From: Spirochaetota bacterium
Lineage (GTDB): Bacteria; Spirochaetota; Spirochaetia; Treponematales; UBA12059
Direction of reading: 5' to 3'
Assembly: GCA_018262985.1 (NCBI GenBank)
Contig: JADFDI010000015.1
Coordinates: 1 to 44,561 of the forward strand
Length of the DNA stretch: 44,561 nucleotides
Shown: one piece after another, positions 1 to 44,561 of the stretch
Layout: the number at the start of each line of letters is the position of its first letter
Position numbering within the stretch: position 1 is the stretch's first letter
Program-made: the position numbers and the translations under genes
The notes under the pieces: generated by a model
Database searches by the model: none
What the model was told of the DNA's origin: nothing
What the model saw: only the letters and a program-made list of their open reading frames with translations

Positions 1-523
1 GCAAGGAGAACGTCCTCCTCCTCGGGCCCTCGGGCGTCGGGAAGACCCATCTCATGCTCGCCCTCGGCCACCGCGCCTGCCTCTCGGGCTACACCGCGTA
101 CCACATCACCTGCCGTGACGCCATCGAGTCCCTGCTGCGCGCGAAGGAGCAGAACCGCCTCAAGAAGCGATTGGCCTGGCTCCGAAAGCCGCACCTCCTG
201 CTCCTGGACGAGGTCGGCTACGAGCCCCTCGCCCCCGAGCAGGCGCACGTACTGTTCCAGCTCGTCAACGCGCGCTACGAGACCGGATCGATCGTCCTCA
301 CCTCGAACAAGCCTTTCGGGAAGTGGGCCGAGCTCATGTCGGACGAGGCCGTCGCAACTGCGATGCTCGACCGACTCCTCCACCATGCCCACCTCGTGAG
401 TCTCAAGGCCGATTCGTACCGCATGAAGGAGCGTCTCAAGGTCGGGGCCGTCGGCTTCGACTGAGGACGGAAACCGGCAAATCCAAACCGACTAAAACCG
501 GCAAAATGAAACCGACCTTGACA
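1..523 (+). mobile_element. Right end of an IS21-family insertion sequence
   Basis: The istB gene is followed by four copies of the octamer AAACCG(G/A)C at 471-478, 485-492, 495-502 and 509-516, alternating G and A at position 7. A TTGACA at 518-523 then reads TGTCAA on the opposite strand. Multiple short terminal repeats and an end beginning TGT fit known IS21-family termini, where they act as transposase-binding sites. The left end, istA and any target duplication lie outside the window. Confidence 0.75.
3..464 (+). CDS. istB: IstB-like ATPase, IS21-family transposition helper (5' end cut by window)
   Basis: ATP-binding helper protein that works with the IstA transposase in IS21-family transposition. 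The reading frame is open from base 3, so the true start lies outside the window. The first codons encode the Walker A motif GPSGVGKTH. A Walker B stretch (LLLLDEVGYEPL) follows about 50 residues later, then the family motif LTSNKPFGKW and a C-terminal DRLLHHAHLV segment. The stop is TGA at 462-464. About 153 residues are visible, so roughly the N-terminal third of a usual 240-260 residue IstB is missing to the left. The terminal repeats of the element follow directly. Family assignment is confident. Confidence 0.93.
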   Translation, partial: KENVLLLGPSGVGKTHLMLALGHRACLSGYTAYHITCRDAIESLLRAKEQNRLKKRLAWLRKPHLLLLDEVGYEPLAPEQAHVLFQLVNARYETGSIVLTSNKPFGKWAELMSDEAVATAMLDRLLHHAHLVSLKADSYRMKERLKVGAVGFD

Positions 524-593
524 CTTCTGTGTGAGGTAGCGGTAAAGCATCGCACAAAGTTCCACAGGGAAGAAGAATACGCCCTACGCCTCT

Positions 594-666
594 CCCTTCG
601 TGCCTTCATGCCTCCGTGTGAGGAAAACCAATGATCGCATGAAGGCACGGAGGCACGAAGGAAGGG
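594..666. repeat. Imperfect intergenic inverted repeat (CTTCGTGCCT family)
   Basis: The arms are 594-618 and 638-666, both built from CTTCGTGCCT, TTCATG and CTCCGTG blocks. They can fold into a long imperfect hairpin with a loop of about 19 bases. The element lies between the IS21 end and the GH13 gene. A decayed relative occurs at 27101-27133. I see no coding potential in 524-705. Confidence 0.6.
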
Positions 667-705
667 AAGCCTGCAGGCGCGTTGGATATGGGGGATGCGC
701 GGCGC

Positions 706-735
706 TTGCCGCTTTCGGCGCTTTTCTCCTATACT
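706..735 (+). promoter_or_regulatory. Candidate sigma-70 promoter for the GH13 gene
   Basis: A -35-like TTGCCG (706-711) and a -10 TATACT (730-735) are separated by 18 bases, 46 bases before the TTG start. The same TATACT hexamer precedes several other genes in the window. Prediction from sequence only. Confidence 0.4.
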
Positions 736-781
736 CGCATAAACCGGTTTAGCCCGTAGCGGCGACAGGAAGGAGTGACTT

Positions 782-2062
782 TTGGCCAGCGACACGCCAG
801 CCTCCCTGCGGGGACAGAGCATCTACCAGGTCTTCGTCCGCAATTATTCCAGCGAGGGCACCTTCGACGCCGCCCTGCCCGCCCTCGACGCGGCGGCGCG
901 CATGGGCTTCGACATCGTCTACCTGGCGCCGATCCACCCCATCGGGAAGGAAAAACGCAAGGGCTCCGTCGGAAGCCCCTACGCCATCTCCGACTACCGC
1001 GCGGTCGATCCGGCCCTCGGCGGCGAGGCCGGCTTCAGGCGCTTCCTCGACGCCGCCCACGCCAAGGGCCTCAAGGTCCTCATCGACGTGGTCTACAACC
1101 ACACGAGCCCCGACTCGGTTCTGGTGCGCGAGCATCCCGAATGGTTCTGGAAGGGCCCGGAGGGGAAGCCGGCCCCCCGCAACGAGCACTGGTCCGACGT
1201 GGTGGACCTCGACCACTCGAACCCCGCGCTCCGCGAGTACCTCCTCGAGACGCTCGAAAAGTGGACTCGCTTCGGCGTCGACGGCTACCGCTGCGACGTG
1301 GCCAGCCTCGTGCCGGTGGAATTCTGGGTCGCCGCCCGGAAGCGCTGCGCCGCGATCCGCCCGACGCTCTGGCTGGCCGAGAGCACCCACAAGGAATTCG
1401 TGCGAAGCATGCGAAGGCGGGGCTTCCACGCCGCGAGCGACGGCGAGCTGCACGAGGCATTCGACATAAGCTACGACTACGACGGCCGCCACGAGCTGGA
1501 CGACGCGCGCGCGGGGAAGAAGCCGCTATCGGCCTACCTCCACCACCTCTTCCTCCAACAGTGCATGTATCCGGCCACCGCGATCAAGGCGCGCATGCTC
1601 GAGAACCATGACCAGCTCCGCGCGGCTCGCCACTTCGGGAAGGGTCCCGCGCTGCGGAACTGGACCGCGTTCATGATGCTCGCCGAAGGGACCTTCTTCG
1701 CCTACATGGGCCAGGAGCTCGCCATCGAGGAACGTCCGAGCCTCTTCGAGTCCGATCCGGTGGACTGGACGAAGGGCGACGCGGCGTTCGCGGCCTGGTT
1801 CACGAAGGCGCAGCTCGCGAGCAAGGCGATCCGCTCCCGGGAACCCCTTTTCGACGCGCGCGAGCTCGCCTCGGGCGTAGCGCTCGTCGAGCGCCGGGGC
1901 GGAGCGAGGCCGGTCGCGGCGCTGCTCAACCTTGACGGACGGAGCGGCCCGCTCGAACTGCCCTTCCCCCTCGCGGGCACGGAACTGCTTTCGGGCGCCA
2001 GGATCGACCTTGCCGGCTCCATCGAGATTCCGGCCGAGCCGCTCGTGGTGGAGCTCGACTGA
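782..2062 (+). CDS. GH13 (alpha-amylase family) glycoside hydrolase
   Basis: A 426-residue cytoplasmic GH13 enzyme with no signal peptide, probably acting on malto-oligosaccharides or another alpha-glucoside. The (beta/alpha)8 motifs appear in order: DVVYNH (region I, around 102-107), GYRCDVA with nucleophile Asp172, LWLAES with acid/base Glu200, and ENHD with the transition-state Asp277. A short C-terminal beta domain follows from about residue 350. The start is a TTG at 782 behind GGAG; no ATG fits the conserved QSIYQVFVRNYS opening. It is short for an alpha-amylase, so the substrate cannot be fixed from sequence. Transcription appears monocistronic from the promoter at 706. Confidence 0.88.
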   Translation: MASDTPASLRGQSIYQVFVRNYSSEGTFDAALPALDAAARMGFDIVYLAPIHPIGKEKRKGSVGSPYAISDYRAVDPALGGEAGFRRFLDAAHAKGLKVLIDVVYNHTSPDSVLVREHPEWFWKGPEGKPAPRNEHWSDVVDLDHSNPALREYLLETLEKWTRFGVDGYRCDVASLVPVEFWVAARKRCAAIRPTLWLAESTHKEFVRSMRRRGFHAASDGELHEAFDISYDYDGRHELDDARAGKKPLSAYLHHLFLQQCMYPATAIKARMLENHDQLRAARHFGKGPALRNWTAFMMLAEGTFFAYMGQELAIEERPSLFESDPVDWTKGDAAFAAWFTKAQLASKAIRSREPLFDARELASGVALVERRGGARPVAALLNLDGRSGPLELPFPLAGTELLSGARIDLAGSIEIPAEPLVVELD

Positions 2063-2070
2063 CGGCGCGG

Positions 2071-2113
2071 CGCGCGCCGGGGGAAGGTCTAGACCGTCCT
2101 CCCGCCGGCGCGC
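2071..2113. terminator. Palindrome between convergent genes, possible bidirectional terminator
   Basis: A long imperfect palindrome centred on GGTCTAGACC has outer arms CGCGCGCCGG and CCGGCGCGCG. It lies in the 54 bases between the convergent stops of the GH13 gene and the DUF1456 gene. There is no T-run, so simple intrinsic termination is uncertain. Confidence 0.4.
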
Positions 2114-2116
2114 GGC

Positions 2117-2590
2117 TCAGGCCTTCGAGTGCTTCGCCAGCCCCGCGAGGAAATTCCTCAGGAACTGGTCGAGGCAAGGCTTGTAGTTCTTCTGGTCCTT
2201 GCGGCGGAAGAGGGCGGAGAGCTCGCCTTTCGACACCTCGACGCCCGCGTTCTTCATGATGGCCAGCAGGTCATCCTCCTTGAGCTCGAGCGCGACACGG
2301 AGCTTCTTGAGGACCAGGTTGTTGTCGAGGAGCTCGACGCGCGCCGGGGCCGGGACGGCGCCCGGGACCGCTTCCCGCGGGCCGCGGCGCTTGACCACGA
2401 GGCCGTCGAGCAGGGCCGAAAGCGAAGCCATGTCGCATTCGGCGTAGCCGGGCTCCTCCTCCTTCCGGAACCAGGCCCCGAGCGCGGCGGCGTTCGAGGG
2501 CTTTCCGCCGAGCTCGAGCAGCTCGAGCATGTCCTTGTCCGAAAGGCGCAGGGCATAGCGCAAGCGCTTGAGGACGTCGTTGTAGTTCAT
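2117..2590 (-). CDS. DUF1456 family protein (YehS-like)
   Basis: A 157-residue protein made of two copies of the DUF1456 domain. Each begins with a similar block: NYNDVLKRLRYALRLSDKDM near the N-terminus and DNNLVLKKLRVALELKEDDL around residue 90. Each ends in a basic segment before a conserved aromatic (WFRKEEEPGY, LFRRKDQKNY). This matches the E. coli YehS family, whose function is unknown. The ATG at 2590 overlaps the stop of the upstream DTW gene by four bases (ATGA) and sits behind GGAAGGAACC. Longer frames upstream are read-through of the neighbour. The two genes are almost certainly co-transcribed and translationally coupled. Confidence 0.9.
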   Translation of the reverse strand: MNYNDVLKRLRYALRLSDKDMLELLELGGKPSNAAALGAWFRKEEEPGYAECDMASLSALLDGLVVKRRGPREAVPGAVPAPARVELLDNNLVLKKLRVALELKEDDLLAIMKNAGVEVSKGELSALFRRKDQKNYKPCLDQFLRNFLAGLAKHSKA

Positions 2591-3327
2591 GGTTCCTTCC
2601 TTGCCGGATCCTTGTAGAAGAGCCCGCGGCTCTTCGGCCGTATTTCGGCGGTCCTCCCGGACTCGAAGGCCTCCCGGACGGACCTCGCGCGCCCGGGGTT
2701 CCTGCGGTAGCCCGGAGAGAGCGGGTCGGCTGCGCGCGCGACCTGGAGGGCCTGCACGGCCTCGAAGGCCGCGAGCAGCTGGCCGGGGCGCTCGTAGCGG
2801 TCGAGGCCGGCGGAGTCGAGCGCCGCCATCAGCTCGTGCACGGCCTCGAGCGTGGAGAGGCAGAGCTCGTGGGGCTGGCGCTTGATGACCCAGCGGCTCC
2901 GCTCGCGCGGCGTGAACATGAGGCGCGGCAAGGCCTGGAGCGAAGGGCTCAGGCGTAGCATCTTGCGGGCGAGCGGCCAGGTGGCGTCGAGCAGGATGAC
3001 GAGGAGCCGCCTGCCGCCGAGGTCCTCGGGCGAAAGTCCGCCCTCCGAGAGGTTCCGCGAACCCTCCCCCGGATATAAAAGCATCGGGACGAAGGCCGCA
3101 TCGGACAGCAACTCCCGGAGCCGCGCGTGCCCGTCGAAGTCCACGCCCACGAGGATCTCCGCGTCCTCGAAAGAGAGCGCGGCCAGGCGGCCCGTGTTCG
3201 CCTTGACGTGCTTCACTTCGTGCGGATGCATGAGGACGACGAGCTTGGTGCGGCACTCCATTGGCGGCACGAGGGCGCAGAGGCAGTGGGGAACGGGGCG
3301 GCGGCAACGCGGGCAGGTTTCCCTCAT
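2587..3327 (-). CDS. DTW-domain protein, probable tRNA-uridine aminocarboxypropyltransferase
   Basis: A 246-residue DTW-domain protein (YfiP/TapT and DTWD1/2 family). Characterised members transfer the aminocarboxypropyl group of S-adenosylmethionine to uridine in tRNA (acp3U). The N-terminus carries a zinc-type cluster CPRCRRPVPHCLC. Then come MHPHEVKHVKANTG, the signature LLDATWPLARKM (a DATW variant of DTW) and KRQPHELCLSTLEA. It is slightly longer than the usual 200-230 residues because of a basic C-terminal tail. The stop overlaps the DUF1456 start. No Shine-Dalgarno precedes the ATG, and a TATACT box ends only eight bases upstream, so the mRNA may be leaderless. Confidence 0.88.
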   Translation of the reverse strand: MRETCPRCRRPVPHCLCALVPPMECRTKLVVLMHPHEVKHVKANTGRLAALSFEDAEILVGVDFDGHARLRELLSDAAFVPMLLYPGEGSRNLSEGGLSPEDLGGRRLLVILLDATWPLARKMLRLSPSLQALPRLMFTPRERSRWVIKRQPHELCLSTLEAVHELMAALDSAGLDRYERPGQLLAAFEAVQALQVARAADPLSPGYRRNPGRARSVREAFESGRTAEIRPKSRGLFYKDPARKEP

Positions 3328-3335
3328 CGGCGGGC

Positions 3336-3364
3336 AGTATACCGGTACGGAAGCGGCGCGCCTA
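3336..3364 (-). promoter_or_regulatory. Candidate promoter giving a near-leaderless DTW transcript
   Basis: On the minus strand TATACT (3341 to 3336) is preceded by a weak -35 TAGGCG (3364 to 3359) at 17-base spacing. The start codon begins at 3327, so transcription would start within a few bases of the ATG. Sequence prediction only. Confidence 0.35.
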
Positions 3365-3525
3365 CGCCGCGGGAAGCCGAACCGATGCGGTCGGGACGCC
3401 TCGGCTCGCCGGACGCTGGCCGAAGCGCCGACGCCTGATTACACTGGGAGCGCGGGAGCCTTCAGTCGCTCCGGGTCGCGGGCGGCGCGGCCTGAGCGCG
3501 TCAAAACGCTCCTCGCGGAGGCTGG

Positions 3526-4266
3526 ATGGGCAAGCTGACACCGAAGGCAGGGACGCTATGGGTCATGGCGGTCCTCCTGGGCCTCGCGGCGGCCTGCGCG
3601 TCGGAAACCGAAGGGACGGCGCCCGGAGGCTCCGTCGAGACCGCGGGCGTCGGCGAGGTCCCCAGGCTCGCGCCCGCCGAGATCCGCGACTATCGCGGCG
3701 AGAAGCTCGGCTCGGTCGACGATTTCCGCGAGAATTCCGTGGCCGGTCCGCAGTTCGTCGATCTGGAAGCCTGGCGCCTCGCGATCGACGGCCTGGTCGC
3801 GGAACCCCTCACCCTGAGCTACGCCGAGGTCCTCGCCTTCGGCTCGTCCGAAAAGGTGATCGAACTGAACTGCGTCGAGGGCTGGTCCGTGAAGGCGCTC
3901 TGGGCCGGCCCCCTCGTCATGGACCTGGTCGACGCCGCCCGTCCCCTGCCCTCCGCCACAACCCTGATACTGGAGGCAGTCGACGGCTACACGACGGCCC
4001 TTCCGCTCGAATGGCTGCGGGAACGGCGCGTCATCCTGGCCTCGACGATCAACGGGGTCGTCCTGCCCCCCGAGCGCGGCTTCCCGTTCCAGCTGGCCGC
4101 CGAGGAGAAATGGGGCTTCAAGTGGATCAAGTGGGTGACCCGGCTGACGCTCTCGGACGACGCGTCCTACCGCGGCACCTACGAGCAGAAGGGTTTCAGC
4201 TCCGACGGGTCCATCTGGGGACCGAAGAGCGACATCACCGACGAACCCGGCATGCCGGGGCTCTAG
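3526..4266 (+). CDS. Molybdopterin-dependent oxidoreductase, sulfite-oxidase/MsrP fold, lipoprotein-like N-terminus
   Basis: A 246-residue exported protein with the sulfite-oxidase molybdopterin-binding domain (PF00174), related to the periplasmic methionine-sulfoxide reductase MsrP and nitrate/sulfite oxidases. Residues 1-25 are a hydrophobic signal ending in LAAAC, a plausible lipobox, so it is probably anchored to a membrane. The molybdenum-ligand cysteine is in ELNCVEGWS; FPFQL and EKWGFKWIKW follow as in the family. The ATG at 3526 follows GGAGG. It lacks the dimerisation domain of true sulfite oxidases, and no haem or membrane partner (MsrQ) is adjacent. The substrate is unknown. The gene stands alone, 198 bases from the divergent DTW gene. 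Confidence 0.82.
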   Translation: MGKLTPKAGTLWVMAVLLGLAAACASETEGTAPGGSVETAGVGEVPRLAPAEIRDYRGEKLGSVDDFRENSVAGPQFVDLEAWRLAIDGLVAEPLTLSYAEVLAFGSSEKVIELNCVEGWSVKALWAGPLVMDLVDAARPLPSATTLILEAVDGYTTALPLEWLRERRVILASTINGVVLPPERGFPFQLAAEEKWGFKWIKWVTRLTLSDDASYRGTYEQKGFSSDGSIWGPKSDITDEPGMPGL

Positions 4267-4321
4267 CCGGCAGCCTAAATGCACGCGGCGTTCCGGCGGG
4301 CCGTGGACGGGAGGAAAAGAA

Positions 4322-5590
4322 ATGGCGAAAGAACGGCCCTGGTGCCTCGTGCTTTCGGGCGGCGGCGCGAAGGGCGTCTACCACATCGGCGCCTGGAGGG
4401 CGCTCCGCGAGCTCGGCGTCGAGGTCGACGCCTTCGTCGGCAACTCGATCGGGGCCCTCGTCGCGCCCTTCATGGCGCTCGGACTCTCCGACGAGCTCGA
4501 GGCGATCGCGAAGGGCATCGGCATCGACTTCGTGCTCAAGGTGCCGCCCGAACTGGTCAAGGACGGCGAGCTGTCCGTCGGCATCGAGAACCTCGCCAAG
4601 CTCCGCGAGCTCGCCCGCGACTTCGTGAAGAAAGGCGGCCTCGACACGGCCCCGCTCCGCGCCCTCCTCGAACGCTCAATCGACGAAGCGCGGCTCCGCG
4701 CCTCGGGCAAGGACCTCGGCATCGTCACGGTGTCGCTCACCGAGCTGCAGCCCCGCGAGCTCTTCCTCGAGGCGATGGAGGAAGGCCACCTCGTCGACTA
4801 CCTGATGGCCAGCGCCGCGGTGCCGGGTTTCGTCGCGCCCGTGATCAAGGGAAGGAAGTACGTGGACGGCGGCGTGCACGACAACCTGCCCTACGCGGTC
4901 GCCCTGAGGCGCGGCTACCGGCGAATCATCGTCGTGGACATCTCGGGGCTCGGCCTCAACCGCCGGCCGCGCGTCGAGGGCACCGAGACCGTCTACATCA
5001 AGAACTCCATCGAGATGGGCGGCATCCTGGACTTCGACCGCGAGTTCCTCGAGCGCTTCACGGAGCTCGGCTACCTCGACGCGAAGCGCGCGTTCGGGCG
5101 GCTGGACGGCTACGCCTACTTCCTCGAACCCGACGCCAGGGCCGAAAAAGCCTTCCGGACGCGTCTCGAACGGCTCGACGCGCCCGTGGCCCGCGAGCTG
5201 CTGGCGCCGTCAAGCGCCATCTGGCCGGAGCGCATGCGCCACGACCGGAGGCTCCTGCTCAAGTCCCTCGAATGCGCGGCGACGGCGCTCGGTGTGGAGC
5301 GGGTCAAGTCCTGGACCTATGCGGAACTCGAGGCGGAGATCCGCCGCCGCAAGGCCCTGGAGGACGCCCGGCTCGAGGCCATAGCGGAGAAGGCGAAGAT
5401 CAGCCTGCTCGAGGCCGGCGTGGAGGCGGCCAAGGCGGCGCGTTTGGACGAGTGCCCCTACTGGTACGCCTCGCTGGTAGCCGCATTCCCGAAAAGCCGT
5501 CCGGGCGCCATGGTGCGGCGGGCCCTCGTGTCGCTGACGCCCGAACTGAAGGCGGCGCTCGCCTTCCTGGAGCTTCCCGCGGCGGTTTGA
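4322..5590 (+). CDS. Patatin-like phospholipase
   Basis: A 422-residue patatin-fold serine acylhydrolase, probably acting on membrane phospholipids or lysophospholipids. The oxyanion-hole motif GGGAKG is at residues 13-18. The nucleophile is Ser42 in GNSIG, and the Asp of the catalytic dyad is Asp182 in the DGG motif. There is no signal peptide, so it is cytoplasmic, as in the RssA group. The patatin domain covers about residues 8-205. The following 200 residues, rich in Ala, Leu and Glu, are not recognised and probably fold as helices. The ATG follows GGAGG with normal spacing. It is 55 bases after the molybdopterin gene and may share its transcript. It converges on the aminotransferase gene with only 18 bases between stops. 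Confidence 0.87.
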   Translation: MAKERPWCLVLSGGGAKGVYHIGAWRALRELGVEVDAFVGNSIGALVAPFMALGLSDELEAIAKGIGIDFVLKVPPELVKDGELSVGIENLAKLRELARDFVKKGGLDTAPLRALLERSIDEARLRASGKDLGIVTVSLTELQPRELFLEAMEEGHLVDYLMASAAVPGFVAPVIKGRKYVDGGVHDNLPYAVALRRGYRRIIVVDISGLGLNRRPRVEGTETVYIKNSIEMGGILDFDREFLERFTELGYLDAKRAFGRLDGYAYFLEPDARAEKAFRTRLERLDAPVARELLAPSSAIWPERMRHDRRLLLKSLECAATALGVERVKSWTYAELEAEIRRRKALEDARLEAIAEKAKISLLEAGVEAAKAARLDECPYWYASLVAAFPKSRPGAMVRRALVSLTPELKAALAFLELPAAV

Positions 5591-5608
5591 ACGGTACGGC
5601 GCCCAGCC

Positions 5609-6817
5609 CTATCCGAGGATTTTCTCGAAGCGTCTCCTGAACAGCGCGACCCCGCGCTCGAAGCGCTCCGGCTCCAGGATGAGGCTCAGCGCGAAGACCC
5701 CGTCCCGCTCGAGGTCGAAGAAGTGGCCCGGGTGGACGCGGACGCCGTCCTCCTCGATCAGCTTCAAGGCGAAGTCCTCCTCCGGTTCGAGGCGCGGCGC
5801 CTCAACCAGGGCGGTCCAGCCCCCGTGGCAGGCGAGCACCCGGAAGGGCGAAGAAGGCCCCTCGAGCGAAGCGCGGAGCGAGGCGAGGTTGCGCGCGAGC
5901 CGGCCGCGCAGCCCGGCCACGAAGCGGTCCGCACCGGCGAGCAGCGCGGGGGCGGCGTTCATGGCCATCGCCGAGGCGGACAGGTAGGAATCGGCGATCA
6001 CTTCGAGCCGAGAGGCGGCCTCGGCGCGCCAGGCGGGCGGACCCGCGAGCGCGATCCACCCCAGCTTGAGCTGCGGCGAGCCCGCGAGCTTCGACATGCC
6101 GTCGAGCACGAAGACCGGCGCGCGCTCCTCGAAGGCGAAGCTCGGCGCGGCTTCGGCTTCGAGGGCGTAGGGCCTGAACACCTCGTCGACCACCAGGGCG
6201 GCGCCGTGACGTTCCGCCATCGCTACCACGGCCTCGCGTTCCGCGCCGCCGACGTAGGAGCCGGTGGGGTTGTTCGGGTTGATGAGGACGACGGCCTTGA
6301 CGCCACCGGAAGCGAGCGCCGCCTCGAGCGAGTCGAGGTCGACGCTCCAACCGCGCGGATGGGCGTATTCGAGGCGGTACGGCACGGCGCGCGCGGCCTC
6401 GAGGCCGGCCAGGTAGTCGAAGAGCGGATAGCCGGGCCGGGGCACGGCGACGGCGTCGCCGGGATCGCAGAGCAGCTTGAAAAGCCAGGAATAGCCCTCG
6501 CTCGTGCTGGCCGCGCAGAAGATCCGCTCCGCGTCGAAGCCTTCGCCCGGACCTTCGCGGGCGACGCGCGCGGCGATGGCTTCCCGGGCGCGGATAAGCC
6601 CGCGCGGATCCGGCTCGTATCGCGCGTTGGCTCCGTCCCCGAGGGCCGCGAGGAGATCCGGCTCCGGAAACGAGGCGCCTACCCGCGTGGGGTTCGAGTC
6701 GGCCAGGTCGAGTCGCTCGAGCCCGGCCGCCTTCCGCCGCGCCCACGCGCGCGCGAGCTCGTTATCGGGCGGCGGGGGCGGCAGCCGCGAGGAAAAGCGC
6801 GGAGCCGGAGCGCTCAC
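5609..6817 (-). CDS. PLP-dependent class I/II aminotransferase
   Basis: A 402-residue fold-type I pyridoxal-phosphate enzyme, probably transaminating an amino acid in the cytoplasm. Hallmarks are NPNNPTG (residues 180-186), DEVF with the PLP-pyridine Asp211, and the Schiff-base Lys243 in MSKLAG. A C-terminal small domain follows. The start is a GTG at 6817 whose GTGA overlaps the stop of the upstream phosphoesterase by four bases, so the two are translationally coupled; the much longer open frame upstream is a shadow of other genes. Substrate specificity cannot be told from the motifs, and the coupling to a membrane phosphoesterase gives no obvious pathway. Confidence 0.87.
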   Translation of the reverse strand: MSAPAPRFSSRLPPPPPDNELARAWARRKAAGLERLDLADSNPTRVGASFPEPDLLAALGDGANARYEPDPRGLIRAREAIAARVAREGPGEGFDAERIFCAASTSEGYSWLFKLLCDPGDAVAVPRPGYPLFDYLAGLEAARAVPYRLEYAHPRGWSVDLDSLEAALASGGVKAVVLINPNNPTGSYVGGAEREAVVAMAERHGAALVVDEVFRPYALEAEAAPSFAFEERAPVFVLDGMSKLAGSPQLKLGWIALAGPPAWRAEAASRLEVIADSYLSASAMAMNAAPALLAGADRFVAGLRGRLARNLASLRASLEGPSSPFRVLACHGGWTALVEAPRLEPEEDFALKLIEEDGVRVHPGHFFDLERDGVFALSLILEPERFERGVALFRRRFEKILG

Positions 6818-7902
6818 GGGACGACGAAGCGCGCGAGCATGGGCAGGTGGTCGGAGAGCGCGAGCGCGGCGCCGCGGACTATCCTCGCCTCCTTGAGCTC
6901 CAGCGTCCTGAGGAAGAAGAAGTAGTCGATGGTGCGGTCCGGCGCGGACACGGCGGGGTCGTTCGGGAAATGGGTGTACCACGCCGCTCGATCCGGTCCG
7001 TCCATGTCGGCGGTCGAGGGGACGGAGCCGTACTTGTCGAAAAAGCGCGCCAGTTCGGTTACTTCCTGGTAATAGACGCTCTGGTCGGCGGGTAGATCGC
7101 CGTAGGCGCGCCCGGGCGGCAGGAGGTTGAAGTCGCCCGAGGCTATCCACGGGACGCCCTCGGCGGAGAGTCCGTCGACGAGGCTCTCGAGCTTCGCGAC
7201 CTGGCGGGCCATGGTGTCGTCGCCCTGCGCGAAGGCGTCGAGGTGCGTGGTCAGGACGGCCAGCTCGCCGCCGCCTTCGACCGGAAGGCGCGCCTCGAGC
7301 ACGGCGCGGCGGAAGTTGAACGCGCGCGTCACCGGATCGCCGCCCATGCGCGGCAGCTGGTGGCGGGTCGCCGAGGCGATCTCGTATTTGGAGAGGACGG
7401 CGAGCTTCATGCCCACTTTCGCCATGACGCGCGGATGCGGCACGAAGACCGCCCGCCAGTACCAGGCGCTCGCCTCGGCCTTCCACGCGGGACCGATGAG
7501 GCCGCGGAAGAGCGCGAGCTGGTCGCCGAAATAGGTCCGGCCGGAATCCTCGTCGATTTCCTGGAGCAGGATGACATCCGGGTCGAGCTCGCGGACGAGC
7601 GCCGCGGCGCCCTCCAGGGTCAGGGCGATGGCCTCCTCCGAGGGCTTCTCGTCGGGACCCGAGCCGTCCCAGAGATCGTAGAAGAAGACGTAGCCTTTCC
7701 CGGCGAAATACTGCACGTTCCAGGAGAGCACCGTGAGCTCCTGGCCGGGTCGCAGTCTGGGCGCGCCGTCCGGGGACTCGAGGAAGGCGGGCTGGGTCTG
7801 CCTCGGATGGTCGACCATGAGGAACACCGCGAGCGCGGCGAGGGCGACCAGCGCGACGAGTACGGAAAGCGCGACGGCGAGTATCCGGGTAAGCTTCTTC
7901 AT
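6814..7902 (-). CDS. Endonuclease/exonuclease/phosphatase (EEP) family protein, membrane-anchored
   Basis: A 362-residue protein of the EEP superfamily of metal-dependent phosphoesterases. A hydrophobic helix at residues 5-27 after a KK start suggests a signal anchor with the enzyme outside the cytoplasm. Metal and catalytic motifs appear in order: SWNVQYF (Asn), LLQEID (Glu), TTHLD, SGDFN (Asp, Asn) and the C-terminal SDHLP (Asp-His). The substrate might be a phospholipid, sugar phosphate or nucleic acid. I chose the ATG at 7902 because GGAG lies nine bases before it, a hydrophobic segment follows it, and a TATACT promoter lies just upstream; the longer frame would begin above that promoter. 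Confidence 0.83.
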   Translation of the reverse strand: MKKLTRILAVALSVLVALVALAALAVFLMVDHPRQTQPAFLESPDGAPRLRPGQELTVLSWNVQYFAGKGYVFFYDLWDGSGPDEKPSEEAIALTLEGAAALVRELDPDVILLQEIDEDSGRTYFGDQLALFRGLIGPAWKAEASAWYWRAVFVPHPRVMAKVGMKLAVLSKYEIASATRHQLPRMGGDPVTRAFNFRRAVLEARLPVEGGGELAVLTTHLDAFAQGDDTMARQVAKLESLVDGLSAEGVPWIASGDFNLLPPGRAYGDLPADQSVYYQEVTELARFFDKYGSVPSTADMDGPDRAAWYTHFPNDPAVSAPDRTIDYFFFLRTLELKEARIVRGAALALSDHLPMLARFVVP

Positions 7903-7929
7903 CGGGGTCTCCGTTCGATTGATGGGACC

Positions 7930-7958
7930 AGTATAGAACGCCAGGGGCCGGGGGGTGA
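7930..7958 (-). promoter_or_regulatory. Candidate promoter of the EEP phosphoesterase-aminotransferase operon
   Basis: On the minus strand a -35 TTCACC (7958 to 7953) and a -10 TATACT (7935 to 7930) are separated by 17 bases, 27 bases before the chosen ATG. The placement supports the short start over the upstream in-frame ATG. Confidence 0.5.
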
Positions 7959-8077
7959 AGCGGTGCACCGCGCGCTCCGGAAGCGCGGCCGTTGCGGGCG
8001 CGCGGAAAAACGCGGTCCGTGGCCTTCACCCGATGTCCCGTCCGGATTATGTTTGTGTTCCGGAGGAGCGGCGCGAC

Positions 8078-8944
8078 ATGCACGGCTTCGATAGCATCGA
8101 CATCGCGGAAATCGCGCCCGGAGTCTGGCGCTCGGCCCATGACGCGCGCAACGACCGGCCCGCGCTCGGCGCCGTCGTCGGAACGGAACGCGTCCTCATG
8201 GTCGACTCGGGCGCTTCGCCCCGCCATGCACTGGCCTTCGTCGAGGCCCTGCGCGAGGCTTCCGGCCGGACGCCCGACCTGGTGGCGCTCACGCACTGGC
8301 ACTGGGACCATTCGTTCGGCCTTTCGGCCGTCGGCGTCCCGGCCATCGCCCACCGGGCCACGTTCGAGGCCCTCGGGCGCATGCGGAGCTGGACCTGGGA
8401 CGACGACGCGCTGGCGGCGCGCGTGGCCACGGGCGAGGAGATCGAGTTCTGCGCGCGCATGATAGGCGTGGAGTACGGCGCGGCCCGCGACATTCGCGTG
8501 GCCCTGCCGACCATCCTGGTCGAGGAGCGACTCGAGCTCGAGCTCGGCGACCGGTCCGTGCTGCTCGAGCGGATACCGAACGACCATTCCGCCGACGGAC
8601 TCGTCATCCTCGACCGGAGAACGGGCACGGCCTTCCTCGGCGACATTCTCGGCCCCGCCTACTACGAGAGGCCCGTCGCCTACCGCTCCGGCCGCTTCCT
8701 GTCCCTCGTGGAGCGACTGCTCGCCCTGCCCGCCGAAACCTTCGTCGAAGGCCATGACGAGCCGCTTTCGCGTTCCGGCCTGCTGCGCGAGCTGGCGGCG
8801 CATCTCGCGGTCGCGCGGGCGGTCGAGGACGGGGAACGGGACCGCCCGACGCTCGCCCGGCTCGCGGCCGACGCGGATCCGCAGGCGGAACCGGCGGAAC
8901 TCCACCGCATCGCGGCGTTTTTCCTTTCGGGCGCCGACCGTTGA
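8078..8944 (+). CDS. Metallo-beta-lactamase-fold hydrolase
   Basis: A 288-residue metallo-hydrolase of the metallo-beta-lactamase superfamily. The zinc motif is THWHWDHS (HxHxDH), followed by a distal His in PNDHSADG, an Asp in FLGDILG and a C-terminal VEGHDEPLS. The motif order fits the glyoxalase II-like/quorum-lactonase branch, but the substrate is unknown. There is no signal peptide. The ATG at 8078 lies behind GGAGGAG with nine-base spacing; the longer open frame from 7955 has no ribosome-binding site. It is divergent from the phosphoesterase operon. Confidence 0.85.
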   Translation: MHGFDSIDIAEIAPGVWRSAHDARNDRPALGAVVGTERVLMVDSGASPRHALAFVEALREASGRTPDLVALTHWHWDHSFGLSAVGVPAIAHRATFEALGRMRSWTWDDDALAARVATGEEIEFCARMIGVEYGAARDIRVALPTILVEERLELELGDRSVLLERIPNDHSADGLVILDRRTGTAFLGDILGPAYYERPVAYRSGRFLSLVERLLALPAETFVEGHDEPLSRSGLLRELAAHLAVARAVEDGERDRPTLARLAADADPQAEPAELHRIAAFFLSGADR

Positions 8945-8998
8945 GCGCGGCGCTGACGCTTATGGCCGGCTTCCCGTCGAAATGCGCCGGATACCGCC

Positions 8999-9026
8999 TT
9001 GAAATGCGCGGGGAAAGGCTTACCAT
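8999..9026 (+). promoter_or_regulatory. Candidate promoter of the YegP-like gene
   Basis: TTGAAA (8999-9004) and TACCAT (9021-9026) are separated by 16 bases, about 60 bases upstream of the small gene's ATG. Match to consensus is moderate. Confidence 0.4.
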
Positions 9027-9088
9027 GTAGTCGGGACGCGAACCGCGCATCGCGGCCGCGTCCGACCAGGATTACCAAGGAGGACGAC

Positions 9089-9271
9089 ATGGCTGCGAAA
9101 TTCGAGTGGTACCAGGACAAGGCCAAGAAATTCCGCTTCCGGCTCAAGGCGGCCAACGGCCAGATCATCGCGACGAGCGAAGCCTACAATTCCAAGGACT
9201 CCTGCATGAACGGCATCGAGAGCGTCAAGACGAACGCCCCGAAGGCCGAGGTCGTCGAGACCAAGGAATAG
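9089..9271 (+). CDS. DUF1508 (YegP-like) small protein
   Basis: A 60-residue protein that is a single DUF1508 repeat: an aromatic FEWYQDKAKKFRFRLKA opening, the GQIIATSEAY turn and SCMNGIESVK. E. coli YegP has two such units, so this is a one-repeat version. The function is unknown; the family is small, soluble and often abundant. The ATG lies seven bases after a strong AAGGAGG; the longer frame from 8999 overlaps the promoter and is rejected. An intrinsic terminator about 40 bases downstream makes it a complete single-gene transcription unit. Confidence 0.9.
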   Translation: MAAKFEWYQDKAKKFRFRLKAANGQIIATSEAYNSKDSCMNGIESVKTNAPKAEVVETKE

Positions 9272-9312
9272 GAGCCGGGCCGCGCGGACGACCGTCCGCG
9301 CCGCAGGATCGC

Positions 9313-9347
9313 CGCGCCGAGGCCATCGCCTTCGGCGCGTTTTTTTT
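9313..9347 (+). terminator. Intrinsic terminator of the YegP-like gene
   Basis: A GC-rich hairpin (CGCGCCGAGGC paired with GCCTTCGGCGCG, one bulge) is followed by eight T at 9340-9347. The T-run abuts the stop codon of the convergent uxuA gene. Confidence 0.85.
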
Positions 9348-10417
9348 CAGCGGGCGGCGCGGGCTTGCTCGACGAGGCCGAGGAGGTACTGGCTGCCGAG
9401 CGCGCGGTCGTAGAGACCGTAGCCCGGCTTGCCTTCCTCGCCCCAGATCATCCTTCCGTGGTCGGGCCGCACCGGCCCCTCGAAGCCGCCCGCGAGCAAG
9501 GCTCGGACTATGGCGCCCATGTCCAGGCTACCGGCCCCGCTCCAGTGCGCGGTCTCAGCGAAGGTCCGCCTTCCCGAGCGCCGCACGTTCCGCAGGTGCG
9601 CGAAGCGGATGCGTCCGGCGAATTCCGCGGCCATGGCGGGCACATCGTTGTCCGCGCTCGAACCGAAGGTGCCGGCGCAGAAGCAGAATCCGTTGGCGGG
9701 CGACATGTCGATGGCGGCGATGCGCCGGAGCGCGTCCGCGTCGACGACGATGCGCGGTATCCCGAAGACGGGCCAGGGCGGATCGTCGGGGTGGACCGCC
9801 AGGAAGACCCCCGCCTTTTCCGCGGCGGGCAGAACCGCCTTGAGGAAATACTCGTAGTTCTTCCACAGCTCGTCGCTTCCAAGCTCGCGGTAGCGCTCCA
9901 CCAGACGAGCCTGCTCGTCCCGTCCGTAGCGGGTCAGCCAACCGGGCAGGTCGAAGCTGTCCTCGAAGGGATCGGTGGCGTCGACGCGATCCTGGTCGTA
10001 GTAGAGCGAGGTGGAACCGTCGGGATTCCTGAGTACCAGGTCGGTCCTGAGCCAGTCGAAGACGGGCATGAAGTTGTAGGTGACCACCACGGGAGCTTCC
10101 GAACCCGTCGCGCGGGAACGCGGGCCGAGCACCTCGCCCGCGACGCGGAGGCTCGCGATGAAGGCCTCGATCCGCCCGTCGCGCGAAGGCAGGCCAAGCT
10201 TGACGTCCTCATGGACGGGAATGGATTCCACCACCCGGAACTCGAGGCCGTGGTCCTCGATGCGGGCGCGCATGGACGCGAGCCGCGCGCGGGGCCAGGC
10301 CTCCGCGGGATCCACGTCGTAGAGGGCCGCGACGACGCCGCGCATGGCGGGAATCTGCCGGATGTACGCGAGCGGGATCGGGTCGGCTTCGCCGTACCAG
10401 CGGAAGGTGAGCTGCAT
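9347..10417 (-). CDS. uxuA: Mannonate dehydratase
   Basis: A 356-residue UxuA-family enzyme that dehydrates D-mannonate to 2-keto-3-deoxygluconate in glucuronate catabolism. The N-terminal stretch FRWYGEADPIPLAYIRQIPAM is characteristic. Further family motifs include VVTYNFMPVFDWLRTDL, LAVHPDDPPWPVFGIPRIV with a metal-binding His, GFCFCAGTFGSS and VRPDHGRMIWGE. Length is normal for the Firmicutes-type enzyme. The ATG at 10417 follows AAGGAAGC. No uxuB, kdgK or uronate isomerase is nearby, so the rest of the pathway must be elsewhere. It is divergent from the hypothetical gene at 10566; a perfect 7-bp hairpin (10441-10459) lies just upstream of its start. Confidence 0.95.
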   Translation of the reverse strand: MQLTFRWYGEADPIPLAYIRQIPAMRGVVAALYDVDPAEAWPRARLASMRARIEDHGLEFRVVESIPVHEDVKLGLPSRDGRIEAFIASLRVAGEVLGPRSRATGSEAPVVVTYNFMPVFDWLRTDLVLRNPDGSTSLYYDQDRVDATDPFEDSFDLPGWLTRYGRDEQARLVERYRELGSDELWKNYEYFLKAVLPAAEKAGVFLAVHPDDPPWPVFGIPRIVVDADALRRIAAIDMSPANGFCFCAGTFGSSADNDVPAMAAEFAGRIRFAHLRNVRRSGRRTFAETAHWSGAGSLDMGAIVRALLAGGFEGPVRPDHGRMIWGEEGKPGYGLYDRALGSQYLLGLVEQARAAR

Positions 10418-10565
10418 GCTTCCTTATCGGCCTGCGGCGCCGCCGCGCTTAGCGGCGGGGAAGGCGCGTCGCGTTCCGCGGCACCGGGTCGCCGCGTACT
10501 TGCGGAGGCGTACGTTCGGGTGCATCATTGCCCGAACCGGAACGGATCCGGACGCGGAGGACGCC

Positions 10566-11264
10566 ATGCCTGATTTCGAGACTGCGATGCCCGTCGCCAT
10601 GATCGCCCTGGTGGCGGGAACCATCGTCGCGTCCTTCGTGCTCTCGGCCCGCTACGGCAGGAAAAAGGCCGAGAAAGCCCGCTTGCTCGCGGAGGCGCTC
10701 GGGTTCCGCCTCGTGCAGGACCGGGAAGCCGCCGAGGCCGCGCTGGACGCGAGCGAGGGCGAGCGGATCCGGGCCGGGCTCGACAAGCTGCCGTCCTTTG
10801 TCCGTTCGCTCATGGACAAGGCCGCCGGAACCCGGGTGCAGGGCGAATTGGACGGCGTCCGCGTCGCCGTCTGGCTCGAGACCCGATCCAGCGGCAAGTC
10901 CTCGTCGACGTGGACCATCGCCCGGGCCTTCCTCCCGACCCCCCTTCCCTTCGCCCTCCGCCTCACGCGCGAAGGGGCCATGACCAAACTGGGGAAGAGT
11001 CTCTTCGGCCTCAAGGACCTCGAGCTCGGAGACCCGGATTTCGACCCGAAGGTCCGCGTGAAGACCTCGGATCCTGCCCAGGCAAAACTCAGGCTGGACG
11101 CGGCGGCGCGAAGGGCCGCGCTTTCCTTGTTCGAGGCGCAGCACGGCGCGGTCGCCTCGTCGGAGCACGTCACCTGGGAACGCCAGGGCGTGCACCTCGA
11201 TCCGGACCTGGTCCGCCCCGTCCTCGAGGCGCTGGTCTCAGTGGCCGCGGCGCTCGGCCGCTGA
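10566..11264 (+). CDS. Hypothetical protein with one N-terminal transmembrane helix
   Basis: A 232-residue protein of unknown function. Residues 8-28 form a single hydrophobic helix followed by basic residues (RYGRKKAEK), so the remainder probably stays in the cytoplasm. The soluble part alternates basic and hydrophobic segments (around 70-215). Its SSTWTIARAFLPTP region and the FDPKVRVKTSD block vaguely recall DUF3137-type membrane proteins, but I cannot confirm this. The ATG at 10566 has GGAGG five bases upstream; the longer frame from 10344 overlaps the divergent uxuA gene and is rejected. Confidence 0.75.
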   Translation: MPDFETAMPVAMIALVAGTIVASFVLSARYGRKKAEKARLLAEALGFRLVQDREAAEAALDASEGERIRAGLDKLPSFVRSLMDKAAGTRVQGELDGVRVAVWLETRSSGKSSSTWTIARAFLPTPLPFALRLTREGAMTKLGKSLFGLKDLELGDPDFDPKVRVKTSDPAQAKLRLDAAARRAALSLFEAQHGAVASSEHVTWERQGVHLDPDLVRPVLEALVSVAAALGR

Positions 11265-11409
11265 CCGTGCCCGCGACTCCGGCTTCGTCCCGCGGAAAGC
11301 GCGACGCGTAGCCGCGCCGATCCCGCCGCCGGACCGGGGTCGCTAGCACAAAGCGCCTCTCGAGGCTATACTGCGCGCCGCCCCCGGACGGGGCGATCAG
11401 CGGGACGGT

Positions 11410-12837
11410 ATGGTCTTCTCCAGCCTGACATTCATCTACCTCTTCCTGCCGGCCGTGCTCGCGCTCCACTACGCGTCGAGGAACCAGGCTTGGCGTAACG
11501 GCGTCCTCACCGCCGCCTCGCTATTCTTCTACGCGTGGGGCGAACCGGTCTGGGTAATCCTGCTCCTGTTCAGCGCCGCGATCGACTACTTCCACGGCCT
11601 GATCGCGGAAGCGGAGCGCGGCACCTGGAAGGCCAAGGCCGCGGTCGCCTCGTCGCTCGTCCTCAACCTCGGACTGCTCGGCGCCTTCAAGTACTCCGGC
11701 TTCGTCGCGGGCAACCTCAACGCGATCCTCGGACTCTCGCTCCCCGTTCCCGAATTCAGCCTGCCCATCGGCATCAGCTTCTACACCTTCCAGACCATCT
11801 CGTACACCATCGATTGCTACCGAGGCCACGCGAAGGCTCAAAAATCCTTCGGCAAATTCCTCCTCTACGTCAGCCTGTTCCCCCAGCTGGTGGCCGGTCC
11901 CATCGTCCGCTACGTCGAGATCGCCCGCGAGGTCGAGTCGCGACGCTTCGACTGGGACCGGTTCGCGTCGGGAGCGGGGCGCTTCGCCCTCGGTCTCGCC
12001 AAGAAGGTGGCCATCGCGAACGCCGCCGGAGCCTCCGCCGTTCCCTTCCTCGACGCGGACCCGGCGAGCCTTCCCGTGCTGGGCGCCTGGTACGGGATAC
12101 TGCTGTTCGCGTTCCAGATCTACTTCGACTTCTCCGGCTACTCCGACATGGCCATCGGCCTGGGGCGCATGCTCGGCTTCACGTTCAGGGAGAACTTCGA
12201 CCATCCCTACGCCTCGCGTTCCGCGACCGAGTTCTGGCGCCGTTGGCACATCTCGCTCGGCTCGTTCTTCCGGGACTACCTCTACATTCCTCTCGGAGGG
12301 AACCGGCGCCGGGCGCTCTTCAACATCATCGTCGTGTGGGCCCTCACCGGCCTCTGGCACGGGGCCAGCTGGAACTTCGTGGTCTGGGGACTCTACTGGG
12401 GGACGCTCATCGCCGCCGAGAAGGGACTCTCCCGCGTCGCCCGGATCAAGGTCCCCGCGCCGCTCGGCCACGCCTACCTCGTCGTCGCGGCCCTGGTCGG
12501 CTGGGTCTTCTTCCACCACGTCGACCTGTCGCGCGCCCTCGCCTACCTCGACGCCATGTTCGCGTTCGGCTCGAGGCCGCTGTCGTCTTCGGCGCTCGAA
12601 CTGGCCGCCGCCGGCAAGCTCTTCCTCGTCGCCTTCGCCGCCATCGCCTCGACTCCGCTGCCCGCGCGCCTCCTGGAGCGCCTGGGCGTCTCGACCGAGT
12701 ACCCTTCCGGATCCGTCCGCGACGCGTCGCCGCGCCGGCCCGTCCTGGCTCCGCTCTTCGACGCGGTCCTCGTGCTGCTCTCGACCGCGCTGCTCGCCGG
12801 CCAGAGCTATAATCCTTTCCTCTACTTCAGGTTTTGA
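11410..12837 (+). CDS. MBOAT-family O-acyltransferase (AlgI/DltB-like)
   Basis: A 475-residue polytopic membrane protein of the MBOAT family. Relatives (AlgI, DltB, PatA) pass acetyl or alanyl groups across the membrane to an extracellular polysaccharide or peptidoglycan. Typical stretches are VFSSLTFIYLFLPAV at the start, LFPQLVAGPIVRY, IYFDFSGYSDMAIGLGRMLG, ATEFWRRWHISLGSFFRDYLYIPLGGN and the catalytic-His motif GLWHGASW with His317. A TATACT box at 11367-11372 could be its -10, though the -35 is poor and the Shine-Dalgarno weak. The next gene starts three bases after its stop and encodes the usual partner. No polysaccharide synthase is nearby, so the acceptor is unknown. Confidence 0.93.
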   Translation: MVFSSLTFIYLFLPAVLALHYASRNQAWRNGVLTAASLFFYAWGEPVWVILLLFSAAIDYFHGLIAEAERGTWKAKAAVASSLVLNLGLLGAFKYSGFVAGNLNAILGLSLPVPEFSLPIGISFYTFQTISYTIDCYRGHAKAQKSFGKFLLYVSLFPQLVAGPIVRYVEIAREVESRRFDWDRFASGAGRFALGLAKKVAIANAAGASAVPFLDADPASLPVLGAWYGILLFAFQIYFDFSGYSDMAIGLGRMLGFTFRENFDHPYASRSATEFWRRWHISLGSFFRDYLYIPLGGNRRRALFNIIVVWALTGLWHGASWNFVVWGLYWGTLIAAEKGLSRVARIKVPAPLGHAYLVVAALVGWVFFHHVDLSRALAYLDAMFAFGSRPLSSSALELAAAGKLFLVAFAAIASTPLPARLLERLGVSTEYPSGSVRDASPRRPVLAPLFDAVLVLLSTALLAGQSYNPFLYFRF

Positions 12838-12840
12838 ACC

Positions 12841-14274
12841 ATGGCGAAAGGCAAGTCGCGGAGAGGAAGGGCCCGTGGAACGGGATGGCGCGGTCCGGCG
12901 CGGATCGAAAGGAAGCCTGGAGGCCGTCCTCGGGCCTTGGCGTTCATCGCCTTGCTCGCGGCGGGCGCCATTTTGTCGCTCCTCCTCGCGGGCCGGGGCG
13001 CCGGGGACCTGCGCGAAAACAGGACGTCGGCCCCGCGGCCCGAACCTGCCGTCGGAACCTGGCTCTCCGGCGAGTTTTCCGCCGCCTTCGAGGCCTGGTT
13101 CGCGGACGCCTTCCCCTTCCGCGCCGCCCTCGTGGCGGCCGGCGCCGCGATCGAGCGCCTTCACGGCCCGGCCTCGCTCGGGCGGGCGGAGCTCGTGCGC
13201 GCGCGCGGCGCCGCGCCGGAGGATCCAGGAGCGGCGCTCGGCGGGACAGGGGAGCCGGGCGACGATCCGGTCGAGCTCATCGAGACCGGGAAGGCCTTCG
13301 GCGACTTCCTCGTGCTCGGCGACCGCGCCATGGAGCTGCTCCGTTTCCGCCAGGGCGCGGTGGACGTCTGGGCGGACGCGGTCAACGCCTTCTCTCGCAG
13401 GCTCGATCCGTCGGTCGAGGTACGCGCGCTCGTGGCGCCCTCGAGCATCGCCTTCCTCGACGACGAGCGCTACCGTTCCCTGTCAGCCGACCAGGCCTCG
13501 GGCATCCGGGCCGCGTACGCCGGGCTCGATCCCCGCGTCGACCGCGTCGACGCCCACTCCGCCATCGGCTCGCACTCGGGCGAATACGTGTACTTCCGCA
13601 CGGACCACCACTGGACGGGGCTCGGCGCCTTCTACGCCTATCGCGCCTGGTGCGCGGCGGCCGGCGTCGTTCCGCTCCCGCTCGACGCCTTCCCGACCCG
13701 CGACCTCTCAGGCTTCGTCGGCACCTTGTACGGCAAGACCCTGAATCCGCGGCTCAAGGCGAATCCCGACACGGTACGCCTCTTCGAGCCGCCCTTCGAG
13801 ACCAGCTTCGAGTTCCTGCGCCACGGGGGCGCCGCGTTCGTGAGCGGGCGCCTCGTCGACCCCGCGCGCGCGGACTCCTGGAACAAGTACCTGGCCTATT
13901 TCGGCGACGACTGGCCGCTCGCGGTGGTGCGCCGGGAAGGCGGCGACGGACGGAAGCTCCTGGTATTCAAGGACTCCTACGGGAACGCGCTCATCCCCTT
14001 CCTCGCCGCGCATTTCTCGGAGGTGCACGTCATCGACCCGCGCCACTTCCAGGGCGACGCCGCGGCCTACGCGCGGACGCGCGCGGTCGACGAGGTGCTC
14101 TTCGTCAATTCCTTCGCGGTGATTTCGTACTACACGGGCTTCGCGGGAAACATCGCGCGCGTGACGGGAGCGGGCGGCGCCGCTCCCCCGACGACTCCGC
14201 CCGCCGAGCCCGGTTCCACGCTCGCCTCGGAAGGCGAAGGCCCCGCGCCCGCGCCCCCCTCGCCCGACGCCTGA
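12841..14274 (+). CDS. DHHW/AlgJ-AlgX-like protein, partner of the MBOAT acyltransferase
   Basis: A 477-residue protein with a basic cytoplasmic N-terminus, one membrane anchor (about residues 32-50) and a large exported SGNH-like domain. The family motif TDHHWTG has Asp255 and His257, and the presumed nucleophile is Ser379 in FKDSYGNAL, as in AlgJ, AlgX and PatB-like acetyl carriers. The last 45 residues are Pro/Ala-rich and probably disordered. An apparently extra Gly/Pro/Glu-rich loop occurs around 120-140. The start lies three bases after the MBOAT stop, so the two are one operon. The MBOAT likely supplies acetyl groups that this protein puts on an exported glycan. Confidence 0.87.
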   Translation: MAKGKSRRGRARGTGWRGPARIERKPGGRPRALAFIALLAAGAILSLLLAGRGAGDLRENRTSAPRPEPAVGTWLSGEFSAAFEAWFADAFPFRAALVAAGAAIERLHGPASLGRAELVRARGAAPEDPGAALGGTGEPGDDPVELIETGKAFGDFLVLGDRAMELLRFRQGAVDVWADAVNAFSRRLDPSVEVRALVAPSSIAFLDDERYRSLSADQASGIRAAYAGLDPRVDRVDAHSAIGSHSGEYVYFRTDHHWTGLGAFYAYRAWCAAAGVVPLPLDAFPTRDLSGFVGTLYGKTLNPRLKANPDTVRLFEPPFETSFEFLRHGGAAFVSGRLVDPARADSWNKYLAYFGDDWPLAVVRREGGDGRKLLVFKDSYGNALIPFLAAHFSEVHVIDPRHFQGDAAAYARTRAVDEVLFVNSFAVISYYTGFAGNIARVTGAGGAAPPTTPPAEPGSTLASEGEGPAPAPPSPDA

Positions 14275-14339
14275 GCGGGAGCGCGCCGCCCGCCTTCCAC
14301 CTGCTCCCTTCCTCCCGCCCCGCCCCCCGAACGGGTCCG

Positions 14340-16328
14340 CTACGCCTCGTTCCGCCCGATCCGCTCGATCTCGTCGCGGATGAGCGCGGCCTGCTCGAAC
14401 TCGAGGTTCTTCGCGTGCTCGAGCATCTGGTCCTCGAGCGCCTTGACGAGGGCCTTCTTCTGCGCGGGCACCAGCAGGTTGTGACCCCTCTTGAGCTCCT
14501 CGATCTCGAACGCCGCCGAGGTCTCGCGTTCCTCCTTGTGGCGCTGGAGGATGTCGTGCACGGCCTTCTTGACGGTGGTGGGCGTGATGCCGTGCGCCTC
14601 GTTCCAGGCCACCTGGATGGCGCGGCGCCGCGAGGTCTCGTCGATGGCGGTCCTCATGGCGTCGCTCATCCGGTTGGCGTACATGACCACGGTGCCCGCC
14701 GCGTTGCGCGCCGCCCGCCCTATGATCTGGATGAGGCTGGTCGCCGAGCGGAGGAAGCCGATCTTGTCCGCGTCCAGTATGGCGATGAAGGAGACCTCGG
14801 GAAGGTCGATGCCCTCGCGGAGCAGGTTGATGCCCACGAGGACGTCGTAGTCGCCGTTCCGGAGCGCGGTCAGGATCTCGACGCGCTCGATGGTCTCCAC
14901 CTCCGAGTGGATGTAACGCACCTTGAGCCCGAGGCCCGAGAGGTATTCCGACAGTTCCTCGGCCATGCGCTTGGTCAGCGTCAGCACGAGGCTCCGCTCG
15001 CCCTTCGCGATGCGCGCGCGGATCTCCCCGTAGATGTCCTGCATCTGGCCCTCGCTCGGCCGGACGACGATCTCCGGGTCCACGAGGCCCGTCGGGCGTA
15101 TGACCTGCTCGGCCACCACCGCGCTCTTGGCCAGTTCCGCCGCGCCCGGCGTCGCCGACACGTAGACGGTGCGGTCGATGACGGACTCGAACTCCTCGAA
15201 TTTGAGCGGTCGGTTGTCGAGCGCGCAGGGCAGGCGGAAACCGTAGTCCACGAGGTTCGACTTGCGCGAGCGGTCGCCCGCGTACATGGCGCCCACCTGC
15301 GGCAGGGTCACGTGGCTCTCGTCGACGAAGGTGAGGAAGGGCCGGGGGAAGTAGTCGAGGAGGACGCTCGGCCGCGAACCGGGCGCGCGCCCCGAGAGAG
15401 GCGCCGAGTAGTTCTCGATGCCCGGGCAGTAGCCCATCTCCTCGAGGAGCTCGATGTCGTACTCGACGCGCGTGCGGAGGCGCTGCGCCTCGACCAGCTT
15501 GCCCTTTGCCTCGAGCTCCGCGTGGCGCTCCTCGAGCTGGTCCTTGATGAAGCCGAGCGCGTCGCGGACCATGCGCTCGGGCATGACGAACTGCTTGGCG
15601 GGATACACGACGGCGGCGTCGAGCTCCTCGAGCCACTCCTGCGACACCGGATCGAAGCGACGGATGCGCTCCACCCGGTCGAAGTCGAGGTCGATCCGGT
15701 AGGCCTCGTTGGCGTACGCCGGCCAGATCTCTATGACGTCGCCGCGCACGCGGAAGCGGCCGCGTTCGAGCACCGAGTCGTTCCGCTCGTACTGCAGCGT
15801 CACGAGCTCGCGCTTCAAGGCCTCGCGGTCGAGCTCCTCGCCGACCCGGATCTTCGCCGTCATCTCGCGGTAGACCTCGGGCGTGGCGAGGCCGTAGATG
15901 CACGAGACGGTCGCGACGATGATTACGTCCTTCCGTTCCATGAGGCTGCGGGTAGCCGAGAGCCGGAGCCGCTCGATCTCGTCGTTGATGGACGCGTCCT
16001 TCTCGATGTAGAGGTCGCGGGTCGGGACGTAGGCTTCGGGCTGGTAGTAGTCGTAGTACGAGACGAAGTACTCGACCGCGTTCTCCGGGAAGAAGTCCTT
16101 GAACTCGCGGAAGAGCTGGGCGGAGAGGGTCTTGTTGTGGCTGATCACGAGGGTGGGCATCTGCACTTCCTCGATGAGCTTGGCCATCGAGAAGGTCTTG
16201 CCCGAGCCGGTGACGCCCTTGAGGGTCTGGTAGCGGTGCCCGGCGCGTATGCCCTCGGCCAGCTTCGCGATGGCCTGGCCTTGATCGCCCGAGGGCTCGA
16301 ACGGCGCGTGTACCTTGAACAGCTTCAT
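14340..16328 (-). CDS. uvrB: UvrABC excinuclease subunit B
   Basis: A 662-residue UvrB, the damage-verifying helicase-like subunit of nucleotide excision repair. It has Walker A GVTGSGKT (38-45), the beta-hairpin segment YYDYYQPEAYVPTRD around residue 95, FVDESHVTLPQ (Walker B/DESH), the helicase motif QIIGRAARN and a C-terminal UvrC-binding UVR domain (LEHAKNLEFEQAALIRDEIERI region). Length is normal. The ATG at 16328 lies behind GAGGAGG, which is itself part of a 140-bp tandem repeat; the first 15 codons of uvrB are the last repeat copy. Upstream, three 47-codon ORFs are stacked with ATGA overlaps, so translation may be coupled to them. Confidence 0.97.
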   Translation of the reverse strand: MKLFKVHAPFEPSGDQGQAIAKLAEGIRAGHRYQTLKGVTGSGKTFSMAKLIEEVQMPTLVISHNKTLSAQLFREFKDFFPENAVEYFVSYYDYYQPEAYVPTRDLYIEKDASINDEIERLRLSATRSLMERKDVIIVATVSCIYGLATPEVYREMTAKIRVGEELDREALKRELVTLQYERNDSVLERGRFRVRGDVIEIWPAYANEAYRIDLDFDRVERIRRFDPVSQEWLEELDAAVVYPAKQFVMPERMVRDALGFIKDQLEERHAELEAKGKLVEAQRLRTRVEYDIELLEEMGYCPGIENYSAPLSGRAPGSRPSVLLDYFPRPFLTFVDESHVTLPQVGAMYAGDRSRKSNLVDYGFRLPCALDNRPLKFEEFESVIDRTVYVSATPGAAELAKSAVVAEQVIRPTGLVDPEIVVRPSEGQMQDIYGEIRARIAKGERSLVLTLTKRMAEELSEYLSGLGLKVRYIHSEVETIERVEILTALRNGDYDVLVGINLLREGIDLPEVSFIAILDADKIGFLRSATSLIQIIGRAARNAAGTVVMYANRMSDAMRTAIDETSRRRAIQVAWNEAHGITPTTVKKAVHDILQRHKEERETSAAFEIEELKRGHNLLVPAQKKALVKALEDQMLEHAKNLEFEQAALIRDEIERIGRNEA

Positions 16329-16468
16329 TCGGCCTCCTCAGGCGCGCCTACGCCGAACCGGCAGCCACCCTCGGGCGTTTTGCAGGGAAACGGTTGTATG
16401 GTGCCGCCTTCGGCGGCAGGAAAATCGCCCGAGGGCTCGAACGGCGCGCGTACCTTGAACGGCTTCAT
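16325..16468 (-). CDS. Leader ORF 1 upstream of uvrB (47 codons, repeat-encoded)
   Basis: ATG at 16468, TGA overlapping the uvrB ATG as ATGA. The product starts MKPFKVRAPFEPSGD, copying uvrB residues 1-15 with Leu3 to Pro and His7 to Arg, then continues FPAAEGGTIQPFP and ends GAPEEAE. Its last codons contain the GAGGAGG used by uvrB, so it may act as a coupled leader. Expression is unproven. Confidence 0.4.
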   Translation of the reverse strand: MKPFKVRAPFEPSGDFPAAEGGTIQPFPCKTPEGGCRFGVGAPEEAE

Positions 16469-16608
16469 TCGGCCTCCTCAGGCGCGCCTACGCCGAACCG
16501 GCAACCACCCTCGGGCGTTTTGCAGGGAAACGGTTGTATGGTGCCGCCTACGGCGGCAGGAAAATCGCCCGAGGGCTCGAACGGCGCGTGTACCTTGAAC
16601 GGCTTCAT
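16465..16608 (-). CDS. Leader ORF 2 upstream of uvrB (47 codons, repeat-encoded)
   Basis: ATG at 16608 behind its own GAGGAGG; its TGA overlaps the start of leader ORF 1 by four bases. It differs from ORF 1 at two residues (His7, Val20). The frame stays open although the 140-base period shifts the reading frame from copy to copy. Confidence 0.4.
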   Translation of the reverse strand: MKPFKVHAPFEPSGDFPAAVGGTIQPFPCKTPEGGCRFGVGAPEEAE

Positions 16609-16748
16609 TCGGCCTCCTCAGGCGCGCCGATGCCGAACCGGCAACCACCCTCGGGCGTTTTGCAGGGAAACGGTTGTATGGTGCCGCCTGCGGCGGCAGG
16701 AAAATCGCCCGAGGGCTCGAACGGCGCGTGTACCTTGAACGGCTTCAT
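16605..16748 (-). CDS. Leader ORF 3 upstream of uvrB (47 codons, repeat-encoded)
   Basis: ATG at 16748, TGA overlapping leader ORF 2. It differs at His7, Ala20 and an Ile for Val40. It is the most upstream copy and has no GAGG site before its ATG, because the array ends here; only 53 bases separate it from the stop of the hydrogenase-chemoreceptor gene. Confidence 0.33.
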   Translation of the reverse strand: MKPFKVHAPFEPSGDFPAAAGGTIQPFPCKTPEGGCRFGIGAPEEAE

Positions 16749-16801
16749 GGTTGAGGATGTTCGCGCCGCGGAGGGTCGGCAGTCAAGCGCCGGGAGGCGG
16801 T

Positions 16802-18913
16802 TTACCCTTCGACGCTGCGCCGGCTTTCCTCCGAAATCCGCGCGATGCGCTCGAGCGCCTCGAGTATGCCGCCCAGCTCCCCCATGGCCTGGTCGTAGAG
16901 GGCCTTGACCTGCATCGACACGTCGCGCATGGCCTCGACGCCCTGCACCACCTGCGAGCCGCCTGAGGCCATCTCGGACATGGAGTCGAGCAGGGCCGCC
17001 ATCTCTTCGGCCATGGCGTGCACTTCCTCGGCGATCTTCCGCACCGCTTCGCCGGTGCGGCGCGATAGCTCGTCGGACGAGCGCATCTGGTCAAGGATGC
17101 CCTTGAGCGAGGTCTCGATGCGCGAGGCGTTGCCGCCCGTGGCCTCGGCGAGCTTGCGGATCTCTCCGGCCACCACGCCGAATCCTCGGCCGGAGTCGCC
17201 CGCGTGCGCGGCCTCGATGGCGGCGTTCATCGACAGCAGGTTGGTGCGGTCCGCGACGTCCCGGATGACGCCGGCCATCTCGCCGATGCCCGCCACCGAC
17301 TGGAAGACGCGCTTGATGGCCTCGACGGTGGAGGCCATGTCCCGCTCGCCGACGCGAGCGGTATCGGAGAGCGAGTCCATCTGGCTGCGCTTTCCTTCCG
17401 CGATGCGCGAGGCGTTGCCGAGCGTCGCGATCATCTGCTCTACGGCCGCCGACGATTCCTCGATGGCGGCGAACTGCGAATGGCTGCCCTCGTCGAGCCG
17501 GGCGACGGTCTTCCTGATGCCCTCGACCATGCCGCGGGAGCTCTCGACCTCCGCGCCGAGCCGGCTCGACGCCGTTTCGATGGCGGCTTTCTCGTCCTCT
17601 ATCAGGTACTGTCGGTAGAGGTGGCAGTTCTCGCGGCGGTTGAGCCCGTTGTGGATGGCGACCGCCATGCCCTCGCAGCTTTTGTAGCCGCAGCTCGCGC
17701 AGTTCAGGTGGTCCTTTTCCTCTTTCTTCTTCATGGAGGCGTAGATGGCCTTGAACTCGGCCTCGCTCGGCCTGACGACGCGGTTCGCCGTCGAGCGGTC
17801 CACGTAGCGCCGCGCGTACAGGTCGCGCCGCCAGAACTTCCCGAACACCTTGCGCACCTTCCGCGCCGCCGCCGAAGGCGAGAGCCTGCCCGTGCCGTGG
17901 GCCTTCTCGACTTCCTCGCGGCGCGCCTCCACGTTGTATTCGAACTCGTCGGGATTCCGCCCGACGTTGAGCGTGCCGGGACCCGCGTTGCAGCCGTAGG
18001 CGCAGTTGAGGCAGTCCACGAGGAGCGGGTTCTTGCCCTGGCGTACCGACGAGTCGAGGGTGTCGAGGTAGGGGTAGATGAGCTCCGGTCCCTCGATCTT
18101 CCGCGCGACGGCCGCGAGGCCGGGCCGTTCGCGGAGCGCCGTGCGGAGGAGTCCTCCGGGCGTGGAGAACACGACGCCCCGCTCGGCGGGCGGGTTCTCG
18201 TAGGCCGCCGGCTCCTCCTTCCCGAGATCGACCTTCCGTTCCTTCAGGATGGCGTCGAGGGATTTCACCGTCACGTTGTAGTCGCCCAGGCCCGTCTCGT
18301 CGAATTCGCGCCGCTTGGCCGCGCAGGGAGAGACCACCATGACCTTGTGGCCCGCGTACTCCGGAAAGAATTCGCGTATCATCTTGACGGTGTGGAGCAT
18401 CGGGCTGTCCGACGGGGCGAGGTGCGGGAGGAGCTCGGGACGATAGATCTCGACGTAGCTGACGATGGCCGGACAGGGCTGGGCGATGACCAAGGGAGGC
18501 GAATTGCGGTCGACGTGGTCGAGGTAGGACGCCACGGTGAGCTCCGCGCCGAAGCCGACGTCGAAGAAGGCCTTGACGCCGAGGCGCTTCAGCCAGCCGA
18601 GCAGGCGCGGACCGAGTTCGCCGTAGCTCGCGACGAGGGCGGGCGCGACGATGGCGACCATCTGCTCGCCCCGGCGCAGGGCATCGAAGAAGGCGGGGGC
18701 GTCGTCCGCTATCGAGCGGGCGTCGTGGGTGCAGGCTTCGACGCAGCTGCCGCAGCCGATGCACAGGTCGTGGATGATCCTGACCTTCTCGCCGGAACCG
18801 TCGATGCAGTACTTGACGGGACAGACCGCGATGCACATGTGGCAATTGACGCACTTGTCCTCGTCGACTTTTATGACTTCCCGCAGGCTTTTCGCGCCGA
18901 CCGTAGCCGCCAT
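16802..18913 (-). CDS. [FeFe]-hydrogenase-like sensor fused to a chemoreceptor signalling domain
   Basis: A 703-residue soluble fusion. Residues 15-65 hold two 4Fe-4S motifs (Cys21/24/27/31 and Cys51/54/57/61). About 75-315 is an [FeFe]-hydrogenase H-cluster-like domain with altered motifs: QPCPAIVSY instead of TSCCPxW (about 143), [11 protein letters not shown] (about 194) and [15 protein letters not shown] (about 299). Around 403 is a further Fe-S domain of the PF04060 type (CASCGYKSC then a distal Cys). From about 470 to the end is a methyl-accepting chemotaxis signalling domain with the conserved tip [20 protein letters not shown]. There is no transmembrane helix or HAMP domain. It resembles sensory group C/D hydrogenases, so I infer an H2 or redox sensor acting on CheA/CheW. 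The start follows GAGGAGTG. Confidence 0.88.
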
Positions 18914-19016
18914 CGATCCACTCCTCGCTCCGCCGCGCCGTGACGGAATACATTGTCCATTTAGCGCAAAGTGTAGCGATTCGCGGCGGGATCGCCAGCT
19001 TTGGGGGCCGAAAGCG

Positions 19017-19041
19017 AAAAAAACGCTTCACGGGAAGCGTT
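19017..19041 (-). terminator. Intrinsic terminator reading toward the hydrogenase-sensor gene
   Basis: On the minus strand a 7-bp stem (AACGCTT/AAGCGTT, six-base loop) is followed by a run of seven T (A-run at 19017-19023 on the plus strand, two bases of it inside the stem). It lies about 110 bases before the sensor's start codon, yet no minus-strand gene ends here. It may be an attenuator in the sensor's leader or a block on antisense transcription from the marR side. Confidence 0.55.
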
Positions 19042-19058
19042 GATGAGCCTTTGAGGCC

Positions 19059-19088
19059 TTGACGGATGCTTAACGCTCCCTTTATGTT
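19059..19088 (+). promoter_or_regulatory. Candidate promoter of the marR-ABC exporter operon
   Basis: A -35 TTGACG (19059-19064) and a -10 TATGTT (19083-19088) are separated by 18 bases, about 50 bases upstream of the marR start. Confidence 0.5.
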
Positions 19089-19099
19089 AGCCATGCTAA
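19087..19099. promoter_or_regulatory. Candidate MarR operator (TTAGC-CAT-GCTAA)
   Basis: A perfect 5-bp inverted repeat with a 3-base centre overlaps the end of the -10 box. Binding of the MarR protein here would block its own operon. Position and symmetry are seen; regulation is inferred. Confidence 0.45.
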
Positions 19100-19138
19100 T
19101 TATTAGACATACTACATACAGGAAGGAGACGCGCTTCC

Positions 19139-19663
19139 ATGGGATCGAACGAACGGGCGGAGTCGGGACATACCGGCGGAGAAGGTTCCGGCGGAGGGCG
19201 CGAGCTTGCGGCCAGCCTGCTGGCGGCGTTCGGCGCGCTCATGGCGCGGCGCTGGCGTCCCGGCGCGAATCCCGCCCGACAAGCGGAACACCGGGGCCTG
19301 TGGATACTGCTCGAGGACGCCGAACTCGGCGGGAACGGCCTCCGCGTCGTCGACCTTTGCGAGCGGCTCGGCGTCAAGCCGCCGACGGTCACCCGCGCCG
19401 TCGACGCGCTCGAGCGCCGCGGCCTCGTCTCGCGCGCCGGGGACGCGGCGGACCGGCGCTCGATCCGCGTACGCCTGAGCCAAGCCGGGCTCGAGTGCGC
19501 CCGCTCCGCCCGCGAGCGGGCCCTGGACCAGATGGAGGGGCTCGCGGAACGGCTGGGCCTCGAGGACGCGCGAACCCTCGCCTCGCTCCTCCAGCGTAGC
19601 GCCGGATATTTCTCGGAACTGCACGCCCGCGGATGCGGGAAGGAGAACCACGCCTCATGCTGA
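19139..19663 (+). CDS. MarR-family transcriptional regulator
   Basis: A 174-residue winged-helix regulator. The helix-turn-helix is around residues 75-100 (LRVVDLCERLGVKPPTVTRAVDALE), followed by the wing RRGLVSRAGDAADRRSIRVRLS with the conserved DRR. Terminal helices would form the dimer interface. About 20 Gly/Ser-rich residues precede the domain. The ATG at 19139 lies behind GGAAGGAG. The stop overlaps the ABC gene by seven bases, so it is co-translated with the exporter. By analogy with other marR-ABC operons, it probably represses the exporter until a toxic ligand binds. A matching operator sits on the promoter. Confidence 0.92.
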   Translation: MGSNERAESGHTGGEGSGGGRELAASLLAAFGALMARRWRPGANPARQAEHRGLWILLEDAELGGNGLRVVDLCERLGVKPPTVTRAVDALERRGLVSRAGDAADRRSIRVRLSQAGLECARSARERALDQMEGLAERLGLEDARTLASLLQRSAGYFSELHARGCGKENHASC

Positions 19664-21384
19664 AGCTCTTCAGGCGCCTCGGACCCTGGGCTCCGTCCAT
19701 CGCGGTCGTGCTCGCGCTCGTGTTCGCGCAGTCCATCGCGGACCTCAGCCTGCCCACGCTAATGTCGGACATCGTCGACGAAGGCATCGCCAAAGGCGAC
19801 ATCCCCTTCATCTGGAGGACCGGGCTCTGGATGCTGCTGCTCGCGTTCGCGGGCATCGTCTCCAATCTGGTCGGCGGCTTCCTGGCGTCGCGCGCCGCCC
19901 TCGGCTTCGGCCGCGAGCTCCGCTCGTCGATCTTCCGCCGCGTGAGCTCCTGGTCGCTCGACGGCATCGACCGCTTCGGCGCGGCGAGCCTCGTCACGCG
20001 CACCACGAACGACGTCACGCAGGTCCAGCAGGTGCTCTTCATGATGCTGCGCATGATGGCCATGGCGCCCATGATGGCGATCGGCGGCCTCGTCATGGCG
20101 GTATCGAAGGAGCCGAAGCTGTCCTGGATCCTCGCGGTGTCGGTGCCAGTGCTGGTCGCGGCCATCTCCGTCATCGCCGCGAAGGGCCTGCCGCTCTTCA
20201 CCGCCATCCAGGAGAAGCTCGACGCGCTCAACCGCGTCCTCCGCGAGAAGCTCTCAGGCATCCGCGTCATCCGGGCGTTCGACCGCGCGGCCTACGAGCA
20301 GGGGCGCTTCGAGGAGGCCAACCGCGACCTCACGGACGTCACGCTCAAGGTCAACCGCCTCGTGTCGTTGCTCTTCCCCTTCGTAATGCTGGTGATGAAC
20401 CTGACCACGATCGCGATCGTGTGGTTCGGCGGCCTCGCCATCGACTCGGGCGACGTGAGGATCGGCTCGCTCATGGCCTTCATCCAGTACTCGATGCAGA
20501 TCATGTTCTCGGTGGTCATGGTGTCGGTCATCTTCATCATGGTGCCGCGCGCGTCCGCCTCGGCGCTCCGCATCAACGAGGTGCTCGGGACCGACGACTC
20601 GATCAGGGATCCGGAGCGTCCCGCGACGCCGCCCGAGCCGGCGGGCCGGGTGGAATTCCGCGACGTCGATTTCCGCTATCCGGGCGCGGAGGAGCCGGCG
20701 CTCCGCGGCGTCTCGTTCGTCGCGGAGGCCGGCAAGGTCACCGCGATCATCGGCTCGACCGGCTCGGGGAAGACCACCGTCCTCAACCTGATCGAGCGCT
20801 TCCACGACGCGTCCTCGGGCGCGGTGCTCGTCGACGGCGGCGACGTGCGCGAATACCGCCAGGCGGAGCTGCGCGCGCGGCTCGGCTACGCGCCGCAGAA
20901 GGCCCTCCTGTTCTCGGGCAGCGTCGCGGAGAACGTCCGCTTCGGGGCGCCCGGGGCCGACGACGCGGCGGTGGCCCGCGCCCTCTCGGTGGCGCAGGCG
21001 GCGGACTTCGTCGGGGCCATGGAGGGCGGCTCCGGCGCGTCGGTAACCCAGGGCGGCACCAACGTCTCGGGCGGCCAGCGGCAGCGGCTCGCGGTGGCCC
21101 GCGCCGTGGCCCGCGACCCGTCGGTCTACCTTTTCGACGACACCTTCTCGGCGCTCGACGCGCGTACCGACGCGCGGCTCCGCGCCGCGCTCAGGTCCGA
21201 GACCTCTGGCTCCACCGTCATCATGGTCGCGCAGCGCGTCGGAAGCATCATGGACGCCGACCGCATCGTGGTGCTCGACGAGGGCCGCGTGGCCGGGATC
21301 GGCACCCACGACGAGCTCCTCGAAGGCAACGCGGTGTACCGCGAGATCGTACAGTCACAGCTTTCCGCGGAGGCCGAAGCATGA
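19657..21384 (+). CDS. Multidrug-type ABC exporter half-transporter A (degenerate ATP site)
   Basis: A 575-residue ABC exporter subunit: six transmembrane helices in about residues 15-300 and a nucleotide-binding domain from about 330. Walker A GSTGSGKTT is at about 367-375 and the signature NVSGGQRQRL at about 470. Walker B reads VYLFDD with Asp495 where catalytic Glu is expected. That substitution is typical of the BmrC/TM287-like member of heterodimeric exporters, whose partner keeps the active site. The ATG at 19657 (MLKLFRRLG) is chosen over the in-frame upstream ATG because the family begins there and AAGGAG precedes it. It pairs with the next gene. Confidence 0.9.
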   Translation: MLKLFRRLGPWAPSIAVVLALVFAQSIADLSLPTLMSDIVDEGIAKGDIPFIWRTGLWMLLLAFAGIVSNLVGGFLASRAALGFGRELRSSIFRRVSSWSLDGIDRFGAASLVTRTTNDVTQVQQVLFMMLRMMAMAPMMAIGGLVMAVSKEPKLSWILAVSVPVLVAAISVIAAKGLPLFTAIQEKLDALNRVLREKLSGIRVIRAFDRAAYEQGRFEEANRDLTDVTLKVNRLVSLLFPFVMLVMNLTTIAIVWFGGLAIDSGDVRIGSLMAFIQYSMQIMFSVVMVSVIFIMVPRASASALRINEVLGTDDSIRDPERPATPPEPAGRVEFRDVDFRYPGAEEPALRGVSFVAEAGKVTAIIGSTGSGKTTVLNLIERFHDASSGAVLVDGGDVREYRQAELRARLGYAPQKALLFSGSVAENVRFGAPGADDAAVARALSVAQAADFVGAMEGGSGASVTQGGTNVSGGQRQRLAVARAVARDPSVYLFDDTFSALDARTDARLRAALRSETSGSTVIMVAQRVGSIMDADRIVVLDEGRVAGIGTHDELLEGNAVYREIVQSQLSAEAEA

Positions 21385-23357
21385 GCGGCGAATCGAACGA
21401 CAGGCGCGATGCCGGCCCCGGCGCCGGTCCCGCGAACCGGGCGGCTCGCCCGGACGGATCGGGCGCGGGGGGCTCGGGCGGCGGACAGGCGCGACCCGCT
21501 TCCCGCGGACGCGGCCCCTTCGGACCCGGCCACGGTCCCGGCGGCTTCGCGATGCCCGGCGAAAAGGCGAAGGACTTCAGGGGCAGCTTCCGCAGGCTCC
21601 TCGGCGAGCTCCGCGCGAGCCTGAGGCCGCTCCTCGCGATCGTCGTCCTCGCCGTCCTTTCCACCTCGTTCTCGGTGGCGGGACCGAAGATCCTCGGCAA
21701 GGCCATCACGACCCTCTTCGAAGGCATAATGGCGAAGGCGCGCGGCATCCCCGGCGCCACGGTAGACTTCGACAAGGTCGGCGCCATCCTGCTAGGCCTG
21801 CTCGGGCTCTACGCGGCGTCGGCGGCGCTCTCGTACGCGACCCAGTGGATCTCGGCGGGCGTCGCCCAGCGCACGGTGCGCGAGCTGCGGCGGCGCGTCG
21901 ACCGGAAAATCGACCGCCTGCCGCTCGCGTGGCTCGACGGACGGACGCACGGCGAGATCCTCTCGCGCGTCACCAACGACGTGGACGCGATCGCCAACAC
22001 GCTGCAGCAGAGCCTCTCGCAGATCGTGACCTCGGTGGTCACGCTGGTCGGCTCGGTGGCGATGATGCTCACCATCAGCTGGAAGCTGACCCTGGCGGCG
22101 GTCGCAACCCTTCCCTTCTACGCGTTGGCGACCGCGCTCATCGCTTCGCGCTCGAAGGGCTATTTCAAGGCCCAGCAGAAGGAGCTCGGCGCGCTCAACG
22201 GGCACGTCGAGGAGATGTACTCCGGCCACGCGGTGGTCAAGGCCTTCGGCCGCGAGTCGAAGTCCGTCGAGGATTTCGAGGCGGTGAACGCCCGGCTCTA
22301 CGACGCCGGCTGGAAGGCCCAGTACCTGACGGGCATGATCATGCCGATCATGCAGTTCATCAACAACTCCGGCTACGTGCTCATCGCGGTGGCGGGCGGA
22401 GTTCTCGCGACGAGGCGGCTGCTGGACCTCGGCGACATCCAGGCCTTCATCCAGTACGCGCGGCAGTTCACCCAGCCCATCATGCAGACCGCGAACATCG
22501 CCAACGTCCTTCAGTCGACCATGGCCGCCGCCGAGCGCGTTTTCGAGGTGCTCGACGAGGCGGAGGAAAGCGCGGACCCCGCCGACGACGGGAAACCGGT
22601 CGCCCCGCGCGGCGAGATCTCCTTCGAGTCGATCCGCTTCGGGTATTCCCCCGAGCGCGTCCTCATGGACAGGCTCTCGCTCCGTGCGAGCGCGGGCGGC
22701 ACCGTGGCCATCGTCGGCCCCACGGGCGCGGGCAAGACCACGCTCGTGAACCTGCTCATGCGATTCTACGACGTCTCGGGCGGCCGCATCCTGGTGGACG
22801 GACGCGACGTGCGCGATTTCCCGCGCGGAAAGCTCCGCCGCGCCTTCGGCATGGTCCTCCAGGACGCGTGGCTCTTCAACGGTACCATCCGCGACAATAT
22901 CGCCTACGGCCGCGAGGGGGCGACCGAGGCGGAGGTCGTCGCGGCGGCCGAGGCCGCGCACGCCGACCATTTCATCCGCACCCTGCCGCGCGGCTACGAC
23001 ACCGTGCTCAACGAGGACGCCACCAACCTCTCGCAGGGGCAGAAGCAGCTGCTCACCATCGCGCGCGCCTTCCTCGCCGACCCCGCGGCGCTGATCCTCG
23101 ACGAGGCCACGAGCTCGGTCGACACCCGCACCGAGCTGCTCGTGCGCAAGGGCATGGAGAAGCTCATGAAGGGGCGGACGAGCTTCGTCATCGCGCACCG
23201 GCTCTCGACCGTACGGGACGCCCACACCATCCTCGTGATGAACGAGGGAGCCATCGTCGAGCAGGGTACCCACGCGGAGCTGCTCGCGGCGAAGGGCTTC
23301 TACGCGGACCTTTACCGCAGCCAGTTCCTCGGCCTCGACGCGGAGGCGAGCGCTTGA
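21381..23357 (+). CDS. Multidrug-type ABC exporter half-transporter B (canonical ATP site)
   Basis: A 658-residue partner subunit. The first 60 residues are Gly/Ala/Pro-rich, lack family similarity and are probably disordered. Six transmembrane helices follow (about 75-390), then a complete nucleotide-binding domain: Walker A GPTGAGKTT (446-454), signature LSQGQKQLL (about 550) and Walker B LILDEATSSVD with catalytic Glu575. The start overlaps the stop of the first subunit as ATGA. The two proteins should form a heterodimer with one consensus and one degenerate ATP site, as in BmrCD and LmrCD. Context with MarR suggests drug or toxic-metabolite export. Confidence 0.92.
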   Translation: MSGESNDRRDAGPGAGPANRAARPDGSGAGGSGGGQARPASRGRGPFGPGHGPGGFAMPGEKAKDFRGSFRRLLGELRASLRPLLAIVVLAVLSTSFSVAGPKILGKAITTLFEGIMAKARGIPGATVDFDKVGAILLGLLGLYAASAALSYATQWISAGVAQRTVRELRRRVDRKIDRLPLAWLDGRTHGEILSRVTNDVDAIANTLQQSLSQIVTSVVTLVGSVAMMLTISWKLTLAAVATLPFYALATALIASRSKGYFKAQQKELGALNGHVEEMYSGHAVVKAFGRESKSVEDFEAVNARLYDAGWKAQYLTGMIMPIMQFINNSGYVLIAVAGGVLATRRLLDLGDIQAFIQYARQFTQPIMQTANIANVLQSTMAAAERVFEVLDEAEESADPADDGKPVAPRGEISFESIRFGYSPERVLMDRLSLRASAGGTVAIVGPTGAGKTTLVNLLMRFYDVSGGRILVDGRDVRDFPRGKLRRAFGMVLQDAWLFNGTIRDNIAYGREGATEAEVVAAAEAAHADHFIRTLPRGYDTVLNEDATNLSQGQKQLLTIARAFLADPAALILDEATSSVDTRTELLVRKGMEKLMKGRTSFVIAHRLSTVRDAHTILVMNEGAIVEQGTHAELLAAKGFYADLYRSQFLGLDAEASA

Positions 23358-23378
23358 GGTCTGACGCCCGGATCCGGG

Positions 23379-23406
23379 GCCCGGGCCAGGACGCCGTGGC
23401 CCGGGC
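23379..23406. terminator. Strong hairpin between convergent ABC exporter and amidase genes
   Basis: A perfect 10-bp stem (GCCCGGGCCA with TGGCCCGGGC, 8-base loop) starts 21 bases after the exporter stop. There is no T-run, so it may act as a factor-assisted or bidirectional terminator. The rest of 23358-23553 is very GC-rich and non-coding. Confidence 0.4.
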
Positions 23407-23499
23407 TCGGGCGCCCGGCGCTGAAGGCCGGGGGGCGGCGGCCCGGCGGCGAAGGTCCGGCGGCGAACGCTTGACGGCGCTAGCCGGCGGCTCAGTGCC

Positions 23500-23551
23500 C
23501 CGGGCCGCCGACCAGCTGCACCGGGCCGCCGGCCAGCCGCCCCGGGCCGCC
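23500..23551. repeat. Short 21-bp tandem repeat after the amidase stop
   Basis: The decamer CCGGGCCGCC recurs at 23500, 23521 and 23542 with a strict 21-base period and related spacers (GACCAGCTGCA, GGCCAGCCGCC). It directly follows the amidase stop on the minus strand and may be recent expansion of intergenic sequence. Confidence 0.6.
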
Positions 23552-23553
23552 CT

Positions 23554-24876
23554 CTAGCGGACCAGGGCGGATTCGAGGACTTCGGCGGCGGCGGCGAGCT
23601 CCTCGTCGGCGCCGGAGCGGCCGGCCGCCTGGAGGCCGAGCGGCATGCCCTCGAGCTTCTCTCCGGAGGGCAGCGCGATCGTCGGAACGCCCGCGTGGGT
23701 CCAGGGCAGGTTCATGACCGGGTCGCCGGTGGATTCGAGGCCGCGCGGAGCGGGTCCCGGCGCCGACGGCGAAATCCAGAAGTCCGCGCCCGCCAGCACG
23801 AGCGCGGCGTCGAGTTCCGCTCGAAGCCTGTCCTGACCCGCCCTGTCCGCCGCGAGCTCGTCGGCGCGGATCGCGCGCCCTCGCTCGATGAGGTCGATGG
23901 TACGCGCATGGTAGAGAGCGCGATGGGCGTCGAACCAGGACGCGTGCGTCGCGGCCATCTCGGCGGCCGCGATGCGCCGGTGCCGCGCGTTGACCTCGGC
24001 GACGTCGACCATGGCTTTCACCCGCAGCACGCGGAAGCCCCGGTCGGCGAGCCGGAGGAGCGAGCGTTCGAAAGCCTCGAGCGCGGCGGCCTCGGCCTGC
24101 GCGAGATAGGGGCCGTCGGGAACGAGCAGCACGGGAGGCGTGGCCTCGAAGCGGCGGACGGAGCGCGAAAAGGCTTCGGCATCCCATCCTGTATCGATCA
24201 GCGCCGCTCCGGCCGCCAAGGTCGCGGCGTCCGCGCCGATGAGTCCGACGTGGTCGAGCGAAGGCGCGAAGGGGACCAAGCCGTCCGCGGCCACCCGGCC
24301 GTGGGTCGGCTTCCAGCCCGACACGCCGCAGAAGGCCGCGGGCCGGGAAATCGAGCCGATGGTCTGGGTACCGAGGGCGAGCTCGCAGAAGCCGGCGGCG
24401 ACCGCGGCCGCGGAACCCGAGCTCGAGCCGCCCGGAGTGCGCGAAAGGTCGCGGGGGTTCCGCGTCGGACCCGGCGCGAAGTAGGCGAACTCCGTGGACA
24501 CGGTCTTGCCGAGCACGAGGGCGCCGGCCGCCTTGAGGGCGCGCGTCGCCGAGGCTTCCGGCATCCGGAACAGCTCGGGCGGGAGGCGAGAGCCCGCGCG
24601 GGTCTCGAAGCCGTCCGCGGAGAAAATATCCTTGACGCCGACCAGGCAGCCGAAGAGCGGCGGCCGCGCCGCGGGATCCGGCCAGCGCCGTTCGAGCGCG
24701 GCTGCCTCGGCGCGGAGGCGATCCGCCCGGCCCGGCTCGGGCAGCAAGGCGAGGATTTCAGGTTCGAAGGCCTCCATCCGAGCGAGCGCGAGTTCGACGC
24801 GCGCTCCGAGCGACGTCCCGCCGCGCCGCGCGCGCGCGGCGGCTCCAGCGATTCCCTCGGGCTCGGCGCGGTTCAT
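23554..24876 (-). CDS. Amidase signature family hydrolase
   Basis: A 440-residue amidase-signature enzyme hydrolysing an amide or ureido bond. The catalytic Ser-cisSer-Lys set is visible: Lys in VGVKDIFS, cis-Ser in GGSSSGSAAAVAAG and nucleophile Ser in GTQTIGSISRPA, where the usual GGS is IGS. There is no signal peptide. The ATG at 24876 overlaps the CoA-transferase stop as ATGA; the longer frame upstream is a shadow. It is the last gene of the Mo-hydroxylase operon. I infer it removes ammonia from malonamate or oxamate produced by the AllFGH-like enzyme. Ureidomalonase of oxidative pyrimidine breakdown is also an amidase-signature protein, so direct cleavage of ureidomalonate is an alternative. 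Confidence 0.87.
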   Translation of the reverse strand: MNRAEPEGIAGAAARARRGGTSLGARVELALARMEAFEPEILALLPEPGRADRLRAEAAALERRWPDPAARPPLFGCLVGVKDIFSADGFETRAGSRLPPELFRMPEASATRALKAAGALVLGKTVSTEFAYFAPGPTRNPRDLSRTPGGSSSGSAAAVAAGFCELALGTQTIGSISRPAAFCGVSGWKPTHGRVAADGLVPFAPSLDHVGLIGADAATLAAGAALIDTGWDAEAFSRSVRRFEATPPVLLVPDGPYLAQAEAAALEAFERSLLRLADRGFRVLRVKAMVDVAEVNARHRRIAAAEMAATHASWFDAHRALYHARTIDLIERGRAIRADELAADRAGQDRLRAELDAALVLAGADFWISPSAPGPAPRGLESTGDPVMNLPWTHAGVPTIALPSGEKLEGMPLGLQAAGRSGADEELAAAAEVLESALVR

Positions 24877-26069
24877 GAAGGCAACGCTCCGTCGGCCTTG
24901 AGGCGCGCGATCGCCTCGGCGCCCAGCCCGAGCACGCGCGCGAGCACCGCCTCCGTGTGCTCCCCGAGCTCCGGAGCGGCGGGACGCGTCGGCGACTCCG
25001 GGACGGTTTCCATCTTGACGGGATTGCCGGGAATGAGCACCGTGCCGCCCGTGCCGTCCGGAGCCTCGACGAGCATGTTTCGCGCGGCGAGCTGCCGGTC
25101 CTTCATCACCTTGTCGACGGACGCGACGGGAGCGGCCGGCACGCCCGCCGCCTCGAGGATGGCGACCCACTCGTCGGAGGTTTTCGTGACGAAGACGGCC
25201 TCGAGCTCGGGCGCGAGGAAGTGGAGGTTGCGCACCCGCTCCGCGTTGGTCCTGAAGCGCTCGTCCGCGAACAGGTCGTCCCGTCCGACGGCGGGGCAGA
25301 ACGCCTTCCAGAGCGCGTCGTTGCCCACCGCCACGGCGAACCAGGCGTCCGAGGCCTTGAAGGCCTGGAAGGGCGCGATGGTCGGATGGCGCGTGCCGAG
25401 GGGCTCGGGCGACTTGCCGTCAACCTGGAAACGGACCAGGGCGTTCTCGAGGATGGCCAGCTGGCAGTCGAGCATGGACACGTCGACCTTCTGCCCGCGG
25501 CCGGTTTCCTTCCGCTGGTAGAGCGCCGCGACGACGCCGACCGCGGCGAAGACCGCCGCGGTGATGTCGCCCATGGACAGCCCCACGCGCGTGGGCGGAG
25601 AGTCCGGCCAACCCGTGATGCTCATGACCCCGCCGCGGGCCTGCACGAGGATGTCGTAGGCGGGCTTCAGGGCGTCCGGCCCGGTATGGCCGAAACCAGA
25701 CACCGCGGCGTACACGAGCCTCGGGTTCGCCGCCTTGAGCACGTCCCAGCCGAGGCCGAGCTTCTCCATCGTTCCCGGCCGGAAGTTTTCGACGACGACG
25801 TCGCATTCCTTCGCCAGGTCGACGAGCAGCTTCTTGCCGGCCGCGTTCTTGAGGTCGACGCAGACCGATTCCTTGCCGCGGTTGACGTTGAGGAAGTAGA
25901 GGCTCTTCCCGTTGCGGAACGGCCCGAAATGCCGCGAGTCGTCGCCGACGACGGGAGCCTCGACCTTGACGATCTCGGCGCCGAGGTCGGACAGCATCAT
26001 GGTGCAGAAGGGTCCCGCGAGGACCCGGGTCAGGTCGAGGACGCGAATGCCCTCGAGCGGTTTCGGCAT
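24873..26069 (-). CDS. CaiB/BaiF-family CoA-transferase (class III)
   Basis: A 398-residue class III CoA-transferase (family of formyl-CoA:oxalate CoA-transferase, CaiB and BaiF), moving CoA between carboxylic acids. It begins LEGIRVLDLTRVLAGPFCTMMLSDLGAEIVKVE, the family opening. NRGKESVCVDLKN, VENFRPGTMEKLG and SGFGHTGP follow, and the catalytic Asp is probably in QKVDVSMLD. The ATG at 26069 has AAGGAGG six bases upstream. It is translationally coupled to the amidase. In this operon it is well placed to activate the dicarboxylate end product (malonate or oxalate) as a CoA ester. The actual acid cannot be read from sequence. Confidence 0.92.
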   Translation of the reverse strand: MPKPLEGIRVLDLTRVLAGPFCTMMLSDLGAEIVKVEAPVVGDDSRHFGPFRNGKSLYFLNVNRGKESVCVDLKNAAGKKLLVDLAKECDVVVENFRPGTMEKLGLGWDVLKAANPRLVYAAVSGFGHTGPDALKPAYDILVQARGGVMSITGWPDSPPTRVGLSMGDITAAVFAAVGVVAALYQRKETGRGQKVDVSMLDCQLAILENALVRFQVDGKSPEPLGTRHPTIAPFQAFKASDAWFAVAVGNDALWKAFCPAVGRDDLFADERFRTNAERVRNLHFLAPELEAVFVTKTSDEWVAILEAAGVPAAPVASVDKVMKDRQLAARNMLVEAPDGTGGTVLIPGNPVKMETVPESPTRPAAPELGEHTEAVLARVLGLGAEAIARLKADGALPS

Positions 26070-26123
26070 GGTGGCCTCCTTGTCGATAAGGGGCGGACGC
26101 TCGGGCGACCGGGATGAGAGGGC

Positions 26124-26153
26124 CCGGGAGGGAAGGCGCCCCTTCCCTCCCGG
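26124..26153. promoter_or_regulatory. Intercistronic hairpin in the cyclase-CaiB gap
   Basis: A perfect 13-bp stem (CCGGGAGGGAAGG with CCTTCCCTCCCGG, loop CGCC) sits in the 144-base gap of the operon. With no T-run it is more likely an mRNA processing or stabilising element, or a partial terminator, than a full stop. Confidence 0.5.
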
Positions 26154-26213
26154 ACGGATTCCCGCGCTCCCCGCCCCGCGCGCGCCGAGCGGCGGTTCGC
26201 GGGCCCGGTCGGA

Positions 26214-27086
26214 CTACTTCCGGCGGGCTTCTTCGTGGATCCAGGGGTTGAGGGCGCCGGCGACGTCGCCGAACTTGGTCAGCTTCGCCTTCGCCTTCTT
26301 CTCCATGAGCTTCTCGTAGCGCTCGTCCTCGACCATGGCCACGATGCGCGCGATGCTCGACTCGCCGTCGACGAAGCGCCAGGGGAAGCAGCCGATGGTC
26401 GCCCGCTGGTTGAGGAGCAGGTCCATGTCGCCGCCGAGGCACTCGGCGTGGATGATGTGCTCGTTGAACATCTCGATGTGCATGAGCTGGTACTTGTCGT
26501 CGGAGAAGTACTGGTCGAGGGACTTGCCGTACTTCTTCTGGAAGTGCGCGTCGCACTCCTTGGCCTGGCGGGGCATCCACTCGCGGATCTTGGTGTTCAT
26601 GGGGTGGTCGGCCGAGCCGCAGTCGACGCCGATCCAGCGGAGCTTCTTGCGCTTGGCCCACTCCGCGAACTCGCGGTCCGGCCCCGGGTGCTTGATCATG
26701 TAGCGGATCTCGTCGGCCGTGGGCTGGTCCCAGCCGTAGTGGTGGAAGCCCGTGTGGATGATGAGGATGTCGCCCTCCTTCACCTCCACGCGCTCCTCGA
26801 CCATCTTCGAGGTGTAGACGTCGTAGTCGCCGGCGACGTCGGAAAGGTCGACGATGGCGCCCTCGTGCACGAGGAAGTCCATGTCGAGGCTCGCGATGTC
26901 CTTGCCCGGCGTGTAGAAGTGGATCTCGCCGTCGAGGTGGGTGCCGATGTGGTTGGAGTGCGTGACCACCTGGCCGTTGGCGCCGTTGGGCGCGAGGCGC
27001 TTGAAGTACTTGACCTCGAGCGGCTCGTAGGTGGGCCAGGGCGGGGTGCCGATGCCGAGGGGAATGGTCAGGTCGATCATCTTCAT
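26214..27086 (-). CDS. Cyclase-family metal-dependent hydrolase (PF04199)
   Basis: A 290-residue member of the cyclase/kynurenine-formamidase/isatin-hydrolase family, metal enzymes that hydrolyse amide bonds including cyclic ones. The motif is HIGTHLDGEIH (His46, His50, Asp52, His56), a variant of HxGTHxDAPxH with GE replacing AP. A second conserved region is WIGVDCGSADHPMN, and EMFNEHIIHAE carries the usual Glu and His near the C-terminus. It is longer than typical KynB (about 210) owing to a charged C-terminal tail. The ATG at 27086 lies behind TAGGAGG. It is the only ring-opening candidate in the operon, so I infer it opens the cyclic product of the Mo hydroxylase. Confidence 0.85.
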   Translation of the reverse strand: MKMIDLTIPLGIGTPPWPTYEPLEVKYFKRLAPNGANGQVVTHSNHIGTHLDGEIHFYTPGKDIASLDMDFLVHEGAIVDLSDVAGDYDVYTSKMVEERVEVKEGDILIIHTGFHHYGWDQPTADEIRYMIKHPGPDREFAEWAKRKKLRWIGVDCGSADHPMNTKIREWMPRQAKECDAHFQKKYGKSLDQYFSDDKYQLMHIEMFNEHIIHAECLGGDMDLLLNQRATIGCFPWRFVDGESSIARIVAMVEDERYEKLMEKKAKAKLTKFGDVAGALNPWIHEEARRK

Positions 27087-27100
27087 ATTGAACCTCCTAA

Positions 27101-27133
27101 ACGAAGAAAACACAGTGGCATAGAGACACGGAG
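27101..27133. repeat. Decayed copy of the CTTCGTG-type intergenic repeat
   Basis: CGAAGAAAACACAGTGGC followed by AGAGACACGGAG reads on the minus strand as CTCCGTGTCT...TCTTCG, recalling the arms at 594-666. It lies in the 85-base spacer between the DUF1116 and cyclase genes, which is less GC-rich than its surroundings. Confidence 0.35.
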
Positions 27134-27171
27134 AATGGCGAATGGGGAAGCGTAATCCAGGGAACCGCTCG

Positions 27172-28596
27172 TCATGCATACCTCTCCGCGAAGGCGATTA
27201 CGGCGTCCCTGAATACGTTCTCCGGAGGTTTGACGAGGCCGGCGCCGACCATGCCGACGCCGGGCTCCTTGTGCGCGATGCCGGTGTTGATGGCGGGCAG
27301 GATGCCCGTCTCCACGACCTTGCGCGCGTCGATGCCGGTCGGGGTGCCGCGGAAGTCGAGGGCCGGGATGCGGTACTGCTCGCTCTCCGCGAGCGTGATC
27401 TCGTACATGCGCAGGGTGACGTCGATGGCGTCCGCCGGCGAGCCGCCCACGAACTTGACGATGGCGGGCGCGGCCGCCATGGCGAAGCCGCCGATGCCGG
27501 AGGTCTCGGTGATGACCGAGTCGCCGATGTCGCGCGCGGCGTCCGCGGCCGTGAAACCGGGCAGGTAGAGGCCCTCGACCACGCTCGCGGGACCCGTGAA
27601 CCAGCGTCCGGGCAGGCCCGAGAGCCGGATGCCGAACTCGGTGCCGTTCCGCGCCATGGTGGTGATGACGGTGGATCCCTCGATGCCGGCGGCCGCGTCG
27701 ACGGCGCACTTGGCCGAGGGCATGGTGAGGTTCAGGAAGAAGTGGTCGTTGGCGTTGAGGAAGGCGAGCGCCTTCGAGATCTCCGACTTAGGCGCGTCGA
27801 CCATGACCAGGTGCGGCGCGAGCTCCCGGATGATGGTCGAGGTGCCGGCGCGGTTGCGGTTGTGTCCTTCGTCGCCCATCTGGAGCACCTGCGCGATGAC
27901 CGTCGTCATGTCGATCGGGCCGCGCATCTTGAGCGCCTCGGCGAGGATGGGGGCGAGCGAGTCGCGCATCCACGAAAGGCGCTCCTGGACCTCGTCGCCG
28001 TAGGCGCCGTAGCGCAGCACCTTGCCGAGGCCCTCGTTGAGCGTGCAGTACGCGCGGTTGCCGAAGGCCTTGTTCTCGACGATCCACACGGGCATCGAGG
28101 CGGTCATGACGCCCGCCATGGGGCCGACCGAATCGTGGTGGTGGCAGGAATCGAACTCGATCTCGCCGGAGGCGGCGAGCGCCTCGGCTTCGGCCGGAGT
28201 CTTCGCGAGGCCCTCGTGGATGAGACCTCCCATGACGGCCCCGCGCATCGGGCCCGACATGTCCTTCCAGGCGACGGGCGGGCCGGCGTGCAGGACGAGT
28301 TTCCGGTGCATGCCGGGCACGACGTCCTTCGCGACGCCAATGCCGACCACGGTGGGCTTGGCCGCGAGGATGCGGCGAACCGACTCGGCGTTGGCCGCGT
28401 CCACGTCGACGCGGGCGCGCGAGGCGATGCGGTCGAGCGCCGCGATGGCGCGGACGTCTCCGCCGGCCGGCGGCTTCCACTCCACGTGCGCGACGGGGGC
28501 GCCTTCGCGCGCGAGCGAGGCGGCGAATTTCTCGAGGCCGAGGTTCAGGACCTTCGGACCCTCGGCGAACAGCGAATCGAGGGGTCTGGCGCTCAC
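27172..28596 (-). CDS. allG: DUF1116 protein, AllG/YlbE-like carbamoyltransferase subunit
   Basis: A 474-residue DUF1116 protein, homologous to E. coli YlbE (AllG), one of three subunits reported for oxamate carbamoyltransferase (oxalurate + Pi giving oxamate + carbamoyl phosphate). Family features seen are the opening PKVLNLGLEKFAASLA, VEWKPPAGGD, MTASMPVWIVENKAFGNRAYCTLNEG and FHLNLT-like FFLNLTMPSAKCAVDAA. The start is a GTG at 28596 whose GTGA overlaps the FdrA-like gene's stop, with GGAGG upstream. Its neighbours FdrA and DUF2877 are the other two subunits, so the complete set is present. The true ureido substrate here may differ from oxalurate. Confidence 0.9.
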   Translation of the reverse strand: MSARPLDSLFAEGPKVLNLGLEKFAASLAREGAPVAHVEWKPPAGGDVRAIAALDRIASRARVDVDAANAESVRRILAAKPTVVGIGVAKDVVPGMHRKLVLHAGPPVAWKDMSGPMRGAVMGGLIHEGLAKTPAEAEALAASGEIEFDSCHHHDSVGPMAGVMTASMPVWIVENKAFGNRAYCTLNEGLGKVLRYGAYGDEVQERLSWMRDSLAPILAEALKMRGPIDMTTVIAQVLQMGDEGHNRNRAGTSTIIRELAPHLVMVDAPKSEISKALAFLNANDHFFLNLTMPSAKCAVDAAAGIEGSTVITTMARNGTEFGIRLSGLPGRWFTGPASVVEGLYLPGFTAADAARDIGDSVITETSGIGGFAMAAAPAIVKFVGGSPADAIDVTLRMYEITLAESEQYRIPALDFRGTPTGIDARKVVETGILPAINTGIAHKEPGVGMVGAGLVKPPENVFRDAVIAFAERYA

Positions 28597-30233
28597 CGTG
28601 CGCCTCCTTTCGCGGAGCTTCCGCGGGCGGCCGCCTTCGCGATTTCCACCGCGAGCAGGGCGGCGCGCCGGTTCGAGGGCATGACGACGACGCCGGCGGC
28701 CTCGAGCTTCGCGACCTGGGCGCCGTAGCCCTGGGGGTCGGCTCCCGTGCCGATGACGGACGCGACCACCGGCAGGTAGCCGCCACGCGCCGCCGCGGCG
28801 GCCCGCGCCCCGGCGATCGCCTCGAGCGAGGCGCCCGCCGGGTCGTCGTGCGAGCCGTAGCCGAGCACCACGTCGAGGAGCAGGACGGCGGTCGACGGGT
28901 CCTTCCCTTCCTCCACGATGCGCGCGTTGCGCTGCGAGGGGTCGATCATCGGGTGCGGCTTCCCGACCGTGAACGCGTCGTCCCCGAGGTCGACTATCGT
29001 GTGGCCTTCGGAAATGCGCGGGTCGGCCAGGACGAGGGAAGGGTCGGTCTGGTTGTTGGACCGGACCTGGCCGAGGGCGGCGTCAGCGATGAAGAGGGCC
29101 TCGTCGGCGACGGTGCCGCCCGCGTAGAGGCCGCGGAGGAATTTCTGCCCGGGCGCGAGGCGGGCGGCTTCGCGCCCGGCAAGCTCGCCGACCCCCTGCG
29201 CGGCCTCGGCGTCCAGGCGCGCGCGGACTGCGGCGGCGGCCGCCATGCGCGCCGCGGCGTCGGCGCCATTCTTCGCGAAAGCCGCGGCGAGCGCGGCGGC
29301 TTCCTCGAGGCTGGCGGCGTGGTAGACGGGATCCCGGTCGGCGGGCCGGTCCTTCAGCCCGAGGAAGTGCGCCACCGCGGGCTTTCCGCCGCGCTCGAGG
29401 GCGGCGACGACCTTGGCGGCAGTCTCGGGCGCGGGCGGCTTCGACACCACGAGCAGTACCTTGGTCTCCGGGTCCCGCTCGAGGCCCTCGATGGCGAGGA
29501 GGCTCGTCATGCCGCCGACCTTCGCGTTCTTGAGGTCGCGGCCGCCGCAGCCGATGGCCTGCGAGACGCCGACCCCGGCGCGGTCGACGAGGCAGGAGAC
29601 TTCCTGCAGGCCCGTCCCGGATGCCGCCACGATGCCCACCGGGCCGCGGGCGACGACGTTGGCGAAGCAGAGCGGCTTGCCGCCGATGATGGCGGTGCCG
29701 CAGTCGGGCCCCATGAGGAGGAGCCCCTTCGACGCGGCGAGCGTTTTGAGCGCGATCTCGTCCTCGAGGCTGACGTTGTCGGAGAAGACCATGACGTGGA
29801 GGCCGCGCTCGAGGGCGAGGCGGGCCTCGCGGGCCGCGTAGGCGCCGGGCACCGAGACGATGGCCAGGTTCGCCTCGGGCAGCAGCTTGAGCGCGCCGGC
29901 GGTCGAAGCCGCGCGCGGGTAGGCCTGTCCTGCCTGCGCGGCCGGTCCCTTCTTCTTCGTGACCAGGTCGATCGCGAGCGCGATCGCCTTTTCCGCGGCC
30001 GCGGCGTCAGCGCAGTCGACGGCCACGACCAGGTCGCCGGGCCCGGCCGACGCGAGCGCCCCCCCGCCTTCCGCGGAGCCGTAACCGAGCCCGGTCAGCA
30101 GCTCGAGGTTCATCGGCGTGCCCATGGCCACCACCGCGCCGTCGACGCCCTCCGTCCCCTCGAGCTCGCGCGTGGCGAGCATGAGGAACACCGAGTCGTA
30201 ATAGGCGTCCTTCCGTACCAGTATCCGTTTCAT
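28593..30233 (-). CDS. allF: FdrA/AllF-like carbamoyltransferase subunit
   Basis: A 546-residue FdrA-family protein built like a succinyl-CoA synthetase: an N-terminal FdrA-specific part (KRILVRKDAYYDSVFLM, then VVAMGTPMNLELL), a Rossmann-like region and the nucleotide or phosphate loops MGPDCGTAIIGGKPLCFAN and GIVAASGTGLQEVSC, then a C-terminal domain with VLLLDVVLGYGSHDDPAG. E. coli FdrA (AllF) belongs to oxamate carbamoyltransferase in anaerobic allantoin breakdown. The ATG at 30233 has a weak Shine-Dalgarno. It is 28 bases after the DUF2877 gene and overlaps the DUF1116 gene. No carbamate kinase follows in the window. Confidence 0.91.
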   Translation of the reverse strand: MKRILVRKDAYYDSVFLMLATRELEGTEGVDGAVVAMGTPMNLELLTGLGYGSAEGGGALASAGPGDLVVAVDCADAAAAEKAIALAIDLVTKKKGPAAQAGQAYPRAASTAGALKLLPEANLAIVSVPGAYAAREARLALERGLHVMVFSDNVSLEDEIALKTLAASKGLLLMGPDCGTAIIGGKPLCFANVVARGPVGIVAASGTGLQEVSCLVDRAGVGVSQAIGCGGRDLKNAKVGGMTSLLAIEGLERDPETKVLLVVSKPPAPETAAKVVAALERGGKPAVAHFLGLKDRPADRDPVYHAASLEEAAALAAAFAKNGADAAARMAAAAAVRARLDAEAAQGVGELAGREAARLAPGQKFLRGLYAGGTVADEALFIADAALGQVRSNNQTDPSLVLADPRISEGHTIVDLGDDAFTVGKPHPMIDPSQRNARIVEEGKDPSTAVLLLDVVLGYGSHDDPAGASLEAIAGARAAAAARGGYLPVVASVIGTGADPQGYGAQVAKLEAAGVVVMPSNRRAALLAVEIAKAAARGSSAKGGAR

Positions 30234-30261
30234 CCGTACCGCCTTCGCGATCGTACTAGGT

Positions 30262-31251
30262 TCATGGTCGACGCCGAACGCTCCCGTCCCGCCCTAAGCG
30301 GCGGAGGAAGCCGAGCAGGGCGTCCGCCCCGGAGCTGGCCCCGTGGCGGAACGCCTCGTCCATGGCCGCGTCCAGCGCGGCCTGGTCCGTCGAAGCGTCT
30401 CTCGCGGGCGTCGCGGGCTCGGACCGAGCCGTGACGGCCGCGGAAAACGCCTCCGCGAAAAGAAGAAGGTAGGCCGGGAAGCAGCCCGAGCGCGCGCCCA
30501 GGAGCAGGGCGCGTCCCGCGGCCGTCGTGCGGCCCAGTTCCGCATCCCCGATGGTAACGCCCTCGCGGCCCGAAAGTCTCGCGGCGAGCAGCCATCCGGC
30601 GATAAAATCGTCTCCGGCCGGGGTGGTGCCGGGTCCGAAGCCCGCGAGGTTCCGCGGGAAATCCGAAGCTTCCGCGAGCTCGGCGAAGCGAAGCGCGAAC
30701 GGGCCCGCGCCGTGGATGCCCTCTCGCGGGGCGCGCTCCGCGAACGCGCGTTCGACCGCGTCGAGCGCCTGGTCGAAGGCCGTCCCGGACTCCGGCGCTC
30801 CCGCCGCGCCGAGGCGCCGCTCCGCGGCCCCGAGGCGCGCTTCCGCGTCCCACGCGGCGAAATCGAGCGGCCACGCGCGGACGAGGCTGCCCGAGGGACC
30901 GAGAAGCTCGAGCCCCGTCGGCGCCAGGCCGATCCGGAAGCCCTCCGTACCCCGACGGAGCGCGCCGGCGAGCTCGCCGAACGCTTCCGCTCCGACGGCG
31001 ACGGCCCTGGCCTCCATCGAGCGTTCATCCGCCACGATCGAGACCAGGGCCCCGTCGGGGTGCGCGAGCGACACCGCGCGCGGGAAGGCGCCGACCGCGG
31101 GAGCCGTCCAGGGCGCCTCCGGCACCAGCGGGCCTACGAGCGCGGTCGGGTGCGCGGGGCCGCCGCCTCCCGGAGGAAGCGAAGGCCGGCGCGGCCCGAG
31201 GGCGCCGCGCCGGCCGGACGATCCGCGGGACGACCCGCGAACCTCGGTCAC
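30262..31251 (-). CDS. allH: DUF2877 protein, AllH/YlbF-like carbamoyltransferase subunit
   Basis: A 329-residue DUF2877 protein, homologue of E. coli YlbF (AllH), third subunit of the oxamate carbamoyltransferase system. The diagnostic motif GFGPGTTPAGDDFIAGWL is around residue 210. The N-terminal 60 residues are Gly/Pro/Arg-rich and weakly conserved, so the exact start is the least certain part. I chose the GTG at 31251 because GAGG lies six bases upstream and it begins nine bases before the permease stop is cleared, in the same operon. A longer reading frame runs back through the permease and Mo-subunit genes and is a shadow. Confidence 0.85.
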   Translation of the reverse strand: MTEVRGSSRGSSGRRGALGPRRPSLPPGGGGPAHPTALVGPLVPEAPWTAPAVGAFPRAVSLAHPDGALVSIVADERSMEARAVAVGAEAFGELAGALRRGTEGFRIGLAPTGLELLGPSGSLVRAWPLDFAAWDAEARLGAAERRLGAAGAPESGTAFDQALDAVERAFAERAPREGIHGAGPFALRFAELAEASDFPRNLAGFGPGTTPAGDDFIAGWLLAARLSGREGVTIGDAELGRTTAAGRALLLGARSGCFPAYLLLFAEAFSAAVTARSEPATPARDASTDQAALDAAMDEAFRHGASSGADALLGFLRRLGRDGSVRRRP

Positions 31252-31259
31252 TTGCAGCC

Positions 31260-32510
31260 TCAGCCCTCGGCCGAGGTAGCGTCCTTCGGCCTGAGGATCA
31301 GGTTGAGAAGGATGCCGGCGATGGCCGCGAGGCCGAGGCCGGAGAGCTTGAAGTTGCCGAACGCGAAGGTCGCGCCGCCCAGGCCCAGGACGAGCATGGT
31401 GGCGGTGATGATGAGCAGCTTGGCGTTCGAGAGGTTGACCCTGGCGTCCACCATGTTCTTGATGCCGATCGACGAGATCATGCCGAAGAGCAGGATGGAG
31501 ATGCCGCCGATGACCGGCCCGGGGATGGTGCCGATCAGCGCCGTGAACTTCGGGATCATGGCGAGCGCGATGGCGAAGGTCGCGGCGATGCGCATGATGA
31601 CCGGGTTGAACACGCCGGTCAGGGCGACCGCGCCGGTGTTCTCGGAGTAGGTAGTGTTCGCGGGGCCGCCGATGAGGCCCGCCACCGAGGTCGCGATGCC
31701 GTCGCCCCAGAGCGTGCGGGTGATGCCCGGGTCCTTGATGAAATCCTTGCCGACCACGTTGCCGATGGCCAGCACGTCGCCGAAGTGCTCGACCATGGTG
31801 ACGATGGCGATGGGCACCATGACGCTGATGGCCTCGACGGAGAACTTGGGCAGGGTGAATTTCGGGATGCCGATCCAGGCGGCCTCGGAGACCGAGGTGA
31901 AGTCGATGAGGCCGAGCAGCGCCGCGAGGACGTACCCGGCGACGAGCGAGATGAGGACGGGGAGGTTCGAGAGGAACTTCCAGCCGAACTTCGGGAAGGC
32001 GATCTTGACGAACACGCCAACCGCGAAGGTGAAGAGCGCGATGCCCCAGGCGCCGTTGACGCCGATCGCGTCGACGATGGGCTTTGAGAAGTCGCCCTTG
32101 GCGTTCTGGACGGCGACCGGCGCCAGGATGAGGCCGATGAGGATGATCATCGGGCCGGTGACGTGGGCGGGCAGGATCTTGTGCAGGTGCTCGTACGAGA
32201 CGAACTTGAAGATCGTGCCGACCACGACGTAGAGCAGGCCCGCGACGACGATGCCGCCGAGCGCGTAGGGCAGGCCCTGGCTGGCGCCGACCGCGATCAG
32301 GCCGGGGATGAAGGCGAAGGAGCTTCCGAGGAAGACCGGCACCTTGAACCCGGTCAGGATGTGGAAGATCCACGTTCCGACGCCGGCCGCGAAAAGCGTC
32401 ACGCCGACGTCGAGCCCCGTGAGTATCGGGACGAGCACGGTCGCCCCGAACATGACGAACGTGTGCTGGAGTCCCATCACCACGTTCTTTCCGGTCAGAT
32501 TCTTTTCCAC
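31260..32510 (-). CDS. NCS2-family uracil-type permease
   Basis: A 416-residue membrane protein with about 14 hydrophobic segments, of the nucleobase:cation symporter-2 family. The substrate-site motifs are of the uracil type: VEHFGDVLAIG (Glu in TM8) and GGPANTTYSENTGAVALT (TM10), matching UraA/PyrP TTYxEN. Xanthine and urate carriers instead show a QN motif at TM10. The start is a GTG at 32510 behind GGAGG. It lies between the Mo-hydroxylase and carbamoyltransferase genes and should import the operon's substrate, which I take to be uracil or a related pyrimidine. Confidence 0.92.
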   Translation of the reverse strand: MEKNLTGKNVVMGLQHTFVMFGATVLVPILTGLDVGVTLFAAGVGTWIFHILTGFKVPVFLGSSFAFIPGLIAVGASQGLPYALGGIVVAGLLYVVVGTIFKFVSYEHLHKILPAHVTGPMIILIGLILAPVAVQNAKGDFSKPIVDAIGVNGAWGIALFTFAVGVFVKIAFPKFGWKFLSNLPVLISLVAGYVLAALLGLIDFTSVSEAAWIGIPKFTLPKFSVEAISVMVPIAIVTMVEHFGDVLAIGNVVGKDFIKDPGITRTLWGDGIATSVAGLIGGPANTTYSENTGAVALTGVFNPVIMRIAATFAIALAMIPKFTALIGTIPGPVIGGISILLFGMISSIGIKNMVDARVNLSNAKLLIITATMLVLGLGGATFAFGNFKLSGLGLAAIAGILLNLILRPKDATSAEG

Positions 32511-32567
32511 GAAAGCCTCCTTCGCAGAACTCCCCCGCCGCGTCGCGGCCGGTATGCTCGAGGGCGC

Positions 32568-32589
32568 GCGCGGAGCCTCGGCTCCGCGC
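32568..32589. promoter_or_regulatory. Intercistronic hairpin between Mo subunit and permease genes
   Basis: A 9-bp perfect stem (GCGCGGAGC with GCTCCGCGC, loop CTCG) lies in the 117-base gap. It has no T-run. Together with the hairpin at 26124 it marks the two widest gaps of the operon. Confidence 0.45.
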
Positions 32590-32627
32590 CTCCCCTTTCG
32601 CCGCTTCCCGTTCCTTCCCTTCCCCGC

Positions 32628-35057
32628 TTATTTTTTCTCCACCGGCGCCGAGCGGCAATGCCCCGTCGGCGACTTGGTGATCCAGTTGTCGATGGGCTCG
32701 CGCGCGTTGAGCGCCCGCCAGACGTCCTCGAAGCGGATGGGCATGTGGACGATTTCCGCCCCGCTCGCCTTCTGGATGGCGTTGCCCAGCGCGGCCGCCA
32801 CCGAGATCATCGAATGTTCGCCCACGCCGCGCGCGCCGTAGGGCCCGTCGAGCTGGGGCGTCTCGACCACGTAGGCCTCCACCTCGAGCGGCAGGTCCTT
32901 GGCGGTCGGGATCTTGTTGTCGGTGAAGGACGGGTTGAGGAGGCGTCCGTCCTTGTCGTAGACGTAGCCCTCGCAGGTGGCCGTGCCGAGGCCCTGGAGC
33001 ATGCCGCCGATGGCCTGGCCGCGCACGATCTCGGGGTTGATGGCCTTGCCGACGTCGTAGACCGAGGCGATCTTGAGCACCCGGTACTCGCCGGTTTCCG
33101 GGTTGACCTCGACCGTCATGCCGTGGGCGCCGTAGGTCCAGTCGAGGGCCGGCGAGCCCTCGCCGGTTTCCTTGTCGAGGAAGGTCAGGCCCTGGGCGAT
33201 GTAGCGGCCGACGCCGACGAGCGGGCCGCCGACGCCGTTGCCGTTCTCCATGGCGAGCCCGACGGCCATGGCCGCGAAACGCACCGCCCTGGCGGGATTG
33301 TGCTTGAGGTAGACCTTCTCGCCGTCGTGGGCGAGGTCGCACTCCTGCGCGCGGAGGGCCCGCGCCGCGGTGTCGTACGCGTTCCGGAGCAGGTCCTCGG
33401 CCGCGAGGATGGCGGCGTTCCCCGAGAGGAGCAGGCCCTTCGACGCGACGGTCTGCCAGTCGTAGGGGTCCTTGTCGGTGTCGCACTCGAAGCTGACCTT
33501 GACCTTCTCGAGCGGGAAGCCGAGGCGCTCCGCGACGATCTGGCGGATCGAGGTGTAGGTGCCCTGGCCGTAATCGGTCAGCGCGAGGTTCACCGTCACC
33601 GTGCCGTCCTCGTTCATCTTGAGGAAAACCGCGGTGGCCGTGTACGAAGGCATGGCCGGCGCCTTCTGGAGCGCCGCCACGCCCTTGCCGATCTTCCAGC
33701 CGGTCTTTTTCTCGCGCTCGGCTTCCGCGGGAGTCAGCTTCCCGTAGCCGATCGAAGCGGCGGCCTTGTCGATGCACTTGAGAACGTTGCCCGTGTGGGT
33801 CGTGATCTCCTCGCCCGTGAGCGTCTTCGAGCCGGGGCGGAGCGCGTTCCTCCGGCGGAACTCGAGCGGGTCCATGCCGATGGCCTCGGCCACCAGCTCC
33901 ATGTGGCGCTCGAGCGCCCAGTGGAACTCGACGTGGCCGAAGCCGCGGTAGGCCGTGCCGTAGGGCTTGTTCGTGTAGATGGTGTACGAATCGACCTTGG
34001 CGTTCGGAATCTCGTAGGGACCGGAGGCGGAGTAGCCGGACGCGCGCGTCACGTTGACGGCGTAGTCGGCGTAGGCGCCGGAGTCCCAGTAGAGCGTCAT
34101 CTCCTGGGCGAGGATCTTGCCCTCCGGGGAAACGCCGGTCTTGAGGCGATAGGTCAACGCCGAGCGGCAGGGCAGGAGGCTGAACTCCTCCTCGCGTGTC
34201 GCCTGGAACTTGACGGGACGGCCGCCCGCCGCGCGCGAGAGCACCGCGACGAGGGGCTCGACGCCGATGCCGGCCTTGCCGCCGAAGCCGCCGCCGACGT
34301 AGGGGATGTGCACGCGGACGTTGTTGTGCGGCAGCTTGAAGGCCACGCACATGAGGTTGCGCACCGTGAAGGGCGACTGGGCGCTCGTCCAGACCGTGAC
34401 GCGGTCGCCGCGCTCCCACTTGGCGATGGCGACGTGGGTCTCCATCGGCACGTGCTGGACCGAGGGGCAGGAGTACTCGCGCTCGATTATCCACTCGGAG
34501 GCCGCGAAGCCGAGCTCGGTGTCGCCCTTGCGGAGCTTCGTGAGATTGGCGACGTTGGTGCCCGGCTGCGGCGAGAAGGCCGCCGCCATGTACGCGTAGC
34601 TCCCCAGGTCGGGGTGGACCAGCGGCGCGTCGGGCTTGAGCGCGTCCATGTGGTGGAGTATTGGCTTGAGGACCTCGTACTCGACCTCGATGGCGTCCGC
34701 GGCGGCCCTCGCCTGCATGAGCGTGTCGGCGGCGACCGCGGCCACGGCCTCGCCGTAGTGGCGCACCTCTCCGCGCGCCAGGATACGCTTGTCCACGACG
34801 TAGAGGCCGAGCCGGTAGTCGAGCTCGTCGCCCGTGAGGACGGCGCGCACGCCCGGCATGGCGCGCGCCGTGGAAGTGTCGATGCGGACGATGCGCGCGC
34901 GGGCGTGGGGGCTCTTCTTGAGCTGGGCGTGGAGCATGCCCGGGAGGCTCATGTCCGAGACGTAGGTGGCGGCTCCGGTCAGCTTCTCGAGGTCGTCGGT
35001 GCGCTCCGGCGACTTTCCGACCACCGCTAGCTCGGAAGGCTTCTTCTCACTCAACAT
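32628..35057 (-). CDS. Xanthine dehydrogenase-family hydroxylase, molybdopterin-binding subunit
   Basis: An 809-residue catalytic subunit of a xanthine-dehydrogenase-family enzyme. These hydroxylate a carbon beside a ring nitrogen, using water as the oxygen source. Motifs in order: TGAATYVSDM near the N-terminus, TSAQSPF (Moco Gln), GGGFGGK, AYRGFG (the Arg matching the substrate-binding Arg of xanthine dehydrogenase), DYGQGTYTSIRQI and the catalytic base Glu in GARGVGEHS. RGFG rather than RGAG points to a purine- or pyrimidine-like heterocycle instead of an aldehyde or CO. The ATG at 35057 overlaps the 2Fe-2S gene by 11 bases. In context I propose hydroxylation of uracil to barbiturate; xanthine or another azaheterocycle is possible. 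Confidence 0.92.
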   Translation of the reverse strand: MLSEKKPSELAVVGKSPERTDDLEKLTGAATYVSDMSLPGMLHAQLKKSPHARARIVRIDTSTARAMPGVRAVLTGDELDYRLGLYVVDKRILARGEVRHYGEAVAAVAADTLMQARAAADAIEVEYEVLKPILHHMDALKPDAPLVHPDLGSYAYMAAAFSPQPGTNVANLTKLRKGDTELGFAASEWIIEREYSCPSVQHVPMETHVAIAKWERGDRVTVWTSAQSPFTVRNLMCVAFKLPHNNVRVHIPYVGGGFGGKAGIGVEPLVAVLSRAAGGRPVKFQATREEEFSLLPCRSALTYRLKTGVSPEGKILAQEMTLYWDSGAYADYAVNVTRASGYSASGPYEIPNAKVDSYTIYTNKPYGTAYRGFGHVEFHWALERHMELVAEAIGMDPLEFRRRNALRPGSKTLTGEEITTHTGNVLKCIDKAAASIGYGKLTPAEAEREKKTGWKIGKGVAALQKAPAMPSYTATAVFLKMNEDGTVTVNLALTDYGQGTYTSIRQIVAERLGFPLEKVKVSFECDTDKDPYDWQTVASKGLLLSGNAAILAAEDLLRNAYDTAARALRAQECDLAHDGEKVYLKHNPARAVRFAAMAVGLAMENGNGVGGPLVGVGRYIAQGLTFLDKETGEGSPALDWTYGAHGMTVEVNPETGEYRVLKIASVYDVGKAINPEIVRGQAIGGMLQGLGTATCEGYVYDKDGRLLNPSFTDNKIPTAKDLPLEVEAYVVETPQLDGPYGARGVGEHSMISVAAALGNAIQKASGAEIVHMPIRFEDVWRALNAREPIDNWITKSPTGHCRSAPVEKK

Positions 35058-35535
35058 GGCCGAGCCCTCCCTTCTCCGCGGCGCGCCCGGTCAGGTCGAG
35101 CACCGCCTCGACGATCTGCGTGTACCCCGTGCAGCGGCAGAAGTTCCCCTCGATGGCTTCCTTGATCTCGTCGACCGAGGGCTTTTCGTTGTCGCGGAGC
35201 AGCTCCTTGACCGACATGACCATGCCCGGCGTGCAGAAACCGCACTGGACCGAGTGGTTCCGTTCGAAAGCCTGCTGGATCTCGGACAGCTCCGGTCCCT
35301 TCGACTCGCCCTCGACCGTGTCGACCGTGGCGCCGTCGGCCTCGACCGCGAGCACCATGCAGGAGTTGACCGCGCGGCCGTTCAGGAACACCGTGCACGC
35401 GCCGCATTCGCCCATGCCGCAGCCTTCCTTCGGCCCCGTGATCCCGAGGTCCTCGCGGAGGAAGCGGAGCAGGGTGCGGTTCTCCGCCACCTCGCGCTCG
35501 TAGGCCTCGCCGTTCACCTTCACCTGAATACGCAT
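35047..35535 (-). CDS. Xanthine dehydrogenase-family hydroxylase, 2Fe-2S subunit
   Basis: A 162-residue iron-sulfur subunit carrying electrons from the Mo centre to FAD. The plant-ferredoxin-type cluster is EGCGMGECGACTVFLNG plus a later Cys (NSCMV). The second cluster is QCGFCTPGMVMS with NFCRCTGY. Length is typical of separate small subunits (CoxS, XdhC, NdhS). The ATG at 35535 begins one base after the stop of the FAD subunit gene, and its end overlaps the Mo subunit gene, so the three subunits are made in fixed order. Confidence 0.95.
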   Translation of the reverse strand: MRIQVKVNGEAYEREVAENRTLLRFLREDLGITGPKEGCGMGECGACTVFLNGRAVNSCMVLAVEADGATVDTVEGESKGPELSEIQQAFERNHSVQCGFCTPGMVMSVKELLRDNEKPSVDEIKEAIEGNFCRCTGYTQIVEAVLDLTGRAAEKGGLGHVE

Positions 35536-35536
35536 C

Positions 35537-36343
35537 TTACACGCCCTCCGCGAGCAGGCGGCGCACGTAGACGCCGATCATGAATTCCCGGTACTCCTTC
35601 GTGGCGCGCACGTCGGAAATGGGGGAACAGGCCGCGAGCACCTTCGCCGCTGCCTCGTCGGGCGCGACGCCCTTCCGGAGCCCCGTCACGAGCACGGGCG
35701 TCGGGGCGGCCGAGCTGACCGCGAAGGAGAGAGCGCCGTCCTTCTCCAGCATGAGCACGCCGACGATGCCGAGGTCGTGGCCGTTGATCCGCTTCAATTT
35801 GAGGTAGCGCCCTTTCGCTCCCGCGCTCGCGGCGGGAATGACGACCTTCTCGAGGAACTCGCCCTTCTCGAGGCGGGTCTTCTTCGGCCCCGCGAAGAAG
35901 CGGTCGAAGGGCAGCTCGCGCGCGCCCGTCTTCGAGCGGACTATGGCGCGGGCTCCGAGGCAGAGCAGGGCGGGCGCGGTGTCGGAACAAGGCGAGGCGT
36001 TCATCACGTTTCCGACCACGGTGGCGCGGTTCCGCACCTGGTGGCTCGCGAGCTCGTGGACGCAGGCGCAGAAGGCCGGGTAGCGCTCGCGCGCGTCGCG
36101 GTCGCGGAGCACGTCGTTGAGCGTCACGGCCGGACCGAATTCGAGCCCCTCGGCGCCGTAGGCGATGCGTCCCGCGTCGGGCAGCTTCTTGACGTCGACC
36201 ACGAGGCGCGGCTTGAAGACGCCGTTGCGGACGTTCGGCAGGAGATCGGTGCCGCCCGCGAGCAGCATGGCTCCCTCGCCTTCGATCAAGTCGAGCAGTT
36301 CAGGCGCCGTGCGGGGCGCCGCGTACCGGAAATCATGGAGCAC
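35537..36343 (-). CDS. Xanthine dehydrogenase-family hydroxylase, FAD-binding subunit
   Basis: A 268-residue FAD subunit (CoxM/XdhB type) passing electrons to NAD+ or another acceptor. FAD motifs are LLAGGTDLLPNVRNG (around 28-42) and ATVVGNVMNASPCSDTAPAL (around 108-127); VSSAAPTPV is near the C-terminal domain. There is no extra 4Fe-4S insertion. The start is GTG at 36343, six bases after GGGGAGG. It is the first gene of the ten-gene operon and lies about 80 bases from a well-formed promoter. Confidence 0.92.
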   Translation of the reverse strand: MLHDFRYAAPRTAPELLDLIEGEGAMLLAGGTDLLPNVRNGVFKPRLVVDVKKLPDAGRIAYGAEGLEFGPAVTLNDVLRDRDARERYPAFCACVHELASHQVRNRATVVGNVMNASPCSDTAPALLCLGARAIVRSKTGARELPFDRFFAGPKKTRLEKGEFLEKVVIPAASAGAKGRYLKLKRINGHDLGIVGVLMLEKDGALSFAVSSAAPTPVLVTGLRKGVAPDEAAAKVLAACSPISDVRATKEYREFMIGVYVRRLLAEGV

Positions 36344-36426
36344 TTCGTGCCTCCCCTCGTCTTGGACCTTCCGCCAGGGGAAGGAGAGCGGGTCCGTCTC
36401 GTTCGACCCATAAAAAGGAAGCAGAC

Positions 36427-36455
36427 AGTAGAACCCGGAAAAAGACGCCGGTCAA
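36427..36455 (-). promoter_or_regulatory. Candidate promoter of the Mo-hydroxylase operon
   Basis: On the minus strand TTGACC (36455 to 36450) and TCTACT (36432 to 36427) are separated by 17 bases. This leaves a leader of about 75 bases before the GTG of the FAD subunit. No regulator gene is adjacent, and I see no clear operator. Confidence 0.5.
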
Positions 36456-36522
36456 GTGAAAGATTCCTTCATCTTCCTTGCGGGACAGGACACGCGAGCT
36501 CCCGCGGGGGTATAAGAGGAGC

Positions 36523-37734
36523 ATGGAAACCGCCACGCACGGCCGCGCGGCCTGGGCGCTCGCGCGCTACGCCCTGCTCGGCCTCTTCTCGTTCTCGCTG
36601 ACCGCCATCGGTCCGATGGCCCCCGCGCTCCGGTCCGAATTCGGCCTTTCCTACACCCTCGCGGGGCTCCACCAGACCGCCTTCGCCCTCGGCATGGTGG
36701 CCACCGGGCTCTTCGGGGGCCCCCTCATCGAGCGCTGGGGGCTCGCCCGCTCGATGTGGGGCGGCATGCTCGTCATGCTCGCGGGCGAGGCCGTCCTGTC
36801 CCTCGCGCCCTCGGTCGCCTTCACGCTCGGCGGCATCCTCGTCGCCAGCCTCGGCGCCACGCTCTCGATGTCCGCCGTCCAGGCCTCGCTGGCCGCCGAG
36901 CCCGCCGAACGCCGCAGCCGCATGATATTGGAAGGCAACATGACCGCGAGCGCCGTCTCGATGGTCGTGCCCCTCGTCCTGCTCGCGGGCACGCGACTCG
37001 GCCTCGGCTGGCGGATAGTCGGCCCCGTCGCCGCCCTCGCCTTCCTCGCCATCGCGGGCCTCGGGCTCAGGCACACCCCGCCCGACGCCGCCCCCCGGAA
37101 GCCCGGCCCCCTCGCCCCTGGCTCCGTCCCCGACGCCGGACCCGCCCGCCCGCGGACGGCGCCGAGGCTCGGCGCGGCCTACGCCCGCATGTGGCTCGCG
37201 CTCTTCCTCGGCGTCGCGGTCGAGTGGGCCATCGGCTTCTGGGCCATGAGCTACATCCTCGAAAAGCCCGGTTCCGGCCCCGCCTTCGCCTCGGCGGCCG
37301 TCGCGGGGCTCGGCCTCGCCGCCGTGCTCGCGCGCTTCGTCGCGAGCCGCCTCGGGCACCGGCTCGGCGAAGGCCGCTCGCTCGCGCTCTCCTTCGCCCT
37401 CGCCCTCGCGGGCTTCCCCCTCTACTGGCTCGCGCCTTCGCCGCTCGCCGCGGCCGCGGGGCTCTTCGTCTCGGGCTTCGGCGCCGCCAACCTCTACCCC
37501 CTCGCCTTCTCGCTCGCGGTGTCGCGCGCGCCCCACGCCCTCGCACGCGCGAGCGCCCTCGTCCCCGTCGCCTCCGGCAGCGCCATCGGCCTCGCCCCCT
37601 TCCTGCTCGGCCGGCTCTCCGACGCCGTCGGCATGAAGGCCGCGCTCCTCTCGGTGCCGATCGGCGCCCTCCTCGCCTTCGCCCTCCTCGCGTACGACCG
37701 CGCCGCCCTGGCGCGCGAACGGGGACGGAGCTGA
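36523..37734 (+). CDS. Major facilitator superfamily transporter
   Basis: A 403-residue MFS carrier with twelve hydrophobic segments and a Pro/Gly-rich loop at about 190-215 between the halves. The loop 2-3 motif is reduced (GGPLIERWGLARSMWG) but in place. The closest general resemblance is to sugar/drug-type MFS permeases; the substrate is unknown. The ATG at 36523 is preceded by AAGAGGAG, and the longer frame from 36478 has no ribosome-binding site. It is divergent from the Mo-hydroxylase operon, sharing 180 intergenic bases, and could export or import a related compound, but there is no direct evidence. The coding end runs into a GC-rich tandem repeat. Confidence 0.88.
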   Translation: METATHGRAAWALARYALLGLFSFSLTAIGPMAPALRSEFGLSYTLAGLHQTAFALGMVATGLFGGPLIERWGLARSMWGGMLVMLAGEAVLSLAPSVAFTLGGILVASLGATLSMSAVQASLAAEPAERRSRMILEGNMTASAVSMVVPLVLLAGTRLGLGWRIVGPVAALAFLAIAGLGLRHTPPDAAPRKPGPLAPGSVPDAGPARPRTAPRLGAAYARMWLALFLGVAVEWAIGFWAMSYILEKPGSGPAFASAAVAGLGLAAVLARFVASRLGHRLGEGRSLALSFALALAGFPLYWLAPSPLAAAAGLFVSGFGAANLYPLAFSLAVSRAPHALARASALVPVASGSAIGLAPFLLGRLSDAVGMKAALLSVPIGALLAFALLAYDRAALARERGRS

Positions 37735-37848
37735 CTGAGCCCGGACGGGGACGGGGCTGACGGAGCCCGGACGGGGATGGGGCTGACGGAGCCCGGACGG
37801 GGATGGGGCTGACGGAGCCCGGACGGGGACAGAGCCGACGGAGCCGCC
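37731..37848. repeat. 26-bp tandem repeat (about 4.5 copies) at the MFS gene end
   Basis: The unit is CTGACGGAGCCCGG followed by ACGGGGATGGGG. It starts at 37731, 37757, 37783 and 37809, with a 14-base partial at 37835. The last bases of the MFS coding region (from about 37716) resemble the end of the unit. The motif GGGGAC(A/G)GAGC in it recalls the REP-like repeats around the transposase at 40.5 kb. Confidence 0.9.
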
Positions 37849-37858
37849 CGGCTCCCGA

Positions 37859-37888
37859 TTGCCGCGCCGCCCGGCGGAATGCTAGCAT
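37859..37888 (+). promoter_or_regulatory. Candidate promoter of kdd with palindrome ATGCTAGCAT
   Basis: TTGCCG (37859-37864) and TAGCAT (37883-37888) are separated by 18 bases, the same -35 as the GH13 promoter. The perfect 10-bp palindrome at 37879-37888 covers the -10 and could be an operator. Confidence 0.35.
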
Positions 37889-37933
37889 CCCCCGCGGCGC
37901 GCCCCGCATCCGCGCGCCCGGAGGGACATCAGC

Positions 37934-39004
37934 ATGAGCGCTCAGGCAAGCACCCAGGCACGGACCAAGGGCTCCGGCTGCCGCTACGGCAGCCACCGCG
38001 TCCTCGAACCCAAAGGCATCCTCCCCCAGCCCGCCCAGAGGCTCGACAACACGGCCGACATCTGGGACAACGAGCTCCTCATCGACGTCTCGACCCTCAA
38101 CATCGACTCCGCGAGCTACACCCAGATCCGCGCCGCCTGCGGTTCCGACCCCGCGAGAATGGAGGCGATGATCTCAGGGATAGTCGCCGAGCGCGGCAAG
38201 ATGCAGAACCCCGTCACCGGTTCCGGCGGCATGCTCGTCGGCACGGCGCGCGAGATCGGAAGCGCCTTCCCCGCGCGGAAGCTCGCGGTCGGCGACCGCG
38301 TCGCCACCCTCGTCTCGCTCAGCCTCACCCCCCTCCGCATCGACCGGATCAAGAAGCTCGACCCCTCGAGCGACCAGGTGGACATCGAAGGCCAAGCCGT
38401 CCTCTTCGAAAGCGGCATCTTCGCCCACGTGCCCGAGGACATCCCCGAACGCCTCGCGCTCGCCGCCCTCGACGTCGCCGGCGCCCCCGCCCAGGTCGAC
38501 CGCCTCGTGCGCGAAGGCGACACGGTCTGCGTCATCGGCGGCGGCGGCAAGTCCGGCGTCCTCTGCTGCTACCAGGCCATGAAGAACGCGGGGCCCTACG
38601 GCAAGGTCATCGTCGTGGAGTTTTCGAAGGAGAACGCCCGCCGCATCGAGGAACTGGGACTCGCCACCCACGTCATCGTCGCCGACGCCACCGACGCCCT
38701 CGACGTCTACCGCAAGGTCACGGCCATCACCGGAGCGCGCGGCTGCGACGTCACCATCAACAACGTCAACGTCCCCAACACCGAGATGACCTCGATCCTC
38801 GTCACCAAGGGACAGGGCCTCATCTACTTCTTCTCGATGGCCACCTCGTTCACCAAGGCCGCACTCGGCGCCGAAGGCGTCGGCAAGGACATCGAGCTCA
38901 TCGTCGGCAACGGCTACGTGAAAGGCCACGCCGAGCTCACCCTCGACATCCTGCGCGAGTCGAAGGAAATCCGGGCGCTCTTCGAAAGGCTGTACGTGCA
39001 CTGA
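37934..39004 (+). CDS. kdd: L-erythro-3,5-diaminohexanoate dehydrogenase
   Basis: A 356-residue NAD(P)-dependent dehydrogenase of lysine fermentation. It oxidatively deaminates L-erythro-3,5-diaminohexanoate to 5-amino-3-oxohexanoate. The family-specific opening GCRYGSHRVLEPKGILPQPA and the following LDNTADIWDNELLIDVSTLN, LNIDSASYTQI are clear. The nucleotide-binding region begins around TVCVIGGGGKSGVLC. Length is normal. The ATG follows GGAGGGACATCAGC. Other lysine-fermentation genes (kamA, kamD/E, kce, kal) usually cluster with it but none is within this window, so it is an isolated copy or the edge of a dispersed pathway. Confidence 0.93.
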   Translation: MSAQASTQARTKGSGCRYGSHRVLEPKGILPQPAQRLDNTADIWDNELLIDVSTLNIDSASYTQIRAACGSDPARMEAMISGIVAERGKMQNPVTGSGGMLVGTAREIGSAFPARKLAVGDRVATLVSLSLTPLRIDRIKKLDPSSDQVDIEGQAVLFESGIFAHVPEDIPERLALAALDVAGAPAQVDRLVREGDTVCVIGGGGKSGVLCCYQAMKNAGPYGKVIVVEFSKENARRIEELGLATHVIVADATDALDVYRKVTAITGARGCDVTINNVNVPNTEMTSILVTKGQGLIYFFSMATSFTKAALGAEGVGKDIELIVGNGYVKGHAELTLDILRESKEIRALFERLYVH

Positions 39005-39035
39005 GCGGAAGGGGGAGCGCACTCGACCCTGACTA

Positions 39036-39248
39036 CGGGAAGCGCGCGATTTCGACGCATGCGCGGCGTGGAGTCTTATCCATGCCCGCTTGAGCGGGAC
39101 CTGGCGCCTGCCTACATGCCCCGTCGTTCCGCTTCGCTTCACTCGGGGGCATGTCGTCCGGCGCCACCCGCCGTTCGAGCAGCAAGCAAGAAACGTCCGC
39201 CGGGTTTGCTCCAGCACGCCGCGTCCAGTCGGGCGGGCGCGCTTCCCG
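39036..39248. repeat. Structured non-coding element, copy 1 (213 bp)
   Basis: Bounded by perfect 12-bp inverted repeats CGGGAAGCGCGC (39036-39047) and GCGCGCTTCCCG (39237-39248). Inside are hairpins, including ACATGCCCC with GGGGCATGT around a CGCTTCGCTTC loop. It shares blocks in the same order with the copy at 44171: TACGGGAAGCGCGC, CGCTTCGCTTC, GGGGGC, CCACCCGCCG, GCCGGGTTTGCTC, GCACGCCGC. The shared region extends left to about 39008. I see no gene in 39005-39437; 39249-39437 holds nothing recognisable. Confidence 0.7.
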
Positions 39249-39437
39249 CTCTGGGGGCGGGTGCTACGCTCTCCCGCCGCGGCTCCCCCACGGCCGAGCT
39301 TCCGCCCCCGCATGGGAACTAGGAAAGCGCGGTCTCGGAGAGCCCGCGCCGATGCCCGTTTTACGCGGGGGCGGCGATCTCGGCCTTCCCCCACTCCAGG
39401 AACTGTAGGTGCGTTACCCCTATTACCGCGGCTCTGC

Positions 39438-40502
39438 CTACTCCACCACCTTGATGTACCCTCCGAACGCCCAGCCGATGAGGCCGTCCGCCTTCTTGAT
39501 GCGGTACCAGGGCGCGGTGATTCCGCCGATGGTCGCCGTCTCGCCGGTCTTGAGGATGGTGATCGCCTCGCCCTTGCCGAGGCTCCCGAGCACGAAGCCT
39601 TCGGTGGTGGCGCGGAGGCGGATGCGGAGCCCGGCTTCCGTGGTCACGGCCTTCTTCGGCGGTTCCCGGTAGCCCCAGTCGCGGCCGGCGTAGAGGAGGA
39701 CGAGTGACTGTTTCTCGTCCTTCGTGAAATCCATGGCCCAGAAATTGCCCTCGTTGTCGATGAAGGAAGGCATATGGTTTTCATCATAGGTGTCGGTAGT
39801 GCTGTTTATGGTCCCTAGAGCCAAATTCCCTTGATAAATAGTTCGGGATGTATAGAAATTCCCATCATCGTCTACCTGGCTAAAACTCAGGTTTCTCGTG
39901 AGCTCGTTACTCTTGTAGAGGATGACCCCATCCTTTACAGTCACGCCGGGAACGCTTCCTGACAGATACTTTAGTGCTTCTTCTTTTTCTCGCCGCGTCA
40001 TCGTACCATCAGGTCCAAATGAATAGATGACATAGTTCAGGTCGCGAGTGTCTGTTCTGAATATCAGTACATCACCGATTGCAACGATGAATGACAGGGA
40101 GGACTCGATCTCGTAGTTTTTTTCAGAATATGTACCATTAGAGTAGTATAGTTTTATTTCATCGTACTGTGTTACTACTCCAATACTACTCCCGCTATAG
40201 AAAAACACCGATCCACCCGGTGCGTAGGCATCATCCGACAAGATATTTATTCTTCTATCTACAGTGAAATCAGATCGCAATCGGGCAAGATCCATTCGAC
40301 TAAGTCTGAAATGAAAAATACCCTCGCCGCTTACAAAGCCTCCAAGGATCTTGCCGCCAGGACCATCAACTATCCCCAGGTCTGCCTTAACAATATTCCC
40401 AACCATTGTGATGGGAATAGGATTGACAGTAAAAGAACTCGGATCGGCTGATACGGAATAAGCACAACAAGCAAGAGCGATCAGGAACGCTAGTCTTTTC
40501 AT
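39438..40502 (-). CDS. Secreted protein with C-terminal bacterial SH3 domain
   Basis: A 354-residue exported protein. Residues 1-21 (MKRLAFLIALACCAYSVSA) form a signal peptide. The middle (about 25-285) is a series of short beta-rich segments with Tyr, Asp and Gly that look like irregular propeller blades; I do not recognise the family. The last 65 residues (from AGLRIRLRATTEGFVLGSLG, with PWYRIKKADGLIGWAFGGYIK) are an SH3-type domain as in cell-wall-associated proteins. The ATG at 40502 has GGAG ten bases upstream. Base composition is mosaic: the first three quarters are clearly AT-rich for this genome, while the SH3-coding end is GC-rich like its surroundings. Transfer or domain fusion is likely. 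Confidence 0.75.
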   Translation of the reverse strand: MKRLAFLIALACCAYSVSADPSSFTVNPIPITMVGNIVKADLGIVDGPGGKILGGFVSGEGIFHFRLSRMDLARLRSDFTVDRRINILSDDAYAPGGSVFFYSGSSIGVVTQYDEIKLYYSNGTYSEKNYEIESSLSFIVAIGDVLIFRTDTRDLNYVIYSFGPDGTMTRREKEEALKYLSGSVPGVTVKDGVILYKSNELTRNLSFSQVDDDGNFYTSRTIYQGNLALGTINSTTDTYDENHMPSFIDNEGNFWAMDFTKDEKQSLVLLYAGRDWGYREPPKKAVTTEAGLRIRLRATTEGFVLGSLGKGEAITILKTGETATIGGITAPWYRIKKADGLIGWAFGGYIKVVE

Positions 40503-40536
40503 CACAGACTCCTTTTCAACCTGACTATGAACCCCT

Positions 40537-40622
40537 AAGGGGACAGAGCTCGCACCAGAAATGGTATCACACCTTTGCTTCTCCTCAAACATCACCTCGA
40601 GCAGGACAGGGACAGAGCTCGC
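40537..40622 (+). repeat. REP-like repeats upstream of the transposase
   Basis: Two copies of (AAG)GGGACAGAGCTCGC lie at 40537-40553 and 40609-40622 in the same orientation. Each contains the palindrome GAGCTC. The first adjoins CCCCTAAGGGG, a perfect small palindrome. They flank the REP-type transposase gene together with the copies at 41234 and 41285. Confidence 0.6.
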
Positions 40623-40689
40623 TGACGACCAAACAGTTTTTTCTGTTCAGATCGCAAGCGCCGACCCGATACGCTGGCGGTGCGACGGC

Positions 40690-41226
40690 ATGCGTAAACC
40701 ACGTCTGCTTAAAGCAGGAGCGCTGTACCACGTCACGGCGCGCGCGAACCGGCAGGAGCTGGTGATGAAGGGAGCTGCCATGAAGGCGCTTTTCATCCGC
40801 ACGCTCCGCCGGGCGAGGAAGCGCTTCGATTTCCGCCTCGAGAATTTCTGCGTCATGGGAAACCACTTCCACCTCATTATCCGTCCCGGCCCGGAAGAGA
40901 ACCTCTCGCGGATCATGCAGTGGATCATGAGCGTCTACGCAATGGCCTGGAACCGGCGCCATCGCGTGACCGGTCATCTCTGGGGCGGCCGATTCTTTTC
41001 CCGCGTCGTCGATGGGCTCAAAGCCTTCCTCGAAGTATTCAAGTATGTCGACGACAACCCGGTGAGCGCATGCCAGGTGGCGAACCCGCGCGACTGGCGC
41101 TTCGGCGGACTCTGGCGACACCGTTCCGGAGTGCCGGATCCATGCGATCCACCGTCAAAGCTCGTAGGACTTCTCTTTCCTGAACATGCGCGGTTCAGCC
41201 TGCCTATACTTGGTCAGTATAAATGA
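40690..41226 (+). CDS. REP-associated tyrosine transposase (RAYT, Y1/HUH family)
   Basis: A 178-residue single-strand transposase of the IS200-like HUH superfamily. Conserved features are the opening KPRLLKAGALYHVTARANRQ, the HUH motif NHFHLIIRP (His59, His61), the catalytic Tyr83 in SVYAMAWNRRH and GHLWGGRFFSRVV. Proteins of this group (TnpA-REP) are usually single-copy domesticated enzymes acting on nearby REP palindromes. The ATG at 40690 is where the family begins; the longer frame from 40561 covers REP-like repeats. Repeats with GGGGACAG lie on both sides. The gene is intact, so it may be functional. Confidence 0.92.
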   Translation: MRKPRLLKAGALYHVTARANRQELVMKGAAMKALFIRTLRRARKRFDFRLENFCVMGNHFHLIIRPGPEENLSRIMQWIMSVYAMAWNRRHRVTGHLWGGRFFSRVVDGLKAFLEVFKYVDDNPVSACQVANPRDWRFGGLWRHRSGVPDPCDPPSKLVGLLFPEHARFSLPILGQYK

Positions 41227-41233
41227 GCGTCCA

Positions 41234-41300
41234 AGGGGACAGCGCTGGCATCTGAATGGTACGACGACTGTCAGTGACCTCGATAAGGGGACTGAGCTGC
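41234..41300 (+). repeat. REP-like repeats downstream of the transposase
   Basis: AAGGGGACAGCGCTGGC (41234-41250) and AAGGGGACTGAGCTGC (41285-41300) have the same orientation as the upstream pair. The first starts eight bases after the transposase stop. The rest of 41227-41392 shows no gene. Confidence 0.6.
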
Positions 41301-41392
41301 AGCAAACCCGGTTATCCTCTTTTGGCTTCGGAGAGGAAGGCTGCATATGATTCGGAAGGCGTGGAGATACTACGCAGCCGGTCACGGTTCCA

Positions 41393-43207
41393 TCAATGGA
41401 CGATCGTGTAGCGGCCGGAGTCGGCGTCGGCGAGCGCGCGCCGGAGTTCGGCCGCGCCGCGGGCGATCGCTTCCATTTGGGCGTCGCTCACCATGTCCGC
41501 GCGGTCGCCCTCCGGCATTTCCCCGAGCCAGCGGGCGCGCTTCGCTTCCAGGCGGACGCGGCGCGGATCGACGCGCTCGCCTGTAAGGAGGTCGCGCGTG
41601 CCGAAGGGTACGGCGAGCTCGAGCGCCTCGTCCGAGACGTTCGCGAGGCAGAGCGCCCTGCCCGTCCGTCCGTCTCCGCGCGCGACGGCGAGGACGCGGC
41701 CGTCGAGGGCGAGCACCTCCTGCGGCGAGCCGACCGCGAAGGCTGCCGTCGACTTCCGGACGCGGGCCAGGCGAGCGAGGCGGCGGAAGACCTTGGCGCG
41801 GAGACCGTCGCCCGCGAGCTCCTCCCGCACCCGGAGCCAGTCGAGCTTCTCCCGGTTGATGCGGCGCTTAATGCCCGACTCCTCCACGCCGCGCTTCCAG
41901 TTCCGCGAGCCGAGCAGGCTGTGGATATATACCGCGGCCACCCCGTCGAGCGCGAGGAGGATGGCGTGCGCCGCCTCCGTGCGCGCGGCACGCTCCGCGT
42001 CGTCCGCGCCGGGAGGCGAGAGCGCGTCGAGGTAGTTCACGTTGAGCTCGTAGGCCGCTCGCCCGCCCCCGCTCAGGTCGCGCCAGCCCACGTCGCCCCC
42101 GCGTTCGAGCGCCGCCGCGACGAGGAGGCGCCGGCCTTCGTCGTCCAGGATGCCCTCGGTGGGTCGCAGTCCGATGCCGTCGTGCGAGGCGAGGAAGTTG
42201 AAGAAGGCGCAGCCCTCGGGCAGGCGCTCGCGCGACACCCCGTCGAGCCAGGCCGAGAGGCGCTCCGCGCTCCCCGAAAGGAAAGCGTGGAGTAGTAGGG
42301 GCGGCAGGGGGAACTGGTAGACCAGGTGCGCCTCGTCGCCCGCGCCGAAGTAGGCGACGTTTTCCGCGTGCGGCACGTTGGTCTCTGTGACGAGGCGCGT
42401 CCCCGCCTCGTCGAGCGCGAGCCGCGCGGCCTTCACGATCGCGTGCGCGCCCGGCAGGTTCAGGCAGCTCGTCCCCGACTCCTTCCAGACGTAGCCCACC
42501 GCGTCGAGCCGGACGAGGCTCGCGCCGCGCGCGGCGTAGAAGAGCAGGGTGTCGACCGCCTCGAGGAGCACCTCGGGGTTCGCGTAGTCGAGGTCGACCT
42601 GGTCGGCGGAAAAGGTCGTCCAGACCTCCTCTGGCCCCCGGGCCGTCTCGACGCGGGTGAAAAGCGGGAGCGCCCGCGGCCGCGCCACCTTCGAGGCGTC
42701 GAACGCGGGGTCGCGCGTCCGGAACCAGCGGCCGTGCGGCGGCTTCCCTGCCCGGAACGCCTCGAACCAGGGGTTCGAGGCCGACACGTGGTTGAGCACC
42801 GCGTCCACCATGAGGCCGCGCCCCTCGGCAAGGGCCGTCACGTCGTCCCAGGTGCCGAGCGCGGGGTCGACCGCCCGCCAGTCCGCCACCGAGAAGCCGT
42901 CGTCCGAGGTCGAGGGGTAGAAGGGCAGGACGTGCACGGCGTCCACGAAATCCGCGCACGAACCGTCGAGGAAGCGCCTCAGCGTGGAAAGCGGCGCCCT
43001 TCTCTCCTCGCGGAGCGAATCGCCGTAGCTGATGAGGAGCATGCCCGACGGGAGCGCCGCGGCGTTCCCTTCGGATCGTGGCCGCCGCGCGCGGGCTTCC
43101 CGCGCCGCCTCGATCCGCTCTTCGAGCCCCGCGGCTGCTTCCATGGCCCGCGGGCCGTAAAGGCCGGAGAGCAGGTCGACGAGCTTCGCGCGAATTTCCC
43201 GGGTCAT
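41393..43207 (-). CDS. GH13 subfamily 18 sugar phosphorylase (sucrose-phosphorylase-like)
   Basis: A 604-residue cytoplasmic GH13_18 enzyme. The group splits glucosides such as sucrose, sucrose 6-phosphate, glucosylglycerol or glucosylglycerate with phosphate, releasing alpha-glucose 1-phosphate. Motifs: LISYGDSL, VHVLPFYPSTSDDGFSV (specific to this subfamily), LNHVSASNPWF, nucleophile Asp235 in VRLDAVGYVWKE, acid/base Glu275 in LVTETNVPH and Asp343 in ASHDGIGLRP. It is longer than classical sucrose phosphorylases (about 490-500), closer to glucosylglycerate phosphorylases (about 560-600), which I favour mildly. The ATG at 43207 follows GGAGG by six bases and is preferred over the GTG at 43219. 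It lies 74 bases after the YhhQ gene, probably in one transcript. Confidence 0.9.
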   Translation of the reverse strand: MTREIRAKLVDLLSGLYGPRAMEAAAGLEERIEAAREARARRPRSEGNAAALPSGMLLISYGDSLREERRAPLSTLRRFLDGSCADFVDAVHVLPFYPSTSDDGFSVADWRAVDPALGTWDDVTALAEGRGLMVDAVLNHVSASNPWFEAFRAGKPPHGRWFRTRDPAFDASKVARPRALPLFTRVETARGPEEVWTTFSADQVDLDYANPEVLLEAVDTLLFYAARGASLVRLDAVGYVWKESGTSCLNLPGAHAIVKAARLALDEAGTRLVTETNVPHAENVAYFGAGDEAHLVYQFPLPPLLLHAFLSGSAERLSAWLDGVSRERLPEGCAFFNFLASHDGIGLRPTEGILDDEGRRLLVAAALERGGDVGWRDLSGGGRAAYELNVNYLDALSPPGADDAERAARTEAAHAILLALDGVAAVYIHSLLGSRNWKRGVEESGIKRRINREKLDWLRVREELAGDGLRAKVFRRLARLARVRKSTAAFAVGSPQEVLALDGRVLAVARGDGRTGRALCLANVSDEALELAVPFGTRDLLTGERVDPRRVRLEAKRARWLGEMPEGDRADMVSDAQMEAIARGAAELRRALADADSGRYTIVH

Positions 43208-43281
43208 CGCGGCCTCCACCTTCCACTGTAGGGAACGGGAGGCCGGACATCAAGGAAGCGCGGCGGCGAAAGCCCTCGCCC

Positions 43282-44037
43282 TCAAAACGCTCCGCGGTCC
43301 TCCATGAGGTTCCGCCCGCCCCCGCTCCCGAAGGCGAAGGGGCTCCAGCTGTCCGCGCCCACCATGTCACGGCCCTCGCGGCGCTTCATCGCGGCACAGA
43401 CCCAGACCGTGAAGGGCGTCAGCAGGGTCTCGATGCCGGTCTTGATAAGCCACTGCGTGACGACGAGGCTGGCGAAAAGTTCCCGGGGGAAGACGCCGAA
43501 GAGGGTGCCCACGAGGACGAAGACGCCTGTGTCCACGAGCTCGCCGGCCACCGTGGACGCGATGGTCCGCAAGGGCAGCCAGCGGTGGCGCGGATCCCAG
43601 GTCACCATCCACACCTTCATGCGCGCCATGATGAAGTCGTTGGTGAAGCTGCCGAGCCAGAAGCCCGCGAGCGAGGCGACGACCAGGCCGGGCACCGAGC
43701 CGAGCACGGTCGCGAACGCCTCCTGCGTCGTGAATTCAGGCGCGTGCGGCATGGCGACGGCCGCGCTGAACACCAGGGCCGCGACGGCGTTCATCGCGAA
43801 GCCGTACCAGATGACCCGCCGCGAGGTCGCGTAGCCGAAGACCTCGGTGAGCACGTCCCCGAAGAGGTAGGTCATCGGGAAGAGGAGCAGGGTGCCCATG
43901 TCCGTGGACAGCTCGAGCCTGAAAAGGCTGAAGCTCAGGAACTTCTGGGCGACGATGTTGGAAACGAGGATGAGGCCGACGAAGGCGGCGATGACGGGTT
44001 CGAGCAGGCTGAAGCGCCCGCCCCCTTGCTTGTCCAC
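43282..44037 (-). CDS. YhhQ/VUT-family queuosine-precursor transporter
   Basis: A 251-residue membrane protein with about six hydrophobic segments, of the YhhQ (vitamin uptake transporter) family, which imports queuosine precursors such as preQ0 or preQ1. Characteristic segments are LVSNIVAQKF, FPMTYLFGDVLTEVFGYATSRRVIW, SFTNDFIMARMK and STVAGELVDTGVFV. The start is a GTG at 44037 behind TGGAGG. The C-terminal 30 residues are polar and poorly conserved. No tgt or queA gene is nearby. A GC hairpin and a CCAC/GTGG stem in the leader could mask the ribosome-binding site. Confidence 0.93.
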   Translation of the reverse strand: MDKQGGGRFSLLEPVIAAFVGLILVSNIVAQKFLSFSLFRLELSTDMGTLLLFPMTYLFGDVLTEVFGYATSRRVIWYGFAMNAVAALVFSAAVAMPHAPEFTTQEAFATVLGSVPGLVVASLAGFWLGSFTNDFIMARMKVWMVTWDPRHRWLPLRTIASTVAGELVDTGVFVLVGTLFGVFPRELFASLVVTQWLIKTGIETLLTPFTVWVCAAMKRREGRDMVGADSWSPFAFGSGGGRNLMEDRGAF

Positions 44038-44046
44038 GGGGGACCT

Positions 44047-44084
44047 CCACTAGTTTTGGTGGCCCCGGGGCAGCCGCCCGGGGC
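44047..44084 (-). promoter_or_regulatory. Leader hairpins before the YhhQ gene
   Basis: On the minus strand a stem CCCCGGG/CCCGGGG is followed by CCACCAAAACTAGTGG, whose CCAC/GTGG arms overlap the GTGGAGG ribosome-binding site. This could control translation. The A-rich tail with CTA recalls type I preQ1 riboswitches, but the matching loop is not evident. Confidence 0.3.
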
Positions 44085-44170
44085 GCGCAGGCGTGGCTTT
44101 CGAACTGCGCGTGCCTTTGTACGCCGGATCGCCGTCCTTGTGGAAGGGGGAGCACACCCGACCCGTCTTA

Positions 44171-44438
44171 CGGGAAGCGCGCAATCCGAAAAAGCGCGGC
44201 GGGGGGGGGCGTTATCGGGGCCGGTCAGGGCGGGGCCTGACTCAAGAATACGCACCCCGGCGCGCCGCTTCGCTTCGCTTGGGGGCGCCATCTTGAATTC
44301 AACGAAGCCGTTCCGCGGCTTCGTCGCCGCGACCGCGGCACGCGGTCGCGCGCCACCCGCCGCGCTGCCCGCGCCCATTTAAGCCTTTGCCGGGTTTGCT
44401 CTTGCACGCCGCTTACCGGGGGAAAGGCGCGCTTCCCG
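44171..44438. repeat. Structured non-coding element, copy 2 (268 bp)
   Basis: Bounded by the same perfect 12-bp inverted repeats as copy 1 (44171-44182 and 44427-44438). Internal hairpins: GTCAGG/CCTGAC (44224-44241), a GC stem around the CGCTTCGCTTCGCTT loop (about 44253-44288), ACGAAGCCG/CGGCTTCGT (44302-44324, perfect 9 bp) and GCGACCGCG/CGCGGTCGC (44329-44349, perfect 9 bp). No credible gene lies in 44085-44561; 44439-44561 shows nothing further. Confidence 0.7.
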
Positions 44439-44561
44439 CTTGGTGGGCGATGTGCGATGTTTTCTTGGAAGCTGCTCCTCCTCGGTAAGCGTCTATTTCA
44501 CCCCATTGTTCCTGTAGCTTGACGGATCGAGGCGGTACGGGAGCAATGCTTCGCGCTCGGC

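Follow-up and report, generated by a model that had tools for sequence, protein, structure and literature searches.

A conserved spirochaetal operon with a proposed phosphorolytic route for oxidative pyrimidine breakdown in anaerobes

A ten-gene cluster on the minus strand of an uncultured spirochaete (positions 23554-36343 of the window, the whole 44,561-nucleotide stretch analyzed here) probably equips an anaerobic bacterium to take up a pyrimidine (uracil and/or thymine) and degrade it by a phosphorolytic oxidative route. The oxidative pyrimidine route is known from aerobes, where it is classically described as making urea. The reading was put forward in an earlier note on this DNA and is mostly favored by the comparative evidence presented here; no description of the cluster was found in the literature searched.

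Results

Operon content and conservation

Pfam and NCBIfam profile searches of the window bear out the ten-gene minus-strand unit claimed earlier, with all the named genes present and in order:

35537-36343, minus strand: FAD subunit of a molybdenum hydroxylase, coxM/XdhB type (PF00941, FAD_binding_5, 154.9 bits)
35047-35535, minus strand: [2Fe-2S] subunit of the molybdenum hydroxylase (PF01799, 105 bits, and PF00111; Fer2/Fer2_2)
32628-35057, minus strand: molybdopterin subunit of the hydroxylase (PF02738/PF20256/PF01315; MoCoBD_1/2)
31260-32510, minus strand: NCS2 nucleobase permease, uracil-permease-like (Xan_ur_permease; TTYSENTG motif)
30262-31251, minus strand: AllH-like (DUF2877) subunit (PF11392, 49 bits, cut-off 25; GTG 31251 likely start)
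28593-30233, minus strand: AllF-like (FdrA) subunit (Ligase_CoA; NCBIfam FdrA, 515 bits, cut-off 433)
27172-28596, minus strand: AllG-like (DUF1116) subunit (PF06545, 335 bits)
26214-27086, minus strand: cyclase-family metal hydrolase, proposed ring opener (PF04199, 105.8 bits; start trimmed to ATG 27086)
24873-26069, minus strand: CaiB-type (family III) CoA-transferase (PF02515, CoA_transf_3, 450 bits)
23554-24876, minus strand: amidase-signature hydrolase, malonamidase E2-like (PDB matches and amidase-signature hits; start trimmed to ATG 24876, overlapping the CaiB stop)

The DUF2877 gene shares the reading frame of a long ORF (30262-34494); two other frames considered for it (30230-30874 and 30294-31028) gave no Pfam match, and the right one was found via homologues. 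Neighboring genes abut or overlap, with intergenic distances from roughly -11 to 144 bases, and AGGAGG-like sites lie ahead of several of them, so a single transcription unit is plausible.

Further members of the family and phylum carry the same set in collinear order (loci L021, L026, L032, L033 and L039-L041), which is hence not a chance association; the set is nearly complete in a further three (L025, L029 and L049), and gene order is conserved in many Spirochaetota. Its FdrA-AllG-cyclase core is found in most of the 94 loci examined, extending to Clostridia, Thermotogae, Chloroflexi and other phyla, and among anaerobes in culture, Anaerotruncus colihominis DSM 17241, Clostridium magnum and Maledivibacter halophilus carry the cluster as well.

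Proposed pathway

In the proposed pathway the NCS2 permease would import the base, which the three-subunit molybdenum hydroxylase would convert to (methyl)barbiturate and the cyclase-family metal hydrolase would open to (methyl)ureidomalonate. With phosphate as co-substrate, the AllFGH-like complex would then split the acylurea into (methyl)malonamate and carbamoyl phosphate, from which a carbamate kinase encoded elsewhere in the genome could make ATP. The malonamidase-type amidase would release ammonia and (methyl)malonate, CaiB would form the CoA thioester of the latter, and a Na+-pumping methylmalonyl-CoA decarboxylase, again encoded elsewhere in the genome and within the operon itself in L073 and L099, could decarboxylate it. 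The earlier contention that every gene has a role holds with uracil and/or thymine as the base. Gene content, conservation, the amidase and permease types and the linkages described below can be read from the sequence; from them we infer every substrate and product.

Import, oxidation and ring opening

The best PDB match of the permease is UraA, at 234 bits vs. 59 for the uric acid-xanthine permease; against NCBIfam it scores 336 bits with the uracil permease model, short of the equivalog cut-off of 477, and 226 with pbuX. Together with a Glu rather than a Gln in the ENxG motif of all 37 readable copies, this marks the window-type permease as a predicted uracil type, in keeping with the pyrimidine pathway of the earlier note. 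In one related locus (L084) a cytosine/purine permease and a cytosine-deaminase-like gene lie after CaiB; we downgraded such deaminase-like genes as a pyrimidine-specific sign, as the same family sits in atrazine cassettes.

The molybdopterin subunit keeps the catalytic Glu (ARGVGEHSM) and the Arg matching Arg880 of bovine xanthine dehydrogenase (XDH), and carries Ala at the Glu802 position, as do nearly all operon hydroxylase copies in the alignment of homologues, with numbering and residue roles as established for the bovine enzyme. It reaches 491 bits against NCBIfam XdhA (cut-off 780), and no XDH equivalog cut-off is attained. The family fits oxidation of uracil or thymine to barbiturates, with a putative substrate assignment.

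The metal motif of the cyclase, H-x-G-T-H-x-D, is invariant, and the protein is about 60% identical to its clostridial copies. Isatin hydrolase is the top Foldseek match of its AlphaFold model, which we treat as only supporting because the model is weak (pLDDT 67). The AtzD/barbiturase family (PF09663) was not found in the host genome and 22 relatives, in a search run without a matching positive-control genome, so the proposed ring opening, classically the task of that family, rests on the cyclase. In Halorussus a 50% identical cyclase sits with a dihydropyrimidinase-like gene and a permease of xanthine type, so the substrate range of the cyclase may extend beyond barbiturate. The cyclase neighborhood in Rhodococcus ruber, which has no molybdenum hydroxylase, was set aside as uninformative.

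Halorussus, which has a molybdenum hydroxylase and CaiB as well as the cyclase and this permease, lends some color to a different substrate: the hydroxylase and cyclase would act on a purine, another N-heterocycle or a derived cyclic ureide, AllFGH would cleave the resulting acylurea or ureido product, and CaiB and the amidase would take a different acid. The hydroxylase family does take in xanthine dehydrogenases, PucR regulators occur in 22 related loci, and in Peptoclostridium AllFGH is paired with a biuret-hydrolase-like gene and two permeases whose annotation is xanthine permease. Against this stand the uracil-like window-type permeases with their motif Glu, the near-universal exchange of Glu802 for Ala, and the malonamidase and MmdA described below, which suggest a C3/C4 diacid; we consider a purine-type substrate unlikely.

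Phosphorolysis and carbamate kinase

The PF11392, FdrA and PF06545 families lie side by side at 27172-31251, so that all three AllFGH subunit families are present, the AllF-like and AllG-like ones being 41% and 48% identical to E. coli AllF and AllG. AllFGH is an acylurea carbamoyltransferase proven on oxalurate/oxamate (PMC11326118). The window holds no match to AllB, AllC, AllD or AllE, and weak AllB/AllC-type matches appear in only a few loci (such as L034, L097 and L113). The linked carbamate kinase that the earlier note suggested looking for is present in 11 related loci; it is not in the window operon, and the host genome encodes one on another contig. It is important to note that neither carbamate kinase nor MmdA was counted as evidence when merely present in a relative's genome, since relatives devoid of AllG carry both too.

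Fate of the three-carbon product

Among PDB entries the amidase scores best against malonamidase E2, to which all its top matches belong (148 bits, compared with 132 for GatA); this enzyme converts malonamate to malonate and ammonia (PMC8393822). In the alignment the signature Ser/cis-Ser/Lys and Arg158 are kept (VGVKD, GGSSSGS and GSISRPA), with the Arg158 equivalent lying in GTQTIGSISRPA; it recurs in 13 of 13 Spirochaete-type operon amidases and is absent from non-linked ones. The similarity to the Bradyrhizobium enzyme, the best solved relative, is moderate, and the amidase here, unlike that enzyme, sits in a catabolic operon. The malonamate step of the earlier note thereby gains residue-level support, its substrate staying putative. 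Counting against the pyrimidine reading, clostridial operon copies carry other amidases, a CN-hydrolase or none, and CaiB is nearest to YfdE, an oxalate-type CoA-transferase (best PDB match, 367 bits), its best NCBIfam match being CoA:oxalate CoA-transferase at 400 bits (cut-off 522).

This CaiB affinity, together with the proven activity of AllFGH, is what speaks for an oxalurate/oxalate version, where a hydantoin-like compound would be oxidized to parabanate, opened by the cyclase to oxalurate and split by AllFGH into oxamate and carbamoyl phosphate, with the amidase releasing oxalate and CaiB forming oxalyl-CoA. We regard it as quite unlikely: the amidase is malonamidase E2-like with Arg158, the permease is of uracil type, and (methyl)malonyl-CoA decarboxylase subunits lie within relatives' operons. 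In addition, no oxalyl-CoA decarboxylase scores above cut-off in the host genome and 22 relatives, where one control genome passes, and no urease was found in the same set, where control genomes match; these absences count against the oxalate and urea routes, respectively.

The decarboxylase linkage proposed for checking in the earlier note was likewise recovered. Complete MmdA-OadG-biotin carrier-OadB sets lie inside the FdrA-AllG-cyclase operons of L073 and L099 (consecutive MmdA-type homologues, OAD_gamma and Biotin_lipoyl, and Na_pump_decarbB in L073), and the MmdA alpha subunit lies beside CaiB-amidase in L090 and L105, in the latter preceded by a MatC/CitMHS-type carrier. The complete sets are predicted Na+-translocating (methyl)malonyl-CoA decarboxylases of putative specificity, the one representative scored (L105) reaching 848 of 998.8 bits. 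Elsewhere the host genome encodes a complete Na+-pumping decarboxylase and a methylmalonyl-CoA mutase.

CaiB, with or without the amidase, is replaced by a GNAT-fold protein (c10), usually accompanied by a thiolase, at least 6 times on the cyclase tree, and the two never occur together; switches were counted on the tree in place of a Fisher test, which is inflated by relatedness. The earlier note did not foresee this swap, and the c10 family is undescribed and has no Pfam model. A more far-reaching and rather improbable proposal is that pyrimidine fermentation of this kind is widespread among anaerobes, with AllFGH as acylurea phosphorylase and the GNAT protein replacing amidase and CoA-transferase in a large share of loci: as an acyltransferase in reverse, it would convert malonamate (or the acylurea) and CoA directly to malonyl-CoA, feeding the Na+-pumping decarboxylase or thiolase.

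Discussion

In Rhodococcus and Nocardia the oxidative pyrimidine pathway employs uracil/thymine dehydrogenase, barbiturase and ureidomalonase. The proposed pyrimidine pathway shares with it the oxidation to barbiturate, the ring opening to ureidomalonate and malonate as end product, and differs in its cyclase-family hydrolase in place of an AtzD-family barbiturase, its CoA-transferase tail and its anaerobic lineages. What we propose as new is a phosphorolytic step, catalyzed by AllFGH, where the known aerobic pathway hydrolyses to urea.

The oxamic transcarbamylase and catabolic carbamate kinase of E. coli (AllFGH/AllK) have the same three subunit families, with the kinase linked in relatives of the window operon as well; here, by contrast, allantoin genes are lacking, the cyclase nearly always and the molybdenum hydroxylase usually stand alongside, and the proposed acylurea is one carbon longer. 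The E. coli yahEFGIJ cluster, which has no annotated function, likewise has consecutive genes for DUF2877, FdrA, DUF1116, a carbamate kinase-like protein and an amidohydrolase, whereas in the stretch read neither a cyclase or hydroxylase nor CaiB or a malonamidase is annotated. In its reductive uric acid pathway (YgeW/YqeA), E. coli also combines an XDH homologue, a carbamoyltransferase and a carbamate kinase and gains ATP from a ureide (PMC12507026), but with another carbamoyltransferase family, reductive chemistry and a purine substrate.

In the cyanurate cassettes of plasmids (Aminobacter pSR8 and Klebsiella SB610) the order is FdrA-DUF1116-ring opener-carbamate kinase, with an AtzD-family ring opener, so that the combination of ring opener, AllFG and carbamate kinase recurs on atrazine-type plasmids. 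That adjacency, and the allFGHK genes near triuret/biuret genes in nitrifiers (PMC12625717), could hint that ring opener and AllFGH act on a triazine or biuret-like compound for nitrogen only, which is highly improbable given that the cassette stretches read contain no molybdenum hydroxylase, CoA-transferase (CaiB), malonamidase or cyclase, and that a triazine yields no carbon diacid for CaiB or a decarboxylase.

The interpretation in the earlier note has thus found partial comparative support: both linkages it named occur in relatives, and the amidase residues and permease type agree with it, the substrates of the hydroxylase, cyclase and AllFGH-like complex staying putative. Pyrimidines are known to be degraded by reductive, oxidative, Rut and URC pathways (PMC12507026). 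If the proposed pathway is correct, the urea carbon of thymine or uracil would serve anaerobes as a source of ATP, and the three-carbon remainder would possibly yield a sodium gradient. A conserved cyclase family, the GNAT family and many AllFGH homologues that lie outside allantoin metabolism would thereby gain functions, and the cultured hosts make the pathway directly testable.

Operon and distribution

The ten genes claimed by the earlier note are all present on the minus strand of contig C6, the window's place in a 3.44-Mb genome of 99.8% completeness, with three starts corrected:

23554-36343, minus strand: ten-gene operon (three-subunit Mo hydroxylase, NCS2 permease, AllH/DUF2877, AllF/FdrA, AllG/DUF1116, cyclase, CaiB, amidase)
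31251: AllH, corrected start (probable)
27086: cyclase, corrected start
24876: amidase, corrected start
36478-37731, plus strand: gene for an MFS transporter, running divergently from the start of the operon
11410-14271, plus strand: MBOAT acyltransferase and DHHW gene pair, resembling an alginate-acetylation pair

The same ten genes recur collinearly in several Spirochaetota. AllG was present in 19/59 genomes in a first search of relatives, and the best 80 loci from a scan of the AllG protein against 84,980 genomes fall in Spirochaetota, Bacillota, Thermotogota, Chloroflexota, Atribacterota, Bipolaricaulota, Myxococcota and others. Among 94 non-duplicate loci we count FdrA in at least 91, the cyclase in at least 84, Mo hydroxylase in at least 56, NCS2 permease in at least 46, CaiB in at least 35 and carbamate kinase in at least 11, all lower bounds because many contigs are short. 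A close cyclase occurs in 14 of 296 Spirochaetota genomes in a drawn sample, and the system is therefore scattered, not universal.

Proposed uptake, oxidation and ring opening

With moderate confidence, we favor a phosphorolytic route in which uracil or thymine would be converted via (methyl)barbiturate and (methyl)ureidomalonate to (methyl)malonamate and carbamoyl phosphate, and thence via (methyl)malonate to a CoA thioester. The permease resembles UraA (234 bits vs. 59 for the uric acid-xanthine permease) and retains Glu in its ENxG motif in all 37 readable operon copies; Gln at this position is typical of xanthine/urate carriers. The Mo hydroxylase, which would oxidize a putative pyrimidine substrate, has three complete subunits and the catalytic Glu, scores below every xanthine dehydrogenase cut-off, and carries Ala at the Glu802 position. 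Clostridial loci (L080, L082-L086, L094, L110) also contain YqeB-, MocA-, XdhC- and MoeA-like genes, named by the look of their sequences and hinting at a selenium-type Mo hydroxylase.

Ring opening would fall to the cyclase-family protein. Its spirochaete and clostridial copies share ~60% identity, its H-x-G-T-H-x-D motif is invariant, and a weak model gives the ring-opening enzyme isatin hydrolase as top fold match. In Halorussus, a cyclase of 50% identity has Mo hydroxylase, a xanthine-type permease and CaiB as neighbours, and AllFG is absent from the stretch displayed. The cyclase may therefore open further kinds of ring, which weakens the pyrimidine case; the cytosine-deaminase-like gene of seven loci is not pyrimidine-specific and weakens it too. 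On the archaeal Halorussus vallis plasmid (L139), Mo hydroxylase, cyclase and CaiB genes are joined by a thiolase, an OB protein and two permeases of the xanthine type, and AllFG is missing.

Proposed phosphorolysis to carbamoyl phosphate

AllFGH would catalyze the phosphorolysis. Its E. coli counterpart is a proven oxalurate/oxamate transcarbamylase (PMC11326118), to which the window subunits are 41% (AllF) and 48% (AllG) identical. The linked carbamate kinase that the earlier note had suggested seeking lies inside 11 related loci, and that of the window genome is on contig C2. No urease gene was found in the window genome and 22 relatives, with positive controls, in agreement with the argument made for urease-negative enterics (PMC11326118). 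In nitrifiers allFGHK lies near biuret/triuret genes (PMC12625717), and a parallel logic operates for uric acid through YgeW and carbamate kinase (PMC12507026).

Four gut Lachnospiraceae-type loci (L108, L109, L111, L116), similar to E. coli yahEFGIJ, combine AllFGH, cyclase, a cytosine-deaminase-like amidohydrolase, NCS2 and carbamate kinase without Mo hydroxylase or CaiB. A Peptoclostridium acidaminophilum plasmid (L136, 6745-17348) carries PucR, two xanthine permeases, a biuret-hydrolase-like gene, AllH, FdrA, AllG and carbamate kinase without the cyclase.

Proposed amide release and fate of the diacid

The amidase would release the amide as a malonamidase-type enzyme, malonamate being the substrate hydrolysed by malonamidase E2 (PMC8393822). 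Every top match of the operon amidase among solved structures is a malonamidase E2 entry (148 bits, against 132 for the next protein), and an orthologue as query repeats this (164 vs. 139). Malonamidase E2 binds the carboxylate through Arg158. Arg occupies this position in 13/13 readable operon copies of the Spirochaete type, and one deposited malonamidase E2 form (u12446) aligns with Gln there. Amidases merely nearby (L034, L055, L068, L071), AtzE and AtzF have other residues, the CaiB-near amidases of L088, L090 and L105 belong to a different subfamily without an Arg158 equivalent, and some clostridial loci have a CN-hydrolase in the amidase's place.

In line with the earlier note's suggestion to look for linked malonyl-CoA decarboxylase, a (methyl)malonyl-CoA decarboxylase of the Na+-pumping type sits directly in the operon of L073 and L099, with its alpha, gamma and beta subunits and the biotin carrier; in L090 and L105 an alpha subunit follows CaiB and amidase, preceded in L105 by a MatC/CitMHS-type carrier. 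The scored alpha subunit (848 bits) falls under the curated methylmalonyl cut-off of 998.8, so its substrate may be malonyl- or methylmalonyl-CoA. The window genome's complete decarboxylase adjoins methylmalonyl-CoA mutase and MeaB. No oxalyl-CoA decarboxylase exceeded the cut-off in 23 genomes; one control genome passes.

Elsewhere c10, a protein of 228 residues that belongs to no Pfam family, probably stands in, with or without thiolase, for CaiB plus amidase:

L062:12359-13042: c10 representative, GNAT fold, 24 further homologues

This reading draws on the mutual exclusion of CaiB (28 loci) and c10 (23 loci) among loci spanning 13 kb or more, their alternation on the cyclase tree (where well-supported branches require six or more changes), the presence of c10 in 19/20 thiolase loci, usually in the order c10, thiolase, small OB/zinc-ribbon protein, and a good AlphaFold model (pLDDT 90.8) matching GNAT acyltransferases. 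One possibility, admittedly speculative, is CoA-dependent malonamate cleavage.

Relation to known pathways

Known pyrimidine routes comprise the oxidative, reductive, Rut and URC pathways (PMC12507026), and the open literature, which mostly leaves aside subscription papers, yielded no description of this gene cluster and none of pyrimidine breakdown by phosphorolysis. The barbiturase family of the Rhodococcus-type pathway was not found in the window genome or 22 relatives; the proposed route would therefore be a variant form of oxidative pyrimidine degradation outside the Rhodococcus type.

Two atrazine-type plasmids carry, in order, fdrA, DUF1116, an AtzD-family ring-opening amidohydrolase and carbamate kinase:

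L142 (Aminobacter pSR8), 5969-11062: cassette on a conjugative plasmid
L137 (Klebsiella), 5969-11061: cassette on a conjugative plasmid

We read this cassette, which suggests phosphorolytic cyanurate/biuret use, as the operon's module with a different ring opener, and it supports the view that AllFGH homologues may act generally on the products of cyclic-ureide opening.
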